From: a virus
Reading direction: 5' to 3' (one strand)
Length of the DNA: 42,408 nucleotides
IMG/VR virus record: IMGVR_UViG_3300005253_000560
Location: 1-42,408 of that record
Shown here: piece after piece, positions 1-42,408 of the stretch
Position numbering within the stretch: the first letter of the stretch is position 1
How the letters are laid out: each line of letters starts with the position of its first letter
The notes under the pieces: generated by a model
The model's input: the letters and a program-made list of their open reading frames with translations, nothing else
Databases searched by the model: none
What the model was told of the DNA's origin: nothing
Position numbers and translations under genes: made by a program

Positions 1-1653
1 ACCGACGTTTTTACAATTACCGGTATCAACACCGGCACCAAGACAATTACAATTACCGGTGACCACTCGGCGGGCGCTACGGCTTTGGCCGCGGGCGATA
101 CTATAAGAATCAACGGCGGGACCACGGCCGGAAATAACATCACCTTCACCGTAGATACCCTGCCGACTACCAGTACCATAGTGACTCTTGAGACTTTAGA
201 GGCGGCGGGCGGGACACCGGGCAACCTGTTCGTGGGGGCCACGCCGGTAATCGAATATCACCGGCACATAAGACACAACACGGGGACCGAACATTTACTG
301 TTAGGGACGAAATATCATATTTTATTATGGCTGAACTCTGCCAAGTCATTGACGGTCAAGTGGACAAACGTGGACCCGGCAAACGTTAGCCGGTGGGAGA
401 TTACGGACCATTTAAGGAACGTGGTAGCGACCAATAATTCAGACTTTGTTTTGTGGTGGAATATCGATAGCAGTGTATCGAACGCATTCGCGGCCCTTGA
501 CAACGCCAATGGTATAGATTACGAGGGCACCGCCAACCGCCTGACCAAGTGCAAGCATATAACATCCTACGAGAGATATTTAATTTTGGGCTATACCACG
601 GAGGCGGGTACGGTCTATCCCCAGAGGGAAAGATGGGCGGGGATCGGGACCGGCGGAGCAACTATTGATTTCGATGAGAACGGGTCCAGCGATGCCGGCA
701 GTAAAGAGTTCACGACCACACCTGGTTTTTTAATGGGTTTTGCTCGGCATGGCGATGACCTGATAATTTCAAAAGACGATAGTATGTACAGGAGCTGGAT
801 AGTCACGGCGGACACCGTATTCGAATATGAGGAATTCACACTCAAAGTCGGGAACCTGTCCGCGGACTCCTTAGTAAATGACAAGTCGGGACGGTTGTAT
901 TGGATTGGTTCGGACCTAACTATCCGCGAGATAAATACACCCAGGCCTATAAGTACGGCGGTGGACATAACGGTAAAAGGTCTGAACACGGCCCAGGCGG
1001 AGTTCATACAGGGCACCTATATAGATGAGTTCGAGGAAGTGTGGTGGTCGCTGCCGCTGGGCAGTACTAACGATACCATAGTAGCGTTCCACCCGAACAG
1101 CGGCCGGAGTTTCGTATATAAGTTCCCGGTAAGGGCGTTCGGAGACTTCACCCAGCAGGAAGCATTTACTTACGACACACTTCCCTACGGCACTTACACC
1201 GCCTGGGGAGCTGACTGGCTGTTCTACGATACCCAAAAGAACGTGGTGGGCTTTCCGCTGGATTTGGCTTCGGACTATTTAGGTAATACGTTTGATTTGC
1301 ACCGGGGCGATACCGACGATGGCACTGCATTTACAGGGACGCTGATTATATCAACTACCCTAACGGTACAAAAGTCGCTCAATATGTTCAAGCGGGTCAA
1401 TAACGGCGCAGACCTGATATTGAACAGGAAGTCGAGCGGTACGGTCACGCTCTACGTAAATAGGGACACGGAAAGGTCATGGCAATTGTTGGGAACGGCA
1501 TCTCTTATAGATACCGACTTGCCGGAGACGGTGATCGTCCACGTGCCGTTCGATATTCGGGGCAAGTCGTTTCAGTTCAAGGCAGAGAGTCCCGACCAAA
1601 TGGAAATTTTAGGCTATATATTTAGAGAGTTCGATTTCGACGACAGCAGATGA
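1..1653 (+). CDS. Probable phage tail hub/stabilisation protein, C-terminal part (5' end outside window)
   Basis: The frame is open from the first base, so this is the C-terminal 550 residues of a longer protein. No start codon with a ribosome site is seen. The chain is rich in beta strands: an N-terminal T/I/G-rich strand repeat, then a body with repeated W-containing blades (for example YPQRERWAGIG and GRLYWIGSD) that look like a beta-propeller. It ends ILGYIFREFDFDD. In P22-like podoviruses a beta-propeller protein (gp10 type) forms the tail hub below the head-tail adaptor. The adaptor gene lies at the far right end of the window, which would fit a circular map. The stop overlaps the next ATG (ATGA). 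The family assignment is inferred from fold-like features and position; a large tail or receptor-side protein is the alternative. Confidence 0.5.
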   Translation, partial: TDVFTITGINTGTKTITITGDHSAGATALAAGDTIRINGGTTAGNNITFTVDTLPTTSTIVTLETLEAAGGTPGNLFVGATPVIEYHRHIRHNTGTEHLLLGTKYHILLWLNSAKSLTVKWTNVDPANVSRWEITDHLRNVVATNNSDFVLWWNIDSSVSNAFAALDNANGIDYEGTANRLTKCKHITSYERYLILGYTTEAGTVYPQRERWAGIGTGGATIDFDENGSSDAGSKEFTTTPGFLMGFARHGDDLIISKDDSMYRSWIVTADTVFEYEEFTLKVGNLSADSLVNDKSGRLYWIGSDLTIREINTPRPISTAVDITVKGLNTAQAEFIQGTYIDEFEEVWWSLPLGSTNDTIVAFHPNSGRSFVYKFPVRAFGDFTQQEAFTYDTLPYGTYTAWGADWLFYDTQKNVVGFPLDLASDYLGNTFDLHRGDTDDGTAFTGTLIISTTLTVQKSLNMFKRVNNGADLILNRKSSGTVTLYVNRDTERSWQLLGTASLIDTDLPETVIVHVPFDIRGKSFQFKAESPDQMEILGYIFREFDFDDSR

Positions 1654-1934
1654 GATCCAGACCAGCATTAAAATTACCAATGCCGAGAGAGCTTACCACG
1701 AACAAGGTAGGTGACATACAGGACCATTTCCGCCTTTGGCGGGAAGAGATGGACAAGCAGTGGCGGCTCTTGTTCCAGGATGTAGCGGTAATACAAGTGG
1801 ATACCGACGGCTGGATTTACTTCGGGGGTAAAGACGTGACCGGAAGTGCAAGGATAGGGCTGGTCGGTACCGACTGGGTATGCCAGCATTATATAGCAGG
1901 CGCTTATGCGTCGAGATTAGGATCGAGCCCGTGA
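1650..1934 (+). CDS. Small tail-associated protein preceding fibre gene
   Basis: A 94-residue protein whose ATG overlaps the upstream TGA, so it is translationally coupled to the hub gene. The N-terminal half is charged and helical with W and Q (WREEMDKQWRLLFQDVAV). The C-terminal half reads DTDGWIYFGGKDVTGSARIG then VGTDWVCQHYIAGAY. This is the short beta 'display' pattern (W-x-YFG, R-I-G, W-x-x-Q) seen in small phage proteins placed just before fibre genes. It is coupled by GTGA to the next gene. Its role is not known; an assembly factor or tip element of the fibre is plausible. Confidence 0.65.
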   Translation: MRSRPALKLPMPRELTTNKVGDIQDHFRLWREEMDKQWRLLFQDVAVIQVDTDGWIYFGGKDVTGSARIGLVGTDWVCQHYIAGAYASRLGSSP

Positions 1935-3343
1935 AAAGACTTGTTTTTATAATTTTGCTTTTATCGACAGCTGCACAGGCGGACATTAAGGTCATGGGCG
2001 ATGGCGAGCAGTTGATATGGAGCAATAACTCCCAGACAGTCTCTATCAGTGCATCCAGTTCAATGTCCGCCAGTGTAGATTATTTATGGCCGGTGGCCGA
2101 CGCTGTCTCCGGCGGGCAGGCCTTGCTTTCTGATGGTTCGGGTCTTTTGAGCTGGGGTACGCCGACAACTTCGACGGCGCATAATATACTGTCTGGTACG
2201 CACGATGCCACTACCAACGCGGTCACAAGGGGCTCGATAATTTACGGCAATTCCACACCCAAGTGGGATGAACTGGTAATAGGGTCTTCCGGGACGATTT
2301 TGAGAAGTGACGGCACAGATGTAGTGTGGTCGGCGACAACTAACATTACCGCCCTGGGTACCATAGTGACCGGTACCTGGAACGCCACGGCCATAGATAT
2401 TTCCAGTTATACCAACCTTACGGTCACCGGTCCCATAACTTTGACTGACGATACTGTCGGAATTACGATAGCCAAGGACATTGTCGCCGGTACCGGCCTT
2501 TCGGGCGGTGAAGACAATGTCCTGCCGGGCGCGGACGCAGATACTACTTTGACTTTTGACGCTACTGAACTCGATGCAATTATCTGGTCGGACGGCGTCA
2601 ATGCTTCGAACGCCTGGACGTTCAATGTTTCCGGTACGGACCATACAATGACCGCCGGCAGTGCGAAAATGACTTTCAGTAACGAGGTCGAAGCCGAACA
2701 GCTCAGCTCTACCGATGATGCTACTATAGCAGATAATACTAACACCGGGAGTTTATACGCCGGTGCCGCGGGTGACCGAGTTGAAATAGATGCCGTTGGC
2801 GATGTTGACTTCATCGGTCAGTCAGGTTTGGCTTTCGGTGAAATATCAGTAGAATCAAACGCAGTTGAAACCACGATAAGCACACAAGATGTACCCGTCC
2901 AGGTAACCGTATTTGATACCGCCCGCCATTCCAATAACACAACCATCAGTATCGCGAACAGTGACATAACCATATTACAGGCAGGTCATTATTTAGTTAC
3001 TGTATCGGCGGCGGTCAATTCTGTAGCAGGGTTGGGTTCGAAACTCGAACTTAAATGCAGGGTGAATAATGGAAGTTTTGACGCCATTCCACACGCAGAC
3101 AGAAACCTCGGAGGGGGTGCAGCAGAGGCTGGTTCTATAACATTGTCAGGAATAGCCGATTTGGACACAGGTGATACGATCGAGATATGGATAATAAACG
3201 AAACGAATACAGCCAATTATGTAGTTGAAGATATTTCCATGGCCCTTGTTCAAATTGGCGGGCCGATAAGAGATACTATGATTTATGAGGATGGAGATAC
3301 GATGATTTATGAAAACGGCGACACTATGGCGTACAATATGTAA
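1931..3343 (+). CDS. Sec-exported tail-fibre-like protein with C1q/TNF-like domain
   Basis: The GTG at 1931 is preferred over the longer open frame from 1880 because it overlaps the previous stop (GTGA) and places a clean signal peptide at the N-terminus: K-R, a run of hydrophobic residues, and AQA before DIK. The mature ~450 residues are T/S/G/D-rich beta repeats typical of phage fibre shafts (for example the LGTIVTGTWNATAID type). Residues ~307-441 resemble a C1q/TNF-like jelly roll, with HSNNTTISIANSDITI, then AGHYLVTVSAAV and a closing strand MALVQIGG. The last ~22 residues are three near-identical GDTMIYE-type repeats. It should form trimers if the jelly-roll reading is right. A signal peptide on a virion fibre is unusual. 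The product may instead be displayed on the host surface. Confidence 0.75.
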   Translation: MKRLVFIILLLSTAAQADIKVMGDGEQLIWSNNSQTVSISASSSMSASVDYLWPVADAVSGGQALLSDGSGLLSWGTPTTSTAHNILSGTHDATTNAVTRGSIIYGNSTPKWDELVIGSSGTILRSDGTDVVWSATTNITALGTIVTGTWNATAIDISSYTNLTVTGPITLTDDTVGITIAKDIVAGTGLSGGEDNVLPGADADTTLTFDATELDAIIWSDGVNASNAWTFNVSGTDHTMTAGSAKMTFSNEVEAEQLSSTDDATIADNTNTGSLYAGAAGDRVEIDAVGDVDFIGQSGLAFGEISVESNAVETTISTQDVPVQVTVFDTARHSNNTTISIANSDITILQAGHYLVTVSAAVNSVAGLGSKLELKCRVNNGSFDAIPHADRNLGGGAAEAGSITLSGIADLDTGDTIEIWIINETNTANYVVEDISMALVQIGGPIRDTMIYEDGDTMIYENGDTMAYNM

Positions 3344-3352
3344 GGAGAGATT

Positions 3353-5179
3353 ATGAAAAAGCTTATTGTAATTTTAATCCTACTGATTTTTATAGCAACA
3401 ACACCAGCCGCAGAAGTGAAATGGACGGCCATAAGCGAATTAACTGCTATTAACGATGCAGATATTCTTGTGGTTGTCGATGACGTGGCCGGTACGCCCA
3501 TAAGCAAAAAGATAACCGTATTAAATTTTTTCGATACGATAAATTCGTCTTCAAAGCTCAGGGCCATCGTTACAGACGAAACAGGAACGGGGCTATTGGT
3601 ATTTGGGACATCCCCGACTTTTACGACTTCAATTATAATTACAGGAGCAAATGCCGATCCAAGTTTAACAGGTCAGATAGTTTACGATAATACAATCGCG
3701 GGTATTATGGACGGTGGCGCCCTTCGCTGGTTCGATGATGATGATTCGGTAAGACTCTTGGTTGATCTTGAAACAGATCCTTCCAACGATGATTATGTCG
3801 TGGCCTACGATTCAACAGCAGACGGCTTTTATATGAAGGCGGACGCCGACTCAGGCGGAAGTACGGCCTGGGACGATATAGCGGACCCGGACAATAGCGG
3901 CCTTACCACCATTACTTTTAACAATGCCGAATTATCGCTCCTTACCGGTAATAACGACGCCGCGGCTTCGTTTTGGATTCTACAGAACACTGATGCGGAC
4001 CATACCGGAGGCAATTTTTATCTTCTTGATCTCGATTACAGCGCCGACGACGGTGATGTCGATGCGGATTATATCAAATGCCAAGATTCAGGCGGTGTGG
4101 TATTGACGATTCAAGAGAACGGAAACCTTACGACTACGGGATTTCTGGCGACAGGTGCAGACCCCGCCGACCAAGGTGCGATACGCCTAAGTAACGCCAC
4201 TATCATAGCGTGGGAAGATGCGACAGAGACTACACTGACACATATTGATAATGTTGGTCTCCTTCTTAATCTGGAACTTGAAATAGACGGTACCCTTGAC
4301 GCTGACGGCATAGTTACTTTGGGTGACGGCGGTGACAATTTTTCGGTTGCTTCGGATGGTATTGATATCGATACCAGCGGCAATATAACAAACGCGGGCA
4401 CTATCGCTTCCGGGGTGGTTACGGTAACGGGTGTTATCAATACCTCCGTAGGGATTGACGGCGTCGGCGCCGTTGATTTCGATATAGGCAGCGGTGATAT
4501 ACTGGATGTGACAATTATAGAAAATGGCGGGACCTACATATTTGATAACGGCCTGACCGCCGTTGGTGAGGATTTGGGATCGGCCACGGCGGAGTGGAAC
4601 GATTTGTTTCTCAATGACGGTGGTGTGATCCAATTAGGTAATGACCAGGACGTAACGATCACACACGTCGCCGATACCGGCATACAGATGGAGTTGGATG
4701 ACTCCATTATGTTCGGCGATACGGCGGTATTCATTGAGTCCGACGATGATGGCTTCCTTGACTTGGACGCGGATACGGGGATCCGTCTAAATGCGCCCGT
4801 CACAATTACGACGAATATAAAAGGCGAACCCAAGCATCTAATATTTAATGTCTTTAATCCCAGTGGTGTTCAGAGTGACGATACCCAGGTATGTATCTGG
4901 CCCGAAACCGATGCAGCTTTAACCATAACCAAGATTACGGTTACTTTAGACGCGGCCGGCAATGAAGTCGCGGGCGACTTGAAATACGCGGATACGTTTA
5001 TAGGCCTGGCCAGCCCGGTGGTTATAAATGTCTTCGATACCTCTTCAGGCGTTTTGGAAGATGCTACTATAACCTCCGGCTCGGTTGCAGCGGGTAAAGC
5101 TATTTATATTCAATTCGATTCAGCGCCCAATGCGGCGATTACTCAAATGTGTATAGACGTTGTTTTTGATTATGATTAA
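3353..5179 (+). CDS. Sec-exported fibre-like beta-repeat protein
   Basis: A 608-residue protein with AAGGAGA about 5 bases before the ATG. It opens with MKKLIVILILLIFIATTPAA, a textbook Sec signal peptide. The rest is acidic, T/D/G-rich beta repeat with motifs common in phage fibre shafts, such as LTHIDNVGLLLNLELEIDG, LGDGGDNFSVASDGIDID and LGNDQDVTITHVADTGIQM. A 'LGSATAEWNDLFLNDG' segment near residue 410 recurs in marine-phage tail fibres. The last ~110 residues (after a NIKGEPKHLIFNVFNP turn) look like a separate beta-sandwich cap. It sits between two other exported fibre-like genes with short gaps, suggesting one co-expressed set. No enzymatic motif is seen. Confidence 0.75.
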   Translation: MKKLIVILILLIFIATTPAAEVKWTAISELTAINDADILVVVDDVAGTPISKKITVLNFFDTINSSSKLRAIVTDETGTGLLVFGTSPTFTTSIIITGANADPSLTGQIVYDNTIAGIMDGGALRWFDDDDSVRLLVDLETDPSNDDYVVAYDSTADGFYMKADADSGGSTAWDDIADPDNSGLTTITFNNAELSLLTGNNDAAASFWILQNTDADHTGGNFYLLDLDYSADDGDVDADYIKCQDSGGVVLTIQENGNLTTTGFLATGADPADQGAIRLSNATIIAWEDATETTLTHIDNVGLLLNLELEIDGTLDADGIVTLGDGGDNFSVASDGIDIDTSGNITNAGTIASGVVTVTGVINTSVGIDGVGAVDFDIGSGDILDVTIIENGGTYIFDNGLTAVGEDLGSATAEWNDLFLNDGGVIQLGNDQDVTITHVADTGIQMELDDSIMFGDTAVFIESDDDGFLDLDADTGIRLNAPVTITTNIKGEPKHLIFNVFNPSGVQSDDTQVCIWPETDAALTITKITVTLDAAGNEVAGDLKYADTFIGLASPVVINVFDTSSGVLEDATITSGSVAAGKAIYIQFDSAPNAAITQMCIDVVFDYD

Positions 5180-5193
5180 GGAAGGAAGGAATT

Positions 5194-6642
5194 ATGATTA
5201 AGAAAATATTAATTTTACTGATTATCCTGCTTTTAGGAACAAGTGCCTTCGGTCAATACGTCGCTCCAAATGAAAATACTGTGATTGTCTGCGGTGGACT
5301 CGGTACTATGGCCAACGCCGCACAACTGAACGGCGGGGGTGCGACTAAGGCCGCCTGGGATGCGGGGAGTCCATCTGATTTTATCAACACAAACGGCGGG
5401 CCGATAACGAATGATACTGGAGTTACGTATGACCACACTGGTAATGGAGAGGGCGAAAGACATCTAAGTAAAGCCGGTCTTGGTACGGGTGTAACTGTGG
5501 GAACACTGGCTTATGTCTCCGGTACAAATATCACAGCGGGAATTTATGAGATTACAGGTGTCCCTGATGGTGATGCTATTTTATGTGCCAACATCGTTGC
5601 AAGTGATGACAACGCGGATTCGGTTGTCAATGTTGGCGGAGCGATAGACACACTTCAGAATGTCTTTGATGAAGTTGCCAATAATGCCGCTTTGTTTAGT
5701 CGCTACATCTATATCAACGGAATTGTGAGTGATGCTGATGGCACGATTCCGGTTGGCGTGGCCATTGATATTGACGTGAACGTCGGAACTACAACTACAA
5801 TGGTAATCGTTGTGGGATATAATGTCACTCTGACGGCGGAATCTCAGGTTGTCTTACAGGCAACGGCTGATATAAATGCCATACTATCATTTTCCAAGGC
5901 AGCGGGTTTATATTGGCTTATCAGAAGTATAGATTTTGATGCGGCTGGGGCTGGTAAGGCGAATTATTGTGTTCTTGGTGTAAGTTCAATGGACGACTAT
6001 GTTGCGCTTGAAGACTGTATTTTCAGGGGTGCGGTTGACCAATCAGCTATATCAATGCTTGGTGATAATTGGTCTGTTTATAATTCAGACATATCCGGCT
6101 CTGGTGGCGGTTTTGTTTCCGGGGGTACAGACGGCATAAACAGTCATGTTGTTGGCTGCTCGATTCACGATAATACCGGCGACGGTATTCACATTGAGGC
6201 ATCCGGTTCTCAAATAATCAATAATATAGTTTATGACAATACGGGAGTAGGCATCAATCTGACGACTCAGATTACCAACACAGTTGTCATGGGCAATACC
6301 TGCTATATAAATGATGGCGACAATATGAGAATTCCGGCAGACGCTTACTATGGAATCGTAATCAACAATGTGTGTGTCGGCAGCACCGGGGGGTACGGAT
6401 TCAATCTTAACTCGCACCCATCCCTTGAACATATAATCTTTGGCTACAATCTTTCAGCAGGAAACAGCAGTGGACATACAGACGTTAGCGGCACTTTCGC
6501 AAACTTGGGGATAGGTGGAAATATAGCAAGTGCTCAATCAGCAGACGCAATATTTGAAACCATAACGGATGGTTCGGAAGATTTCACGCCGGAAACAGGA
6601 AGTGATTTAATTGACAATGCTCTTGATGCGGGGACCAACTAA
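5194..6642 (+). CDS. Sec-exported right-handed beta-helix protein (spike-like)
   Basis: A 482-residue protein with AAGGAAGGAA before the ATG. The leader is MIKKILILLIILLLGTSAFG, cut before QYV. Residues ~230-420 show the N/G/I-rich ladder of a right-handed parallel beta-helix (NosD/pectate-lyase-like fold): CSIHDNTGDGIHIEASGSQI, NNIVYDNTGVGINL, NTVVMGNTCYIND. It ends SDLIDNALDAGTN, the usual 'LID..DAGT' finish of secreted beta-helix proteins. Phage tailspikes that bind or cleave polysaccharide use this fold, but no catalytic acid cluster can be pointed to. The signal peptide argues for export by the infected cell. Confidence 0.75.
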   Translation: MIKKILILLIILLLGTSAFGQYVAPNENTVIVCGGLGTMANAAQLNGGGATKAAWDAGSPSDFINTNGGPITNDTGVTYDHTGNGEGERHLSKAGLGTGVTVGTLAYVSGTNITAGIYEITGVPDGDAILCANIVASDDNADSVVNVGGAIDTLQNVFDEVANNAALFSRYIYINGIVSDADGTIPVGVAIDIDVNVGTTTTMVIVVGYNVTLTAESQVVLQATADINAILSFSKAAGLYWLIRSIDFDAAGAGKANYCVLGVSSMDDYVALEDCIFRGAVDQSAISMLGDNWSVYNSDISGSGGGFVSGGTDGINSHVVGCSIHDNTGDGIHIEASGSQIINNIVYDNTGVGINLTTQITNTVVMGNTCYINDGDNMRIPADAYYGIVINNVCVGSTGGYGFNLNSHPSLEHIIFGYNLSAGNSSGHTDVSGTFANLGIGGNIASAQSADAIFETITDGSEDFTPETGSDLIDNALDAGTN

Positions 6643-6651
6643 GGAGAAGAT

Positions 6652-6936
6652 ATGGTGCCAATAGGTAGCAAACAACTCAAAAGAAAAGACTGGTTACTCT
6701 TGGCGGCGATTCTTGTATTCATCGTCTGTATGGCTGTTTTCGGTGCTATCTGTGATGCGGGAACATGGGATATTGGAGCGGTCCAATTAGAGGGAGGGGC
6801 AACTGATATTGGTGGAGTACAAGCTGCTCCGGCAGCAGCGGTACCAGGCGGTCAGGTCATAATGATACAGGTCGGGGCGATTTCTATTTTCGCTTTGGTT
6901 CTTATAAAAAGGAGATTACAATGGGATTTAACTTAG
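6652..6936 (+). CDS. Small two-TM membrane protein
   Basis: A 94-residue protein with AAGGAGA six bases before the ATG, directly after the beta-helix gene. Residues ~15-35 (WLLLAAILVFIVCMAVFGA) form one membrane segment. Residues ~70-86 (VIMIQVGAISIFALVLI), followed by KRRLQW, form a second. Between them is DAGTWDIGAVQLEGG, which resembles the 'DAGT...DIGAVQ' end signature of secreted beta-helix proteins, plus an A/P-rich linker. It may anchor or partner the preceding exported protein. It overlaps the next gene by 16 bases. Function unknown. Confidence 0.65.
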   Translation: MVPIGSKQLKRKDWLLLAAILVFIVCMAVFGAICDAGTWDIGAVQLEGGATDIGGVQAAPAAAVPGGQVIMIQVGAISIFALVLIKRRLQWDLT

Positions 6937-7784
6937 GTGGTGCAATAACGGGGGGACTGGGTGGTTTCTTAGTTGGCGGGCCGGCGGGCGCTGTAATTGG
7001 TGCGGGTCTCGGCAGCCAGGCAAAAAAAGACCAGGCGGCCAAGACCACTTTTGGAACAATACCGCAGACGGCGGAGGCGACGGAGTCGAGGAAAAGACTG
7101 TTCGAATTAGCCACCGGCGAGCCGCCGGAGGTGCCGCGTCAGAAGATAGCGCCCTTACCGCCCAGGACCGAGGAAAGAGATATAGCCAGGACCACGGCCA
7201 AAGAGCTCATTCAGCCGACGGACTTTATGAGCCTGCCCGAAGTTCAGGGGATCATACAGGAGGCGAGGGTGACCGGTGACTTATTAGCCAATAGGCTTAG
7301 CAGGATGCTGCAGGCCTCCGGCAACCTTACCTCGACTACCGGCAGGGACGTTCTGGGCCGGGCGGTGACGGACGTTCAGAAAAGTCTTGCGTCGTCGCTG
7401 GCGCCCTTTGCCTCGGAAGAAAGGGCCCGCAGGACAAGTCTTATCCCCGTACTCGAAACGTTAGGTTTGACGGAAGAGGAACGGGAGAGGGGCATAGGAC
7501 AGGCGGAGTTCGATGCGGAGTTCCAGCAGGAATTTGCGGAATCGAAACAGTTAGAGACATTTATAATACCACTTCTGAAATCTATTATTGAATTGCAGCC
7601 AGGGGTACAGCCGATAATCAAAGGTGATCAGCCATCCTCAATCAGTCAATTCGCACCATTGATCGGGCCGCTATTAACGGGTATTTTGAAGAAGAGCCCC
7701 AGTGCCACCGGGGGCGGTTTTGCCGGAACAAACACGGCGGCCGGATTCAGCCGGCCAACACCACAAGGTACTTTTTTCGCATAA
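6921..7784 (+). CDS. Putative internal virion/ejection protein with glycine zipper
   Basis: A 287-residue protein with AAAAGGAGATTACA before the ATG. The N-terminus (residues 3-32, GGAITGGLGGFLVGGPAGAV then GAGLGSQ) is a glycine-zipper segment, often found in phage proteins that enter or span the host envelope. The rest is charged and largely alpha-helical with coiled-coil stretches (residues ~90-220, E/R/Q-rich) and a P/G-rich tail. It heads a run of three genes before the lysis-like genes. That position and composition match the ejected internal proteins of podoviruses (P22 gp7/gp20/gp16 class). No sequence-level family match is claimed. Confidence 0.6.
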   Translation: MGFNLGGAITGGLGGFLVGGPAGAVIGAGLGSQAKKDQAAKTTFGTIPQTAEATESRKRLFELATGEPPEVPRQKIAPLPPRTEERDIARTTAKELIQPTDFMSLPEVQGIIQEARVTGDLLANRLSRMLQASGNLTSTTGRDVLGRAVTDVQKSLASSLAPFASEERARRTSLIPVLETLGLTEEERERGIGQAEFDAEFQQEFAESKQLETFIIPLLKSIIELQPGVQPIIKGDQPSSISQFAPLIGPLLTGILKKSPSATGGGFAGTNTAAGFSRPTPQGTFFA

Positions 7785-7793
7785 GGGGACATA

Positions 7794-8756
7794 ATGGCAA
7801 GGCAAGTATTACCGACCTTAGACCTTAGAACTTCGGCAGAGAGAGAGGGTATAACCAAGACCCAGCAAACGGTACGGGCGATTGCCGGGATCTTAGAGAC
7901 TGTGGGCCGGGCGGAGAAGGCACGGCGGGACTCGGAGACTTTAGACAGGGTGGCCCGTGCCCTTTCGAGCGGCGCTACTAATATCGAAGCCATCGCCGGG
8001 CAGGAACCAAGTTTCGGAGGCGGCCTGCAGGGGGTGCTCCAGAAAGTCAGTGGTGCCTTTCAACCTGAAGGTAGTATGAGAGAAAGTATTTTACAGAGTA
8101 TTATCGGGCAGAAGCTGAAACAAACCTTGAATCCCCCATTATTGACCAGAGATGAAGAAAGAGAGAAGGCTTTGTTCGGAATAAGAGACCGCCCGGGCGC
8201 ACCTACGGTAAAGGCGCCCACGAAACAGCAGAGCCAAAGGGACCGTGACTTAGCTACTATCGAAAATAAGAACAAAAGCGACTTCCAGAAAGACGAGGCG
8301 AGAAAAAGATTAGATAAGGACCCATCACAGCCCAGAAAGCCGGTACCATCGGGCGGGACTTACGATGAGTTTTTGAACGATGAGGACAAGGTCAAAGGTA
8401 AATTTGGCAAGGAGGCTTACGAGGCGACGCTTAAAATAGTGAAGGATGAAGCCCGCCTGCAGGGTATGGACCCGAAACAAGTCAAGCAGGACTTCGACCG
8501 ATGGTGGGACGCCCGGGTGAAAGAGGAGAGAACAAGTTTTATCGGCCCGGGTATTTTCGAGAAGAATATAACTACACCCAGGGCGGAATTTCAGTCAGAA
8601 ACACCGACACCCGGACTTGAACAAAACGCTCCTCGCCCGGAACTCGGACCCTTCTGGGATGATTTATCAGAAGAGGAAAAGAAAGAAATAATACAAAGGC
8701 TCGACGAGGACCCCAATAACATCAAGGCTATTTTAAGGATTTTAGAGCGTGGGTAG
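7794..8756 (+). CDS. Putative internal virion/ejection protein
   Basis: A 320-residue protein with AAGGGGACATA before the ATG. It is alpha-helical and highly charged: helices at residues ~18-60 (TQQTVRAIAGILETVGRAEK), a disordered K/Q/D/R-rich middle (~120-175) and an acidic C-terminus (WDDLSEEEKKEIIQRLDEDP). It has no membrane segment and no catalytic motif. It sits between the glycine-zipper protein and the giant polyvalent protein, and overlaps the latter by 8 bases, so the three are likely co-translated and co-packaged. The role is inferred from position only. Confidence 0.55.
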   Translation: MARQVLPTLDLRTSAEREGITKTQQTVRAIAGILETVGRAEKARRDSETLDRVARALSSGATNIEAIAGQEPSFGGGLQGVLQKVSGAFQPEGSMRESILQSIIGQKLKQTLNPPLLTRDEEREKALFGIRDRPGAPTVKAPTKQQSQRDRDLATIENKNKSDFQKDEARKRLDKDPSQPRKPVPSGGTYDEFLNDEDKVKGKFGKEAYEATLKIVKDEARLQGMDPKQVKQDFDRWWDARVKEERTSFIGPGIFEKNITTPRAEFQSETPTPGLEQNAPRPELGPFWDDLSEEEKKEIIQRLDEDPNNIKAILRILERG

Positions 8757-11700
8757 ATTTGAGACATTAGCACCGAACAGATTTTCAAAAGAGATCCTCG
8801 AAGGTTCGAGATTCTCTCAGGAAACACTGGACATTCAAACAACTCCCGGCGATTTATTCGAGGACCTTGTCCCACCTGACATTCCAGAGATAGCCGATCC
8901 GCAGGATATTGGTCCTACTGCTTTCAGCCCCAAAGTTGAGACCGTACAACGTCCCCGATGGGACGAATTTGTCGATGCAACTGCAAGAGGCGTTGCAAGG
9001 GTTGGCTCTGCGGGTTTGTTAGCCGGAGCAGGATTGGCGGAGCCGAAGTTTCGTATGATTGGATTTAGGAAAGTGCCTATAACTCCTCCTCAAAAACGGG
9101 CCTTTCAAGCAAGTTCTGCTAAATTGAGAAAGGGGTCGGATTTCTTGTGGAATTTGTCTCAGAACCCAGGCATCGCCGCTCAAAATAAAGACATCGCAAG
9201 TAAGGCACTTAATCTCATCGGAGAGACTATACCCTATATCACGGCAACAACGGCGGCTTTCATAACTGCTGGTCCGGTTGGTGCATTTACAGTTGGGAGT
9301 CTCGTAGAGGGTAATAGCGCTTACAGGGTGGCACTTGACTCAGGGGTCGATGAAAACAAAGCTAAGAATATTGGAATTGGCGTTGGTGTTATCAGTGGTG
9401 CCGTTGAAGCCTTTGGCGGAAGATTTGCCGAGCAACTTGCCTTAAAAGCAATTTCAAAATTTAAGAATAAGGCCGTTAAAGCTGGGGCGGTTTTTGGCAT
9501 AGGAACCATTGTCGAAGCGTTAGAGGAAGGTGCCCAGGAAGTCGCTCAGATTGTGGGCGAAGAAACCTACCGTGACGTTGACTGGAATGAAAGAACAACG
9601 AGAATTCTTAGTTCTATGGCCGGCGGTGGTTTTCTTGGCGGTGTTATGCGTGGTGGTAGCGTAGCAGCAAGGGGAATAATTGGTACTGCTGAAAAGACTG
9701 TAATTGCCGAGCAGCCTACAGCCAAAGTAACACCACAAAAGAGAGATCAGGCCATAGACTTTGTTAGAAACGCACTCCGTCAGGAAAAGTTCGCGGCCTT
9801 AGATGAGAAGACCCGGGCGGAGATAGGCCAAAGGATGCTGGCCGAGCAGGGTGTGGATGTGGAGCTGGAAGAATTGGCCGAAACACCCGCCACAGCACCA
9901 TCGGAGGTATTAGAGACATCTGAACAGTTGTCTGATAGGCTTGAAGAACAATATGGCAATAACGTTATTGGGGTAGACCATGCTTTGCTGTTCGGAAAAA
10001 CGGACAAAAAATTCAATGAAATAGTAGGCAGGCTCTCTAAGTTATTCGATGCCGACAAGGCTAAATCACAAGAATACGAAAACCTTCTAATACAAAAACT
10101 GAAAATAATTGAGCAATACTTAGATAAAGCCGAAACACCCGCCACAGTAGGGCGCCAAGCCCCAGAAACACCCATACAGACGATATTACCCTCAGAAGTG
10201 GCAGGAATACCCCAGATAGCCCCCACCCCCAAGCTCCCCGCCAGAGACAAGCGGGGGCAAGCTCCGGCGGTAGAGGAGTTTCAGAAAACCCCGACGAATA
10301 AACAGGCCGCCGACCTCGGTTTTACAAAAGCAGATCAGGCGGTGATTGCATATATAGAGAGTCGCGGCGCGCAGGTTAATATCAGTGGCGTTCCATTAGA
10401 GGAATGGTTCACGTATCGAACTCCGGAAGGATTGTTAATACAATCAGACGCTGAAATTATAGGAAAAGGTGGATATCCCGAACTTCGTGCATTGGCCGAA
10501 AAATGGTTGAGTTCACGTGAAGCCCCCGCGGCGCCCGAGAAGAGGACAGTTGCCGAGATACAGGCGGAGATTGACAGTTTACTCAAAGACAACAAGGACC
10601 CGCCGACTGAGCTGTTAGCGGAGTTCAATGCCGCGGTCAAGGAAGCCAAGCTGGAAAAACCGATAACGGGAAAAGTGATAACGGTAGAAAAGACCAGTGA
10701 GGTCAAAACAAAAATTCCCAAGGCCCCTAAAGAGCCGGTTACTGAGAACCCCACGATTCCACTTAAAGGTAAAGAGGCCCAGGTGTTCCGGGAAGAGGTC
10801 AGGACCCAGGAAAAAATAACGGAGGCGGAGTCGGGAGAGGTGGGAATTGAGCCGGCGGGCGCTTCCCTTACCGATCATATCGATACCTTTCATACTTACC
10901 AGCTGCCTTCAACCTCAAAGATCCCGCAGATTACAAAACAAATGAAGCGGGTCAACGGATTGCGGTTAGCGGGCAAGCTCACACCACAAGAGGCCAATAG
11001 AAAAATTTACAACCTTCGCAAAGATGTGGTGCAGGCTGCCATCAAAGAAAAGATTGCCCTGCGGGTATCGAAGAAAGGCAAAGTGAAAATAGCTTTGAGA
11101 CAATCGGGGGTGTTCGTTCCCGAGGAAGTGGCCACTTACAAAAAGTACAAAGACATCGAGCCTATATTAGGCGGGGGCCAGGACATTACCAGGGCAATTC
11201 AGCAGATGGACGGCTCTCTTTCTATAAAAGAGAAATTAAAAGCAAAGGGCCAGGCGGGGCCGATAGAGCGATTTGTACTGTGGCGGACCCGTAAAATGAG
11301 CTTGCAAAAACTAAATTGGCTGAAAGAAAAAACAATCGAGATCCGGGGTATCCTGTCCGCGGCCAAAGGGTCTATAAAGGACAAAGAGATCAATATTATC
11401 CTTGAGCAGATAGGCAGCGCTGACCGTGACCTTCCGGTTAAAGATGTTCTCGACAAAAAGACTAAGATGAGCAAGGAATCCATCGAGGCGGCCCGGGAGT
11501 TAAGGCAATTTTACGATGACTTGATCGAGGAGCAAAACGCCGCCAGGCTGATGAGGGGTCAGAGCGAAATACTTTATCGGCAGAAATATTCACCCAACAT
11601 TCTCAGGGACACGACGGTATGGGAACAAGTGTTTTTGCGGGACAAGACGGCGAAAATCTTAGAAAGAGGGGACCTGCCCGATTACATAAAGCCTAACGCC

Positions 11701-13080
11701 CCTTTTAACCCGAGAGCACAGGCCAGAGAAGCCAAGATACCTTATGACAAGAGGGTATTAAGCGCCCGGGAATTAGCGGAAAGTTATATAATAACGGCCT
11801 CTAAGGACATTTTTAACACGTCAATCATTCAGAACAACAAAGCATTTATTGATCAGTTAAAAGGGCAGGGCCTTGAAAAGTCCGCAGAGTATCTGGCAGA
11901 ATGGACGGCGACATCGTATGCGGGGATAAAACCAAGGTTGGACCGGGCCGTTAAGCTGCCTAAGTGGGCGGCGGGTGGTCTGCGATATTTTAACAGGCTT
12001 AGAAATCTGGCGGTGTTTCCTCTCAACGTAGCGTGGTCGCTGAGTACCCAGCCGTTATCTTTATCGAATACCATCGGGCGTTACGGGCTGCCAAATACGG
12101 TCAGGGGATTTTCCCAATGGCTAAAACCCTCGATTAGAAAACAGGCGGCCCAGGATTACTTTTCATTTATTGTCAAGACCACCAAGCGGGGCGGAGTTAC
12201 CAAGCAGGATGCCTCTAATCTTTTGGGTGAAAATATCAAAACCCGGAAAACGGTCGGGGAATTTGTAGAAAACTTTACAACAATTCTTCTGACCGAGATG
12301 GAAAAACTGCTAACGGGAGCGTCGATAAGGGCCGCCCATGTAACAGGGTTAAAACGGGGACTAAAGGGTGAAGCCTTGAAACAGTTTGCTTCTGACGGCG
12401 GGGGGAAAACGCAGAGCATGTACAACGACGAAGACAAGCCGATGATATTAAGATCGCTTTTAGTCAAATCAGGGGCGCCATATCAGACCTACGCTTTCGA
12501 AGTGGCCAACACTTTCAGGGAATGGGCGGGCAGAACAGGTACTCCGCCGGACACTAAATTATACGCCCTGTGGTCATTAACCCGTTGGCTTGCGGCGTTA
12601 ATTGTATTAAAAATGATGGGAAATTCAGTAAGAGGAAGGGAATGGTCCTGGTGGGACCTGATCCCCCTGCCATTCAGCGAATTTTGGCTGACACCGATTG
12701 CCCGCAAATTAACGGGCGAATTCGTACCGGGCTCAGCGGGACTGCCGGCACCGGTAGAAACCGCAACAAGAGTGGCAGCGGGGATAAATGATGTATTAGA
12801 GGAGGGGAATTGGCGAAAGCTCAGAAATGAAATGTTAAAGTACGGCCCGGGGGTGTTTCGTATTCCAGGCGGAGTTCAATGGGCGCGGATGGTCGATGCC
12901 ATAATAGTTTATTCGAGTGGCGGGTTGACAGACAGAAAAGGGAAGGTAATGTTTGAAATGAAGGACCCGGAAGATTTGGCAAGGGCCATATTTACAGGGG
13001 TCTGGTCAACGGAAGGCGGTAAGGAAAAACTGGAACCAACGAAGAAAGAGTCCAGGAAATTCAAATTTGGTGAAAGATGA
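8749..13080 (+). CDS. Giant internal virion/polyvalent-type protein (1443 aa)
   Basis: Starts at GTG 8749 with AAGGA about 9 bases upstream and overlaps the previous stop. Residues ~150-320 are glycine/alanine-rich and hydrophobic (ETIPYITATTAAFITAGPVG and neighbours), likely membrane-inserting. Residues ~320-690 are linker-like, with P/E/K-rich stretches and repeated 'AETPAT' pieces. Residues ~700-1000 are long charged helices. Residues ~1060-1400 (FNRLRNLAVFPLNVAWSLST, SGAPYQTYAFEVANTFREWA, a hydrophobic WSLTRWLAALIVLKMMG segment, and GPGVFRIPGGVQWARMVDAI) resemble the C-terminal LPD38-type domain of phage polyvalent proteins. These large proteins are packed in the virion and ejected with DNA. 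No lysozyme, protease or polymerase motif was seen. A palindromic repeat lies in the linker at 10236-10256. Confidence 0.7.
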   Translation: MGRFETLAPNRFSKEILEGSRFSQETLDIQTTPGDLFEDLVPPDIPEIADPQDIGPTAFSPKVETVQRPRWDEFVDATARGVARVGSAGLLAGAGLAEPKFRMIGFRKVPITPPQKRAFQASSAKLRKGSDFLWNLSQNPGIAAQNKDIASKALNLIGETIPYITATTAAFITAGPVGAFTVGSLVEGNSAYRVALDSGVDENKAKNIGIGVGVISGAVEAFGGRFAEQLALKAISKFKNKAVKAGAVFGIGTIVEALEEGAQEVAQIVGEETYRDVDWNERTTRILSSMAGGGFLGGVMRGGSVAARGIIGTAEKTVIAEQPTAKVTPQKRDQAIDFVRNALRQEKFAALDEKTRAEIGQRMLAEQGVDVELEELAETPATAPSEVLETSEQLSDRLEEQYGNNVIGVDHALLFGKTDKKFNEIVGRLSKLFDADKAKSQEYENLLIQKLKIIEQYLDKAETPATVGRQAPETPIQTILPSEVAGIPQIAPTPKLPARDKRGQAPAVEEFQKTPTNKQAADLGFTKADQAVIAYIESRGAQVNISGVPLEEWFTYRTPEGLLIQSDAEIIGKGGYPELRALAEKWLSSREAPAAPEKRTVAEIQAEIDSLLKDNKDPPTELLAEFNAAVKEAKLEKPITGKVITVEKTSEVKTKIPKAPKEPVTENPTIPLKGKEAQVFREEVRTQEKITEAESGEVGIEPAGASLTDHIDTFHTYQLPSTSKIPQITKQMKRVNGLRLAGKLTPQEANRKIYNLRKDVVQAAIKEKIALRVSKKGKVKIALRQSGVFVPEEVATYKKYKDIEPILGGGQDITRAIQQMDGSLSIKEKLKAKGQAGPIERFVLWRTRKMSLQKLNWLKEKTIEIRGILSAAKGSIKDKEINIILEQIGSADRDLPVKDVLDKKTKMSKESIEAARELRQFYDDLIEEQNAARLMRGQSEILYRQKYSPNILRDTTVWEQVFLRDKTAKILERGDLPDYIKPNAPFNPRAQAREAKIPYDKRVLSARELAESYIITASKDIFNTSIIQNNKAFIDQLKGQGLEKSAEYLAEWTATSYAGIKPRLDRAVKLPKWAAGGLRYFNRLRNLAVFPLNVAWSLSTQPLSLSNTIGRYGLPNTVRGFSQWLKPSIRKQAAQDYFSFIVKTTKRGGVTKQDASNLLGENIKTRKTVGEFVENFTTILLTEMEKLLTGASIRAAHVTGLKRGLKGEALKQFASDGGGKTQSMYNDEDKPMILRSLLVKSGAPYQTYAFEVANTFREWAGRTGTPPDTKLYALWSLTRWLAALIVLKMMGNSVRGREWSWWDLIPLPFSEFWLTPIARKLTGEFVPGSAGLPAPVETATRVAAGINDVLEEGNWRKLRNEMLKYGPGVFRIPGGVQWARMVDAIIVYSSGGLTDRKGKVMFEMKDPEDLARAIFTGVWSTEGGKEKLEPTKKESRKFKFGER
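10236..10256. repeat. GC-rich palindrome in linker of the giant protein
   Basis: CCCCGC and GCGGGG arms around a 9-base spacer form a 21-base element flanked by short AAGCTCC direct repeats. The same element with a single base change occurs at 31746-31766 in another gene. It encodes part of a P/R/K-rich linker (KLPARDKRGQAPA). Confidence 0.6.
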
Positions 13081-13334
13081 AAATCAACGGGACATGGAAA
13101 ACGATAGGGGTTATCATAAGTGTTATGGTAGCGGTTGGCAGTATTGTCTGGTCAGTAGCTATTCGCAGTGATAACCTCGATGACCTAATTAAGGACGTGG
13201 CCGAGCATGAAGAAAAATATGAGAAAGTCGAGGTCAGGGTGAATACGGTCGAGAAGGCGGTAATCAAGATAGAGACCAACCAGGAGCACATGATGAAAAA
13301 GCAGGAAGAGATCCTCTATGAGATCAGAAAATAA
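13077..13334 (+). CDS. Small TM plus coiled-coil protein (possible inner spanin or XhlA-like)
   Basis: An 85-residue protein. Its ATG overlaps the stop of the giant gene. One N-terminal membrane helix (residues ~9-28, TIGVIISVMVAVGSIVWSVA) is followed by ~55 residues of heptad-like charged helix (HEEKYEKVEVRVNTVEKAV). This architecture is shared by inner-membrane spanins and by hemolysin XhlA-like phage proteins that sit beside holins. A small membrane protein and a lipoprotein follow within 700 bases, which supports a lysis or envelope role. No endolysin is recognisable nearby, so the function remains a proposal. Confidence 0.55.
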   Translation: MKINGTWKTIGVIISVMVAVGSIVWSVAIRSDNLDDLIKDVAEHEEKYEKVEVRVNTVEKAVIKIETNQEHMMKKQEEILYEIRK

Positions 13335-13509
13335 CACAAACATCGCCCATATAAATAGTATCGAGGGGTTATTGTCCCAGGTGAACGAACATCTGGACCA
13401 GATCGAACCTGAAAATCCGAAGCAGCAGGCACAAAAGAGTATGGCGATTGAAGAAATCGACGTGTTTCAAAAAACGACGTTATTCGATATGAGAACATTA
13501 TTTGAATAA
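13318..13509 (+). CDS. Small helical protein
   Basis: A 63-residue soluble, acidic and probably helical protein (NSIEGLLSQVNEHLDQIEPE). The ATG at 13318 lies inside the end of the previous gene (17-base overlap) with AGGAAG upstream, a coupled start. No family is recognised. It sits in the run of small genes after the ejection proteins. Confidence 0.5.
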   Translation: MRSENNTNIAHINSIEGLLSQVNEHLDQIEPENPKQQAQKSMAIEEIDVFQKTTLFDMRTLFE

Positions 13510-13521
13510 GGAGAATGAATC

Positions 13522-13719
13522 ATGATTTGGTTAAAGACACATATCGTTGAGATTTTTGCTGTTATCGGTGCCTTATATTCTATTGCAAGGGTTGTTGTAG
13601 CACTTACCCCCACGCCGAAAGATAACATCGCCTTAGAAAAAATAGGTGTGCAACTGAGGGCAATCGCGAGAGTATTTGGCCTGGACCTCACACAGGGGAT
13701 TTCCAAGCCCAAAAAATAA
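13522..13719 (+). CDS. Small membrane protein (holin-like candidate)
   Basis: A 65-residue protein with AAGGAGAATGAATC before the ATG. There is one N-terminal membrane helix (WLKTHIVEIFAVIGALYSIA plus VVVAL). It is followed by TPTPKDN and a basic amphipathic segment (QLRAIARVFGLDLTQGI) ending KPKK. 'Membrane helix, then a PTPKD turn, then a short amphipathic tail' is common among small phage proteins at lysis or tail-module ends. Its size and position suit a holin or holin helper, but single-TM holins cannot be recognised by sequence with confidence. Confidence 0.6.
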   Translation: MIWLKTHIVEIFAVIGALYSIARVVVALTPTPKDNIALEKIGVQLRAIARVFGLDLTQGISKPKK

Positions 13720-13740
13720 TTTTATTTAAGGAGAACTGCG

Positions 13741-13974
13741 ATGTATCGAAGAATTCTGATTGTTATTGTTTTATTGTGCCTGTTGACAGGGTGCTCGGAT
13801 GTGCAGATGGCGCCGCCCTATGAACAGGCGGTCAAGGCCTCGGCGATTAGGGTGGCTGAACTGAATAAGCGGTGCCAGGCTGGGGACGAAGTCGCTTGCA
13901 AAGAGGGCATGGCTGTGGCCTCGGAGACCTTAGACCTCATAGTTGAGGCCCTGGAGGGACGCTATGACCATTGA
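13741..13974 (+). CDS. Phage lipoprotein (possible outer spanin)
   Basis: A 77-residue protein with AAGGAGAACTGCG before the ATG. The leader MYRRILIVIVLLCLLTGC has a clear lipobox (LLTG|C), so Cys18 should be lipidated. The mature part is short, has a PP turn near its start (MAPPYEQA) and two further cysteines in CQAGDEVACKEG. Together with the TM/coiled-coil protein at 13077 it could form a two-component spanin, but the two genes are separate rather than nested. A superinfection-exclusion lipoprotein is an alternative. The stop overlaps the next gene. Confidence 0.6.
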   Translation: MYRRILIVIVLLCLLTGCSDVQMAPPYEQAVKASAIRVAELNKRCQAGDEVACKEGMAVASETLDLIVEALEGRYDH

Positions 13975-14287
13975 AGAATTGATTAAAAAACTGCCGCAAG
14001 AATATCAGGAGATAGCGTACAGGTACACAGCGATTCTTTTAGATGAGGCCTTCGATGACCTGCAGGGCTGGATTGAGTTGATAGCAAAAGGTAAATGGCA
14101 GGATGCGTACCGGCGTATTATCGAAAAGATGCCGACCAATGAGGTCATTGCCGATGAACAGAGAGGCCATGAGATTCTGAAAAGACTCAATAAAAACAAC
14201 GCCGAGAGGATAGGTGCCCAGTTCGCGATAATCGAGCAGATACTATTAACCAGTATGCTTATGCTCCGTAAAGAGATCGAGACGTAG
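13964..14287 (+). CDS. Helical hypothetical protein
   Basis: A 107-residue protein. The ATG at 13964 (MTIEELIKKLPQEYQEIAYR) is chosen over an upstream TTG because GGAGGGA lies about 5 bases before it. It overlaps the lipoprotein stop by 11 bases. It is all-helical and charged with no cysteines and no membrane span. It is the last gene before a strong terminator, so it closes the tail/lysis operon. Not recognised. Confidence 0.6.
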   Translation: MTIEELIKKLPQEYQEIAYRYTAILLDEAFDDLQGWIELIAKGKWQDAYRRIIEKMPTNEVIADEQRGHEILKRLNKNNAERIGAQFAIIEQILLTSMLMLRKEIET

Positions 14288-14303
14288 GATTTCTCCTAAG
14301 AAG

Positions 14304-14338
14304 CGGCTGGATTGCAACCTTCGTCCGGCCGTTTTTTT
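14304..14338 (+). terminator. Intrinsic terminator closing the tail/lysis operon
   Basis: An 8-bp stem (CGGCTGGA with TCCGGCCG, one G-U) and a 12-base loop are followed by seven T residues at 14332-14338. Confidence 0.85.
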
Positions 14339-14501
14339 AATTTTTCCCCTTCTGTAAACCCCCAAGAAGACAACACTTACGAGGTTGTCTGAATAACTAA
14401 ATGTCCAAACGGGAGATTTCCCTTGTGTTTTTGGCCGAAATAGTCGAAAATACTTTCAGTATGAAAGCGCTTAAAACCATAATCAATTCAACAACAAGAA
14501 G
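14339..14501 (+). other. Non-coding structured stretch between two terminators
   Basis: No convincing gene is present. There are two further perfect hairpins: AGACAAC/GTTGTCT (14368-14390) and CTTTCA/TGAAAG with a 3-base loop (14453-14467). Lying between two same-strand terminators, the stretch could hold a small RNA or the promoter of the next operon. A 38-codon frame from 14461 has no ribosome site and runs through the terminator. Confidence 0.5.
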
Positions 14502-14556
14502 CTCCGGCACTTTCCCTCCAAGCTTTAAGCGGCTTTCATATCGTGCCGGGGTTTTT
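14502..14556 (+). terminator. Second intrinsic terminator-like hairpin
   Basis: A 9-bp stem (CTCCGGCAC with GTGCCGGGG, one G-U) encloses a 32-base loop with its own AAGC/GCTT pairing. It is followed by TTTTTATTTT. It sits just before the gene at 14579, so it may act as an attenuator for the downstream operon. Confidence 0.65.
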
Positions 14557-14578
14557 ATTTTAAAGGGCAGGTGTTAAA

Positions 14579-14887
14579 ATGGAAACTAAATTCGAACCAG
14601 TAATTCTGAAAAAATATGGAGGTGATTGGTTGCCTCTTGCATCTCCCACAAGCGACTTGGGTTTAGCCAAGAGTATTGCAATGGCCCCGATTATCAATGG
14701 CGATAAATGTATAGCTTGTGGCGTAATGGACTTATCGCCAATGTCGGATGAGGAAAAAGTTATTGATTGTCGTATAGGCGGGATGTATTACGTTTATGAG
14801 GTAAACTCGATGGGGTGGGGATTTCAAGACGGCAACACAATGGAAAGATATTACAAATCCAACAGTCAGCAAAAAATCGCCGTATAA
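14579..14887 (+). CDS. Hypothetical protein with CxxC motif
   Basis: A 102-residue protein. GGCAGGTG lies before the ATG. It contains one CIACG motif near residue 44 and a tyrosine-rich C-terminal half (MYYVYEVNSMGWGFQDG, MERYYK). First gene of the early/accessory module, just after a terminator-like hairpin. No known family recognised. Confidence 0.6.
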   Translation: METKFEPVILKKYGGDWLPLASPTSDLGLAKSIAMAPIINGDKCIACGVMDLSPMSDEEKVIDCRIGGMYYVYEVNSMGWGFQDGNTMERYYKSNSQQKIAV

Positions 14888-14922
14888 AGATAAATAGATT
14901 CGGGGCAACCCGGTCAGCTTTC

Positions 14923-14963
14923 CGGCCATCGCCACGGACGGCGAATGGCCGAGGCTTTAGGAG
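14923..14963 (+). promoter_or_regulatory. Leader hairpin next to the ribosome site of the lipoprotein gene
   Basis: An 11-bp stem (CGGCCATCGCC with GGCG-A-ATGGCCG, one bulged A) at 14923-14951 sits just upstream of TAGGAG at 14958-14963. A smaller CGGG-GCAA-CCCG tetraloop hairpin lies upstream at about 14901. Translation control of the lipoprotein is likely but untested. Confidence 0.5.
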
Positions 14964-14970
14964 AAAAAAA

Positions 14971-15198
14971 ATGAAAAAGAGTCTTGTAATTTTGGCGGTT
15001 ATTTTGTGTACCGGTTGTGGAGAAATGACGCCACAACAAAGGCAGGTCTGGGGTGACGCCTTTCAGAATATGTCACAAATGCAGCATGAGCAAAATATGG
15101 CACAGTGGCGGTATAGCCAACCCCAGATCATCCATCGGAACAACTCTACATATTGGCAAGAGGCAAACGCCCGGCGTCAAATGTATGAGAGAAAATAA
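14971..15198 (+). CDS. Phage lipoprotein with TPQxRxVWG motif
   Basis: A 75-residue protein. The ATG at 14971 is preferred over the longer open frame because TAGGAGAAAAAA precedes it and it gives a proper leader, MKKSLVILAVILCTGC, with a lipobox ending at Cys16. The mature part is Q/N/M-rich (QNMSQMQHEQNMAQWRY). Soon after the cysteine it carries TPQQRQVWG, nearly matched by TPQVRKVWG in the lipoprotein encoded at 29629. The pair look like paralogues. Such small phage lipoproteins can block superinfection or act in lysis; neither role is shown here. Confidence 0.65.
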   Translation: MKKSLVILAVILCTGCGEMTPQQRQVWGDAFQNMSQMQHEQNMAQWRYSQPQIIHRNNSTYWQEANARRQMYERK

Positions 15199-15206
15199 AA
15201 ACGCCC

Positions 15207-15229
15207 GGCGAATGGCAGAGGCTTAGGAG
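15207..15229 (+). repeat. Second copy of the GGCGAATGGC...GGCTTAGGAG leader repeat
   Basis: Nearly identical to 14940-14963. Both copies end in the ribosome site of a small membrane or lipoprotein gene, so the leader appears to have been duplicated along with its function as a translation start region. Confidence 0.6.
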
Positions 15230-15233
15230 AAAA

Positions 15234-15362
15234 ATGATCGGATACATATTCTGTTTTATACTCGGTTGTTTTGTTGTGATGTTAGTGATGTGTTTGTGCG
15301 TAATTTGCAGGGACCGCAAAGCAATAAAGGAAATGGATGACTGCGAAGAGGATTCTTTGTAG
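15234..15362 (+). CDS. 42-residue single-TM peptide
   Basis: TTAGGAGAAAA directly precedes the ATG. The peptide is one hydrophobic helix (IGYIFCFILGCFVVMLVMCL) followed by CVICRDRK and an acidic tail. Small phage inner-membrane peptides with this 'TM then C-x-x-C-R' pattern are common. Role unknown. Confidence 0.6.
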   Translation: MIGYIFCFILGCFVVMLVMCLCVICRDRKAIKEMDDCEEDSL

Positions 15363-15440
15363 ATGAATGACATACAAAATAACCCTAAGAGAAGGGGGGC
15401 GGGTAAGGATAGGCCGTTATACGCCCCCCAGAGAATGTAA
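15363..15440 (+). CDS. Possible 25-residue basic peptide
   Basis: The ATG follows the previous TAG directly, and the TAA overlaps the next ATG (TAATG), as expected for a coupled gene. The peptide is basic (NNPKRRGAGKDRPLYAP). No strong ribosome site is seen. The stretch also holds an 8-bp perfect GGGGGGCG/CGCCCCCC hairpin (15394-15429), so it may instead be a leader structure for the next gene. Confidence 0.3.
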   Translation: MNDIQNNPKRRGAGKDRPLYAPQRM

Positions 15441-15769
15441 TGGATGAAGAAGAACGTAAAATGGTAGCTATCGGTGCCCAGTTGGAAGGGCTGAGTGTAT
15501 CAACAAAAAACATTGGCAAGAAGATCGTGGTATCCGAGATGGAGCTCATAATACTTTGTAGTTTCGCCAAACTTGGTTTTTTATCTGATATGTCAGAACA
15601 TGAGGATGAAGTTGGCCTTGCATGCAAGGACGAAAAAGATAATTTAATAAAGGCAATTCGTGAAGCATTTTCAGATGAAGAAGTTGATGGTATGAACAGG
15701 CTTTCCCAGGGATTAGTCGCAATTCTGACGTCGGAAAGATATGAAAAATATGTTTTGGTAACTGAGTAG
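15440..15769 (+). CDS. Hypothetical soluble protein
   Basis: A 109-residue protein starting at an ATG that overlaps the TAA of the short upstream frame. It is acidic and mainly helical (EMELIILCSFAKLGFLSDM, IKAIREAFSDEEVDGMNRL). No conserved motif recognised. The GC-rich hairpin at 15394-15429 ends 10 bases before the start and may affect its translation. Confidence 0.6.
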   Translation: MDEEERKMVAIGAQLEGLSVSTKNIGKKIVVSEMELIILCSFAKLGFLSDMSEHEDEVGLACKDEKDNLIKAIREAFSDEEVDGMNRLSQGLVAILTSERYEKYVLVTE

Positions 15770-16055
15770 CTCTTTTACAAGTTCATTTTACGGATGGTGG
15801 CGGCTTTAAGTAGCCCTCGCGCCTTAGCGAGCGGTCGAATACGACAAGAGAACGATATGTGGTAGTCGGCGATGGCCTCGTACTCACCCCGCTCAAATGG
15901 TGCAGGAAATAATCAATGCGGAGGCGCACTCCTGTCCGCCATCCACCTACACACCCCGAGCCTGCCGTTCCTCCGAAAAACACTACGGTTTTTCACAGTA
16001 TCTGGCTTTTCATAAGAACGAAGACGCCCCCCGCGGCAGGCCCATTTTTAAGATT
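15770..16055 (+). other. Gap with local hairpins, no convincing gene
   Basis: Several frames are open but lack ribosome sites. Hairpins seen: CTCGC/GCGAG (15816-15831), GTCG-AATA-CGAC just after it, and GAAAAAC/GTTTTTC (15975-15994). No tRNA fold or T-loop was found. The frame open from 15897 would add a Cys/Pro-rich extension to the next gene and looks non-coding. Confidence 0.4.
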
Positions 16056-16286
16056 ATGAAAACAAAAACAGAATATCCGGCCATCTCTCATATCGAAGAG
16101 TTGGCGAAACTGACAGCGGAACTGCGAAAGAAGGTTCAGCAGACACCGACTTCATTAGCCAATTCCGACCAGTTAAAACAGATCACGAACGTGGAAAACT
16201 CAATATTGAGGTTCCAGCGCGACCTCTGGGAACTTGCCCAGGCGGTCGGCATAAAAACAGGAAAGGAGTTCTGGTGGCCACAATGA
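16056..16286 (+). CDS. Small helical protein
   Basis: A 76-residue protein. The ATG at 16056 (MKTKTEYPAISHIEELAKLT) is chosen because the protein-like part begins there; the longer frame from 15897 encodes an implausible P/C-rich extension. The ribosome site is weak (TTTTTAAG). The protein is a charged helix pair with a WELAQAVG then EFWWPQ end. The stop overlaps the next ATG. Not recognised. Confidence 0.5.
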   Translation: MKTKTEYPAISHIEELAKLTAELRKKVQQTPTSLANSDQLKQITNVENSILRFQRDLWELAQAVGIKTGKEFWWPQ

Positions 16287-16363
16287 AAATAATATTCTGG
16301 ATTTTTATATCGTTGATGTCCCCCAAGATGGGACTGGAAGAAATTGGAGAATTACATCTTTAA
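16283..16363 (+). CDS. Possible 26-residue hydrophobic peptide
   Basis: The ATG overlaps the previous TGA (ATGA). The peptide begins MKIIFWIFISLM, a short hydrophobic helix, then PKMGLEEIGELHL. TAAGGAG at its end is the ribosome site of the next gene. It is supported only by the coupled start. Confidence 0.35.
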   Translation: MKIIFWIFISLMSPKMGLEEIGELHL

Positions 16364-16374
16364 GGAGAAATATC

Positions 16375-16662
16375 ATGGACGAAGCATGTGTACCCCAAAC
16401 TGGTGGCGAACCCGAAACCGAATATCCGACGAACTTCAAAGCAAGCTGCTCTATCATCAGAGGAGCGATTGAAGCGGTAAAAGTGAGCACCCTTGAACTC
16501 AAATGCCACCGTGAATTTAGCGAACGGGAGGGTCCCGTTGGTCGGCATGGTGAAATGCAGGCAAACATTCAACTTGCGTACCGGCACCTTGAGGATGCTC
16601 GTATGCGTCTGGGTAAAGCTATCCAGGCCTACGATGGCGGCCAATCCTGCTATAAAGACTGA
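16375..16662 (+). CDS. Small phage protein, possible Acb2/Tad1-like hairpin domain
   Basis: A 95-residue protein with TTAAGGAGAAATATC before the ATG. The N-terminus is disordered. From residue ~23 two helices are predicted. The first is IIRGAIEAVKVSTLELKCHR. The second is ANIQLAYRHLEDARMRLGKA, followed by IQAYDGG. The 'LA..HLE.A.MRL..A' helix resembles the helical hairpin of the phage Acb2/Tad1 proteins, which sequester cyclic nucleotide signals of CBASS and Thoeris defence. This is recall of a short pattern, not an alignment, and the signal-binding residues cannot be assigned. The neighbouring genes are small accessory genes and methyltransferases, a setting where anti-defence genes are common. 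Confidence 0.6.
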   Translation: MDEACVPQTGGEPETEYPTNFKASCSIIRGAIEAVKVSTLELKCHREFSEREGPVGRHGEMQANIQLAYRHLEDARMRLGKAIQAYDGGQSCYKD

Positions 16663-16672
16663 TAAATAGAAA

Positions 16673-16688
16673 GGTGTCAGGTGACACC
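16673..16688. promoter_or_regulatory. Perfect 16-base palindrome, operator candidate
   Basis: GGTGTCA-GG-TGACACC lies 10 bases after the stop of the preceding gene and upstream of the zinc-ribbon gene. It has the size and symmetry of a dimeric repressor site. It could also fold as a tight hairpin. No repressor gene was recognised in the window. Confidence 0.4.
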
Positions 16689-16771
16689 CTCCCCCGGCCG
16701 GCGGTGGGGAAACTAACTTGATGTTCAGCACCGAAAACTCCGGCGACATAAGATTAACTCCGAGGACCTTA

Positions 16772-16795
16772 GGGCGGTGGGATGGTAAACCGCCC
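16772..16795 (+). promoter_or_regulatory. Leader hairpin before the zinc-ribbon gene
   Basis: GGGCGGT and ACCGCCC form a 7-bp stem with a 10-base loop, ending 22 bases before the ATG at 16818. No T tract follows, so it is a leader structure rather than a terminator. Confidence 0.45.
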
Positions 16796-16817
16796 ACTAT
16801 TGAAAAGGAGAAAAATT

Positions 16818-17081
16818 ATGGATTATGCAACCGACACGGACATAGAAGAGGCAATAAAAAGCGAAACGGGGGTCCAACCAGAGGTATTAAATAAGCCGGC
16901 AGAAGCACTAATAGAAAAAGATTTTTATGAAATGCAAGCCACCTGTATAAATTGTGGTTATACCTTCATCGCTAAGATTAAGAAGGGAATGAGCGTAGAG
17001 GATCATCAGGAGGTATGTTTTTATTGTGGGAAAAAGAGCTATCTTCACAAAATAGCATTTAGATATGAAAGAGTCAGGTGA
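16818..17081 (+). CDS. Zinc-ribbon protein
   Basis: An 87-residue protein. The ATG at 16818 is chosen because AAAAGGAGAAAAATT precedes it; an upstream in-frame ATG lies inside the leader hairpin. The N-terminal half is acidic. Residues ~43-70 contain CINCGYTF and CFYCGKKS, a four-cysteine zinc ribbon. Such small phage zinc ribbons often bind nucleic acid or a host polymerase, but the target is unknown. Confidence 0.65.
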   Translation: MDYATDTDIEEAIKSETGVQPEVLNKPAEALIEKDFYEMQATCINCGYTFIAKIKKGMSVEDHQEVCFYCGKKSYLHKIAFRYERVR

Positions 17082-17122
17082 CTCATCAACGCACTGGTAT
17101 TACTGACGATTTTGATTAAATC

Positions 17123-17266
17123 ATGAAACCATTAACAAACGAACAGATATGGGGAATACCGGATGAAGAGCAGCCGGAAGATACAAAGGACTATTTTGAG
17201 ACGAAAGAGGAAATCGACCAGCGCCATCCACAAGCTACAGGACCAGGCGACCAGGCTGAGGGCTAA
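17123..17266 (+). CDS. Possible 47-residue protein overlapping the HNH gene
   Basis: The frame reads as a plausible acidic protein (MKPLTNEQIWGIPDEEQPED) but has no ribosome site. It overlaps the first 104 bases of the HNH gene in another frame. Either two short genes overlap or only one N-terminus is real. Confidence 0.25.
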   Translation: MKPLTNEQIWGIPDEEQPEDTKDYFETKEEIDQRHPQATGPGDQAEG

Positions 17267-17651
17267 GATATTTCGCTTCCTGCCCTGTGCGGTGTGCCTG
17301 TCTTTTAATAAGAAGAATTACGAGACGGTCCCGGCCCATCTCTTGAATTCGGGCAGTTACGGCTCCAAGAAGTGGGACATGTGGAATTTACTGCCGTTAT
17401 GCTCTGAGCACCACACCAACGGCACGGAGATATCGAGCCATGCCCCCGGCGGTGATACGGGGGTAATTAAGAACTTTGTAGCCTGGCTGAAAAATACATT
17501 ACCGAGGCACTATAATTGGTATGTGATAAACAAAGATGACCGGGCTCCGCACAAACTGTCGTTAGGCGATATGGGCGAGATATGCGGCGGTCTTCAATAC
17601 TACGCTGATTACCCGGGAAAGGCGGAGGGACTGATTTACGAGAAAGCATGA
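17163..17651 (+). CDS. HNH-type zinc-binding nuclease-like protein
   Basis: A 162-residue protein with GGGGAATACCGG before the ATG. The N-terminus (residues 1-38) is strongly basic and probably binds DNA. Metal-site residues appear in HNH order: C42-x-x-C45, then VPAHLL (H59), then LPLCSEHH with C80, H83 and H84. This matches the Cys-rich HNH/DUF968-like group found in phage early regions, where they act as recombination or nicking nucleases. It is smaller than most homing endonucleases, and lies beside the methyltransferase genes rather than inside another gene. Catalysis is inferred from motif order. Confidence 0.65.
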   Translation: MKSSRKIQRTILRRKRKSTSAIHKLQDQATRLRAKIFRFLPCAVCLSFNKKNYETVPAHLLNSGSYGSKKWDMWNLLPLCSEHHTNGTEISSHAPGGDTGVIKNFVAWLKNTLPRHYNWYVINKDDRAPHKLSLGDMGEICGGLQYYADYPGKAEGLIYEKA

Positions 17652-17803
17652 AAGCCATAGATCAGAAAATCGCACGGTTGGAAGAGCAGTCGCACCGTCA
17701 TTGGTTGCGATGGCAGAAGTTCGGCGGCTTTTGCAATCTATACTATTATAAGGAAGCCAACATAAAAATACGTAAGCTAAAAGGACTGTATGAAAAAACA
17801 TAA
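17648..17803 (+). CDS. 51-residue basic aromatic protein
   Basis: The ATG overlaps the previous TGA. It is basic and W/Y-rich (RLEEQSHRHWLRWQKFGGF, LYYYKEANIKIRKLKGLYEK). Tight coupling to the HNH gene suggests it is real. It overlaps the next TM peptide by 14 bases. Not recognised. Confidence 0.5.
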   Translation: MKAIDQKIARLEEQSHRHWLRWQKFGGFCNLYYYKEANIKIRKLKGLYEKT

Positions 17804-17873
17804 ATTGGTCATTTTGTTAATTATTGTTTTGGCGGTCCTTGCGGCCGCGGGCTGGTTTTTTAGTCTTTATTGA
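17790..17873 (+). CDS. 27-residue single-TM peptide
   Basis: MKKHK followed by one hydrophobic helix (LVILLIIVLAVLAAAGWFFS). The start lies inside the end of the previous gene, with AAAAGGACTGT upstream. It could be a membrane micropeptide acting on a host membrane protein. It is accepted because of the ribosome site and clean topology. Confidence 0.5.
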   Translation: MKKHKLVILLIIVLAVLAAAGWFFSLY

Positions 17874-17891
17874 GAAGGTAAATGGATTTAC

Positions 17892-17917
17892 CGGATGTTT
17901 AGCATCCGCATAGTGGA
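17892..17917 (+). promoter_or_regulatory. Hairpin/CCGCATAGTGGA start-region element
   Basis: CGGATG-TTTAG-CATCCG forms a 6-bp stem. It overlaps CCGCATAGTGGA, which matches CCGCATAGCGGA at 21216 in 11 of 12 bases. Both sit just before start codons and belong to a wider set of GC-rich elements at gene boundaries here. Confidence 0.5.
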
Positions 17918-17923
17918 ATAACA

Positions 17924-18514
17924 ATGGTAAAAGGATTTACACACGAATCGACTTATAACGAATCGGTTGAGTGGTACACACCGAGAGAGGTATTTAAGGC
18001 TTTGGGTATAGAGTTTGATATTGATCCTTGCAGTCCGGGTTCAGAGATAGTTCCCTGGGTGCCCGCCACAAAGCATTACACATACTTAGATGATGGTCTT
18101 AGTTTTGATTGGGACGGCCGGGTGTGGATGAATCCCCCATACGGCGGTGAGACGAAAAAATGGCTTAAGCACTTATCAATATCTGGTAACGGGATAGCTC
18201 TCATATTTGCCCGGACCGATACGAAGTGGTTTCACGAATATGTTCCGGATGCCGATGCGGTGTGTTTTATTAAGGGTAGGGTCCAGTTTATAAAATGCTG
18301 CGTAGCGGGCAGATATGCTAGGGGTCAGTACAATCCCAAGACCGATTATTTCGTGGATCCGATAGATGGTAAAAGGAAGAAGGGTGGATGTGGTTCGGCC
18401 TCAATGCTGATAGCTTACGGAAAGGAAAATGCAGAGGTTTTGTATCGTTGTAATCTGGGTTTAACAATGAACCCCCACCAAGCCCCCGCGGCGAGCGGAG
18501 TAAGATGTGGATAA
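17924..18514 (+). CDS. Phage DNA N6-adenine methyltransferase (PF05869-type)
   Basis: A 196-residue protein that should transfer methyl from S-adenosylmethionine to adenine N6. Family markers are visible: EWYTPREVFKAL at residues ~16-27 (target side), DIDPCS at 32-37, and the catalytic NPPYG at 70-74. It is followed by ALIFARTDTKWFHEY and ADAVCFIKGRVQF, both typical of the phage Dam family. Its length matches the family. It is the first of three methyltransferases in a row, so the phage DNA is probably protected against several host restriction enzymes. The last codons overlap the cytosine methyltransferase start and carry a GC-rich boundary repeat (APAASGVR). Confidence 0.88.
   Translation: MVKGFTHESTYNESVEWYTPREVFKALGIEFDIDPCSPGSEIVPWVPATKHYTYLDDGLSFDWDGRVWMNPPYGGETKKWLKHLSISGNGIALIFARTDTKWFHEYVPDADAVCFIKGRVQFIKCCVAGRYARGQYNPKTDYFVDPIDGKRKKGGCGSASMLIAYGKENAEVLYRCNLGLTMNPHQAPAASGVRCG
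18482..18501. repeat. GC-rich boundary repeat, copy before the cytosine methyltransferase
   Basis: GCCCCCGCGGCG then AGCGGAG. The same sequence, with four extra bases, occurs in inverted orientation at 20591-20616 on the other side of the dcm-dam pair, and in part at 10520 and 31331. The GGAG part serves as the ribosome site of the downstream gene. Confidence 0.55.
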
Positions 18515-19560
18515 TACCGAAGAATTTAGAGGTATCAGCCTGTGTTCGGGATACGCTGGGCTCGAAATGGGAGTCAAGCGAGCTGTCCCTGCTCTTAGAA
18601 CGGTCTGTTATGTGGAGATCGAAGCCTTCGCTTGCGCGAACCTGGTTAGTAAGATTGAGGCGGGTCTCCTGGATGCGGCCCCTATTTGGACGGATATTAA
18701 GACCTTCGATGGCCGGCCATTTCGTAACAGGGTACACATCATCACTGCCGGTTATCCCTGCCAGGGGGAGAGCGTTGCCGGCAAGCGGCTCAAAGAAAGA
18801 GACCCTCGATGGCTTTGGCCGCATATTGAAAGAATCATCGAGGCAGTTAAGCCTGTTTGGTGCTTCTTCGAAAACGTCTCAGGACACCTTAGCGGTGGAT
18901 ACCCCACAGTTTATAGAGGCCTACGCAATTTGGGTTACAAAGTTGAGGCTGGACTGTTTACAGCGGCAGAGATCGGCGCGCCTCACAAGAGAGAGAGGGT
19001 GTATGTCCTGGCCCGGGCCATCAGTTATGGACGCTGCGGGATTTTGCGGCAAGCCGGACAAGGGCAGGATGGGCCCCAACAGCGGAAGGACCTTAACAGG
19101 CAAGGCGTTGGAGATGGAAGGGAAAGGGCCCCATGCGAATTGGCCAACACCAAATGTTCCGAACAGGGGCAAGGAACTATCAAAGAAACACAGGCCGAAA
19201 TCAGGCGGGATAGATTTGCAATCGAAGGTATGGGCAACACCAAACACGCGGGACCACAAAGGACGGGACCTGGAATCTCGGCAGGGGTCGGCGAGTTTGC
19301 CTGGCCAGCTCCTCCAGGATGGCCCCAGTATGAATGGGAAGAGCCGAGGGTTGTGGCCTACAACAAGCGTAAGCGATGCAGAGGGCGGACCCAAGAAACT
19401 ACCGAATCCGACAACAAGGATAAGCAAAACAACAGGGACAAGGTGGGGCGCAAAACTGATGGATGTCGCAGCGTACCCACAAGCAAAGGGCATGTTAAAT
19501 CCCGACTGGGAAGAGCAGTTAATGGGACTAACTGTAGGGTGGACAGACTTAGACTCTTAG
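18505..19560 (+). CDS. Overlapping-frame ORF inside dcm (WPTP-repeat type protein)
   Basis: A 351-residue frame starting at ATG 18505. This ATG overlaps the dcm GTG (ATGTG) and uses the same GCGGAG site. Its second half carries NWPTPN, VWATPNTRD and LWPTTSVSD, and ends LNPDWEEQLMGLTVGWTDLD. I recall this repeat-plus-ending pattern from phage proteins annotated near or within cytosine methyltransferases. The repeats lie exactly over the LANTK/GNTKH segments of the dcm frame, and the ending lies over its RVDRLRLLGN motif. Conservation could therefore be imposed by dcm. Either this is a true dual-coded gene or a long shadow frame. No function can be stated. Confidence 0.4.
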   Translation: MWIIPKNLEVSACVRDTLGSKWESSELSLLLERSVMWRSKPSLARTWLVRLRRVSWMRPLFGRILRPSMAGHFVTGYTSSLPVIPARGRALPASGSKKETLDGFGRILKESSRQLSLFGASSKTSQDTLAVDTPQFIEAYAIWVTKLRLDCLQRQRSARLTRERGCMSWPGPSVMDAAGFCGKPDKGRMGPNSGRTLTGKALEMEGKGPHANWPTPNVPNRGKELSKKHRPKSGGIDLQSKVWATPNTRDHKGRDLESRQGSASLPGQLLQDGPSMNGKSRGLWPTTSVSDAEGGPKKLPNPTTRISKTTGTRWGAKLMDVAAYPQAKGMLNPDWEEQLMGLTVGWTDLDS

Positions 19561-19664
19561 GCAACGGAGTTGTACCGCAGCAGGCGGAATTAGCGTTTAG
19601 GGTGCTAACCAGCACTTTTGCATCCAAAGAAAAGGCCGCAAAGCGGACTAACCGCAAGGAATGA
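18507..19664 (+). CDS. dcm: DNA cytosine-5 methyltransferase
   Basis: A 385-residue protein starting at GTG 18507, six bases after GGAG. C5-methyltransferase motifs are in order: LCSGYAGLEMG (SAM site, residues ~12-22), AGYPCQGES with catalytic C85, FFENVSGH (E122-N123-V124), and APHKRERVYVLA (the R-x-R at 162-164). Near residue ~350 is RLRLLGNGVVPQQAE, the conserved motif X end. The region between (~170-340) is variable, with LANTK- and GNTKH-type segments, and would hold the target-recognition part. It modifies phage DNA to resist restriction. The same DNA is open for 1056 bases in a second frame that begins two bases earlier; see the next entry. Confidence 0.9.
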   Translation: MDNTEEFRGISLCSGYAGLEMGVKRAVPALRTVCYVEIEAFACANLVSKIEAGLLDAAPIWTDIKTFDGRPFRNRVHIITAGYPCQGESVAGKRLKERDPRWLWPHIERIIEAVKPVWCFFENVSGHLSGGYPTVYRGLRNLGYKVEAGLFTAAEIGAPHKRERVYVLARAISYGRCGILRQAGQGQDGPQQRKDLNRQGVGDGRERAPCELANTKCSEQGQGTIKETQAEIRRDRFAIEGMGNTKHAGPQRTGPGISAGVGEFAWPAPPGWPQYEWEEPRVVAYNKRKRCRGRTQETTESDNKDKQNNRDKVGRKTDGCRSVPTSKGHVKSRLGRAVNGTNCRVDRLRLLGNGVVPQQAELAFRVLTSTFASKEKAAKRTNRKE

Positions 19665-19665
19665 A

Positions 19666-20619
19666 ATGACGCAGCGGGACAATTTAACACTTGTACAGGG
19701 ATTAGAGCCGGGGGATCCGAGGCTCGATCTTCGAATGCGAATTGGGGCCGTTGTCCCATACTATGGTGGTAAGCGGAACCTTGCCTTTAAGATTATCGAG
19801 GTAATGGGTCCGCACAAGGTTTACTGGGAGCCTTTTTGCGGCTCAATGGCGGTCCTGATGGTCAAACCCCCCTGCGTGATGGAGACCGTGAACGATTTGC
19901 ACGGGGATCTGATTAACCTGGCCAAAGTCATTCAGGACAAAGAGATGGGATTTGAGTTATACGACAAGTTGAGCCGGACATGCTATGCCGAGCAGTTTTT
20001 CCGCGAGGCGAAAGAGCGATGGATGTTCCGGCCTAAAGAGGCCTATAAAATGCCGGACCCAGACAGGGCCTACGACTACTTTGTTGTTTCCTGGATGGGC
20101 CTGAACGGTGTATCGGGGACTGCAAGGTGCAATTATCAATTCGCATTAAGATGGTGCCGGGGCGGCGGTCATTGCGCCCGCAGATGGAGTTCTGTAATAG
20201 AGTCAATGCCGGCCTGGCATAAAAGACTTGCACAAGTAGTTATCCTGCAGAGGGACGCCTTCGACATTATAGAGAATATAAAAGATGACGGAGACACGGT
20301 CATTTATTGCGATCCGCCTTATTTCGACAAGAGCGATAAATACGTTCATGACTTCACCCCGGCGGACCATGCACAGCTCTCAGTTTCGTTAGAGCGGTTC
20401 ACCAAGACAAAGGTCATTGTCAGCTACTATGATGACCACAGGCTGGATGTTTTGTACGAGGGGTTCAAGAAGATTAAACTTGGAGCCAACTACGCATCTT
20501 TGAGAAACGCCACACGAGGGCCGAAGAAGAAACCCCACAAAAAACAGGTTGAAATACTGTTAGTCAAGAATTTAGAAGAAGGACTATTTAACTCCGCTCA
20601 TGCGCCGCGGGGGCTTTGA
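19666..20619 (+). CDS. dam: D12-class DNA adenine methyltransferase
   Basis: A 317-residue protein. The ATG at 19666 is used because CCGCAAGGAATGAA precedes it and the homologous part starts soon after. It carries PYYGGKRN (motif I, residues 31-38), YWEPFCGSMAVL, and the catalytic DPPY at 216-219 (YCDPPYFDKSD). This order is that of the D12/Dam family that methylates adenine N6, often at GATC. ETVNDLHGDLINL and YDYFVVSWMGLNGVSG also match the family. It follows dcm at once, so two adenine and one cytosine enzyme are expressed together. Site specificity cannot be read from sequence. Confidence 0.9.
   Translation: MTQRDNLTLVQGLEPGDPRLDLRMRIGAVVPYYGGKRNLAFKIIEVMGPHKVYWEPFCGSMAVLMVKPPCVMETVNDLHGDLINLAKVIQDKEMGFELYDKLSRTCYAEQFFREAKERWMFRPKEAYKMPDPDRAYDYFVVSWMGLNGVSGTARCNYQFALRWCRGGGHCARRWSSVIESMPAWHKRLAQVVILQRDAFDIIENIKDDGDTVIYCDPPYFDKSDKYVHDFTPADHAQLSVSLERFTKTKVIVSYYDDHRLDVLYEGFKKIKLGANYASLRNATRGPKKKPHKKQVEILLVKNLEEGLFNSAHAPRGL
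20591..20616. repeat. Inverted copy of the GC-rich boundary repeat
   Basis: The reverse complement of this stretch matches 18482-18501 apart from an inserted CATG. The two copies bracket the dcm-dam pair in inverted orientation, which could reflect acquisition or inversion of the methylase cassette. Confidence 0.5.
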
Positions 20620-20620
20620 A

Positions 20621-21223
20621 ATGGGTTCGTTAATTACAAGAGGTTTTAAGGATACATCTTTGTTGAGTGCCGCCGGTCGTCAGCGGGCGAAAGAATATCT
20701 TATATCGGTAGGGTACCGGGAAGAACAGTTGCAACCGATCGTATGGCCGGAAGATGCGGTCTCTGCTTATCGGGACCACATGGGTCAACCGTGGAAGTTT
20801 ACTACAAAGGCGGACATTCTGCGGGGGAAACGTGAACGCATGGAGCAAAATCTGCGGCGGAAGCGTGAATATGGCATTATTCATCGAAGGCCGTTATACG
20901 TCTGGGTCTTTTGGTGTCCCGGTGTCGGTATTTTTTTCCGGGGTTGGTGGATAGCTCTTATTGGCAGGGGTTATGAACGTTGCAGATATCTGGAACGCGA
21001 TAAGATAAAAATTTCAAGCCTGATGAAACTGTTCCCACTTGTTGAACCGACTTTGTATGGCCCGCCGGACATCAGAGAATGGAAAAGGGAATTTGTCAAG
21101 CGTTACCAGAGAGGTACCTGGTGCGGCAAGCCGCAGGGCAAGGCGCCTATATGGGCGGAAGTACAAGGAAGCAGTATCGAAAGAATATTAGGCCGGGCCG
21201 AATGGCCCAATAAAACCGCATAG
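20621..21223 (+). CDS. Hypothetical protein with one hydrophobic segment
   Basis: A 200-residue protein. The ATG at 20621 is preferred to 20600 because CGCGGGGGC lies about 7 bases before it. The N-terminal half is basic and helical (ILRGKRERMEQNLRRKREY). The middle is hydrophobic and aromatic (PLYVWVFWCPGVGIFFRGWW), probably a membrane-touching segment. The C-terminal part (IKISSLMKLFPLVEPTLYG) is soluble. Not recognised. It lies between the methylases and a zinc-finger protein. Confidence 0.6.
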   Translation: MGSLITRGFKDTSLLSAAGRQRAKEYLISVGYREEQLQPIVWPEDAVSAYRDHMGQPWKFTTKADILRGKRERMEQNLRRKREYGIIHRRPLYVWVFWCPGVGIFFRGWWIALIGRGYERCRYLERDKIKISSLMKLFPLVEPTLYGPPDIREWKREFVKRYQRGTWCGKPQGKAPIWAEVQGSSIERILGRAEWPNKTA

Positions 21224-21235
21224 CGGAGTCATGAA

Positions 21236-21769
21236 ATGAAGGAGCAAAAGACATTATTCGATACAGCCGGCGCGCCGGAAACTGTTGATTGTCCAAGATG
21301 TGGTCAGCGCTGCAGGGTGGACCTACTGCCAGGCTCGAAAGCAAAAATGCTGCGACGGTCGAAAAAAGGTCTATGCGCCAACTGTGCGGTCCACGACTGG
21401 CTAAGGAATACATATCCACCGAACATTATTCTGGCCCAGTCGGGGCCGAAGGTTTTGCTGTTCGAGCACATTCAAACTCAGTTCGCGGAGATTATGAAGA
21501 TGGGCTTTGCCGATGCCAAACCTGATGAGATTGACTGGCAAAAGATAGTTGATAACTGGGAGCTGCCGTTTAAGAACAAAGTAAAGGCCACGGGGATGAA
21601 CCCAGCATCGCAGGATGTCCTGGATATGGAGCCGGAAATGCAGGCCCATGAAGAAAATTATTTTAGAGAAGAGATGATTGCAAAAGAAGAAGGATTTGGG
21701 AGCTTGCGCGAGAAGCGTCAAGCTGAGCGGGACAGAATAATTAAAGAGGAATTTTTGCCGTTATTGTGA
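21236..21769 (+). CDS. Zinc-finger phage protein
   Basis: A 177-residue protein; CGGAG lies 7 bases before the ATG, in the CCGCATAGCGGAG boundary element. DCPRCGQRCRVDLL and KGLCANCAVHDWLRN form a four-cysteine zinc site (residues ~18-54). The rest is helical and charged. This two-CxxC pattern followed by 'DWLRN' is a recurring phage early protein of unknown function, perhaps nucleic-acid binding. Confidence 0.65.
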   Translation: MKEQKTLFDTAGAPETVDCPRCGQRCRVDLLPGSKAKMLRRSKKGLCANCAVHDWLRNTYPPNIILAQSGPKVLLFEHIQTQFAEIMKMGFADAKPDEIDWQKIVDNWELPFKNKVKATGMNPASQDVLDMEPEMQAHEENYFREEMIAKEEGFGSLREKRQAERDRIIKEEFLPLL

Positions 21770-21782
21770 AAGATGCACCAGG

Positions 21783-22004
21783 ATGAATAAGAAGTTAGCG
21801 GAACGCCTCAATATATCAGAATCGAGACGACTATTGCCCCTGGGATTTACAGAATTAAATAAAAACGACATTGACTATCACAGATGGCATATCGAAACAG
21901 TTTACTGCGAGCTGCTGCACGAAGTAAGCGTGATAGATGAATGCTGCCGGAGATTCGAAGAAACGTTCAAACGGAGAGATTATTATATGGTTAGATTAAC
22001 ATGA
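21783..22004 (+). CDS. Small helical protein
   Basis: A 73-residue protein: MNKKLAERLNISESRRLLPL, then HRWHIETVYCELLHEVSVID. CACCAGG precedes the ATG. Two helices, no membrane span. The stop overlaps the next ATG. Not recognised. Confidence 0.5.
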   Translation: MNKKLAERLNISESRRLLPLGFTELNKNDIDYHRWHIETVYCELLHEVSVIDECCRRFEETFKRRDYYMVRLT

Positions 22005-22537
22005 AACAATTTGAAAATGATGGAGCAAGGTATCGAGGGGCCATGGGCGGTGTTATCTGGACGCCAGAGCTGGCCGACGAAGTATTTAAGACTTGGGATT
22101 ATGGTCATGCCTTTGCATATCTATTCCGCAGGTTTGGTCCAGCACATAGAGGATGCGACCCGCACAAAGACTTATCATCTTACTGGCTGACTACCGGGAT
22201 GAAGGGTGTTTTGCTGACTGTAAGACCAGCTCATTCGGCGGGAACATCATTTGGTTATCTTCTTACGAATCAAATTGGGCGGAAATTATGGTTAGAGTAT
22301 ACGCACTCTACGTGGATGGAAGGGAAAGGCAAGGATGTTAGGTCGCCACGAAGGAGCCGAATAGAGCGAGCATTAAAACAGGCAATGGAAGAACTAAAAC
22401 GACCGACAAATGTCCATGATTGGCTTATCAATATACAGGGGGACGTTGAGGACTATGCGGATAATTGCGTTGAGCCGAGTAATTTGTCGGGATATGGGAC
22501 ATCAAGAGATTACTTCGATAAATTTAACCCCGCGTAG
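22001..22537 (+). CDS. Hypothetical soluble protein
   Basis: A 178-residue protein coupled by ATGA to its upstream neighbour. It is mixed alpha/beta with many aromatic and histidine residues (WDYGHAFAYLFRRFGPAHRG, LWLEYTHSTWMEGKG) and a helix RIERALKQAMEELKRP. A GC-rich boundary element at 22529-22542 covers its last codons. No fold or function recognised. Confidence 0.6.
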   Translation: MKQFENDGARYRGAMGGVIWTPELADEVFKTWDYGHAFAYLFRRFGPAHRGCDPHKDLSSYWLTTGMKGVLLTVRPAHSAGTSFGYLLTNQIGRKLWLEYTHSTWMEGKGKDVRSPRRSRIERALKQAMEELKRPTNVHDWLINIQGDVEDYADNCVEPSNLSGYGTSRDYFDKFNPA

Positions 22538-22553
22538 CGGAGATTAGTCACGG

Positions 22554-23519
22554 ATGATAAAGGCATATAGGATAGTAAACTGGAAGCTGTTATACGAGGT
22601 AACGGGCCGGGGCAAGAAGGCCACGGAGGATACGAAGCTCGAGGACCTGCGTAAATCGAAGCTGCCATACGTCAGATGGGCCGTACACGGCCATTCTTTA
22701 GGCCCCACGTACCGCAAGATGGTCAAAAAGGCCTGGGGGGTGGGTATTCTAATGGAGATGGCCTGTATGGGGCTGTTCGGCAAGCTACTGGAACTGGCGG
22801 CGGATCAGGAGCCCAAGTACCGAGGCTGGATATTAGATGAGAAGCAGCGGCCCATCAACGCCCCGCAGATAGCGGATCTTCTCGATATTCAGGATGATGG
22901 CACTACGGAGAAACTCATTGAGGTTCTGTGCCATGAGGAGATAAACTGGGTAGAGCTGGTGGAGTTCCCCCTACAAGTGGGGGCGGGAGGGGGAGAGATG
23001 GGGGCGAGTGGGGGGCGCTTAGGGGGGGAAGATGAGGAACCCTTATATAAGGAAACCGAAGCCGTAGAAGCTACGGCAAGTTTAAACGAAACCGAAAGGG
23101 ACACCCCTGTGGATCAGGGCGAGTTGAGGGCGTTATCTCCAGCCCCCTGCCCGCCTTCTATGGTTACGGGTACGGTTTCGGAGGTTTCGGCTTCGGATTC
23201 GGTTTCGGCGGCGGGCAGGGGGCTGGAGATAAAAAAAAGGCGGGCCCTGGCGGTCTTAGAGCTGAGTAGGATCATCCCGGCACGCAACTCATCCGACAGA
23301 ACCACATTTAGTGACATATTTGACCAACTCGCGGAGAGGATGGTTTACGATACTAATGAGCCGTTGTTTGATAAGGCCATCGAAAAGGCCAGGGGATGTC
23401 GTCAGGTGGGAAGAGTGCCGGCGTCGATTTTCGTGGCGGCCATGAAGAAATCACCATTTTGTTACGTGCCCAAAGGGACATCAATTATCCGAGGGCAAAC
23501 AGATAAATATCATCGTTAA
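22554..23519 (+). CDS. Replication-initiator-like protein with winged-helix N-terminus
   Basis: A 321-residue protein with AGCGGAG about 11 bases before the ATG. Residues ~1-140 resemble the winged-helix start of phage replisome organisers: KLPYVRWAVHGHSLGPTYRK, WGVGILMEMACMGLFGKLLE, then a wing-like INAPQIADLLDIQ and IEVLCHEEINWVELVE. Residues ~145-230 are a G/E/S-rich linker encoded by DNA with a long perfect inverted repeat. Residues ~235-321 are helical. A J-domain protein follows, a typical pairing with helicase loading. Origin binding is inferred; no helicase, primase or polymerase is present in the window. Confidence 0.5.
   Translation: MIKAYRIVNWKLLYEVTGRGKKATEDTKLEDLRKSKLPYVRWAVHGHSLGPTYRKMVKKAWGVGILMEMACMGLFGKLLELAADQEPKYRGWILDEKQRPINAPQIADLLDIQDDGTTEKLIEVLCHEEINWVELVEFPLQVGAGGGEMGASGGRLGGEDEEPLYKETEAVEATASLNETERDTPVDQGELRALSPAPCPPSMVTGTVSEVSASDSVSAAGRGLEIKKRRALAVLELSRIIPARNSSDRTTFSDIFDQLAERMVYDTNEPLFDKAIEKARGCRQVGRVPASIFVAAMKKSPFCYVPKGTSIIRGQTDKYHR
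23133..23232. repeat. 23-bp perfect inverted repeat inside a coding linker
   Basis: The arms 23133-23155 and 23210-23232 are exact reverse complements (TTATCTCC...CCGCC against GGCGG...GGAGATAA) around a 54-base loop rich in TTCGG repeats. A run of A follows the right arm. It encodes only the disordered linker of the replication-like protein. This suggests a palindromic insertion tolerated there. Confidence 0.8.
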
Positions 23520-23529
23520 GGAAAGTTAA

Positions 23530-24141
23530 ATGAATTGTAATTTTGTATTCAGGCCGATTGATAACTGGCCGGGCGAACGAAATAGAAGGCCCAGATCGTC
23601 GGCGTTCAGAACAAAATACAACCAGACGCTTGAACTGCTGGACAAAGAGCTGCTTATGCTGGGCGTTCGGCAGGTGGTGATCCAAATCGACCTGCCGGAA
23701 TCGAAGATACGGTTCGACGGTTTGCCGCGAAGCGGGGCCCGGCCGGATTATCAGGGTGTGATTTTGAGATTCGAGTCGAAGTATGGGCATCTGCGGTATG
23801 CAACGGATGTGTTCGATTTCTGGCAGGACAATCTTAGAGCAATAGCCCTGGGCCTGGAGGCGTTGCGGAAAGTTGACCGTTACGGTATCACAAAAAGGGG
23901 TGAACAATATACCGGCTGGAAACAACTGCCGGCGGCGGGGGTCGGTGACATCCATGCAGCGGCGGCGTTCCTTGCAAGATACAGTAATCTGACCCCGTTA
24001 GATATTCTCAAAGATAAAGAAGTTTATCGCCAGGCGTACCGAGCATCGGCGCTTAAATTGCACCCGGACAAAGGCGGCAACGTTGAGAACTTTACGTTAT
24101 TACAGAAAATTAAAAAACTATTCGAGAACCATTTCAATTAG
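23530..24141 (+). CDS. Phage J-domain protein
   Basis: A 203-residue protein with AAGGAAAGTTAA before the ATG. The N-terminal ~140 residues are uncharacterised (RTKYNQTLELLDKELLMLGV, then beta strands). The C-terminal ~60 residues form a J domain: YRQAYRASALKLHPDKGGN with the HPD triad at about 178-180, then a helix LLQKIKKLFENHF. J domains activate Hsp70/DnaK, and phages use them to recruit host DnaK for replication-complex assembly or folding. Here the J domain is C-terminal, as in other phage J proteins. Confidence 0.75.
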   Translation: MNCNFVFRPIDNWPGERNRRPRSSAFRTKYNQTLELLDKELLMLGVRQVVIQIDLPESKIRFDGLPRSGARPDYQGVILRFESKYGHLRYATDVFDFWQDNLRAIALGLEALRKVDRYGITKRGEQYTGWKQLPAAGVGDIHAAAAFLARYSNLTPLDILKDKEVYRQAYRASALKLHPDKGGNVENFTLLQKIKKLFENHFN

Positions 24142-24151
24142 GAGAAAAGTC

Positions 24152-24586
24152 ATGGCAAAGAACAAAGATTTAATTCAAAAGACCCATGAACCGCACGTTT
24201 TACCGTGCAAGCTAACTGAGAGGGACAGGGCGGATGCGGCGGACAAGTTAGCAACGGCCCTCCAGAGGGTCGAGTCTCTAACGCTGGAAAAGAAGGCCAA
24301 GGTTGCAGAGTTTAAGGGGATGATAGACAATCAGGCCGAGCGGATCCACAGCCTGACCATAGAGGTCAAAGACGGCATCGCCCAACGCACCATTGAGTGC
24401 GAACTGCTGTTGAACTACTCGAAGTTGACGGCGACTTTGGTTCGGCTCGATATTGGGGACATCGTTGAAGAGCGGGAAATGACCCACTATGAAAAACAGA
24501 TGAAATTCGAGTTCGAGAAAAAAGGCAAGTCCATGAAGGGTAAAGTTGAGGCCGAAGAGGCCGAGCACGATAAGGGGGAAAAATGA
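24152..24586 (+). CDS. Coiled-coil early protein
   Basis: A 144-residue protein. The ATG at 24152 has TAGGAGAAAAGTC before it; an upstream in-frame ATG lies inside the J-domain gene. Residues ~25-75 are a coiled coil (RADAADKLATALQRVESLTL, KAKVAEFKGMI). The ~95-130 segment is acidic and basic helix. Such proteins appear in many phage early operons without a known role. The stop overlaps the next ATG. Confidence 0.65.
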   Translation: MAKNKDLIQKTHEPHVLPCKLTERDRADAADKLATALQRVESLTLEKKAKVAEFKGMIDNQAERIHSLTIEVKDGIAQRTIECELLLNYSKLTATLVRLDIGDIVEEREMTHYEKQMKFEFEKKGKSMKGKVEAEEAEHDKGEK

Positions 24587-24978
24587 GAGAAGGTATAGTT
24601 ATTACTGACTGGGTCATGTTGGGTGCTTTTTTGCTTTGGGCCCTTTTGATATATTTTATAGGCAGGGGTAAACTCGCATACAAAGAAGATGAAATCAAAA
24701 AGCTTGAAGCAGAACTTGAGAAACCACCAGAAGATATTCTTATCTGTAAATGTGGCTGGTGGGGGAAAATGGAACAACAAGATGCTTTAGGTTCTGAGTG
24801 TGGTTGCTGTCCAGATTGTGGCAATGAAGCATTAGTTTGGTTGAGCAAATTACAGGGGCGATTCAAAGAGCTTGGGATTGCAAACAAACAACTTCTTGAG
24901 CTTTCTGAAAGTCTTGACGAACACCCAGAGGGATATGAGGGCCCTTGTTTATGTAAACTATGCCGAAGTTATGGATAA
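24583..24978 (+). CDS. Membrane-anchored zinc-ribbon protein
   Basis: A 131-residue protein coupled by ATGA. Residues ~8-27 (TDWVMLGAFLLWALLIYFIG) form a membrane helix. It is followed by a coiled coil (KEDEIKKLEAELEK), then CKCGWWGK and CGCCPDCGN as a zinc ribbon, and CLCKLCRSYG at the end. Base composition is more A/T-rich than its neighbours, hinting at recent gain. Function unknown. Confidence 0.6.
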   Translation: MREGIVITDWVMLGAFLLWALLIYFIGRGKLAYKEDEIKKLEAELEKPPEDILICKCGWWGKMEQQDALGSECGCCPDCGNEALVWLSKLQGRFKELGIANKQLLELSESLDEHPEGYEGPCLCKLCRSYG

Positions 24979-24999
24979 GCGGTCCCTGAAAGGTTAATT

Positions 25000-25419
25000 A
25001 TGATTTATCACAGAGTAGCGATCGAAGTGCGTTCCGGGATATGGCTGTTGTTTTTAGAGACGGAGTTCAAGAACGGATACAAACAAGAGCTTGTGCGAAT
25101 ATTCGGCCACCGCATAAGAATCGAAATCAGGTTTATGACCGCGGAAAAAGCAGGGATGTTGATGATAGCAGACCGGCACATAGAAACACCCCTGATAATC
25201 AGGGACGATTTCTACAAAAACCAAGTGACCAGATCGGCCACTAAGGTGATTAAAAAACAACTTTATATATATTGCTGGGGCAACAATGAAAAGCGGGAAG
25301 CCATGAAGGGCAGGACCTGCCGGGTGCTCAGCCGGGGCAAAAAGAACAGTTGCGCCGTTGAGTTTATCGATAACGGCCAAACGGAAATTGTGAGCAGGAA
25401 CGCATTGAGGAAAGTATGA
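25000..25419 (+). CDS. Hypothetical protein with KOW-like C-terminus
   Basis: A 139-residue protein with TGAAAGGTTAATT before the ATG. The N-terminal ~90 residues are strands and charged turns. The last ~40 (MKGRTCRVLSRGKKNSCAVE, then a strand ending VVSRNALRKV-like) resemble a small SH3/KOW-type beta barrel seen at the C-termini of phage early proteins. Nucleic-acid binding is possible. Low-level recognition only. Confidence 0.5.
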   Translation: MIYHRVAIEVRSGIWLLFLETEFKNGYKQELVRIFGHRIRIEIRFMTAEKAGMLMIADRHIETPLIIRDDFYKNQVTRSATKVIKKQLYIYCWGNNEKREAMKGRTCRVLSRGKKNSCAVEFIDNGQTEIVSRNALRKV

Positions 25420-25420
25420 T

Positions 25421-25735
25421 ATGAGCGAGTGGAAAAAAGAATTTCAATATTTGTTAGACAGAAAGATATTATCAAGAGACGAGTTGGCTTATCTATTTGG
25501 GCAAATCAACTCAATTATAGAGGCTGAACTTAAACAACATCGCTGGATCCCCGTAAGCGAGAGATTGCCGGAGCAAAAGAATTCATATTGCTCAGCCTGG
25601 GTTGTGGCCAGAGACAAAAGAACCTGGACAATAGCCCAATACAATTATGAGTATGCACGCTGGGAAAAAGACCATTCGCCATACGACTTAAGTATGGAAG
25701 CAATCACCCACTGGAAGCCAATAATTTTACCCTGA
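25421..25735 (+). CDS. DUF551-domain protein
   Basis: A 104-residue protein. The N-terminal ~40 residues are helical. Then comes HRWIPVSERLPEQK...AWVVARDKRTWTIAQYN...WEKDH...ITHWKPIILP, the hallmark pattern of DUF551 ('W-I-x-V-x-ERLP' to 'ITHWxP-LP'). DUF551 proteins are common in phages and prophages; their role is unknown. The start is two bases after the previous stop. Confidence 0.8.
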   Translation: MSEWKKEFQYLLDRKILSRDELAYLFGQINSIIEAELKQHRWIPVSERLPEQKNSYCSAWVVARDKRTWTIAQYNYEYARWEKDHSPYDLSMEAITHWKPIILP

Positions 25736-25745
25736 AAGATAAATT

Positions 25746-26564
25746 ATGAAACAGCCTTGCGAAGCAAATCAAAAGAGATCGAGAGCGAAGCGAACGGGTA
25801 CCCGTGAATGGGCCACCGACACCGTGAATATTCAGATGGGCTGTGAGCACGGATGCTTGTATTGTTATGCCAGGGACATGATGGTACGGCGGTACAAAAA
25901 ATGTACGAATTGGCTGGAGCCGGTCATCAATCAAAGAAAAGTCGATTTGGATTACCCAAAGTACAAGGGCGTTGTGATGTTCCCATCGACCCATGACATT
26001 ACAGAAAAGAATATTTCGGAGTGCCTGTGTGTTATCAATAAACTCTTAGAGGCCGGCAACCAGGTTTTGATAGTAAGTAAACCGCAGCTGAAATGTATAT
26101 CCCTGATCTGCGAGTCGATAAAAACCAACCATCCGGACAAATTCAAATCGAAGGTGACATTTAGATTCACGATCGGTTCGACCAGTGGTATGATCCTCAA
26201 GTTCTGGGAGCCCGGGGCCCCGGACTTCCTGGAGCGGTGGGAAAGTTTGAAATATGCGTACCATGCCGGCTTTAATACCAGCGTTTCATGCGAACCATAC
26301 CTCGACCAGTGGCCGAACTACGTTTACGAGGCGACCGAAGAGTATGTAACCGACAAGATATGGGTGGGAATGTTGAGAGACTTCAATAACCGGGTGGTAC
26401 TGGATGGGGTGACGCCGCGGCAGGAAGCGAGGTACGTAAAGCCGTTGAAGGCCCTGCAGAACCCGATGATCGTTAAGGCGATGTATCAAACAATGAAAGA
26501 ACTTCCGAAGATCATTTGGAAGGATTCGATAAGAAATATAATCACGAAAGGAGTCATAAAATGA
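25746..26564 (+). CDS. Radical SAM protein (SPL-like)
   Basis: A 272-residue protein. GCEHGCLYCYAR gives the C-x3-C-x2-C motif (C33, C37, C40) that binds the 4Fe-4S cluster of radical SAM enzymes. A TIM-barrel-like pattern follows: GVVMFPSTHDI, GNQVLIVSKPQL, VTFRFTIGST, TSVSCEPYLD, IWVGMLRDFNNR. The short length and the TVNIQMGCEHGCLYC context recall spore-photoproduct-lyase-like and related phage radical SAM proteins. Possible roles are nucleic-acid repair or base or tRNA modification; the substrate is not predictable. It overlaps the next ATG. Confidence 0.8.
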   Translation: MKQPCEANQKRSRAKRTGTREWATDTVNIQMGCEHGCLYCYARDMMVRRYKKCTNWLEPVINQRKVDLDYPKYKGVVMFPSTHDITEKNISECLCVINKLLEAGNQVLIVSKPQLKCISLICESIKTNHPDKFKSKVTFRFTIGSTSGMILKFWEPGAPDFLERWESLKYAYHAGFNTSVSCEPYLDQWPNYVYEATEEYVTDKIWVGMLRDFNNRVVLDGVTPRQEARYVKPLKALQNPMIVKAMYQTMKELPKIIWKDSIRNIITKGVIK

Positions 26565-27046
26565 CAGCGAAATATTGGACAAAGGACGGTGTGGTCATGT
26601 GCAGGTTATCGACAAAAACAGTATTTGTTTTTGAAAACCTGGACACCGGCGAGAAAGTTTTCCTCGATAATATGGCTGATGTTATAGAGACCGGATTCAA
26701 GCCGGTGGTCATGCCGACGATCAAGGCAAAGGGCAAAAAGAAAACAATATATCAGAAGCGAGCAGGCCAGCTCAAAGAGCCGAAGGTCAAAAAGCCAAAA
26801 GTCAAAACAGTGAAATCCGTTGGGAAGTCCGGGAGTGAATACAAAGGGGTCAAGCGTGAGGGAAAGAAGTTCTCAGGCTCCTACTGGGATGGAAAAAACA
26901 AGAAGGCCGTGTATCTGGGAATGTTCGAGAGTGAGCTGTTGGCCGCGGCCGCCGTACAGAAGAAGCTGGGCAACTACGGAGATGCCAGGCGACTTGAAAA
27001 CGAACATCAAGAAGGCGATCCAGCCAAGCAGCCAATGGAAGAATGA
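26561..27046 (+). CDS. AP2-domain DNA-binding protein
   Basis: A 161-residue protein; AAAGGAGTCATAAA precedes ATG 26561. The N-terminal ~50 residues are beta-rich (VFVFENLDTGEKVFLDNM). A lysine-rich linker (~55-88) follows. Residues ~91-140 match the AP2/ERF fold: SEYKGVKREGKKFSGSYW, then KKAVYLGMFESELLAAAAVQ. In phages this domain occurs in homing endonucleases or alone as a DNA binder; no HNH motif is seen here, so this is the binding part only. It is the last full gene before a terminator. Confidence 0.75.
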   Translation: MTAKYWTKDGVVMCRLSTKTVFVFENLDTGEKVFLDNMADVIETGFKPVVMPTIKAKGKKKTIYQKRAGQLKEPKVKKPKVKTVKSVGKSGSEYKGVKREGKKFSGSYWDGKNKKAVYLGMFESELLAAAAVQKKLGNYGDARRLENEHQEGDPAKQPMEE

Positions 27047-27071
27047 AGCCCTTGCGGGGCCAAAGGAGGTG

Positions 27072-27149
27072 ATGCCTAATGACTCCAGAATAGCAGGTTG
27101 TAAAAGTTGTGAAACATTACGTTTGAAAGTATGGATTTGCCCCCGTTAG
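27072..27149 (+). CDS. Possible 25-residue cysteine peptide under a very strong ribosome site
   Basis: AAAGGAGGTGATG: the Shine-Dalgarno match is as long as one can get, but it is only two bases from ATG 27072. A second ATG at 27079, better spaced, opens a four-residue frame (MTPE). The longer peptide has CKSCETL and a final CPR, and ends inside the terminator stem. Either a micropeptide or a translated leader. Confidence 0.3.
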   Translation: MPNDSRIAGCKSCETLRLKVWICPR

Positions 27150-27167
27150 ACGCGGGGGCAATCTTTT
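27139..27167 (+). terminator. Intrinsic terminator of the early module
   Basis: GCCCCCG and CGGGGGC form a 7-bp G/C stem with a 7-base loop, followed by CAATCTTTTT. It separates the accessory genes from the packaging operon. Confidence 0.8.
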
Positions 27168-27204
27168 TGGGGTATAAAAAAAGGAAAATATTCCCAAAAT
27201 ATAT

Positions 27205-27231
27205 TTGACAAGGCCGGAAACAGTCGATAAT
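27205..27231 (+). promoter_or_regulatory. Candidate sigma70-type promoter for the packaging operon
   Basis: TTGACA (perfect -35) at 27205-27210 and GATAAT at 27226-27231 with a 15-base spacer, or TAATAA with a 17-base spacer. It lies directly after the terminator and just before terS. If the -10 is correct, transcription would start within a few bases of the ATG at 27241, giving an almost leaderless mRNA. Confidence 0.5.
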
Positions 27232-27240
27232 AAGCAGGAT

Positions 27241-27798
27241 ATGGCTAAAAAGAAAAAGCCCAGGAAAAAGAAAAACGGCAGGCCATCACAGTACAAAGCC
27301 CGATACTGCGGGATGTTGATAAGGTTTTTCGACATTGAGCCGTTCGAGGAGGTGAGAATCCCGCACTACGATGAGTCGGGTAAGGAGCACAAATCAGGCC
27401 GGCACAAAGGCGAAACGATTGTTACTCACTACGAAATCCAAAGGAACCCCAACCGGACGCCGACCCTGCAGCGCTTCGCCAAAAAAATCAAGGTTGGCAT
27501 ATCGACAATTTACCGGTGGCTCGATGAAAACGAGGAGACTTTTAAGGCGGAGTTTCGGGACGCTTTCACGTGTGCGCGCGCGTGTAGAAGGAGTTTTCTA
27601 ATAGAAAACGGACTTTGTGGATGCCACAGCCCCGCCTACGCGAAGTTCGTTGCGGTAAACTTAACTGACATGAAGGACACTCAAAAGCAGGAAGTGACAG
27701 GACCCGAAGGCAGGCCTATTCCGGTGAGCATAATTGATTACAGTACGGTTGATCTTGATAGCATAAAACCTAATGGAGATAAAGATGAACCGGCGTGA
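27241..27798 (+). CDS. terS: Terminase small subunit
   Basis: A 185-residue protein. ATG 27241 is chosen over the TTG inside the promoter -35. It has a lysine-rich N-terminus (AKKKKPRKKKNGRPSQY) and a helix-turn-helix at ~80-105 (TLQRFAKKIKVGISTIYRWL, DENEETF). Then comes the CGCHSPAYAKFVAVNLTDMK segment, typical of phage small terminases ('NPAFAIFVAKNLTDM'-like). It recognises the packaging site and feeds DNA to TerL. Its end overlaps terL by 14 bases, a usual arrangement. Confidence 0.8.
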   Translation: MAKKKKPRKKKNGRPSQYKARYCGMLIRFFDIEPFEEVRIPHYDESGKEHKSGRHKGETIVTHYEIQRNPNRTPTLQRFAKKIKVGISTIYRWLDENEETFKAEFRDAFTCARACRRSFLIENGLCGCHSPAYAKFVAVNLTDMKDTQKQEVTGPEGRPIPVSIIDYSTVDLDSIKPNGDKDEPA

Positions 27799-29359
27799 TT
27801 TTCTAAAGGCTGCGGCGATGGTAACGATATCACCAGCGGTAACGATACCCAATAACATTGTCAATAGTGGATTTCACTACTGGCAGTTGGAGTATCTGAA
27901 ATATTTCGATTTGGGTTTGGCCAGGTTTGGCATATTAGAATGGCACAGGAGGGCAAGGAAAACCACATTAGCGGTTAATCAATTAGCCAGGCAGGCCTGT
28001 AAGCATGCACATTGCAAATACGTTTATATCAGCCCCACCCAAGTCCAGACCAGGGCGCTAGTGTGGGACGACCCCAATATGCTGGCCAACGCCTTGCCGG
28101 ACAAACGGCAGATGAACTATAAGCTGAATGAGACCAAGATGCTGGTGACATTTGAAAACGGGTCCATGATAAAGTTTGGCGGTTCAGATAATCCAGATGC
28201 GCTACGGGGTATAGATGCTGTCGGTGTGGTTCCTGATGAATTCGCACTCATTGACCCGACAGTTTGGTCGAAAATTTTCAGGCCGATTATGTCGGGCGAA
28301 GTCAAATATAAACGAAAGAAAAGTGAAGGTGAAATATCCCCGGAGATGCGGTGGGCATTATTTCTTTATACCCCCAAAGGAATTAACCATGCGCCATTGA
28401 TGTTCAATATTGCTGCCTGTGTGGAGGACGAGGCCAAATTACCAAGACGCGGTAAAGCGGCTAAATGTAAGCCCGGCTGGTTCGCAAGCCGCCTGATAGC
28501 AGACGAGTCTGGTATTATCCCTCGCAAAGAGCTTGATATGATGCTTGAGGAAGTGGCTCAGGGCCTGATGACGATAGAAGATTACGATCAGGAGATGCAA
28601 TGCCGCAGGGTGACAGACGAGGAGCGGACCTTAATTACTTCGAAAATGCTGGCACGGTTAGAACAGATTGAGTGGGAAATTTACAGGGACTCTGCCAAGG
28701 AGATACGCAGGATTGTTGCCATTGAACCGGCCTTTGGAGGTGACTTATGCTGTATCAAGGCCTTTGAGAACGGCCGGGAGATTACACAGCGGGGCCTGCA
28801 CTTAAAATTAACTTCCGAAGTGTGCCACGTAGCGAAAGTAGTGGCGGAGGAGATAGATACCAGGAACTTCATTGTAGATTGTATCGGCGTTGGCAAAGGC
28901 GTTGCCGATTACCTGGCCGATGATGTAGCGGGTTATGACGTTCAATATTTCGATTCAGCGGCCAAGGCCAGAGTTAAAGGCGTTAAGTCCGATGTGATTG
29001 CCGATTGCAATTTGTGGGCCAACAAGAAAGCAGAGGCCGTCGCTTATGCCGCATCCCTGATTCGCAGGCTCAAAGTGGAGTCGATTGTCGATGCGGAGAC
29101 CAAACGTCAGTTAGTTGCGTTATCAAAGTATAAAGTGACCGGCAGCGGGCGGACGATCATGATTCTGAATGATGATGTCAAGAAAGCTATTGGCTGTTCG
29201 CCTGATAAAGGGTTATGCTGGATTTACGGTCAGTGGGGCCTGCAATATGTTGACCCCATTCGAAACGAAGAACGGGTTCGCTATGATGAGGCCATGAAGG
29301 ACCATAGAGAAAGAAAACGCCGGACCCGAAGGGGACGAAGACCGATGAGGATGGGATAA
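27785..29359 (+). CDS. terL: Terminase large subunit with Tat-like N-terminus
   Basis: A 524-residue packaging ATPase/nuclease. ATG 27785 has GGAGA five bases upstream. ATPase: a Walker-A-like HRRARKTT at 54-61 (variant lacking the usual glycine), adenine-side YVYISPTQVQTR, and Walker B VVPDE with D151-E152. Nuclease: IVAIEPAFGGD (E314, D320), IVDCIGVGKGVADYL and a late CSPDKGL. The first nuclease acid is usually Asp but is Glu here. The first residues, MNRRDFLKAAAM followed by VTISPAVTIP, match a Tat signal (R-R-x-F-L-K plus a hydrophobic stretch), which is odd for a cytoplasmic motor. Confidence 0.88.
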   Translation: MNRRDFLKAAAMVTISPAVTIPNNIVNSGFHYWQLEYLKYFDLGLARFGILEWHRRARKTTLAVNQLARQACKHAHCKYVYISPTQVQTRALVWDDPNMLANALPDKRQMNYKLNETKMLVTFENGSMIKFGGSDNPDALRGIDAVGVVPDEFALIDPTVWSKIFRPIMSGEVKYKRKKSEGEISPEMRWALFLYTPKGINHAPLMFNIAACVEDEAKLPRRGKAAKCKPGWFASRLIADESGIIPRKELDMMLEEVAQGLMTIEDYDQEMQCRRVTDEERTLITSKMLARLEQIEWEIYRDSAKEIRRIVAIEPAFGGDLCCIKAFENGREITQRGLHLKLTSEVCHVAKVVAEEIDTRNFIVDCIGVGKGVADYLADDVAGYDVQYFDSAAKARVKGVKSDVIADCNLWANKKAEAVAYAASLIRRLKVESIVDAETKRQLVALSKYKVTGSGRTIMILNDDVKKAIGCSPDKGLCWIYGQWGLQYVDPIRNEERVRYDEAMKDHRERKRRTRRGRRPMRMG

Positions 29360-29365
29360 CGAAGT

Positions 29366-29593
29366 ATGAGTAAGATAGGCGTAGAAACATTAGCCAGTAG
29401 AATATCGAATGTTATCAATATTCACCGACAAGCCCAAGACGTGACAAATGCTGAAGTGATAGGTCTTTTAGAAATTATCAAATTAGATATATACAAAGAT
29501 ATGGCTGATGATGAGGACGAAGATGACCAAAAAGAATTAGCAACACCGGTTGACCCGCCGAGACCAAAGGGGAAAATTAAGGAATGGGCGTAA
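29366..29593 (+). CDS. Small acidic protein
   Basis: A 75-residue protein. Helical N-terminal half (ETLASRISNVINIHRQAQDV, AEVIGLLEIIKLDIY), then a D/E-rich stretch and a PPRPKGK tail. Starts six bases after terL. Not recognised; its neighbours are other small cargo genes between terminase and portal. Confidence 0.5.
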   Translation: MSKIGVETLASRISNVINIHRQAQDVTNAEVIGLLEIIKLDIYKDMADDEDEDDQKELATPVDPPRPKGKIKEWA

Positions 29594-29628
29594 ATATGCA
29601 CCCCAAAACCACAGAAGGAGACGAAGAA

Positions 29629-29952
29629 ATGAGAACATGGATGGTAAACAAATATGAGAATATTCGAGCAGTTATTTTTTTAGCTTTTATTTGTTCACTT
29701 CTTGCGGTGCTTTTGTTCGGCTGTCAAACTCAGCAAACCCCGCAAGTCCGAAAGGTATGGGGCCAGGGGGACCTGCCCGCCGACTGGCAGGGCTTCTTTG
29801 GTGAAGGCAACGTTGCCAGGCTCGACTTCATACAGACCCAGACAATCAACAGGCAGGGCCAGGCGATTGCAGTGCTCGCCGAAAGGCTAAGAAAATTGGA
29901 GGCCGATCCCAACGATGCTTACGAGGCCGAGTTGAAGCGCAGAGGTTTATAA
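29629..29952 (+). CDS. Phage lipoprotein with TPQxRxVWG motif (paralogue)
   Basis: A 107-residue protein. ATG 29629 is chosen over 29584 and 29596 because GAAGGAG lies 8 bases upstream. The leader ends SLLAVLLFG|C, a lipobox. Soon after the cysteine is TPQVRKVWG, close to TPQQRQVWG in the lipoprotein at 14971. The mature part then has QGFFGEGNVARLDFIQTQTI and a C-terminal helix (AIAVLAERLRKLEADP). It should be anchored in the inner or outer membrane. Role unknown. Confidence 0.65.
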   Translation: MRTWMVNKYENIRAVIFLAFICSLLAVLLFGCQTQQTPQVRKVWGQGDLPADWQGFFGEGNVARLDFIQTQTINRQGQAIAVLAERLRKLEADPNDAYEAELKRRGL

Positions 29953-30095
29953 TGCCGGTAAAGATTACAAATGTTGACGGGTTTCAAGTAAAGACTCTGG
30001 TTAGTGCCAAGAGCACGACTAAGAAAAAGGCCGAGGCCCAAAAGAGATTACTCAAGACCCACAACGAACACTTAGCCGAAAGGATGACAAGTTGA
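29952..30095 (+). CDS. 47-residue basic protein
   Basis: The ATG overlaps the previous TAA (TAATG) and the TGA overlaps the next TTG start. Sequence features: VKITNVDGFQVKTLVSAKST followed by KKKAEAQKRLLKTHNEHLAE, a basic helix. Tight coupling on both sides supports it. Not recognised. Confidence 0.5.
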   Translation: MPVKITNVDGFQVKTLVSAKSTTKKKAEAQKRLLKTHNEHLAERMTS

Positions 30096-30442
30096 GCGAA
30101 AAAACAATATGGGCCTATGATGTCCACAAAGAACTAAATGTGCTATACGGCCAGGCGAAAAAGGTCGGAGACATTGCCCTGGCTCTTGAAATATTGAAGT
30201 TAATACAGGACAATGTAAAAAAGCCCAAACTTTCCAACCTTACTATTGATGACGAAACAATTGAAGCGTGCTGTGGAATTCCCAGCGATGAAATGCGAGA
30301 GCATATTGAGAAATATCACGGGAACAAATTCGACCTTAAGCAATGTCCAAATTGTGAATCATGGGTATCATTTTTATATAGCGAACACAAGAACTTTTGT
30401 CTTGTGTGTCTTATGGCAAAGTTCAAGAAGGAACACCAATGA
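30092..30442 (+). CDS. Zinc-ribbon protein
   Basis: A 116-residue protein starting at TTG 30092, with AAAGGATGACAAG upstream and overlap with the previous stop. Residues ~1-60 are helical. Then come EACCGIP and CPNCESWVSF...CLVCLMAK, a C-x-x-C/C-x-x-C zinc ribbon. It is more A/T-rich than its neighbours. The stop overlaps the co-chaperonin ATG. Function unknown. Confidence 0.6.
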   Translation: MSEKTIWAYDVHKELNVLYGQAKKVGDIALALEILKLIQDNVKKPKLSNLTIDDETIEACCGIPSDEMREHIEKYHGNKFDLKQCPNCESWVSFLYSEHKNFCLVCLMAKFKKEHQ

Positions 30443-30714
30443 AACTAATCCCAACGTTAGATCGGGTGGCTATAATCCGCGAGGAGAGGAAGAAGAAGAG
30501 CACGGGCGGTATTATTCTGCCTTGTGAAAAAGAGTCGAACTACGGTGAAGTGGTCGCCGTTGGTCCGGGCGGATTTAATATAGACGGTTCCCGGCGGCCA
30601 ATGTCGGTCAAGAAGGGTGACATAGTATTCTTTAAAGCAGACTACCATACCACAACGCCCGATAGTAAAGTGGTGATAGTCGATGATGAGGATGTTCTGG
30701 CGATAGTGAAATGA
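30439..30714 (+). CDS. GroES-like co-chaperonin
   Basis: A 91-residue protein; ATG 30439 overlaps the previous TGA. Cpn10 hallmarks are visible in order: LIPTLDRVAIIREERKKKST, then GGIILP (mobile-loop region), NYGEVVAVGPGG, VKKGDIVFFKADY, and a final VDDEDVLAIVK. Length matches Cpn10 (~95). Phage Cpn10 proteins, like T4 Gp31, cap host GroEL so that it can fold the phage capsid protein. Its place near the terminase, portal and capsid genes fits that role. The mobile loop is short, which may tune it to the host GroEL. Confidence 0.85.
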   Translation: MKLIPTLDRVAIIREERKKKSTGGIILPCEKESNYGEVVAVGPGGFNIDGSRRPMSVKKGDIVFFKADYHTTTPDSKVVIVDDEDVLAIVK

Positions 30715-30977
30715 AACGTAGAGAATTTATAAAATCAGCGTGCCTTGCGGTCTTGGGTGTAAGCTCGTTGGGAACTCCCGGAGGGCACACCAAAGCCGTT
30801 GAAAGTGCCGTGACGGTGGCAACGGGGATTAGTCCGCTGAAGGTTGACCGAGCACTTTTCCTGGGTGCTAAAGTTGGTTTAGGTGCATGGTCGTCGGACA
30901 CAGTTAAACCAAGAAATAAGGTGAACCCAGGGTTTCAATTAGTAGATATTGACTGGACACCATTATTAAATACGTGA
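30711..30977 (+). CDS. Small protein with Tat-like signal
   Basis: An 88-residue protein; the ATG overlaps the co-chaperonin TGA. It opens MKRREFIKSACLAVLGVSSL then GTPGGHTKA, a close match to a Tat leader (R-R-x-F-I-K, hydrophobic stretch, A-x-A-like end). The remaining ~60 residues (LKVDRALFLGAKVGLGAWSS, GFQLVDIDWTPLL) have no known domain. If exported it would be a small periplasmic protein. Together with the terL N-terminus it makes two Tat-like leaders within 3 kb. Confidence 0.6.
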   Translation: MKRREFIKSACLAVLGVSSLGTPGGHTKAVESAVTVATGISPLKVDRALFLGAKVGLGAWSSDTVKPRNKVNPGFQLVDIDWTPLLNT

Positions 30978-30983
30978 TTGATT

Positions 30984-31196
30984 ATGAAGTACAAAATAAT
31001 GGTGACGATTGACAAAAGTGTTGATAGCAAAGAAGAAATTGAACACGAATTACGAGTTCTGGCAGAAATAACCGGAGTGAAATCGCAGAAAGCGGTCCAT
31101 GACGGTCGAAGGGTTGCTGTGTTTGAAGGTGAATTTCACGAATTTTATCAAAGAGTCAAGGACAGGATAATGTCCAAAATAAAAGCATACGAATAA
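30984..31196 (+). CDS. 70-residue hypothetical protein
   Basis: ATG 30984 is used rather than the upstream TTG. Beta-alpha-beta feel: YKIMVTIDKSVDSKEEIEHE, LRVLAEITG, VAVFEGEFHEFYQRVKDRI. The weak ribosome site (GTGATTGATT) suggests coupling to the previous gene. Its TAA overlaps the next ATG. Not recognised. Confidence 0.5.
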   Translation: MKYKIMVTIDKSVDSKEEIEHELRVLAEITGVKSQKAVHDGRRVAVFEGEFHEFYQRVKDRIMSKIKAYE

Positions 31197-31357
31197 TGGG
31201 ATTGAAAGAAGATATCGAAAAGAAATTGGCCGCTGAAACTAAATATAGCAGTCGCTATGAAATACTTGCGATAGAATTGAGTATAATTGAAGCGCTTGAC
31301 AAGTTAGCAGATGAGTTTTTAACTATAAAAGCCACCGCGGCTTCGGAGCGGAGATAA
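31196..31357 (+). CDS. 53-residue helical protein
   Basis: The ATG overlaps the previous TAA. One long helix (LKEDIEKKLAAETKYSSRYE, ILAIELSIIEALDKLADEFL). Its last codons (ATAASERR) are encoded by a GC-rich boundary element with CCGC/GCGG arms at 31336-31351. Not recognised. Confidence 0.5.
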   Translation: MGLKEDIEKKLAAETKYSSRYEILAIELSIIEALDKLADEFLTIKATAASERR

Positions 31358-31369
31358 TGGCGATTGATT

Positions 31370-31789
31370 ATGACAATACCTGAAAATCTATTCAAAGACT
31401 TGTTTTTGAGGGACAAGACAGAACTATCCAATGCCGTGAGGACTATTAGTGGCACGGCAGAGAAAGAAATGTTACCCAAAATGGCCGAGGCATTGGTAAA
31501 GTGGGCTGGCGCGCAATTGTGGTTACAAAGTTATGACTTGAAGGATTTTGAATTATTCAAGAGAAATTACGACTATGGCAAAGGTCTTGGTCTTGGTATG
31601 ACTATGGACATTAACAATATGCCAATCACGGTTCGCCGATTTTGTTATGAATATGTTGCACTTGCCGAATGTATTAGAAAAGAAAATGAGAGACTAAGGT
31701 CTTTTTGGTTATACAGGTTGATTGGATTATTTAGAAAGCGCCCGTCCCCGCCAGCGACAAGCGGGGATAAACTAAAACGAGCGGAGTAA
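31370..31789 (+). CDS. Hypothetical protein
   Basis: A 139-residue protein. ATG 31370 (MTIPENLFKDLFLRDKTELS) is preferred; a TTG at 31364 is possible. The GGAG upstream is 16 bases away and precedes an eight-codon frame at 31357, so initiation may be by reinitiation. The body is helical (EKEMLPKMAEALVKWAGAQL, YEYVALAECIRKENERLRSF). The tail RKRPSPPATSGDKLKRAE is encoded by a palindromic repeat. Not recognised. Confidence 0.55.
   Translation: MTIPENLFKDLFLRDKTELSNAVRTISGTAEKEMLPKMAEALVKWAGAQLWLQSYDLKDFELFKRNYDYGKGLGLGMTMDINNMPITVRRFCYEYVALAECIRKENERLRSFWLYRLIGLFRKRPSPPATSGDKLKRAE
31746..31766. repeat. GC-rich palindrome, second copy
   Basis: CCCCGC and GCGGGG arms around a 9-base spacer. It differs from 10236-10256 at one base in the spacer. 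It lies in the last codons of the gene and encodes its P/S/K-rich tail. Confidence 0.6.
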
Positions 31790-31791
31790 TT

Positions 31792-31950
31792 ATGTTCAAG
31801 TGGTTGATATGTTTGTTCAAAGGACATCGTTGGTGGTTATGGCGAATAATAGATACAAAAGGCGGTGTAGTCGTCTTTGAAAAATGTTTAAGATGTAGAA
31901 AATTGCGAGTTGACCAAAGTGTTGATAATAGATGTAGGAAAGTTGAATAG
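31792..31950 (+). CDS. 52-residue zinc-finger-like protein
   Basis: GAGCGGAGTAATT precedes the ATG. LICLFKGHRWWLWRIIDTKG then KCLRCRKL: the pattern 'FKGHxW...C-x-x-C' matches small phage DUF1660-like zinc proteins. The stop shares its last base with the portal GTG. Role unknown. Confidence 0.6.
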   Translation: MFKWLICLFKGHRWWLWRIIDTKGGVVVFEKCLRCRKLRVDQSVDNRCRKVE

Positions 31951-33977
31951 TGGCTAAGAAAGCTAAACTATCAAAGGTGAAGGAGGAGGAGCTCAGGCTC
32001 AAGATGCTTGAGTTTCGGGGCGAGGCCGAGGAGGGTAATAAGCCGGTCTTTAAGCGCATGACCCAAAACGAGCGGTTCAAGATAGGTAAGCACTGGGACG
32101 CGGACGATGTGAGTTTCAGCGAGGCCCACGGCAAGTTCGCACTCACTATCAACGAGGTATTACCCATAGTCTTAGACATTGCCGGCACCCAGGAAGAGAA
32201 CCCGTTGGATTTCAAGGTCCGTCCGGTCAAGGGCGGTACCAGGGTAATCGCCGGGATACTTACTTCGCTGCTCAAGAATGTTATGGACAAATCGATGGGC
32301 AGGGAGGAGGCCTCGAGGAGCTTCGAGTCCGGGGTCACAACGGCCCGGGGGTTCGTATATATCGATATCGATTATACCAACGATCCGCTAAGGGGTGATT
32401 TGGTACTCAAAGAGCCGGACCCGTTCATGGTATTGCCGGACCCTACTTGTAAGACTTATGACTATAACGCGGAAAAGGGCGGGGCCAAGTATATCTGGAT
32501 TGACGAATGGGAGGACAAGGGCAAGGTCGAGGCCAAATGGCCGGACAAGGAGATCAAGAGCGCCAACTTCGATATGATACCCAAGGGCCGGTTCCGCGGG
32601 ATGTTAAACTTCATGTTCGGAGGCGGGCCGAACTTACACCTGAGGGACGATTATCGTCATCACGATGAGCATACATTCCAGGAGGAGATGGAAAAGAACG
32701 TCTCGAAGCAGACCAACAACTATAGAATATCCACCTGCTTATGGAAGGAGTGGAAGAAGGGGGCTTACGTCCAGAGGCTGGATGACCCTTTGAATTACCT
32801 GGCGTTGACCGGGCCTAAAGATATAGCCGAGGCCAAACGGATAACCAACGGGAACATAAGGGTAATTGAAAAAGACCGCTACGACAACCAGTTGACAGTA
32901 CCGGTCCTCAATATAACCCGAATGGCGGGTGACATCCTTTTAGAACATATCCCGGACCCGTTCGATGGTATGAACTTATACCCGATAGTGAGGTTCGCCC
33001 CGTATTTCGATCACGGCTACGAGTACCCGCCGGTCGAGAACCTTATAGGGCCGCAGAAGCTCATCAATTATACTTTTTCCTCTTTAGTGAACATCCTGAA
33101 GAACCTGGCAAACTCCGGCTGGAAAGTAGGCAAGGCCAGCCAGAGATGGATGGAATGGCTGGAAGAGCATGGCGGTGAGGATGGCCTGGTAATTGACTTG
33201 AGCAAATTCGGAAATAGGGCAGATAAGATTATAACGACCAACTACCCGACCGGGTTCGATCTAATAACCCAGCGGGGCAAAGAGAACATGCGGGAGATTT
33301 CACAGACCCAGTTAGTAGTACCCAAAACCGGCCGGCCGGAATCGGGTAAGGCCAAACAAATTGACGAGATACGGCAGCAGAGGACCAAGGGCATTATATT
33401 CAGGAACTGGAACCAGACCAATATCCTGATAGCCAGGACAATGGTGGAATTAGTGCGCCATACGGAGGTGTTCTCAGACGAGGAGGTCATGGCCATTATC
33501 GACGAGGAGGACCTGCTCGATGAGAAGATCATGGACCAGGCCAGGGGCATTATCATCAATCAAATTCAACAGCAGGGGGGGACGGTCCCGCAGCGGCCCG
33601 GGCCTCCGAACCCCATAAGAATGAGCAATGCGCCCCCGGAACTGCAGGCCCAGATGTTAGACGCCTTTCAAAATAAAATGGCGATATTCCAGCAGTTCGT
33701 CGAGCAGGTGGAACAGGCGGCCATACCCATAGCCAAAGAAATTATATTGAAATTGCTTAGAAAGATGCAGCAGGGGCGGTACGGTATTAAGGTCGATACC
33801 TCACCATCGGCCCCGACCCTTAGAATGGCCAAGAGACTCGAAACCCTGGAGCTGGATGAGCAGCTGCTCAGAGGCGGCCGCCAGGGGATATCACGCAAGA
33901 AGCTGATCGAGAGTTCGGACATTCAGGACGCCGAGGAAATAATCGCCGAAGAAGTGCCAGTACAGGGAGCGGCATAA
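31950..33977 (+). CDS. Portal protein, P22-like
   Basis: A 675-residue protein starting at GTG 31950, with AGGAAAGTTGAATA upstream. Portals form the dodecameric ring through which DNA enters and leaves the head. Visible family features: ENPLDFKVRPVKGGTRVIAG, a KEPDPFMVLPDPTCKTYD segment, the YPIVRFAPYF...GYEYPPVENL...PQKLINYTFSSLVNIL core, TGRPESGKAKQIDEIRQQRT, and a long C-terminal helical barrel region (QMLDAFQNKMAIFQQFVEQV). Length and order match P22-type portals of podoviruses. It is followed by small genes and then by scaffold and capsid. Confidence 0.88.
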   Translation: MAKKAKLSKVKEEELRLKMLEFRGEAEEGNKPVFKRMTQNERFKIGKHWDADDVSFSEAHGKFALTINEVLPIVLDIAGTQEENPLDFKVRPVKGGTRVIAGILTSLLKNVMDKSMGREEASRSFESGVTTARGFVYIDIDYTNDPLRGDLVLKEPDPFMVLPDPTCKTYDYNAEKGGAKYIWIDEWEDKGKVEAKWPDKEIKSANFDMIPKGRFRGMLNFMFGGGPNLHLRDDYRHHDEHTFQEEMEKNVSKQTNNYRISTCLWKEWKKGAYVQRLDDPLNYLALTGPKDIAEAKRITNGNIRVIEKDRYDNQLTVPVLNITRMAGDILLEHIPDPFDGMNLYPIVRFAPYFDHGYEYPPVENLIGPQKLINYTFSSLVNILKNLANSGWKVGKASQRWMEWLEEHGGEDGLVIDLSKFGNRADKIITTNYPTGFDLITQRGKENMREISQTQLVVPKTGRPESGKAKQIDEIRQQRTKGIIFRNWNQTNILIARTMVELVRHTEVFSDEEVMAIIDEEDLLDEKIMDQARGIIINQIQQQGGTVPQRPGPPNPIRMSNAPPELQAQMLDAFQNKMAIFQQFVEQVEQAAIPIAKEIILKLLRKMQQGRYGIKVDTSPSAPTLRMAKRLETLELDEQLLRGGRQGISRKKLIESSDIQDAEEIIAEEVPVQGAA

Positions 33978-34195
33978 TGGCGGATGCAAAAACAATAAGA
34001 GCAATAAGGGAAAAGGCCAGAAGGGAAATAGGCGAATGGTTCGAGAAAACTGTTAAGGAAGAGGTGCGAGATACATATATGTCAGCAAGAAAAGAACTTG
34101 GATTAAGGCCAGCCGCCGCATTAGCACTTGCCAAAGGAATGGTTCAGGGATATCTTAACAGATGGGCGCAAGCCAATTTTTATGACGAAGTATGA
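33977..34195 (+). CDS. 72-residue helical protein
   Basis: The ATG overlaps the portal TAA. Two or three amphipathic helices: IRAIREKARREIGEWFEKTV, VRDTYMSARKELGLRPAAAL. The stop overlaps the next ATG. Possibly an assembly accessory; not recognised. Confidence 0.5.
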   Translation: MADAKTIRAIREKARREIGEWFEKTVKEEVRDTYMSARKELGLRPAAALALAKGMVQGYLNRWAQANFYDEV

Positions 34196-34317
34196 AGTTT
34201 CAAAAAAGAAAACCTAAATATTGTAAAGATTGTGGCCGAAAGCTCATTTGTTTTTGGTGTTTTGGTTGCAAATCATGGCATTTACCGTATAGAATACTTA
34301 TTGTGGATGACGTATGA
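34192..34317 (+). CDS. 41-residue zinc-ribbon peptide
   Basis: The ATG overlaps the previous TGA. YCKDCGRK and ICFWCFGCKSW give a C-x-x-C / C-x-x-C-x-x-C cysteine set, a likely metal site. The basic N-terminus (KFQKRKPK) suggests nucleic-acid contact. Not recognised. Confidence 0.5.
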   Translation: MKFQKRKPKYCKDCGRKLICFWCFGCKSWHLPYRILIVDDV

Positions 34318-34336
34318 GTGAACGGGAGAATTAAAG

Positions 34337-34465
34337 ATGACAAAAGAGGAATACATTGAGGAACGAAAGAAGTTGTACGAGCAAGCCAAGAAGACCGGTT
34401 GCCTCGTTTTAGCCTACGACATATTACTTAGTATGGACCCAAAAAAGCCACAGAAACCCAAATGA
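34337..34465 (+). CDS. 42-residue protein
   Basis: CGGGAGAATTAAAG precedes ATG 34337. MTKEEYIEERKKLYEQAKKT, then GCLVLAYDILLSMDPKKPQ: one charged helix and one hydrophobic helix. The stop overlaps the next ATG. Not recognised. Confidence 0.5.
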   Translation: MTKEEYIEERKKLYEQAKKTGCLVLAYDILLSMDPKKPQKPK

Positions 34466-34776
34466 GTCTTGAGCAGGAAAATACAGAAGACATAAATCAG
34501 CCAGAGCTAAATCTCGAAAAAGGTTCGGCCGAAGTGACCTTGACCGACGTATATGCAATGTTCTATATACTGGTCAAGCAGAACCAGAAATTGCACCCGG
34601 GAAGTAAAATGGCATTCGACGTGAATGCGTTCAAGACCATGCCTAAGAAAGTGGCCATAAACTTTCTAAGAGAGGGCAAGAAGCTATATGCCTGGATTCC
34701 GGGCAGGCAGAAAGACCGTAAAAAAAAGAAAAGCAGGTTGATTTTACCTCAATCTAAAATTATAACTTCAAACTAA
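34462..34776 (+). CDS. Hypothetical protein
   Basis: A 104-residue protein coupled by ATGA. Acidic N-terminus, a helix VTLTDVYAMFYILVKQNQKL, then MPKKVAINFLREGKKLYAWI and a strongly basic tail (RQKDRKKKKSRL). The pattern occurs in small phage proteins near portal genes. No function known. Confidence 0.55.
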   Translation: MSLEQENTEDINQPELNLEKGSAEVTLTDVYAMFYILVKQNQKLHPGSKMAFDVNAFKTMPKKVAINFLREGKKLYAWIPGRQKDRKKKKSRLILPQSKIITSN

Positions 34777-34788
34777 AGGGAACGTAAA

Positions 34789-35253
34789 ATGGCTAAAGAG
34801 AAATTATCGGAATCAGAGGCACTCGAAGAAGAGGCGGCCAAGCTCGGCGTTAAGAAGTCCAAGGTGATAATGTCCAGCTACAGCGTTAAGGACAAGACCC
34901 CGGAAAAAATAGCCAGGGAAGCGGGCAGGCACGAGAAACTTGTGGCCAAAAGGCTAAAGAACCGGGTGGAAAAAGCCAGGGCCAAGGCCAGGATGAAACC
35001 AATAGATAAGAGAAAGGCCCTGTTAGTCGGCAGGTTCAAGGCGGTAAGGTCCAAGGTGCGGGCCCATACGTATACTAATAAGAACATAGCGGCCTGGACC
35101 GAAGAGTGGGAGCTGATAATCAACAGTCCGAAGCAGTGGAACAAGATCACCAAGAACGGCAAAGAACCCTATACCCCCGGAAACAAGAAGAAGATGTCCG
35201 CCAAAGAACGGCTCGATGGTATGGACTTAGATGATGAAAAAGAAAGCTCTTGA
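34789..35253 (+). CDS. Hypothetical basic protein
   Basis: A 154-residue protein with AAAGGGAACGTAAA before the ATG. Helical and lysine-rich throughout (EALEEEAAKLGVKKSKVIMS, KRLKNRVEKARAKARM, a central HTYTNKNIAAWTEEW). The composition suggests DNA or RNA binding. The stop lies inside the next gene. Not recognised. Confidence 0.55.
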   Translation: MAKEKLSESEALEEEAAKLGVKKSKVIMSSYSVKDKTPEKIAREAGRHEKLVAKRLKNRVEKARAKARMKPIDKRKALLVGRFKAVRSKVRAHTYTNKNIAAWTEEWELIINSPKQWNKITKNGKEPYTPGNKKKMSAKERLDGMDLDDEKESS

Positions 35254-35320
35254 AATCTTGATTATTGTAGGTGCTTTGCTTATAGCGACTTTGGCGGTTG
35301 TATTTTGTGCTAAAAGATGA
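35234..35320 (+). CDS. 28-residue single-TM peptide
   Basis: MKKKALEI then a hydrophobic helix (LIIVGALLIATLAVVFC) and AKR. Starts inside the end of the previous gene; its stop overlaps the next ATG. Topology is clean, but the ribosome site (GGACTTAGATG) is modest. Confidence 0.45.
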   Translation: MKKKALEILIIVGALLIATLAVVFCAKR

Positions 35321-35502
35321 CTGAACAGGAACGCAGATTACGGTTGAATGAGATGGGTAAAGAGATTGCCGCAATGCACCCAAAGAAGATTGGTGCGGTA
35401 ATGTTTGATATGGTCAATGGGAAATTGACCGGGGTGAGAGAAGGAAATGGCTGGCGGACAGGTAACGTACTGTCAAAGACGGGTTTCGCAGGAAAGCATT
35501 AA
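35317..35502 (+). CDS. 61-residue hypothetical protein
   Basis: The ATG overlaps the previous TGA. TEQERRLRLNEMGKEIAAMH, then KKIGAVMFDMVNGKLTGVRE: one helix and a small beta hairpin. It is the last gene before a terminator and so closes the packaging operon. Not recognised. Confidence 0.5.
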   Translation: MTEQERRLRLNEMGKEIAAMHPKKIGAVMFDMVNGKLTGVREGNGWRTGNVLSKTGFAGKH

Positions 35503-35547
35503 GTTATTTTACAACTAAATAAATAATCGAGGTTCTCGAACCAATCG

Positions 35548-35591
35548 ACCCTCATTAGTTCGCATAACAGCGGATTGATGAGGGTTTTTTT
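35548..35591 (+). terminator. Intrinsic terminator of the packaging operon
   Basis: ACCCTCAT and ATGAGGGT form an 8-bp stem with a 22-base loop, followed by a TTTTTTT run (35585-35591). A second small palindrome, GGTTC-TC-GAACC, lies just upstream at 35531-35542. Confidence 0.85.
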
Positions 35592-35604
35592 ATTGGAGTT
35601 AAAA

Positions 35605-35851
35605 ATGCGGCGTATGGTGAAAACGAGACCCTTGTTACCGCAAAAGCGGGTGGTTAAGAACCGCAAGGAAGTAACCACGTTAAGCCGCATACAATTTAGC
35701 TGCACGGCACAGTGGCAAAGCCGGATGCCTCTTGGATAACTGAGGGCAAAAAAGTTATTTCGCACCGGACGAATATCCGGGATGCCTTTGGCAGTTGAGG
35801 GTTTCAACTGCCCCCTATTGCGGGGAACGCAGTATGCGGCTCTCTCAGCCG
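35605..35851 (+). ncRNA. Highly structured leader RNA upstream of the scaffold/capsid genes
   Basis: Consecutive perfect hairpins: CCGC-AAAA-GCGG (35638-35649), GTGGTTA/TAACCAC (35650-35678), ATAACT/AGTTAT (35736-35758), CCGGA/TCCGG (35765-35780), and a 9-bp GGCAGTTGA/TCAACTGCC (35790-35812). A 9-bp long-range pair, 35684-35692 with 35832-35840 (GCCGCATAC with GTATGCGGC), closes the last three. The 3' arm can instead form CGGCT/AGCCG (35837-35851), seven bases before the scaffold AAGGAG. Two alternative pairings next to a ribosome site suggest a switch. No known RNA family was recognised. A 44-codon frame at 35605-35739 shares the region. Confidence 0.55.
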
Positions 35852-35868
35852 GAAAAAAGGAGACTATC

Positions 35869-36744
35869 GTGGACAAAGAAGAGATTACTAATTTGCCGGA
35901 AGGCATGACAAGCGAAGAGCTTGACGCCCTGACTACGGGTGAGGACACTCCTGAAAAGGAAGAGCAAGACCTCGCCCAGGCGGCGCTCGAGGCCACCGAA
36001 AGTCCGGCTGAAGAGTCCGTATCTAAAACCGAAGAGGCCGCAGCGGCGGTCGAGGAAGAACTGTCTGAAGATCAACAGCAGTTACGGGCCAAGGACTCCA
36101 AAATAGCGTCACAGAAGCATGAGCTTAAAGAAAGGGACCTGGAAAACGCAAGGCTGCAGGGCCAAATAGAGGCCCGCAAGGAATTAGCCGTACCGAAAGA
36201 CCCGGTCAAATCGCCACTGGAAATCGCCGAGGCCGCTTACCTCGAAGAGCACGATGATCTGGATGGTTTCGCCATAAGCGGCAAGCTCTATCGAGAACAG
36301 AAGGTGTTCGAAGATGAGCAGACGGCGAACAAGGCGACTACCCAAGAGCAAACGCAGACTAACACCGCGGCGGTCCAGGCGGAAGACGAGCTGTTAGCAG
36401 GCGAGCTGTCGGAAGAAAAGCGAGGCGCAGGACTCGATTTGAAAACTGTGGCAGGAATTGGCCAGCAGTATCTGACAAGAGGCGACAAGTTAGATATAGC
36501 CGATACCGTTCAGTCTCGAGGCCATAAGGCCGCCCTGAAAGTGGCATACGACAGAATGGTGCAACGTACCCTTGGCGCCGACAACGCGGATTCCAAGCTT
36601 CTGAAAATCGCAATTAGTAAATCTCAGACTAAACCCAAAAAAGAGAAAACAAATATCGACGCCCTCACTACTGAGGACGAAGAAAAGGGCGAAACTGAGA
36701 CAGAGACTCACAGCAGCAGATTAGCTAACTTTGTATGTAATTGA
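35869..36744 (+). CDS. Scaffolding-like protein
   Basis: A 291-residue protein. GTG 35869 is chosen because AAAAAAGGAGACTATC precedes it; the longer frame from 35782 runs through the leader RNA. It is highly acidic and helical: an E/D/A-rich N-terminal third, a coiled coil at ~80-110 (KDSKIASQKHELKERDLENA, RLQGQIEARKEL), and a basic segment near the C-terminus (KPKKEKTNID) with an acidic tail. Size, charge and the position between portal and major capsid gene are those of podovirus scaffold proteins, which guide procapsid assembly. Assigned by position and composition. Confidence 0.7.
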   Translation: MDKEEITNLPEGMTSEELDALTTGEDTPEKEEQDLAQAALEATESPAEESVSKTEEAAAAVEEELSEDQQQLRAKDSKIASQKHELKERDLENARLQGQIEARKELAVPKDPVKSPLEIAEAAYLEEHDDLDGFAISGKLYREQKVFEDEQTANKATTQEQTQTNTAAVQAEDELLAGELSEEKRGAGLDLKTVAGIGQQYLTRGDKLDIADTVQSRGHKAALKVAYDRMVQRTLGADNADSKLLKIAISKSQTKPKKEKTNIDALTTEDEEKGETETETHSSRLANFVCN

Positions 36745-36779
36745 GTTTCTATTACTTGGTTTTGCCGGAAAGGAATAGC

Positions 36780-37979
36780 ATGGCAAGAACAAGTATTCTT
36801 AATGCGAATGAGCTGACGCAGAAGGCCTGGCCCCAAACGGTGTTCAGGATACAGTTAGAGAACATGCAGCTCTCGAACATGATGAGCGAAGGCAACGATA
36901 TGCCTATCGTCCTCGACCGGACACTGCAGGGTAGAATTGGGGACCAGGTCATATTCGAGCTCGATATGCCGCTGTCGAACGCCGGTGGTACCGACGACAG
37001 TGATATAGAAGGTGAAGAGGAGGCGATGAGCTTCTTCAACTTCCCCGTTACCATTCACGAGCGTAATCACGGGGTAAGAAGTGCGGGTAAGATGACGGAC
37101 AAGCGTTCTGCGGTCAAGATACGCTCCAAGGCCGCTTTTGCCATCGCCCGCTGGGCCGCGGAACAGTCTGAAAACGACATGATATGGGGACTCTCCGGGC
37201 TCGGCAATCAGAACACCTACGCCGGTGAAGGCACATCGGCCATTTTGACCGTGAACGAAAAGGCCCCGAGCGCCAGCCGTATCTTCTACGGCGGTCAGAC
37301 GGCGGCCGGGGCGGTCACCGTAGAGTCAAGCGACTCGGCCATCGCCGATTCAGCCGGTGACGATTATCAGAACTTCCTGTTCGGGACCAAGATAATCACC
37401 CGGATAAAGACCAAGGCGGTCCTGGCATTTCCGAAGTTCAAGCCGATTTTGATTAACGGCAAGCACATGTACGTGATAATCATTCACCCCCTGCAGGAAA
37501 CGGCCCTTATCGAAGAGACCGGGGCCGCCGGCTGGGCCCAGATCCAGCAGAACGCAAACGTACGCGGCGGCCGGAACCCGCTGTTCGGTAAGTTAGGTGA
37601 AGGCGAAGAGCGGATATTTAACGGTGCTGTGGGTGTGTGGAACGATGTGATTATTTACGTCTCCGAGCGTATCGAGACCCGGGTTGCCGGTGAGGTGTTC
37701 GATAACGGCGATACCATCGACGTCGGAATTGTAAGCGGGACTTCGAGGGTATGCCGGGCATTGTTCTTAGGAGCTCAGGCCGGACTGTTCGGCTGGGGCC
37801 AGCCCTGGAAGCGGTTGGAGAGGAACTTCGATTACTTCCGCAAGCCCGGTACCGCAACAGATGGGATCTATGGTTTCTCGAAGACCCGGTTCCGTGACCC
37901 GGGCGCAGGCCAGAGCACCAATACGGCCCAGGCAGACTTCGCGGTGTGGGTAGTAGATACAGCTGCCGAAGAGGCGTAA
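36780..37979 (+). CDS. Major capsid protein, N4-gp56-like
   Basis: A 399-residue protein. ATG 36780 (AAAGGAATAGC upstream) is preferred to the longer frame. Features of the N4-gp56/DUF4043-type capsid family: an N-terminal ARTSILNANELTQKAWPQTV, then LQGRIGDQVIFELDMPLSNA, EEEAMSFFNFPVTIHERNHG, VRSAGKMTDKRSAVKIRSKA and the helix AFAIARWAAEQSENDMIWGL. Later strands include VYVSERIETRVA-like and GTSRVCRALFLGAQAGLFGW. This is the HK97-fold shell protein. The nearby GroES-like protein may assist its folding. Confidence 0.88.
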   Translation: MARTSILNANELTQKAWPQTVFRIQLENMQLSNMMSEGNDMPIVLDRTLQGRIGDQVIFELDMPLSNAGGTDDSDIEGEEEAMSFFNFPVTIHERNHGVRSAGKMTDKRSAVKIRSKAAFAIARWAAEQSENDMIWGLSGLGNQNTYAGEGTSAILTVNEKAPSASRIFYGGQTAAGAVTVESSDSAIADSAGDDYQNFLFGTKIITRIKTKAVLAFPKFKPILINGKHMYVIIIHPLQETALIEETGAAGWAQIQQNANVRGGRNPLFGKLGEGEERIFNGAVGVWNDVIIYVSERIETRVAGEVFDNGDTIDVGIVSGTSRVCRALFLGAQAGLFGWGQPWKRLERNFDYFRKPGTATDGIYGFSKTRFRDPGAGQSTNTAQADFAVWVVDTAAEEA

Positions 37980-38085
37980 ACAGAGTAGTGCGCAAATATT
38001 CACGAAAATATTCCAATATAAGCGTAATCGAAACAAAGACTTAGGGGTGATGCAAATTGTAAACTTTTTTTAGAAAGGTAAGATT

Positions 38086-40050
38086 ATGAAGAAGATACTA
38101 TTTACATTACTGATTGTGGCGATGCTTGCCTGCCCGGCAATGGCACAGCGCTATCGTCAGCATCAGGTAACGATCGTAGATGAGTTCGGCAAGGCGGTGA
38201 CCAATATCGACCAGATTGAGATATTGGACGTCGGTACATCGGACACAACTACAATTTACGCCGACCGCGCTGGTGATTTGACTATGGTCAATCCGATTAC
38301 CACCAGCTCTACGAACTCGACTTTCGTACAGTCGTTAGGCCAGGTCCGGTGGTTCCAGAGGGCCCCGGGCTACAAAATCACTATCACTGAAAGCGGGGCC
38401 TCCCAGTCGTTGACTATTGACAACCAGGCCGAAGGTGACACCAGGTTCCCCTGGTACGTCAATTATATCGGTACGGCGGCGAGTCTTACCGTCGGGGACG
38501 ATCAGTTTCTTAATATAGGAAGCTCGAACGATTTCCGGCACGACTGGGACAATGGCAACACCCGGTACGTAATATTTTCGTCCGGGGACGGTGGAAGGCT
38601 GGATTTCGGTAAAGCGGCGGTCCATACCGACGTTTACTTTCACGCCGGGGACATAACCACGGATTACATCTTCTTTGACGAAGGCTCTCTGCAAATGAGT
38701 TTTGTGGATATCGACCTTCTTATCGACGATGAGGCGAAACTTCTTATCGGTGACAGCGGGGACGTGACTATCGAGTATGACGAGGGCAATAATGACCTTG
38801 ACATACTATCCACCTCAGCCCTGGATGAGATTTCTTTCGGTGCTACCGGAGACGGCTATGACCTCAAATGGTGGAGTACGACTGCCGGTGATTATGCCCT
38901 GTTCGACTATTCGGCGGACGCCCTGCTTTTAGAGGATTTAACTTTGGCACTCGGCGATGGCGAGCTGCTGTTGTTCGGCGATGCTATAGGCACGGGCACA
39001 ATGTCTCTTAGTGTGGCAACGGCCAAATTGTCCCTTTTGCAGGTTGTGGCCGATACGGGTACTTTTGATATTGGTGCATCAGGAACAGACGTGCCCACTG
39101 TATGGCACGGTGAAACAGCCGGGGCGGAGGTCACGTTCACAGGCGATACCGTAATAGTTGATGGTATCGATATGACCTTCAACGACGGTGATTTCCTGAA
39201 ATTCGGCGATGACTTCGACTGGACTTTCGATTCGTCCACTGCGACTCGGCTGGATATTATTCCGCTTACAACGAACGAAACTTCCGCTATATATATCGGA
39301 GCCAGCGAGGCAGGCGCAGACTTGAAAATATTCGGCACGGATTCGACCGATTATTGGGAATGGGACGCCACAGCGGACTTAGTAACAATAGTTGGCGATG
39401 CGGTGGCCTGGACCCTTACCGAGGCCGCCTCTACTGCGGTCAATATTGACATCACAGGTGCGGCGGGCGGATTTGATTTGGATACCACGAACGGCAATAT
39501 AGTTTTAACCGCCGGCGGAGGAGATAACGGCGATGTTACCTTAGTAGCCGCGGACATAATGACGTTTACGTCCGCAGATATCAAAATCTTCGACGGTGCG
39601 GCCGCTGAGACCTGGGTAATCGAAGGGACGGCTAACGGCTTTGAGACAAATGTTGTCTTTACCGACCCAACTGGTGCTGTGGTAGTAACGATTCCCGATG
39701 GCGGGGCCGGTACTTTGCTTGTGCCGACCTACCTGGCATATACGGCCAGTGGGAACATCGATGCGGACGAGTGCTGGGGCGGGGTACTGGCCAACACAGG
39801 GGCTTCAATTGATATTGTGCTGGACCTGCCAACAGCTGTTGCCGGAATGAGGTTATCGTTTACACTGACTGTAGCTTCTGATGTGGATTTGAATCCCTTT
39901 GCGGGCGATACGATTCTTGTTCTAACGGACTCAGCAGGCGATGCGATATCGAGCGCGGCGACGGCGGGTAACTCGATAACCCTGCACGCAGTTGACGCTA
40001 ATTCCTGGCTTGCCATATCCATTGACGGCACCTGGTCGGACGCTAATTAA
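38086..40050 (+). CDS. Sec-exported fibre/decoration-like beta-repeat protein
   Basis: A 654-residue protein; TTAGAAAGGTAAGATT precedes the ATG. The leader MKKILFTLLIVAMLACPAMA before QRY is a clear Sec signal. The mature protein starts with a small beta domain (YRQHQVTIVDEFGKAVTNID, APGYKITITESGASQSLTID). Then ~450 residues of D/G/T-rich beta repeat follow (LLIGDSGDVTIEYDEGNNDL, ILLFGDAIGTGTMSLSV-like, LKFGDDFDWTFDSSTATRLD), as in phage fibre shafts. The last ~90 residues are a separate beta domain (LVPTYLAYTASGNIDADECW). It sits directly after the capsid gene, where decoration or fibre genes often lie, but an exported product is unusual. Confidence 0.7.
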   Translation: MKKILFTLLIVAMLACPAMAQRYRQHQVTIVDEFGKAVTNIDQIEILDVGTSDTTTIYADRAGDLTMVNPITTSSTNSTFVQSLGQVRWFQRAPGYKITITESGASQSLTIDNQAEGDTRFPWYVNYIGTAASLTVGDDQFLNIGSSNDFRHDWDNGNTRYVIFSSGDGGRLDFGKAAVHTDVYFHAGDITTDYIFFDEGSLQMSFVDIDLLIDDEAKLLIGDSGDVTIEYDEGNNDLDILSTSALDEISFGATGDGYDLKWWSTTAGDYALFDYSADALLLEDLTLALGDGELLLFGDAIGTGTMSLSVATAKLSLLQVVADTGTFDIGASGTDVPTVWHGETAGAEVTFTGDTVIVDGIDMTFNDGDFLKFGDDFDWTFDSSTATRLDIIPLTTNETSAIYIGASEAGADLKIFGTDSTDYWEWDATADLVTIVGDAVAWTLTEAASTAVNIDITGAAGGFDLDTTNGNIVLTAGGGDNGDVTLVAADIMTFTSADIKIFDGAAAETWVIEGTANGFETNVVFTDPTGAVVVTIPDGGAGTLLVPTYLAYTASGNIDADECWGGVLANTGASIDIVLDLPTAVAGMRLSFTLTVASDVDLNPFAGDTILVLTDSAGDAISSAATAGNSITLHAVDANSWLAISIDGTWSDAN

Positions 40051-40059
40051 ATGAATTGA

Positions 40060-40087
40060 ACGGTGGGGCCCTGGCCGGCCTCACCGT
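40060..40087 (+). promoter_or_regulatory. 11-bp hairpin after the fibre-like gene
   Basis: ACGGTGGGGCC and GGCCTCACCGT pair (one G-U) around a 6-base loop, followed by ATCTTT. The T tract is poor, so this may be a weak terminator, a processing site or a guard on the downstream start at 40094. Confidence 0.55.
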
Positions 40088-40093
40088 ATCTTT

Positions 40094-40219
40094 ATGAGTA
40101 AGAGAAAGCGATTATCTATCTGGGAGCTTGTGGAATGCTGTGTTGGTATAACGGCGCTCCTGCTCTTTACATTTATCTTTTGGACGGGTCTTAAGACTGT
40201 AGCGGGATGGATATTCTAA
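40094..40219 (+). CDS. 41-residue single-TM peptide
   Basis: MSKRKRLSIWELVECC, then a hydrophobic helix (VGITALLLFTFIFWTGLKTV) and AGWIF. The stop overlaps the start of the O-antigen-ligase-like gene by 13 bases. The ribosome site is weak and lies next to the hairpin. It may be a small partner of that membrane protein. Confidence 0.45.
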   Translation: MSKRKRLSIWELVECCVGITALLLFTFIFWTGLKTVAGWIF

Positions 40220-41730
40220 AAAAGACAACCGAATACACACTTATCGCAGGGCTGGTATTGTGCGCTACGCTCTACAGTACCGAGACTTTGGTCAAGAGGG
40301 TGCCAGCGCGTGATATTGCCTGGTGCCTTACGGCCATTGTTTTGGTCTTAACTATACGCCGTATTGATTTCAGCGTTTTGAAACAATGGATATTCCCGGC
40401 CTTTGCCGGATATCTGATCGTCACTTTAATATCAGGGTACTTCGCGGCCAATTTCGGTGAATGGTATTACGATTGCTCCCGCACGTCCCTGATGATGGTC
40501 TATCTGTTTTTGGCTGTTTCGGTTATAGATAAGGACATCGCAAAGCCCATTATAATATTGGCCATTGGCCTTGGGGTTTACGGCCTGATGTTCTGGCCGG
40601 TAGCGACCATGGGTAATAAGAATTTCTGGGGCCAGGCCAACTTCCTCATGCTGGTATTATGTGTATATTCGATTTTTCACTATAAGGGTTTCTGGCAGCA
40701 AATAGGCCTTGCGGGCGGGTGGTTGGCTTTCGCTAATATTCTCGTCAGCCGGCCAAAGTCGGTGTGGCTGGCCTGTATCGTTTTTGTTCTGGCCGTTTCG
40801 GTTTTTTATCGCAAGGCATTTTTAATCGCGGTCGTACTGACAGTTGTTGTCGGTGGTGTGTTTTTAATATTCCCCGAAAAAGTGGGCCTGCCATCGTCCC
40901 TTACTATCAGGCTGGAACAGTGGCGGGAGACGCTGAGAATGACTGAGGACAATTTTATGGTAGGGGCGGGCAACTGGAAGATCGCCGTAAACGACTACGC
41001 CTATAATCTCAAGGCCAGTCCAGAGGCCGGGATGACGCAGTTTTTCAAATCGCCCCACAATGATTATCTGTGGGTTCTGGCGGAAAAGAGTATATTCGGA
41101 TTGTTCTTCTACATCGCGATTTTCGCACTTGGCTTGTTCTATGCCTATAAGAGCAGGAACGTATTTATCTTCGCCGGACTTGCGGGGTATATGACTATTG
41201 CTTTCTTCTCATTCCCACAGGAGAGGCCGTTTCCTTCGATGTTCCTGGTTCTGTTATTGGCACTGGCGGTTAAGGGTTATCATATCAAGAGCAAGTTTCG
41301 GTTCCCCAGGCCGGTTTTTTATATTGTGGCCCTGTCGATACTTGGCGCCGGGATGGTGAGTTTTCACGCCCGGTACGTTGGGCAGGTTAATTACAGAAGG
41401 GCGCGTTTTGAAACTACCTATCCGAGGGCCATTGAGCGGTTATCGAATATATCAGTATTTTCCACGCTCGACCATTACACAACCCCCTATTACTGGCTCA
41501 GGGCAAGCCTGCAGGCGAAGGCCGGCAACAAGGAGGAGTCGTTAAAAGATTATAAACTGGCGGTAGAGGCCAACCCGGGGAATATTTACGCCCAGTCCAG
41601 CCTGGGGTTAGCTCTTTACCAGGATGGTCAGGTTAACGAGGCGATCGAATGTTACGAAAAAGCGTTGGCCATAAGGCCGGATTTCGAGATAGCTAAATCC
41701 AATATTGCCATGATTAAAAAAGGGCTTTAA
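40207..41730 (+). CDS. O-antigen ligase/polymerase-like membrane protein with C-terminal TPRs
   Basis: A 507-residue protein. About ten membrane helices span residues ~10-400. A periplasmic-loop-like segment at ~235-290 reads RLEQWRETLRMTEDNFMVGA then FKSPHNDYLWVLAEKSIFGL, with H284-N285-D286. 'R...W...GxG... HNDYL..LAE.G..GL' is the Wzy_C/O-antigen ligase signature. The last ~80 residues are two TPR-like repeats (AKAGNKEESLKDYKLAVEAN, ALYQDGQVNEAIECYEKALA). Such enzymes polymerise or attach polysaccharide at the outer face of the inner membrane. Placed between capsid and adaptor genes, it would be made late. It could alter host surface glycans, or glycosylate proteins. Confidence 0.75.
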   Translation: MDILKKTTEYTLIAGLVLCATLYSTETLVKRVPARDIAWCLTAIVLVLTIRRIDFSVLKQWIFPAFAGYLIVTLISGYFAANFGEWYYDCSRTSLMMVYLFLAVSVIDKDIAKPIIILAIGLGVYGLMFWPVATMGNKNFWGQANFLMLVLCVYSIFHYKGFWQQIGLAGGWLAFANILVSRPKSVWLACIVFVLAVSVFYRKAFLIAVVLTVVVGGVFLIFPEKVGLPSSLTIRLEQWRETLRMTEDNFMVGAGNWKIAVNDYAYNLKASPEAGMTQFFKSPHNDYLWVLAEKSIFGLFFYIAIFALGLFYAYKSRNVFIFAGLAGYMTIAFFSFPQERPFPSMFLVLLLALAVKGYHIKSKFRFPRPVFYIVALSILGAGMVSFHARYVGQVNYRRARFETTYPRAIERLSNISVFSTLDHYTTPYYWLRASLQAKAGNKEESLKDYKLAVEANPGNIYAQSSLGLALYQDGQVNEAIECYEKALAIRPDFEIAKSNIAMIKKGL

Positions 41731-41732
41731 CT

Positions 41733-42326
41733 GTGACTATTGCAAAAGCAGATATCCTGACCGAAGTAAACGACAACCTTCAAACGGCCCTGACTGATAT
41801 CGATAAGTTTATCCAGAAGACTTTGGATGATTTGTCCGAAGAGGACCTGCTGGTCGATACCGATGCCACCCAGACACTCACAAGTGGTGATACCACCCTT
41901 AACGAGCCTACTGGCTTTCGGGCTTTGGTCAATATCGTCCTGACTATCACTTCAAGCGGTTCCGAGCAGTTCCCGTTAATGGGCTTGAAGGGCGGCCACC
42001 AGGAATATAGGAAATTGCGGCATAACGACAGCTCGACCGGCATACCCCGATGGTTCAGTAATTTCGATGAACAGTTCTTTTTATGGCGACCTGCCAACCA
42101 GGCGTACACAACGCTTATCGAATATTACAAGGACCATCCGCAGGATGTAAGTGATATCGAGTTCGGAGACAATTTTAGAAACGCCATTTACGCCGGTGCC
42201 ACATTTTACGCCGCCATGAAATTCAATCGGGCATCGGCATTAGGTCTATGGGGCCCGGTGTATGTCAACGCCAGACAGAAACGCATAGACTCCGTAGTAC
42301 ATATTCCGAGATTTGTGAGAGGTTAA
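41733..42326 (+). CDS. Head-tail adaptor (neck) protein
   Basis: A 197-residue protein starting at GTG 41733, two bases after the previous stop; AAAAAAGGGCTTTAAC is upstream. An N-terminal helix pair (AKADILTEVNDNLQTALTDI, IQKTLDDLSEEDLLVDTDAT) is followed by a beta part (TLTSGDTTLNEPTGFRALVN, IVLTI) and helices at the end (DNFRNAIYAGATFYAAMKFN). This matches the head-completion/adaptor proteins of P22-like podoviruses, which bind under the portal ring. The start of another tail gene follows at once. Confidence 0.7.
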   Translation: MTIAKADILTEVNDNLQTALTDIDKFIQKTLDDLSEEDLLVDTDATQTLTSGDTTLNEPTGFRALVNIVLTITSSGSEQFPLMGLKGGHQEYRKLRHNDSSTGIPRWFSNFDEQFFLWRPANQAYTTLIEYYKDHPQDVSDIEFGDNFRNAIYAGATFYAAMKFNRASALGLWGPVYVNARQKRIDSVVHIPRFVRG

Positions 42327-42329
42327 GAA

Positions 42330-42408
42330 ATGACCGTATTTGCAGACACTTACGACAAAGCCACACCTGCAGGCTCAGACGATCCGGCAGAAGCAGATGA
42401 CAGGATGC
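42330..42408 (+). CDS. Start of a further tail gene (truncated by window end)
   Basis: TTAAGAAATG: MTVFADTYDKATPAGSDDPA then EADDRM at the window end. The opening 'T-Y-D-x-x-x-P-x-G-S-D-x-P-x-x-A-D-D-R-M' is common at the N-termini of phage tail or fibre-attachment proteins. Joining the window ends does not keep a single open frame, so this is not simply the missing N-terminus of the gene at position 1. Confidence 0.6.
   Translation, partial: MTVFADTYDKATPAGSDDPAEADDRM

Follow-up and report, generated by a model that had tools for sequence, protein, structure and literature searches.

Sec-type leaders on the fibre-like proteins of a P22-like podophage group suggest fibre assembly outside the cytoplasm

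Results

Structural genes of the window

The stretch of DNA analysed here (42,408 nucleotides; "the window") represents a linear piece of a P22-like podophage genome, and the structural, terminase and fibre-slot genes described below lie on its + strand. Its P22-like portal protein (31950..33977) and Phage_capsid_3 major capsid protein (36780..37979), both without leader, are recognized by Pfam as PF16510 (1.1e-40) and PF13252 (1.4e-39), respectively. The window opens within a phrog_3287 virion structural protein (1..1653; 5′ end missing, no leader seen), followed by a conserved 94-aa protein (1650..1934) directly upstream of the fibre slot. Three genes beginning at 6921, 7794 and 8749 (6921..13080) are presumed to encode internal virion proteins, and the gene at 41733..42326 (gp4 position) the head-tail adaptor; these functions are assigned from position, and none of the products has a leader. 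Scans of genome contigs, one per protein, found no relative of the 1443-aa protein or of the portal, a scan of viral contigs gave no match to the capsid, and the conserved 94-aa protein used as query returned two already known relatives and no others.

The terminase large subunit (27785..29359; alternative start 27818) has a Tat-like N-terminus from its called start, with a match to Pfam TAT_signal below the cut-off (E 2e-4). Since this is a cytoplasmic enzyme, leader-like extensions can arise without obvious need. The window also encodes a conserved lipoprotein (29629-29952) and, near the fibre genes, a Wzy_C-like O-antigen ligase (40207-41730). Given these two genes, the envelope may well be a target of the phage.

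Leadered fibre-like proteins

The leadered fibre genes lie inside the structural module, between the phrog_3287-like and the presumed internal genes and also after the capsid gene. As an earlier note on this DNA had claimed, the open reading frames at 1931, 3353 and 5194 each open with a Sec-type leader, judged by a rule of our own plus inspection, and are followed by a small protein (6652..6936, 94 aa) with two hydrophobic segments. Fibre protein 1 (1931..3343, 470 aa; leader 1931-1981, VKRLVFIILLLSTAAQA^D) starts with GTG in a 4-bp overlap (GTGA) with the upstream stop. An alternative start, ATG at 1994, lacks conservation: G004 and G005, relatives that retain the leader and share the N-terminal domain of fibre 1, have F there. 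The GTG overlap is also kept in G004. Its C-terminus carries a TNF/C1q-like hint (BclA_C, E 0.0017, below the Pfam cut-off), and its predicted structure (pLDDT 38) provides no usable model. Fibre protein 2 (3353..5179, 608 aa; family E) has a strong RBS, a leader at about 3353-3409 (MKKLIVILILLIFIATTPA^A), an N-terminal module carrying ..SELTAINDADILVVVDDVAGTPISKKITVLNFF.., a weak DUF7352 match, and a 31-aa shaft stretch matching the S-WAM2 virion structural protein (58%, E 6e-4). The third protein (5194..6642, 482 aa; leader 5194-5253, MIKKILILLIILLLGTSAFG^Q, glutamine at +1; strong RBS) is a right-handed beta-helix (PF13229, above cut-off). The architecture proposed earlier for this last protein is thus borne out, while the C1q/TNF-like hint that had been placed in the 3353 protein sits in the 1931 protein instead. 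None of the three has a PHROG match better than E 0.2, and neither the third nor the small protein has a relative among the loci collected in this analysis.

The earlier note had missed a fourth leadered fibre-like protein, encoded directly after the capsid gene: a 654-aa spike/fibre protein (38086..40050; Sec leader 38086-38145), which we call family C. These leaders fit the Sec/signal peptidase I pattern, with a positive n-region, a hydrophobic h-region and small residues at -3/-1; on arbitrary ATG starts the rule fired on 112 of 2061, true leaders among them. The predicted mature chains begin with QRYRQHQ in the 38086 protein, QYVAPNE in the 5194 protein and ADVKW or ADTKL in family E. By inspection, the RR (Tat) motif is absent from the window's four fibre leaders and the lipobox from the first three fibres, while C at residue 16 of the 38086 protein stands in no good lipobox (LPAM_1 match below cut-off). 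Without a lipobox, the fibres were no longer considered as candidate lipoproteins. Also rejected was the Bacteroidetes Q rule as a general rule here, since Q occupies +1 in some leaders only.

Distribution of leaders among related contigs

Comparison with related contigs, which the earlier note had called for, shows that leaders recur in relatives of the 1931 and 3353 proteins. The core proteins of the same contigs have none: TerL 0/18, portal 0/21, scaffold 0/18, capsid 0/22, the nozzle-like phrog_3287-like proteins 0/12 and internal proteins 0/10, so that by the rule packaging, capsid, nozzle-like and internal proteins together give 0/101. Among adaptor proteins the rule fired on 2 of 16, both without a real hydrophobic core and judged false. 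Given this recurrence and the leaderless core virion proteins, the leaders are not a product of chance. Control records, hand-picked from annotation tables and not a random sample, gave 0 of 25 leadered tail proteins in 12 named records and 1 of 40 structural-module CDS in four P22-like records, the one being a 155-aa hypothetical. G003, a complete relative with a 127-bp terminal repeat, has seven leadered structural-module proteins, which are every fibre-like protein identified there; a leaderless fibre candidate was looked for in G003 and none was seen. Over the 20 leader codons, pN/pS takes values between 0.14 and 1.18, indicating uneven constraint on the leader letters. Fibre domains (0.0051) and core proteins (0.0041) do not differ strongly in cysteine content, which was compared as a possible sign of disulfides.

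For family C, the leader is present in all 18 HMM hits (the profile having been built from 11 of them), or 16/16 after two near-identical pairs are merged; the L087 copy was seen by eye only and is outside the 18. Near-identical pairs in the collection are L041/L051, L048/L056, L084/L085 and L086/L088, and entries from the same contig are L048 with L057, L035 with L063 and L089, and L033 with L064 and L092.

Leaders are present in 8 of 9 distinct cases of family E and in 9 of 15 of family A. The window's own family A copy (42330..42408, beginning MTVFADTYDKATPAGSDDPAEADDRM..; ending at the contig edge, with an in-frame stop two codons upstream) is among the six leaderless ones, and export is hence not indispensable for this family. 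The family A start in G005 was set by hand at 18352, not at the called 18541. On the best family A tree, which has two rows with long branches, leaders changed about five times, two of these changes being forced by well-supported branches. Most leaders have A-X-A type sites, although four in family A (L059, L067, L070 and L069) have no clear cleavage site. The distance from the cut to a conserved anchor is fixed in family E, at 9 in 7 of 8 leadered rows, 8 in the remaining one and 9 in the leaderless row; in family A it is 5 in three leadered rows versus 4-5 in leaderless rows. Where a clear site exists, the predicted cut would therefore yield about the same N-terminus as that of the leaderless relatives. 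Leadered relatives match tail spike/fibre PHROGs (L058, 2.7e-15; L003, 1.1e-23; L037, 3e-5; L004, 1.7e-5). The N-termini of family A, family C and fibre 2 have no match among named phages by tblastn, and family A does not match the KLEP18-1 fibre.

A head-binding-like domain behind the family C leader

Directly behind the leader of the 38086 protein, at about residues 24-118, lies a domain that resembles the tailspike head-binding (virion-anchoring) domains of Pan3, Pam1, Pam5 and P22. In BFVD its matches, with probability 1.00, include a tail fibre, spikes of the pectate-lyase type and a protein named 'P22 tailspike, N-terminal', and VIA structure matches are to Pan3 (Z 7.4), Pam1 (7eeq, Z 6.7) and P22 (2vky, Z 6.2), values below 8 that can also reflect a common Ig/CnaB-like fold. 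Furthermore, hhalign of the family C profile against the N-terminus of the Pam5 fibre scores 25.8, compared with at most 17.3 in 200 shuffles, and the Pam5 fibre itself matches 7eeq_A, named 'Tailspike head-binding domain'. The hhalign comparison with the P22 head-binding domain is not significant, and the likeness to P22 is one of fold only. Sequence search of the PDB gave chance-like repeat matches only, and Pfam and PHROGs gave nothing consistent.

Discussion

Tailed-phage assembly is taught as a cytoplasmic process. That the fibre-like proteins described here carry export signals is well supported, and the results suggest that fibre parts are already outside the cytoplasm when they encounter the virion. 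Such a route has not been described for tailed phages, and the literature searched, in which few subscription journals were represented, gave no report of tail fibres with Sec leaders. With a confidence just past the midpoint, we consider these proteins to be virion fibres and spikes that this P22-like podophage group exports through Sec; after cleavage they would attach to the particles beyond the cytoplasm, probably during lysis. The particles are where the exported fibres would presumably end up. The earlier note had proposed either display on or secretion from the infected cell, or extracytoplasmic assembly. The evidence favours the latter, given the head-binding-like domain behind the family C leader, the best cuts that restore the leaderless N-terminus in two families, and the lack of a leaderless fibre candidate in G003, although the former could hold in addition.

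Taken by itself, it is rather unlikely that the exported proteins remain attached to the infected cell or are released from it, there to mask or digest receptors and so prevent superinfection and the loss of virions on debris, or to alter adhesion, with the virions bearing other fibres or none. The leaders do resemble real export signals, and the phage encodes the Wzy_C-like ligase and the lipoprotein. Precedents also exist: the available text on gp38 of SD286 describes a free receptor-binding protein that can block adsorption, and that on WceF of Pantoea stewartii a Tat-exported, tailspike-like trimer that acts alone (PMC7949094). Nevertheless, a head-binding-like domain after the leader serves no evident purpose if the protein is free, families A and E alternate between leadered and leaderless forms, and G003 would be left without any receptor-binding protein. 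We find it improbable that the hydrophobic N-terminus serves instead as an uncleaved membrane anchor, by which fibres would be tethered at the inner membrane and handed over there, or as a peptide kept in the virion to aid entry. The four family A leaders lacking a clear cleavage site point this way, but the A-X-A type sites of most leaders and the constant distance to the conserved domain in family E argue against it.

Still more doubtful is the notion that the leaders are real yet neutral baggage, grafted by recombination of leader-coding DNA before phage genes and either tolerated or inefficient. The Tat-like extension on the terminase and the leader changes on the family A tree, forced ones included, are consistent with such grafting. 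Against it, all 16 distinct family C hits are leadered despite leader identity as low as 40% between some pairs, and random walks from the window leader satisfy the rule in only 19-61% of runs at 40-70% identity. A start-codon or assembly artefact is highly improbable: fibre 1 does start with GTG, and the gene caller picked 1994, but its GTG overlap and leader are conserved in G004, and homologous leaders with their own RBS occur in many contigs from many metagenomes.

If fibres are indeed exported and later joined to particles, host SecYEG would export the chains and signal peptidase I would trim them, after which they would fold and trimerise on the far side of the inner membrane; heads would meanwhile be filled in the cytoplasm. 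After membrane opening by the holin, completed heads would encounter the stored fibres, which would dock via their N-terminal domains. P22 tailspikes are able to dock as the last step in vitro. The likely gains would be that fast-folding or glycan-cutting trimers are held outside the cytoplasm, and that surplus fibres act on the receptors of the dying cell, trimming or blocking them. We would stop somewhat short of an even chance on the wider proposition that this is an unrecognised second assembly pathway in tailed viruses, bacterial and possibly archaeal, comprising Sec export, processing, perhaps glycosylation outside, and docking only at lysis, with leaders gained and lost on ordinary fibre modules. 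Since leaders come and go on otherwise ordinary modules, the two pathways would then exchange parts. If true, Sec-routed receptor-binding parts add a new step to lysis timing, fibre folding, glycosylation and superinfection exclusion, and host-range annotation must include leadered fibres, possibly filed as host or secreted proteins.

Comparison with known systems

Filamentous phage coat proteins pIII and pVIII are virion proteins that pass through Sec, but these phages assemble in the membrane by extrusion and are not tailed. Phage genes with Sec leaders (Q-rule), a subset of which encode core phage functions, are described for Nixviridae phages of Porphyromonas gingivalis (PMC10367356); the available text concerns five unknown proteins and reports no fibres among them, whereas the leaders here precede fibres and have mixed +1 residues (Q, D, A, R, S). 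WceF is likewise a tailspike-like protein exported by a signal peptide, but in the available text it is host-encoded, has a Tat signal and is a free enzyme (PMC7949094); the proteins here are encoded by the phage, their signals are Sec-like, and family C has an N-terminal domain of virion type. Three consecutive leadered fibre/beta-helix genes, annotated as hypothetical only, also lie behind the tail genes of Caudoviricetes sp. vir555 (BK063671, Methanomicrobiales virus), which has a shaft module in common with fibre 2; it differs in being an archaeal virus per its record and in having a very long gene before the tail protein. A further parallel is with the tailspikes and fibres of P22, Pam1, Pam5 and Pan3, with which the group shares a head-binding-like N-terminal domain (family C), a P22-type portal and a Phage_capsid_3 capsid. 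No leader stands at the start of P22 gp9 or of the Pam5 fibre and spike, whereas in the group studied here the domain comes behind a Sec leader. A leaderless start is a habit of the tailspike and tail fibre family and not its defining sequence feature; the leaders are the novelty here.

Leadered fibre genes of the window

The window is an uncultured virus record of 42,408 bp, a linear fragment with one gene cut at each end, and its packaging and capsid genes are P22-type: the terminase lies at 27785, the portal at 31950 (PF16510, 1.1e-40) and the capsid at 36780 (PF13252, 1.4e-39). A truncated phrog_3287 structural protein and a 94-aa gene precede the ORFs 1931-3343 (fibre 1), 3353-5179 (fibre 2) and 5194-6642 (beta-helix protein), which are followed by a small protein of 94 aa containing two hydrophobic segments and then by three presumed internal virion genes. 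An earlier note had claimed three consecutive Sec-leadered proteins here with a small two-TM protein beside them, and both are borne out; each ORF carries a textbook n-h-c leader. One more fibre-like protein with a leader, the fourth (654 aa; family C), starts at 38086, downstream of the capsid gene.

The starts given here for the window fibres are correct. The GTG that opens fibre 1, at 1931, has a 4-bp overlap with the stop of the preceding gene; in the related contigs G004 and G005 its slot is occupied by a single large fibre, leadered too (a 1042-aa ORF and 1198 aa, respectively), with which its first ~130 residues align from residue 1, and an alternative ATG at 1994 is not conserved in relatives. 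The N-terminus of fibre 2 recurs with its leader in L064 (45% identity, residues 1-113).

Within window 6600-6800, the beta-helix protein ends in ..LIDNALDAGTN and the following small protein has CDAGTWDIGAVQ behind its first hydrophobic segment, as if a single beta-helix C-terminus were split. This small protein has a tail (VPGG, then a hydrophobic stretch and KRR) that resembles a sorting signal.

Virion-type features

In sequence and in models, the leadered proteins look like virion parts. A structure predicted from 11 sequences for the domain that follows the family C leader (mean pLDDT 73, domain core >80) gave tailspike- and fibre-like matches. Against viral models, Foldseek gave a probability of 1.00 to pectate-lyase spikes, one tail fibre and a 'Bacteriophage P22 tailspike, N-terminal' protein. 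In the PDB, Pan3 (Z 7.4), Pam1 (6.7), Sf6 (6.4) and P22 (6.2) chains stand among other Ig/CnaB-like folds; since a non-phage SleC chain ranks first (Z 9.1) and Foldseek found no PDB match with E <0.001, the fold by itself is suggestive. Sequence support comes from the Pam5 tail fibre, which scored 25.8 in profile comparison, versus at most 17.3 in 200 shuffles; the Pam5 fibre in turn matches 7eeq_A (E 0.0039), a chain that bears the name 'Tailspike head-binding domain', and the P22 head-binding domain does not match family C at the sequence level. Among ten proteins compared with PHROGs, five had no tail match; matches of leadered relatives included tail spikes (L058, 2.7e-15; L004, 1.7e-5) and tail fibres (L003, 1.1e-23; L037, 3e-5).

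Leaders among relatives and controls

Relatives were collected with portal (20 viral loci), family A (15) and family E (10) profiles; profiles for core genes and families A and C, with a rule-based leader test, were then applied to the genes called in 28 single or joined contigs. Leaders were called in 0/18 terminases, 0/21 portals, 0/18 scaffolds, 0/22 capsids, 0/12 phrog_3287-like proteins and 0/10 internal proteins, while every family C protein had one (18/18; 16 once near copies are merged). The rule also fired on 2 of 16 adaptors, both judged to be false calls because they lack a hydrophobic core. When random walks were started from the leader of the window's own family C protein, 19-61% of runs still passed once identity had fallen to 40-70%, compared with 16/16 distinct real leaders, a comparison that serves as a guide only, as the real leaders share ancestry. 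Leader pN/pS is uneven (0.14-1.18). The G003 contig, whose 127-bp terminal repeat makes the genome look complete, encodes seven leadered proteins in its structural module and two elsewhere, and no leaderless fibre candidate was seen among its called genes.

Four named or annotated P22-like genomes yielded one leadered protein among 40 hand-picked structural-module proteins, and 12 records, most of them found via homologous fibre shafts, yielded 0/25 among tail proteins. The one leadered protein in these two sets, a 155-aa hypothetical protein with a clear signal peptide (L052 17837-18304, Pam5_19), adjoins the Pam5 tail spike. In vir555 (BK063671; L071 6648-11267), a virus assigned to Methanomicrobiales, three consecutive Sec-leadered fibre/beta-helix genes lie downstream of the tail genes, so the pattern possibly reaches archaeal viruses; vir515, also an archaeal-virus record, had leaders in 0/3 proteins checked.

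Leader presence can be compared, as in a natural experiment, within family A (..TYDxxTPAGSDDPAEADDRMREIKAA..), which has nine leadered and six leaderless forms among 15 loci (9/15 leadered when the window's leaderless copy is included and near copies are merged). Its tree of 14 rows contains at least five leader changes, of which well-supported branches require two. In family E, that of fibre 2, 9/10 loci are leadered (8/9 with the window, near copies merged). The leaderless family E protein has nine residues between its Met and a conserved Glu, and an A-X-A-type site lies exactly nine residues upstream of that Glu in seven of eight leadered rows and eight in the other. Clear sites in family A (G004, G005, L037) fall 5 residues upstream of the anchor versus 4-5 in leaderless rows; with these matching spacings, cleavage would yield nearly the same mature fibre with or without a leader. 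Four family A rows (L059, L067, L069, L070) have no clear site, and in L040 and L058 candidate sites are placed further upstream.

Further genes in the window and its relatives

A 107-aa lipoprotein-like protein (29629-29952; ..FFGEGNVARLDFIQ..) has relatives near terminase or portal in several further contigs. An O-antigen ligase (Wzy_C) plus TPR protein (40207-41730) separates the adaptor from the gene of family C and has a 34% relative at the equivalent position in L033/L064; it could remodel surface glycans or glycosylate exported fibres. A leadered protein of G005 (36312-36737) has a motif resembling a 3D/MltA-type lytic domain, and may be a lysis enzyme that is exported. Small proteins of 68-97 aa that begin with a Tat-like RRxF leader are encoded between terminase and portal (window 30711-30977; L032 4619; L034 7381; L035 3124; L045 3724).

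Discussion

The earlier note had offered both display or secretion by the infected cell and fibre assembly outside the cytoplasm. Given the virion-type features, assembly outside the cytoplasm is the most likely reading: fibre chains would be exported via Sec, trimmed by signal peptidase I, and would fold and trimerise outside the inner membrane, docking on full heads once lysis opens the membrane. Late docking is plausible because P22 heads can accept tailspikes as the final step in vitro. As a rival, the infected cell may secrete or display the leadered proteins, perhaps in addition to virion assembly. Counted against assembly outside the cytoplasm are the leaderless relatives in family A and the leadered and leaderless fibres side by side in the window itself. 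Moreover, the window's terminase N-terminus (27785-27850; MNRRDFLKAAAMVTIS..) is Tat-like (Pfam TAT_signal E 2e-4, below cut-off), and the sequence behind it corresponds to the L045 terminase start, MIATIPNN; unless translation begins at 27818, leader-like grafts thus reach a cytoplasmic enzyme too.

No report of Sec-leadered tail fibres was found in the literature searched. WceF of Pantoea stewartii demonstrates that export of a tailspike-like trimer is feasible, but its route is Tat (PMC7949094), whereas the fibres here carry Sec-type leaders. The nearest precedent found is in Porphyromonas gingivalis phages, which encode signal-peptide proteins, five of them without a known function and in line with the Bacteroidetes Q rule (PMC10367356). 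The fibre and spike modules themselves are ordinary, and the new element is the export signal.

Follow-up and report, generated by a model that had tools for sequence, protein, structure and literature searches.

The small subunit of the C5-cytosine DNA methyltransferase M.EcoHK31I is encoded in another frame inside the large-subunit gene, as a short nested ORF of 176 amino acids. Both M.EcoHK31I and M.AquI are established two-polypeptide C5-methyltransferases, and one published account (PMC3404938) describes how each is divided. There, the large subunit of M.EcoHK31I (Lee et al. 1995) is given motifs I-VIII and X, only motif IX resides on the small subunit, and both polypeptides are needed; the recognition domain (TRD) is predicted to lie in the large subunit, which is not a proven defining feature. 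The same source assigns motifs I-VIII and part of the variable region to M.AquI alpha, and the distal variable region with motifs IX-X to beta. Concealment of a protein within a methylase gene is also known from ShiLan, where an HNH insertion lies out of frame in a phage methylase (PMC11855218). M.EcoHK31I is the closest known case to the locus considered here. None of the plasmid or E. coli matches could be identified as that enzyme. Our literature search found no paper that describes the overlap as a family, most subscription journals being outside its scope.

The locus lies in the viral record IMGVR_UViG_3300005253_000560, of which positions 1 to 42,408 were analysed; this whole stretch of 42,408 nucleotides is called the window below. 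A gene for a P22-like portal protein (PF16510, 31950-33977) marks the window as belonging to a tailed phage, probably podovirus-like. Three DNA methyltransferases follow one another in it, the overprinted C5 enzyme having a Dam enzyme (PF05869, 17924-18514) directly before it and one of the D12 N6-adenine type (PF02086, 19669-20619) directly after. The C5 locus consists of two plus-strand frames, B, which opens at ATG 18505 and runs to 19560 (351 amino acids), and A, which opens at GTG 18507 and runs to 19664 (385 amino acids). They overlap for more than 1 kb, nearly the whole length of both. An earlier note on this DNA had proposed a dual-coded gene here, and its coordinates and peptides for the two frames, each longer than 1 kb, are correct. 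Each B codon is made up of bases 2 and 3 of one A codon and base 1 of the next, so that no A wobble base can change without altering B.

The two starts overlap as ATGTG (18505-18509, plus strand), inside the last codons of the upstream Dam gene, which ends at 18514. A Shine-Dalgarno-like GGAG (18497-18500, plus strand) stands 4 nt before the ATG of B and 6 nt before the GTG of A, in the context GGAG-TAAG-ATGTGG (18497-18510). Judged by position, both starts can draw on this single site, as the earlier note had supposed; its function and its shared use by ribosomes are inferred. The -2 offset of ATG and GTG is the commonest layout among relatives, found in 78 of 85 B-selected unique loci and, among the matches listed, in 46 of about 91 A-selected ones. 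In bacterial relatives the B start mostly falls 4 bases after the A start, e.g. ATGAATGAGCTGG (28 of 48 loci).

The A-selected relatives were picked by frame-A motifs, a choice that is unbiased for openness of B, as the best 80 by A similarity among the matches listed. In 77 of the 78 unique loci of this set frame B ran open for 250 codons or more (median 378 codons), against a median of 47 codons and 0 of 78 loci with at least 250 in the other forward frame, again among the matches listed. When synonymous codons were permuted within each gene, 5.3 B-frame stops were expected in the window, which has none, and not one of 300 shuffles was stop-free. Across 85 A-selected relatives among the matches listed, the mean number of B stops per gene was 0.06, compared with 4.52 expected from shuffling; the other forward frame showed no deficit (15.6 observed, 16.1 expected). 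Stops in the B frame of relatives, which would have refuted the idea of a second gene, are therefore essentially absent. A search of viral contigs with B gave 61 loci, most of them matching along full-length frame B and in the same phase as their methyltransferase. The possibility of a chance open frame is ruled out by the openness in A-selected relatives together with the codon shuffling.

Openness alone does not describe how the two frames have evolved, and substitutions were classed by their effect in both, using independent pairs; in the two-letter classes the first letter refers to A and the second to B, N being nonsynonymous and S synonymous. Flanking genes of the same loci, with control ORFs chosen mechanically, served as controls, and B-selected loci contributed to some of the pairs. 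In the 5' half, which covers motifs I-VIII, 88 pairs gave an NN/NS of 0.57 (0.52-0.61) against 0.83 (0.76-0.88) in the flanking controls, and an SN/SS (changes silent in A that alter B, relative to those silent in both) of 0.37 against 0.80. With divergence matched at 80-90% identity, SN/NS in the N-terminal half was 1.97 (1.79-2.17) compared with 6.19 (4.91-7.51) in controls. Above 90% identity the control NN/NS also drops, to 0.49 and from few changes, which makes SN/SS and SN/NS the safer measures. The 11 pairs specific to the window's own relatives agree with the wider set (5' half, SN/NS 1.42, 1.30-1.55). In the 3' half, 34 pairs gave an NN/NS of 0.33 (0.26-0.40) and an SN/NS of 0.48, so that B is the main selected frame there; B-silent changes are about twice as frequent as A-silent ones, the opposite of a normal gene.

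The start region and the broken loci bear on the same question. Around the starts, A wobble positions, which are B second positions, belong to the best conserved sites, and B third positions are variable; over 142 loci the start peptide of B (WIIPKNL and variants) takes 41 distinct forms, compared with 84 for that of A. Where A is dead, B has a pN/pS of 0.13-0.17 in close pairs. B is under purifying selection along its whole length, and purifying selection in both frames fulfils the criterion for a same-strand overlapping gene, translation of B being inferred. Neutral evolution of B, the other outcome that would have told against the earlier note, is not what the substitution tests find, and its suggestion of a long overprinting conserved in many phages is borne out. 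Some observations count against a reading of A and B as two subunits: window-specific pairs in the 3' half are too diverged for a good test, and A in the linker region is still open in most relatives and weakly constrained.

Frame A is readily recognized as a C5-cytosine DNA methyltransferase. It matches PF00145 (8.6e-29) and has motifs I, IV (PCQ), VI (ENV), VIII and X. The catalytic domain with motifs I-VIII (PCQ, ENV, PHKRER) occupies 18525-19031 and motif X (LGNGVVPQQAELAF) 19557-19598, both on the plus strand, and these motifs form near-invariant columns in relatives. Between them, at 19050-19526 on the same strand, a mostly predicted disordered linker under weak constraint in relatives (w_A 0.69) replaces the TRD. 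The AF2 model of A follows this division, with pLDDT mostly above 90 at residues 1-175, mostly below 60 at 182-340 and 86-96 around motif X, and its Foldseek match to M.HhaI extends over only about 175 residues (E 5.8e-14). The A chain does not include a TRD and motif IX as well: of 91 A-selected loci among the matches listed, none shows the IX pattern in A, and 82 show it in B.

What A lacks is found in B. Three plus-strand repeats, WPTPN (19141-19155), WATPNTRD (19231-19254) and WPTTSVSD (19354-19377), are followed by LNPDWEEQLMGLTVGWT (19495-19545, plus strand). As first noticed in the earlier note, WPTPN lies on the LANTK segment of A, WATPN (from 19231) on GNTKH, and GWTDL on RVDRL. The last B segment follows the pattern LNPxWVExLMGxPxGWT, whose core residues reach 90% conservation or more in a set of 105 B proteins. 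We read it as motif IX because of a profile match to single-frame methyltransferases (E=8.8e-6) and of the motif order in the single-frame phage methyltransferase of RitaG, in which one chain runs from motifs I-VIII through LLPTP and RLTAAFPEWMMGWPAGWV to GNGVCP (X); in that of CheeseTouch the parts follow in this order too, and its LLPTP segment is weaker. BLAST connects the RitaG methyltransferase to Corndog gp6 (6e-27), Vash beta to Pseudomonas beta (2e-17) and Pseudomonas beta to window B (5e-8). Moreover, phrog_1008 ('DNA methyltransferase', 329 positions) matches B residues 78-349 (1.4e-16), and its C-terminal end also matches the motif X part of A. Upstream, over motifs I-VIII of A, B has an N-terminal domain (MWIIPKNL ... 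E.S.MWRSKPS..TW ..., 18505-19014, plus strand) with helices predicted at low to moderate confidence. Frame B has no match in Pfam or NCBIfam, from both of which its homologues are absent, and a sequence search of the PDB gave none. AF2 models B alone poorly (mean pLDDT 57), so the recognition domain is supported by homology and selection, not by structure. These gaps also weigh against the two-subunit reading. Since B holds the recognition region and motif IX that are missing from A, it is most likely not an unrelated second protein, and the two frames are most likely two subunits of one enzyme.

The division is not the same in all relatives. In the window and others of its type (type 1), A has motifs I-VIII and X, and B the recognition region and IX. 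In a second type (L072, L074, L075, and Vash and Corndog-type phages) A goes no further than VIII, and X is on the B-frame product as well; the annotated overlaps of Vash and Corndog-type phages are shorter. Motif X is also on B in L072 and L060. In a third type, the L020 group, A is broken and X lies on a third ORF, in several cases with AAGGAG before an ATG. Five loci (L027, L033, L034, L044, L055) have a broken A and motif X on an ORF of its own, whose ATG in several cases has an AAGGAG-like site ahead of it, and from their sequences may possibly encode a three-piece methyltransferase. Past motif VIII, A is full of TAA, TAG and TGA in nine loci (L020, L030, L033, L034, L044, L055, L072, L074, L075), and in the same nine B stays open over 329-524 codons. 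Because all three stops are present, recoding of a stop codon is excluded for the lineages in which A is broken. A is broken in two in about 10 lineages, which would need a third polypeptide, and this too counts against the two-subunit reading. In L025, L057, L058 and others B continues beyond the A stop with its own tails. B in L054 (2001-3449) and L058 (2001-3767) apparently has a second, downstream copy of the motif IX and recognition segment. Within the class of the Pseudomonas locus, a phrog_1008 match was found in 10 of 274 sampled genomes, several of them with internal stops.

In our view the two frames probably specify a split C5-cytosine DNA methyltransferase, with overprinted alpha and beta subunits and a common ribosome site. 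Openness, conservation, selection on both frames and the division of motifs are direct observations; there are no ribosome profiling, proteomic, complex or activity data, and translation of both frames, use of the shared site, assembly and activity are inferred. Ribosomes at one Shine-Dalgarno site would initiate at the ATG to make beta (B), or 2 nt further on at the GTG to make alpha (A). Alpha would fold as the catalytic domain (I-VIII) and motif X, joined by a disordered segment in place of the recognition domain, and beta, its N-terminal domain overprinted on the catalytic domain, would provide the recognition region (WPTP..D repeats) and motif IX in trans. Jointly, the two would methylate DNA, presumably the phage's own. 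With less assurance, though still on balance, we favour a widespread class of such enzymes, having one ribosome site, overlapping or adjacent starts and a full overprint of more than 1 kb, in which recognition was moved to the second frame by an ancestral frameshift, the N-terminal domain of B arose de novo over the catalytic domain, and some lineages came to use three polypeptides.

Other explanations must be set against this one. Towards the end of motif VIII, a programmed +1 frameshift of the ribosome could fuse the catalytic half of A to the recognition half of B and leave the N-terminal frame of B untranslated. Single-frame relatives join exactly these parts, and B dominates selection only past motif VIII; however, B has its own start (MWIIPKNL) and an N-terminal half that is open and under selection, and because most loci have motif X in frame A, the ribosome would have to shift a second time to return there. 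By eye, no conserved or shared slippery sequence was seen at the frame change among the broken lineages, whose A stops fall at varied positions, although no systematic scan was made. Frameshifting seems to us unlikely. We are similarly doubtful that B is a real overprinted protein but no methyltransferase subunit, for example an unrelated regulator or an anti-restriction protein. The absence of any known relative of its N-terminal domain and of any Pfam match leaves room for such a product, but the C-terminal part of B resembles single-frame methyltransferases in their recognition region and motif IX, the very parts missing from A, and the presence of motif X on B in L072 and L060 also speaks against it.

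It remains conceivable, but very improbable, that B is an untranslated shadow, kept open by the way the methyltransferase gene uses its codons, by its composition or by constraint at the nucleotide level. Composition-biased genes can indeed yield long open +1 frames, yet the codon-shuffle test and the substitution tests with flanking-gene controls reject this origin, B extends past the A stop with its own tails in several lineages, and it is intact where A is dead. The earlier note had offered a widely mis-annotated shadow frame as its second possibility; selection on B disposes of the shadow, and only the inconsistent annotation stands. At this locus, the Synechococcus phages Ssp-JY39 and Yong-M2-251 give identical tblastn results, yet the CDS is placed in frame B in the former and in frame A in the latter; these conflicting annotations correspond to loci L078 and L082. 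In phiBT1 only the A part, gp9.1, is annotated, with the remark 'may be inactive'. At about 1560-2330 of the phiBT1 locus (L300), an unannotated +1 frame overlaps and then follows gp9.1 and encodes the recognition region, IX and X. In a Paenibacillus phage (L080), both overlapping frames (2080-3150 and 2282-2986) are already annotated as DNA-cytosine methyltransferase.

Selection maintains the arrangement in many phages and bacteria, and annotations usually show it as a single gene. If the split enzyme is real, it ranks with the longest same-strand overprintings known from prokaryotes and their viruses, one subunit is missing from many annotations of phage and bacterial C5-methyltransferases, genes labelled inactive such as phiBT1 gp9.1 may be active, and cloning or recoding A alone would silently destroy the enzyme. 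The forms make up a series, from single-frame through short and full overlap to broken alpha, on which the birth of a subunit by frameshift can be tested directly.

Compared with M.EcoHK31I, the window likewise has motifs I-VIII and X on one polypeptide and IX on the other, and its second polypeptide likewise lies in an overlapping reading frame, as judged from sequence and selection. It differs in that the TRD, predicted in the large subunit of M.EcoHK31I, is placed in B by selection and homology, and in that B, whose start overlaps that of A (ATGTG), spans almost the whole of A, in contrast to a short nested ORF. With M.AquI the window shares a C5-methyltransferase split after motif VIII into two polypeptides, but it keeps motif X on alpha and its frames overlap by more than 1 kb; L072-type relatives, in which beta has motif X, are closer to M.AquI. 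ShiLan also conceals a second protein in the other frame of a phage methylase gene, there a mobile endonuclease inserted in some genes, whereas in the window it is a conserved subunit along the whole gene. The annotation shown for phrog_1008, for its part, says nothing of members overlapping a second methyltransferase frame. The locus is set apart from these systems by frames that overlap along their full length, by starts that overlap or adjoin, by a recognition region placed in the second frame, and by the wide distribution of an arrangement of which often only one frame is annotated.

Follow-up and report, generated by a model that had tools for sequence, protein, structure and literature searches.

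When a membrane enzyme of glycan transfer is found encoded among the capsid genes of a phage, a simple question arises: does it act on the proteins of the phage or on the glycans of the host? The question is raised here by a 42,408-base IMG/VR virus record from an uncultured tailed phage, which is hereafter called, over its whole length, the window. Every gene-sized open reading frame (ORF) read in the window lies on the plus strand, and domain matches point to a P22-like portal, a major capsid protein (MCP) of the Phage_capsid_3 type and an SU10-type adaptor. The ends of the window appear nearly to meet, with some 0.9 kb missing, since in the sister phage L009 the gene that is cut at the right end is followed by a homologue of the left-end gene. 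The enzyme, a Wzy_C/WaaL-fold glycan transferase of 507 aa with C-terminal TPRs (40207-41730), is encoded downstream of the MCP (36780-37979; PF13252, 1.4e-39; phrog_334, 4.8e-54), between an exported repeat or fibre-like protein of 654 aa (38086-40050; signal peptide MKKILFTLLIVAMLACPAMA/Q; a 36% identical homologue in L009) and the head-tail adaptor (SU10_adaptor, 41733-42326; PF24175, 2.9e-11), the GTG of which is preceded by the enzyme stop codon at a distance of 2 bp.

This placement between a fibre-like gene and the adaptor is as the first-pass annotation had described it, whereas the start that it had assigned to the enzyme, 40094, turned out to be the ATG of a separate ORF of 41 aa (40094-40219, plus strand). 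The enzyme itself starts with the ATG at 40207, and the mini-ORF, which is read in a different frame and encodes one hydrophobic helix, overlaps this start. Similar mini-ORFs with a transmembrane (TM) segment are found at other viral enzyme starts, overlapping them at 7 of 11 loci vs. 7 of 146 other junctions (p 2e-6), and the small TM protein could be a partner subunit of the enzyme. In the gap that separates the exported gene from the mini-ORF there is a strong GC-rich hairpin (40060-40087) with only a weak T tail; terminator-like sites are no more numerous in the region than in shuffled sequences. The count of four exported fibre-like proteins in the window also holds, in that, besides the one upstream of the enzyme, visible signal peptides front the ORFs at 1931-3343 (downstream of the nozzle gene; GTG start inferred; VKRLVFIILLLSTAAQA, read from the sequence), 3353-5179 (MKKLIVILILLIFIATTPAA) and 5194-6642, the last being a beta-helix protein (Beta_helix PF13229, 2.1e-8), all on the plus strand.

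What kind of enzyme is it? With residues counted from the ATG at 40207, Pfam finds Wzy_C (PF04932) at residues 171-303 (E 8.8e-12; 45.5 bits vs. a cut-off of 31.7; 40717-41115, a stretch that includes the large loop placed by the structural model at residues 222-285) and TPR_2 at residues 462-492 (4.1e-12), within a C-terminal region of three TPRs (residues 428-506; 41488-41724). The motif R235..W239..G253-A-G-N256..H284-N-D is present, and R235, W239, the VGAGN stretch, H284, N285 and E293 are invariant in an alignment of eight viral homologues. Both the Wzy_C signature and the C-terminal TPRs noticed at first reading have been borne out. In an alignment of 35 rows, including 24 bacterial homologues, R235 (codon 40909-40911) is again invariant and H284 (codon 41056-41058) is conserved to at least 90%. 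By motif, H284 is the equivalent of H338 of WaaL and H349 of PglL; the residues matching R235 and H284 are important in the WaaL of Escherichia coli, are likewise conserved in PglL (PMC3643930) and are essential in the Wzy-beta of phage D3 (PMC4815439). The AF2 model (pLDDT 92.0, pTM 0.91) is that of a 13-helix membrane protein, the top Foldseek match of which is the WaaL structure 7tpg (E 9e-6); with a second aligner, 7tpg is matched over residues 1-361 of the model at Z 24.9 (336/403 aligned, rmsd 3.8), the next membrane protein being FtsW at Z 12.7. A BFVD fold search returned no viral protein at E <= 0.001. By domain, residues and fold, the enzyme thus belongs to the Wzy_C/WaaL-PglL superfamily, in agreement with its initial description as a glycan-transfer membrane enzyme, and its chemistry is likely to be the transfer of lipid-linked glycans; the acceptor is not fixed by these facts. 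When 13 helices are counted from an inner N-terminus, the large loop and the TPRs come to lie in the periplasm, and the charge counts of the short loops (positive-inside) agree with this topology; since the segment that follows helix 13 also carries positive charge, the periplasmic side of the TPRs is a prediction only.

Comparison with known systems brings out both kinship and difference. WaaL (7tpg) shares with the phage enzyme the fold over residues 1-361, the Wzy_C domain and the conserved Arg and His in the large periplasmic loop, but the identity is 12%, the phage enzyme has one helix more, the 13th, as well as three TPRs, and it is encoded in a head operon rather than in an LPS locus. 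The PglL-type protein O-oligosaccharyltransferases (PF15864 + PF04932) resemble it in superfamily and catalytic residues and also in neighbourhood: in 21 of 31 PglL loci the gene adjoins an exported candidate substrate (PMC3643930), and the phage gene likewise adjoins an exported candidate acceptor. The PglL_A domain, PF15864, however, was detected neither in the window enzyme nor in that of L009, and for this reason filing the enzyme as PglL was rejected. Phage-encoded membrane enzymes with Wzy_C are already known, namely the Wzy-beta of phage D3, a true polymerase, and the Wzy of epsilon15 (PMC4815439); these belong to lysogenic serotype-conversion units, whereas the present enzyme carries TPRs, is encoded in a head operon and shows co-variation with the gene of an exported fibre. 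It was not filed as a serotype-conversion unit either; the gene is located between MCP and adaptor, and a PHROGs scan of 20 window proteins (a subset of the ORFs of a record that is itself a fragment) revealed no integrase. Virion proteins of mycobacteriophages are glycosylated (Freeman et al. 2023, described in PMC12619734), a likeness to which we would add, as far as that description goes, the difference that here a lipid-linked, periplasmic-type transferase appears to be paired with signal-peptide proteins. What seems to be new is the head-operon clade with its exported partner: in the literature searched, from which subscription journals were mostly absent, no phage was found described as having an enzyme with Wzy_C among its head genes.

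Is the enzyme, then, a peculiarity of one phage? Full-length homologues were found in ten further IMG/VR contigs, all of the relatives being reached via the exported gene and small alignments only: single-protein scans of IMG/VR with the window enzyme, MCP or portal yielded no relative, and no record of the 'phages' collection matched the enzyme. The sister phage L009, found via the exported neighbour (MCP 78%, portal 76%, adaptor 72%), has its enzyme, 34% identical over the full length, in the same place, directly ahead of the adaptor, so that the gene is no recent moron of this phage. The capsids of the enzyme-bearing contigs fall into several lineages with no detectable similarity between them, and in every contig that is long enough an adaptor or a tail-tube-A-like gene is found downstream of the enzyme, directly so except in L016, where glycosyltransferase and methyltransferase genes intervene. 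The MCP-to-adaptor slot of the relatives often carries genes for glycosyltransferases, methyltransferases, formyltransferases, PIG-L and WbqC (in L009, two formyltransferase-like genes and one methyltransferase gene), which contradicts the initial assertion that glycan genes of this sort do not occur in late structural operons. The enzyme is absent from L011, a member of the window's own lineage, and from most complete BcepC6B-like slots; since it is missing from a relative, other than L009, with a 78% identical MCP, the gene is optional. Two contigs in which the fibre has no signal peptide carry a cytosolic-type glycan cassette ahead of the adaptor (L077, 3133-8037; L082, 6050-11248), composed of a GT4-FkbM fusion, methyltransferases, a PIG-L deacetylase and a WbqC-like protein. 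Ahead of its MCP gene, L017 encodes a fusion of APS kinase and nucleotidyltransferase (5139-6563) and, next to it, a sulfotransferase-like protein, which suggests sulfation cargo.

The viral enzymes form one clade with support of 100/100 against 35 bacterial homologues, and do so again (100/100) in a second sampling with seven Zixibacteria sequences added; the bacterial side of this comparison consists of one motif-limited scan and about 400 genomes, so that a nearer bacterial group may be absent from it. The branching within the viral clade does not track the capsid lineage and, hence, the gene has moved between phages. A recent moron insertion was rejected as the sole account, given that L009 has an orthologue and that the clade is confined to phages. 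The bacterial relatives belong to Bacteroidota, Fibrobacterota and Zixibacteria, and these homologues do not identify the phage host, for which host prediction gave no usable signal. Signal peptides beside the bacterial homologues are not significantly enriched over all loci, the pattern being present in a subset only. In L042, L043, L045, L047 and L055, bacterial homologues stand directly ahead of secreted proteins, which in L042, L043 and L045 bear T9SS sorting tails; these neighbours are candidate acceptors in Bacteroidota and Fibrobacterota. Some other bacterial homologues adjoin GT2 and sulfotransferase-like genes.

The gene immediately upstream of the enzyme encodes a protein with a signal peptide, as scored by a strict home-made rule rather than by SignalP, in 8 of the 10 assessable viral loci, or in 9 if L019 is counted, where the peptide is recognised by eye; the exported gene of L009 is located at a greater distance upstream, and L015 is cut short. 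Among the ORFs of the same contigs, 37 of 173 score positive as background (~20%; Fisher p 2e-4), and none of 84 ORFs in six cultured phages bears a signal peptide by this rule. The idea that the enzyme and exported fibre genes occur together in related phages thus stands as far as this enrichment and the co-variation described below are concerned, but not in the other direction, as the exported protein is often found without the enzyme. Specifically, the complete BcepC6B-like slots comprise three with enzyme and signal peptide, nine with a signal peptide and no enzyme, among them L096 with an exported protein of the beta-helix type, and five with neither; L011, too, has the exported protein without the enzyme. 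Given these slots, and given that the contrast in signal peptides between slots with and without the enzyme reaches p=0.053 only, the exported gene does not depend on the enzyme. In the BcepC6B-like lineage, the conserved N-terminal domain of the exported protein occurs both with and without a signal peptide, which, where present, is joined directly to the front of this domain. The exported protein of L018 was modelled as a beta-helix, with alginate epimerases, pectinases and phage tailspikes among the near folds, at weak Foldseek E-values (2e-4 at best); the exported proteins of the window, L009, L016 and L020 show no clear similarity to this type.

A further relation is that between the enzyme and the C-terminal part of the exported protein. 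L018 and L019, the MCPs and adaptors of which are unrelated, share 51% identity in the enzyme and 60% in the exported C-terminus, the exported proteins being similar from residue 61-62 onwards, where the N-terminal domain has ended. L021 and L092, which come from one metagenome, have 476 bp in common at 86%, and only within the exported C-terminus. Over seven beta-helix-type loci, matrix correlation between enzyme and exported C-terminus similarity gives r=0.63 (17 of 5040 permutations). Adjacency alone could carry the two genes together, with no bond of function between them; the adaptor, however, which is equally close on the other side of the enzyme, does not travel with it: in the six loci with an adaptor, the correlation is 0.69 for enzyme and exported C-terminus (3 of 720) and 0.12 for enzyme and adaptor. 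The exported fibre C-terminus, the mini-membrane protein and the Wzy_C enzyme thus behave as one mobile module.

How could such a module work? We favour, with a probability of roughly 0.4, the reading that the enzyme is an active WaaL/PglL/Wzy_C member of a phage-dedicated family, kept in the cargo slot of the head operon, and glycosylates the fibre-like protein that the phage itself encodes for export. At a late stage of infection, the enzyme would reside in the inner membrane, exposing its active-site loop and, going by helix count, its TPR domain to the periplasm, would take a glycan linked to host undecaprenyl-PP and transfer it onto the fibre-like protein, which is encoded just upstream and would be delivered by Sec to the same compartment; the exported protein might then decorate the cell surface or, upon lysis, the released virions. 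The exported protein is favoured as acceptor by the neighbour logic of PglL (PMC3643930) and by the shared periplasmic meeting place. Previously described Wzy_C enzymes of phages, together with the glycan-tailoring genes carried in sister slots, favour, instead, a glycan of the host as acceptor. In this reading, a close and somewhat less probable rival, the enzyme would remodel the host surface by polymerising or ligating an O-antigen- or capsule-like glycan in the manner of Wzy-beta or WaaL; the change of receptor would shut out sister phages or spare progeny re-adsorption to debris, and the exported fibre would be a mere neighbour. Phage Wzy_C polymerases that change serotype do exist (D3; the epsilon15 Wzy also has Wzy_C: PMC4815439), the cargo of related slots is formyl-, methyl- and sulfate-related or consists of glycosyltransferases, and GT2 and sulfotransferase-like genes lie beside some bacterial homologues; yet the enzyme is encoded in a head operon, flush against the adaptor, it is repeatedly paired and co-varies with an exported gene of virion type, and its neighbours in the window include no recognisable inhibitor/acetylase set of serotype conversion.

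The co-variation would be explained equally well if the enzyme and the exported protein matured one periplasmic polysaccharide and co-varied because both recognise the same sugar, the exported partner being a carbohydrate-active beta-helix, such as an epimerase, a lyase or a tailspike-like protein. The folds nearest to the L018 model are of this kind, but the Foldseek values are weak and four exported proteins, including that of the window, are not clearly similar to it, and we consider such a pair improbable. The variability of the slot and the absence of the enzyme from L011 and from most complete BcepC6B-like slots might even suggest that mobile genes simply gather here and that the enzyme, as a moron that is either selfish or incidental, has no role in the phage cycle; full-length ORFs with catalytic residues invariant across deep divergence, the phage-only clade and the repeated retention of the gene in the same slot in unrelated phages make this very improbable. 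Returning to glycosylation of the exported fibre, one could envisage a more elaborate and, on the whole, unlikely scheme in which some phages glycosylate proteins in the periplasm with a module that they themselves encode, made up of a phage-dedicated oligosaccharyltransferase of the WaaL fold, its mini-membrane partner and a fibre exported by Sec: the N-terminus of the fibre, specific to the capsid lineage, would anchor it to virions after lysis, giving them a coat of sugars that had been added outside the cytoplasm, and its C-terminus would be swapped jointly with the enzyme between unrelated capsids.

The known phage Wzy_C enzymes change the host serotype during lysogeny, whereas the head-operon clade points to a late function, which could be either glycosylation of proteins that the phage itself exports or a coating of the host. 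The clade is confined to phages, is found among the head genes of unrelated podoviruses and varies in step with a domain of the exported fibre, from which it may be supposed that, at a late stage of infection, some phages add sugars to the surface of the host or to exported proteins that they encode. With a partner gene and a candidate acceptor domain named, the reason for signal peptides on virion-type genes becomes testable.

Signal-like N-termini are not confined to fibres in these phages. TAT-like N-termini (RRDFLK, RREFIK, RRLFLK) are seen in the window (27773-29359 and 30711-30977), in L075 (1928-2290) and in L076 (1724-2267); the set includes the large terminase subunit (TerL) of the window, whereas the sister TerL in L009 has no such N-terminus. 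Such a signal is puzzling on TerL, which handles DNA in the cytoplasm. Signal peptides of the Sec type front genes for tail nozzle or tail proteins in L025 (9435-12668), L016 (9320-11392) and L030 (11494-12495), the homologues of which in other phages are without them. With signal-like N-termini on TerL and nozzle, proteins expected in the cytoplasm, an export signal may mislead. Signal-peptide ORFs number 36 of 306 in L075-L106, which belong to this phage group, vs. 7 of 184 in the distant relatives L107-L125 (six of these in L107) and none in the six cultured relatives, and their frequency in this phage group is perhaps linked to the host.
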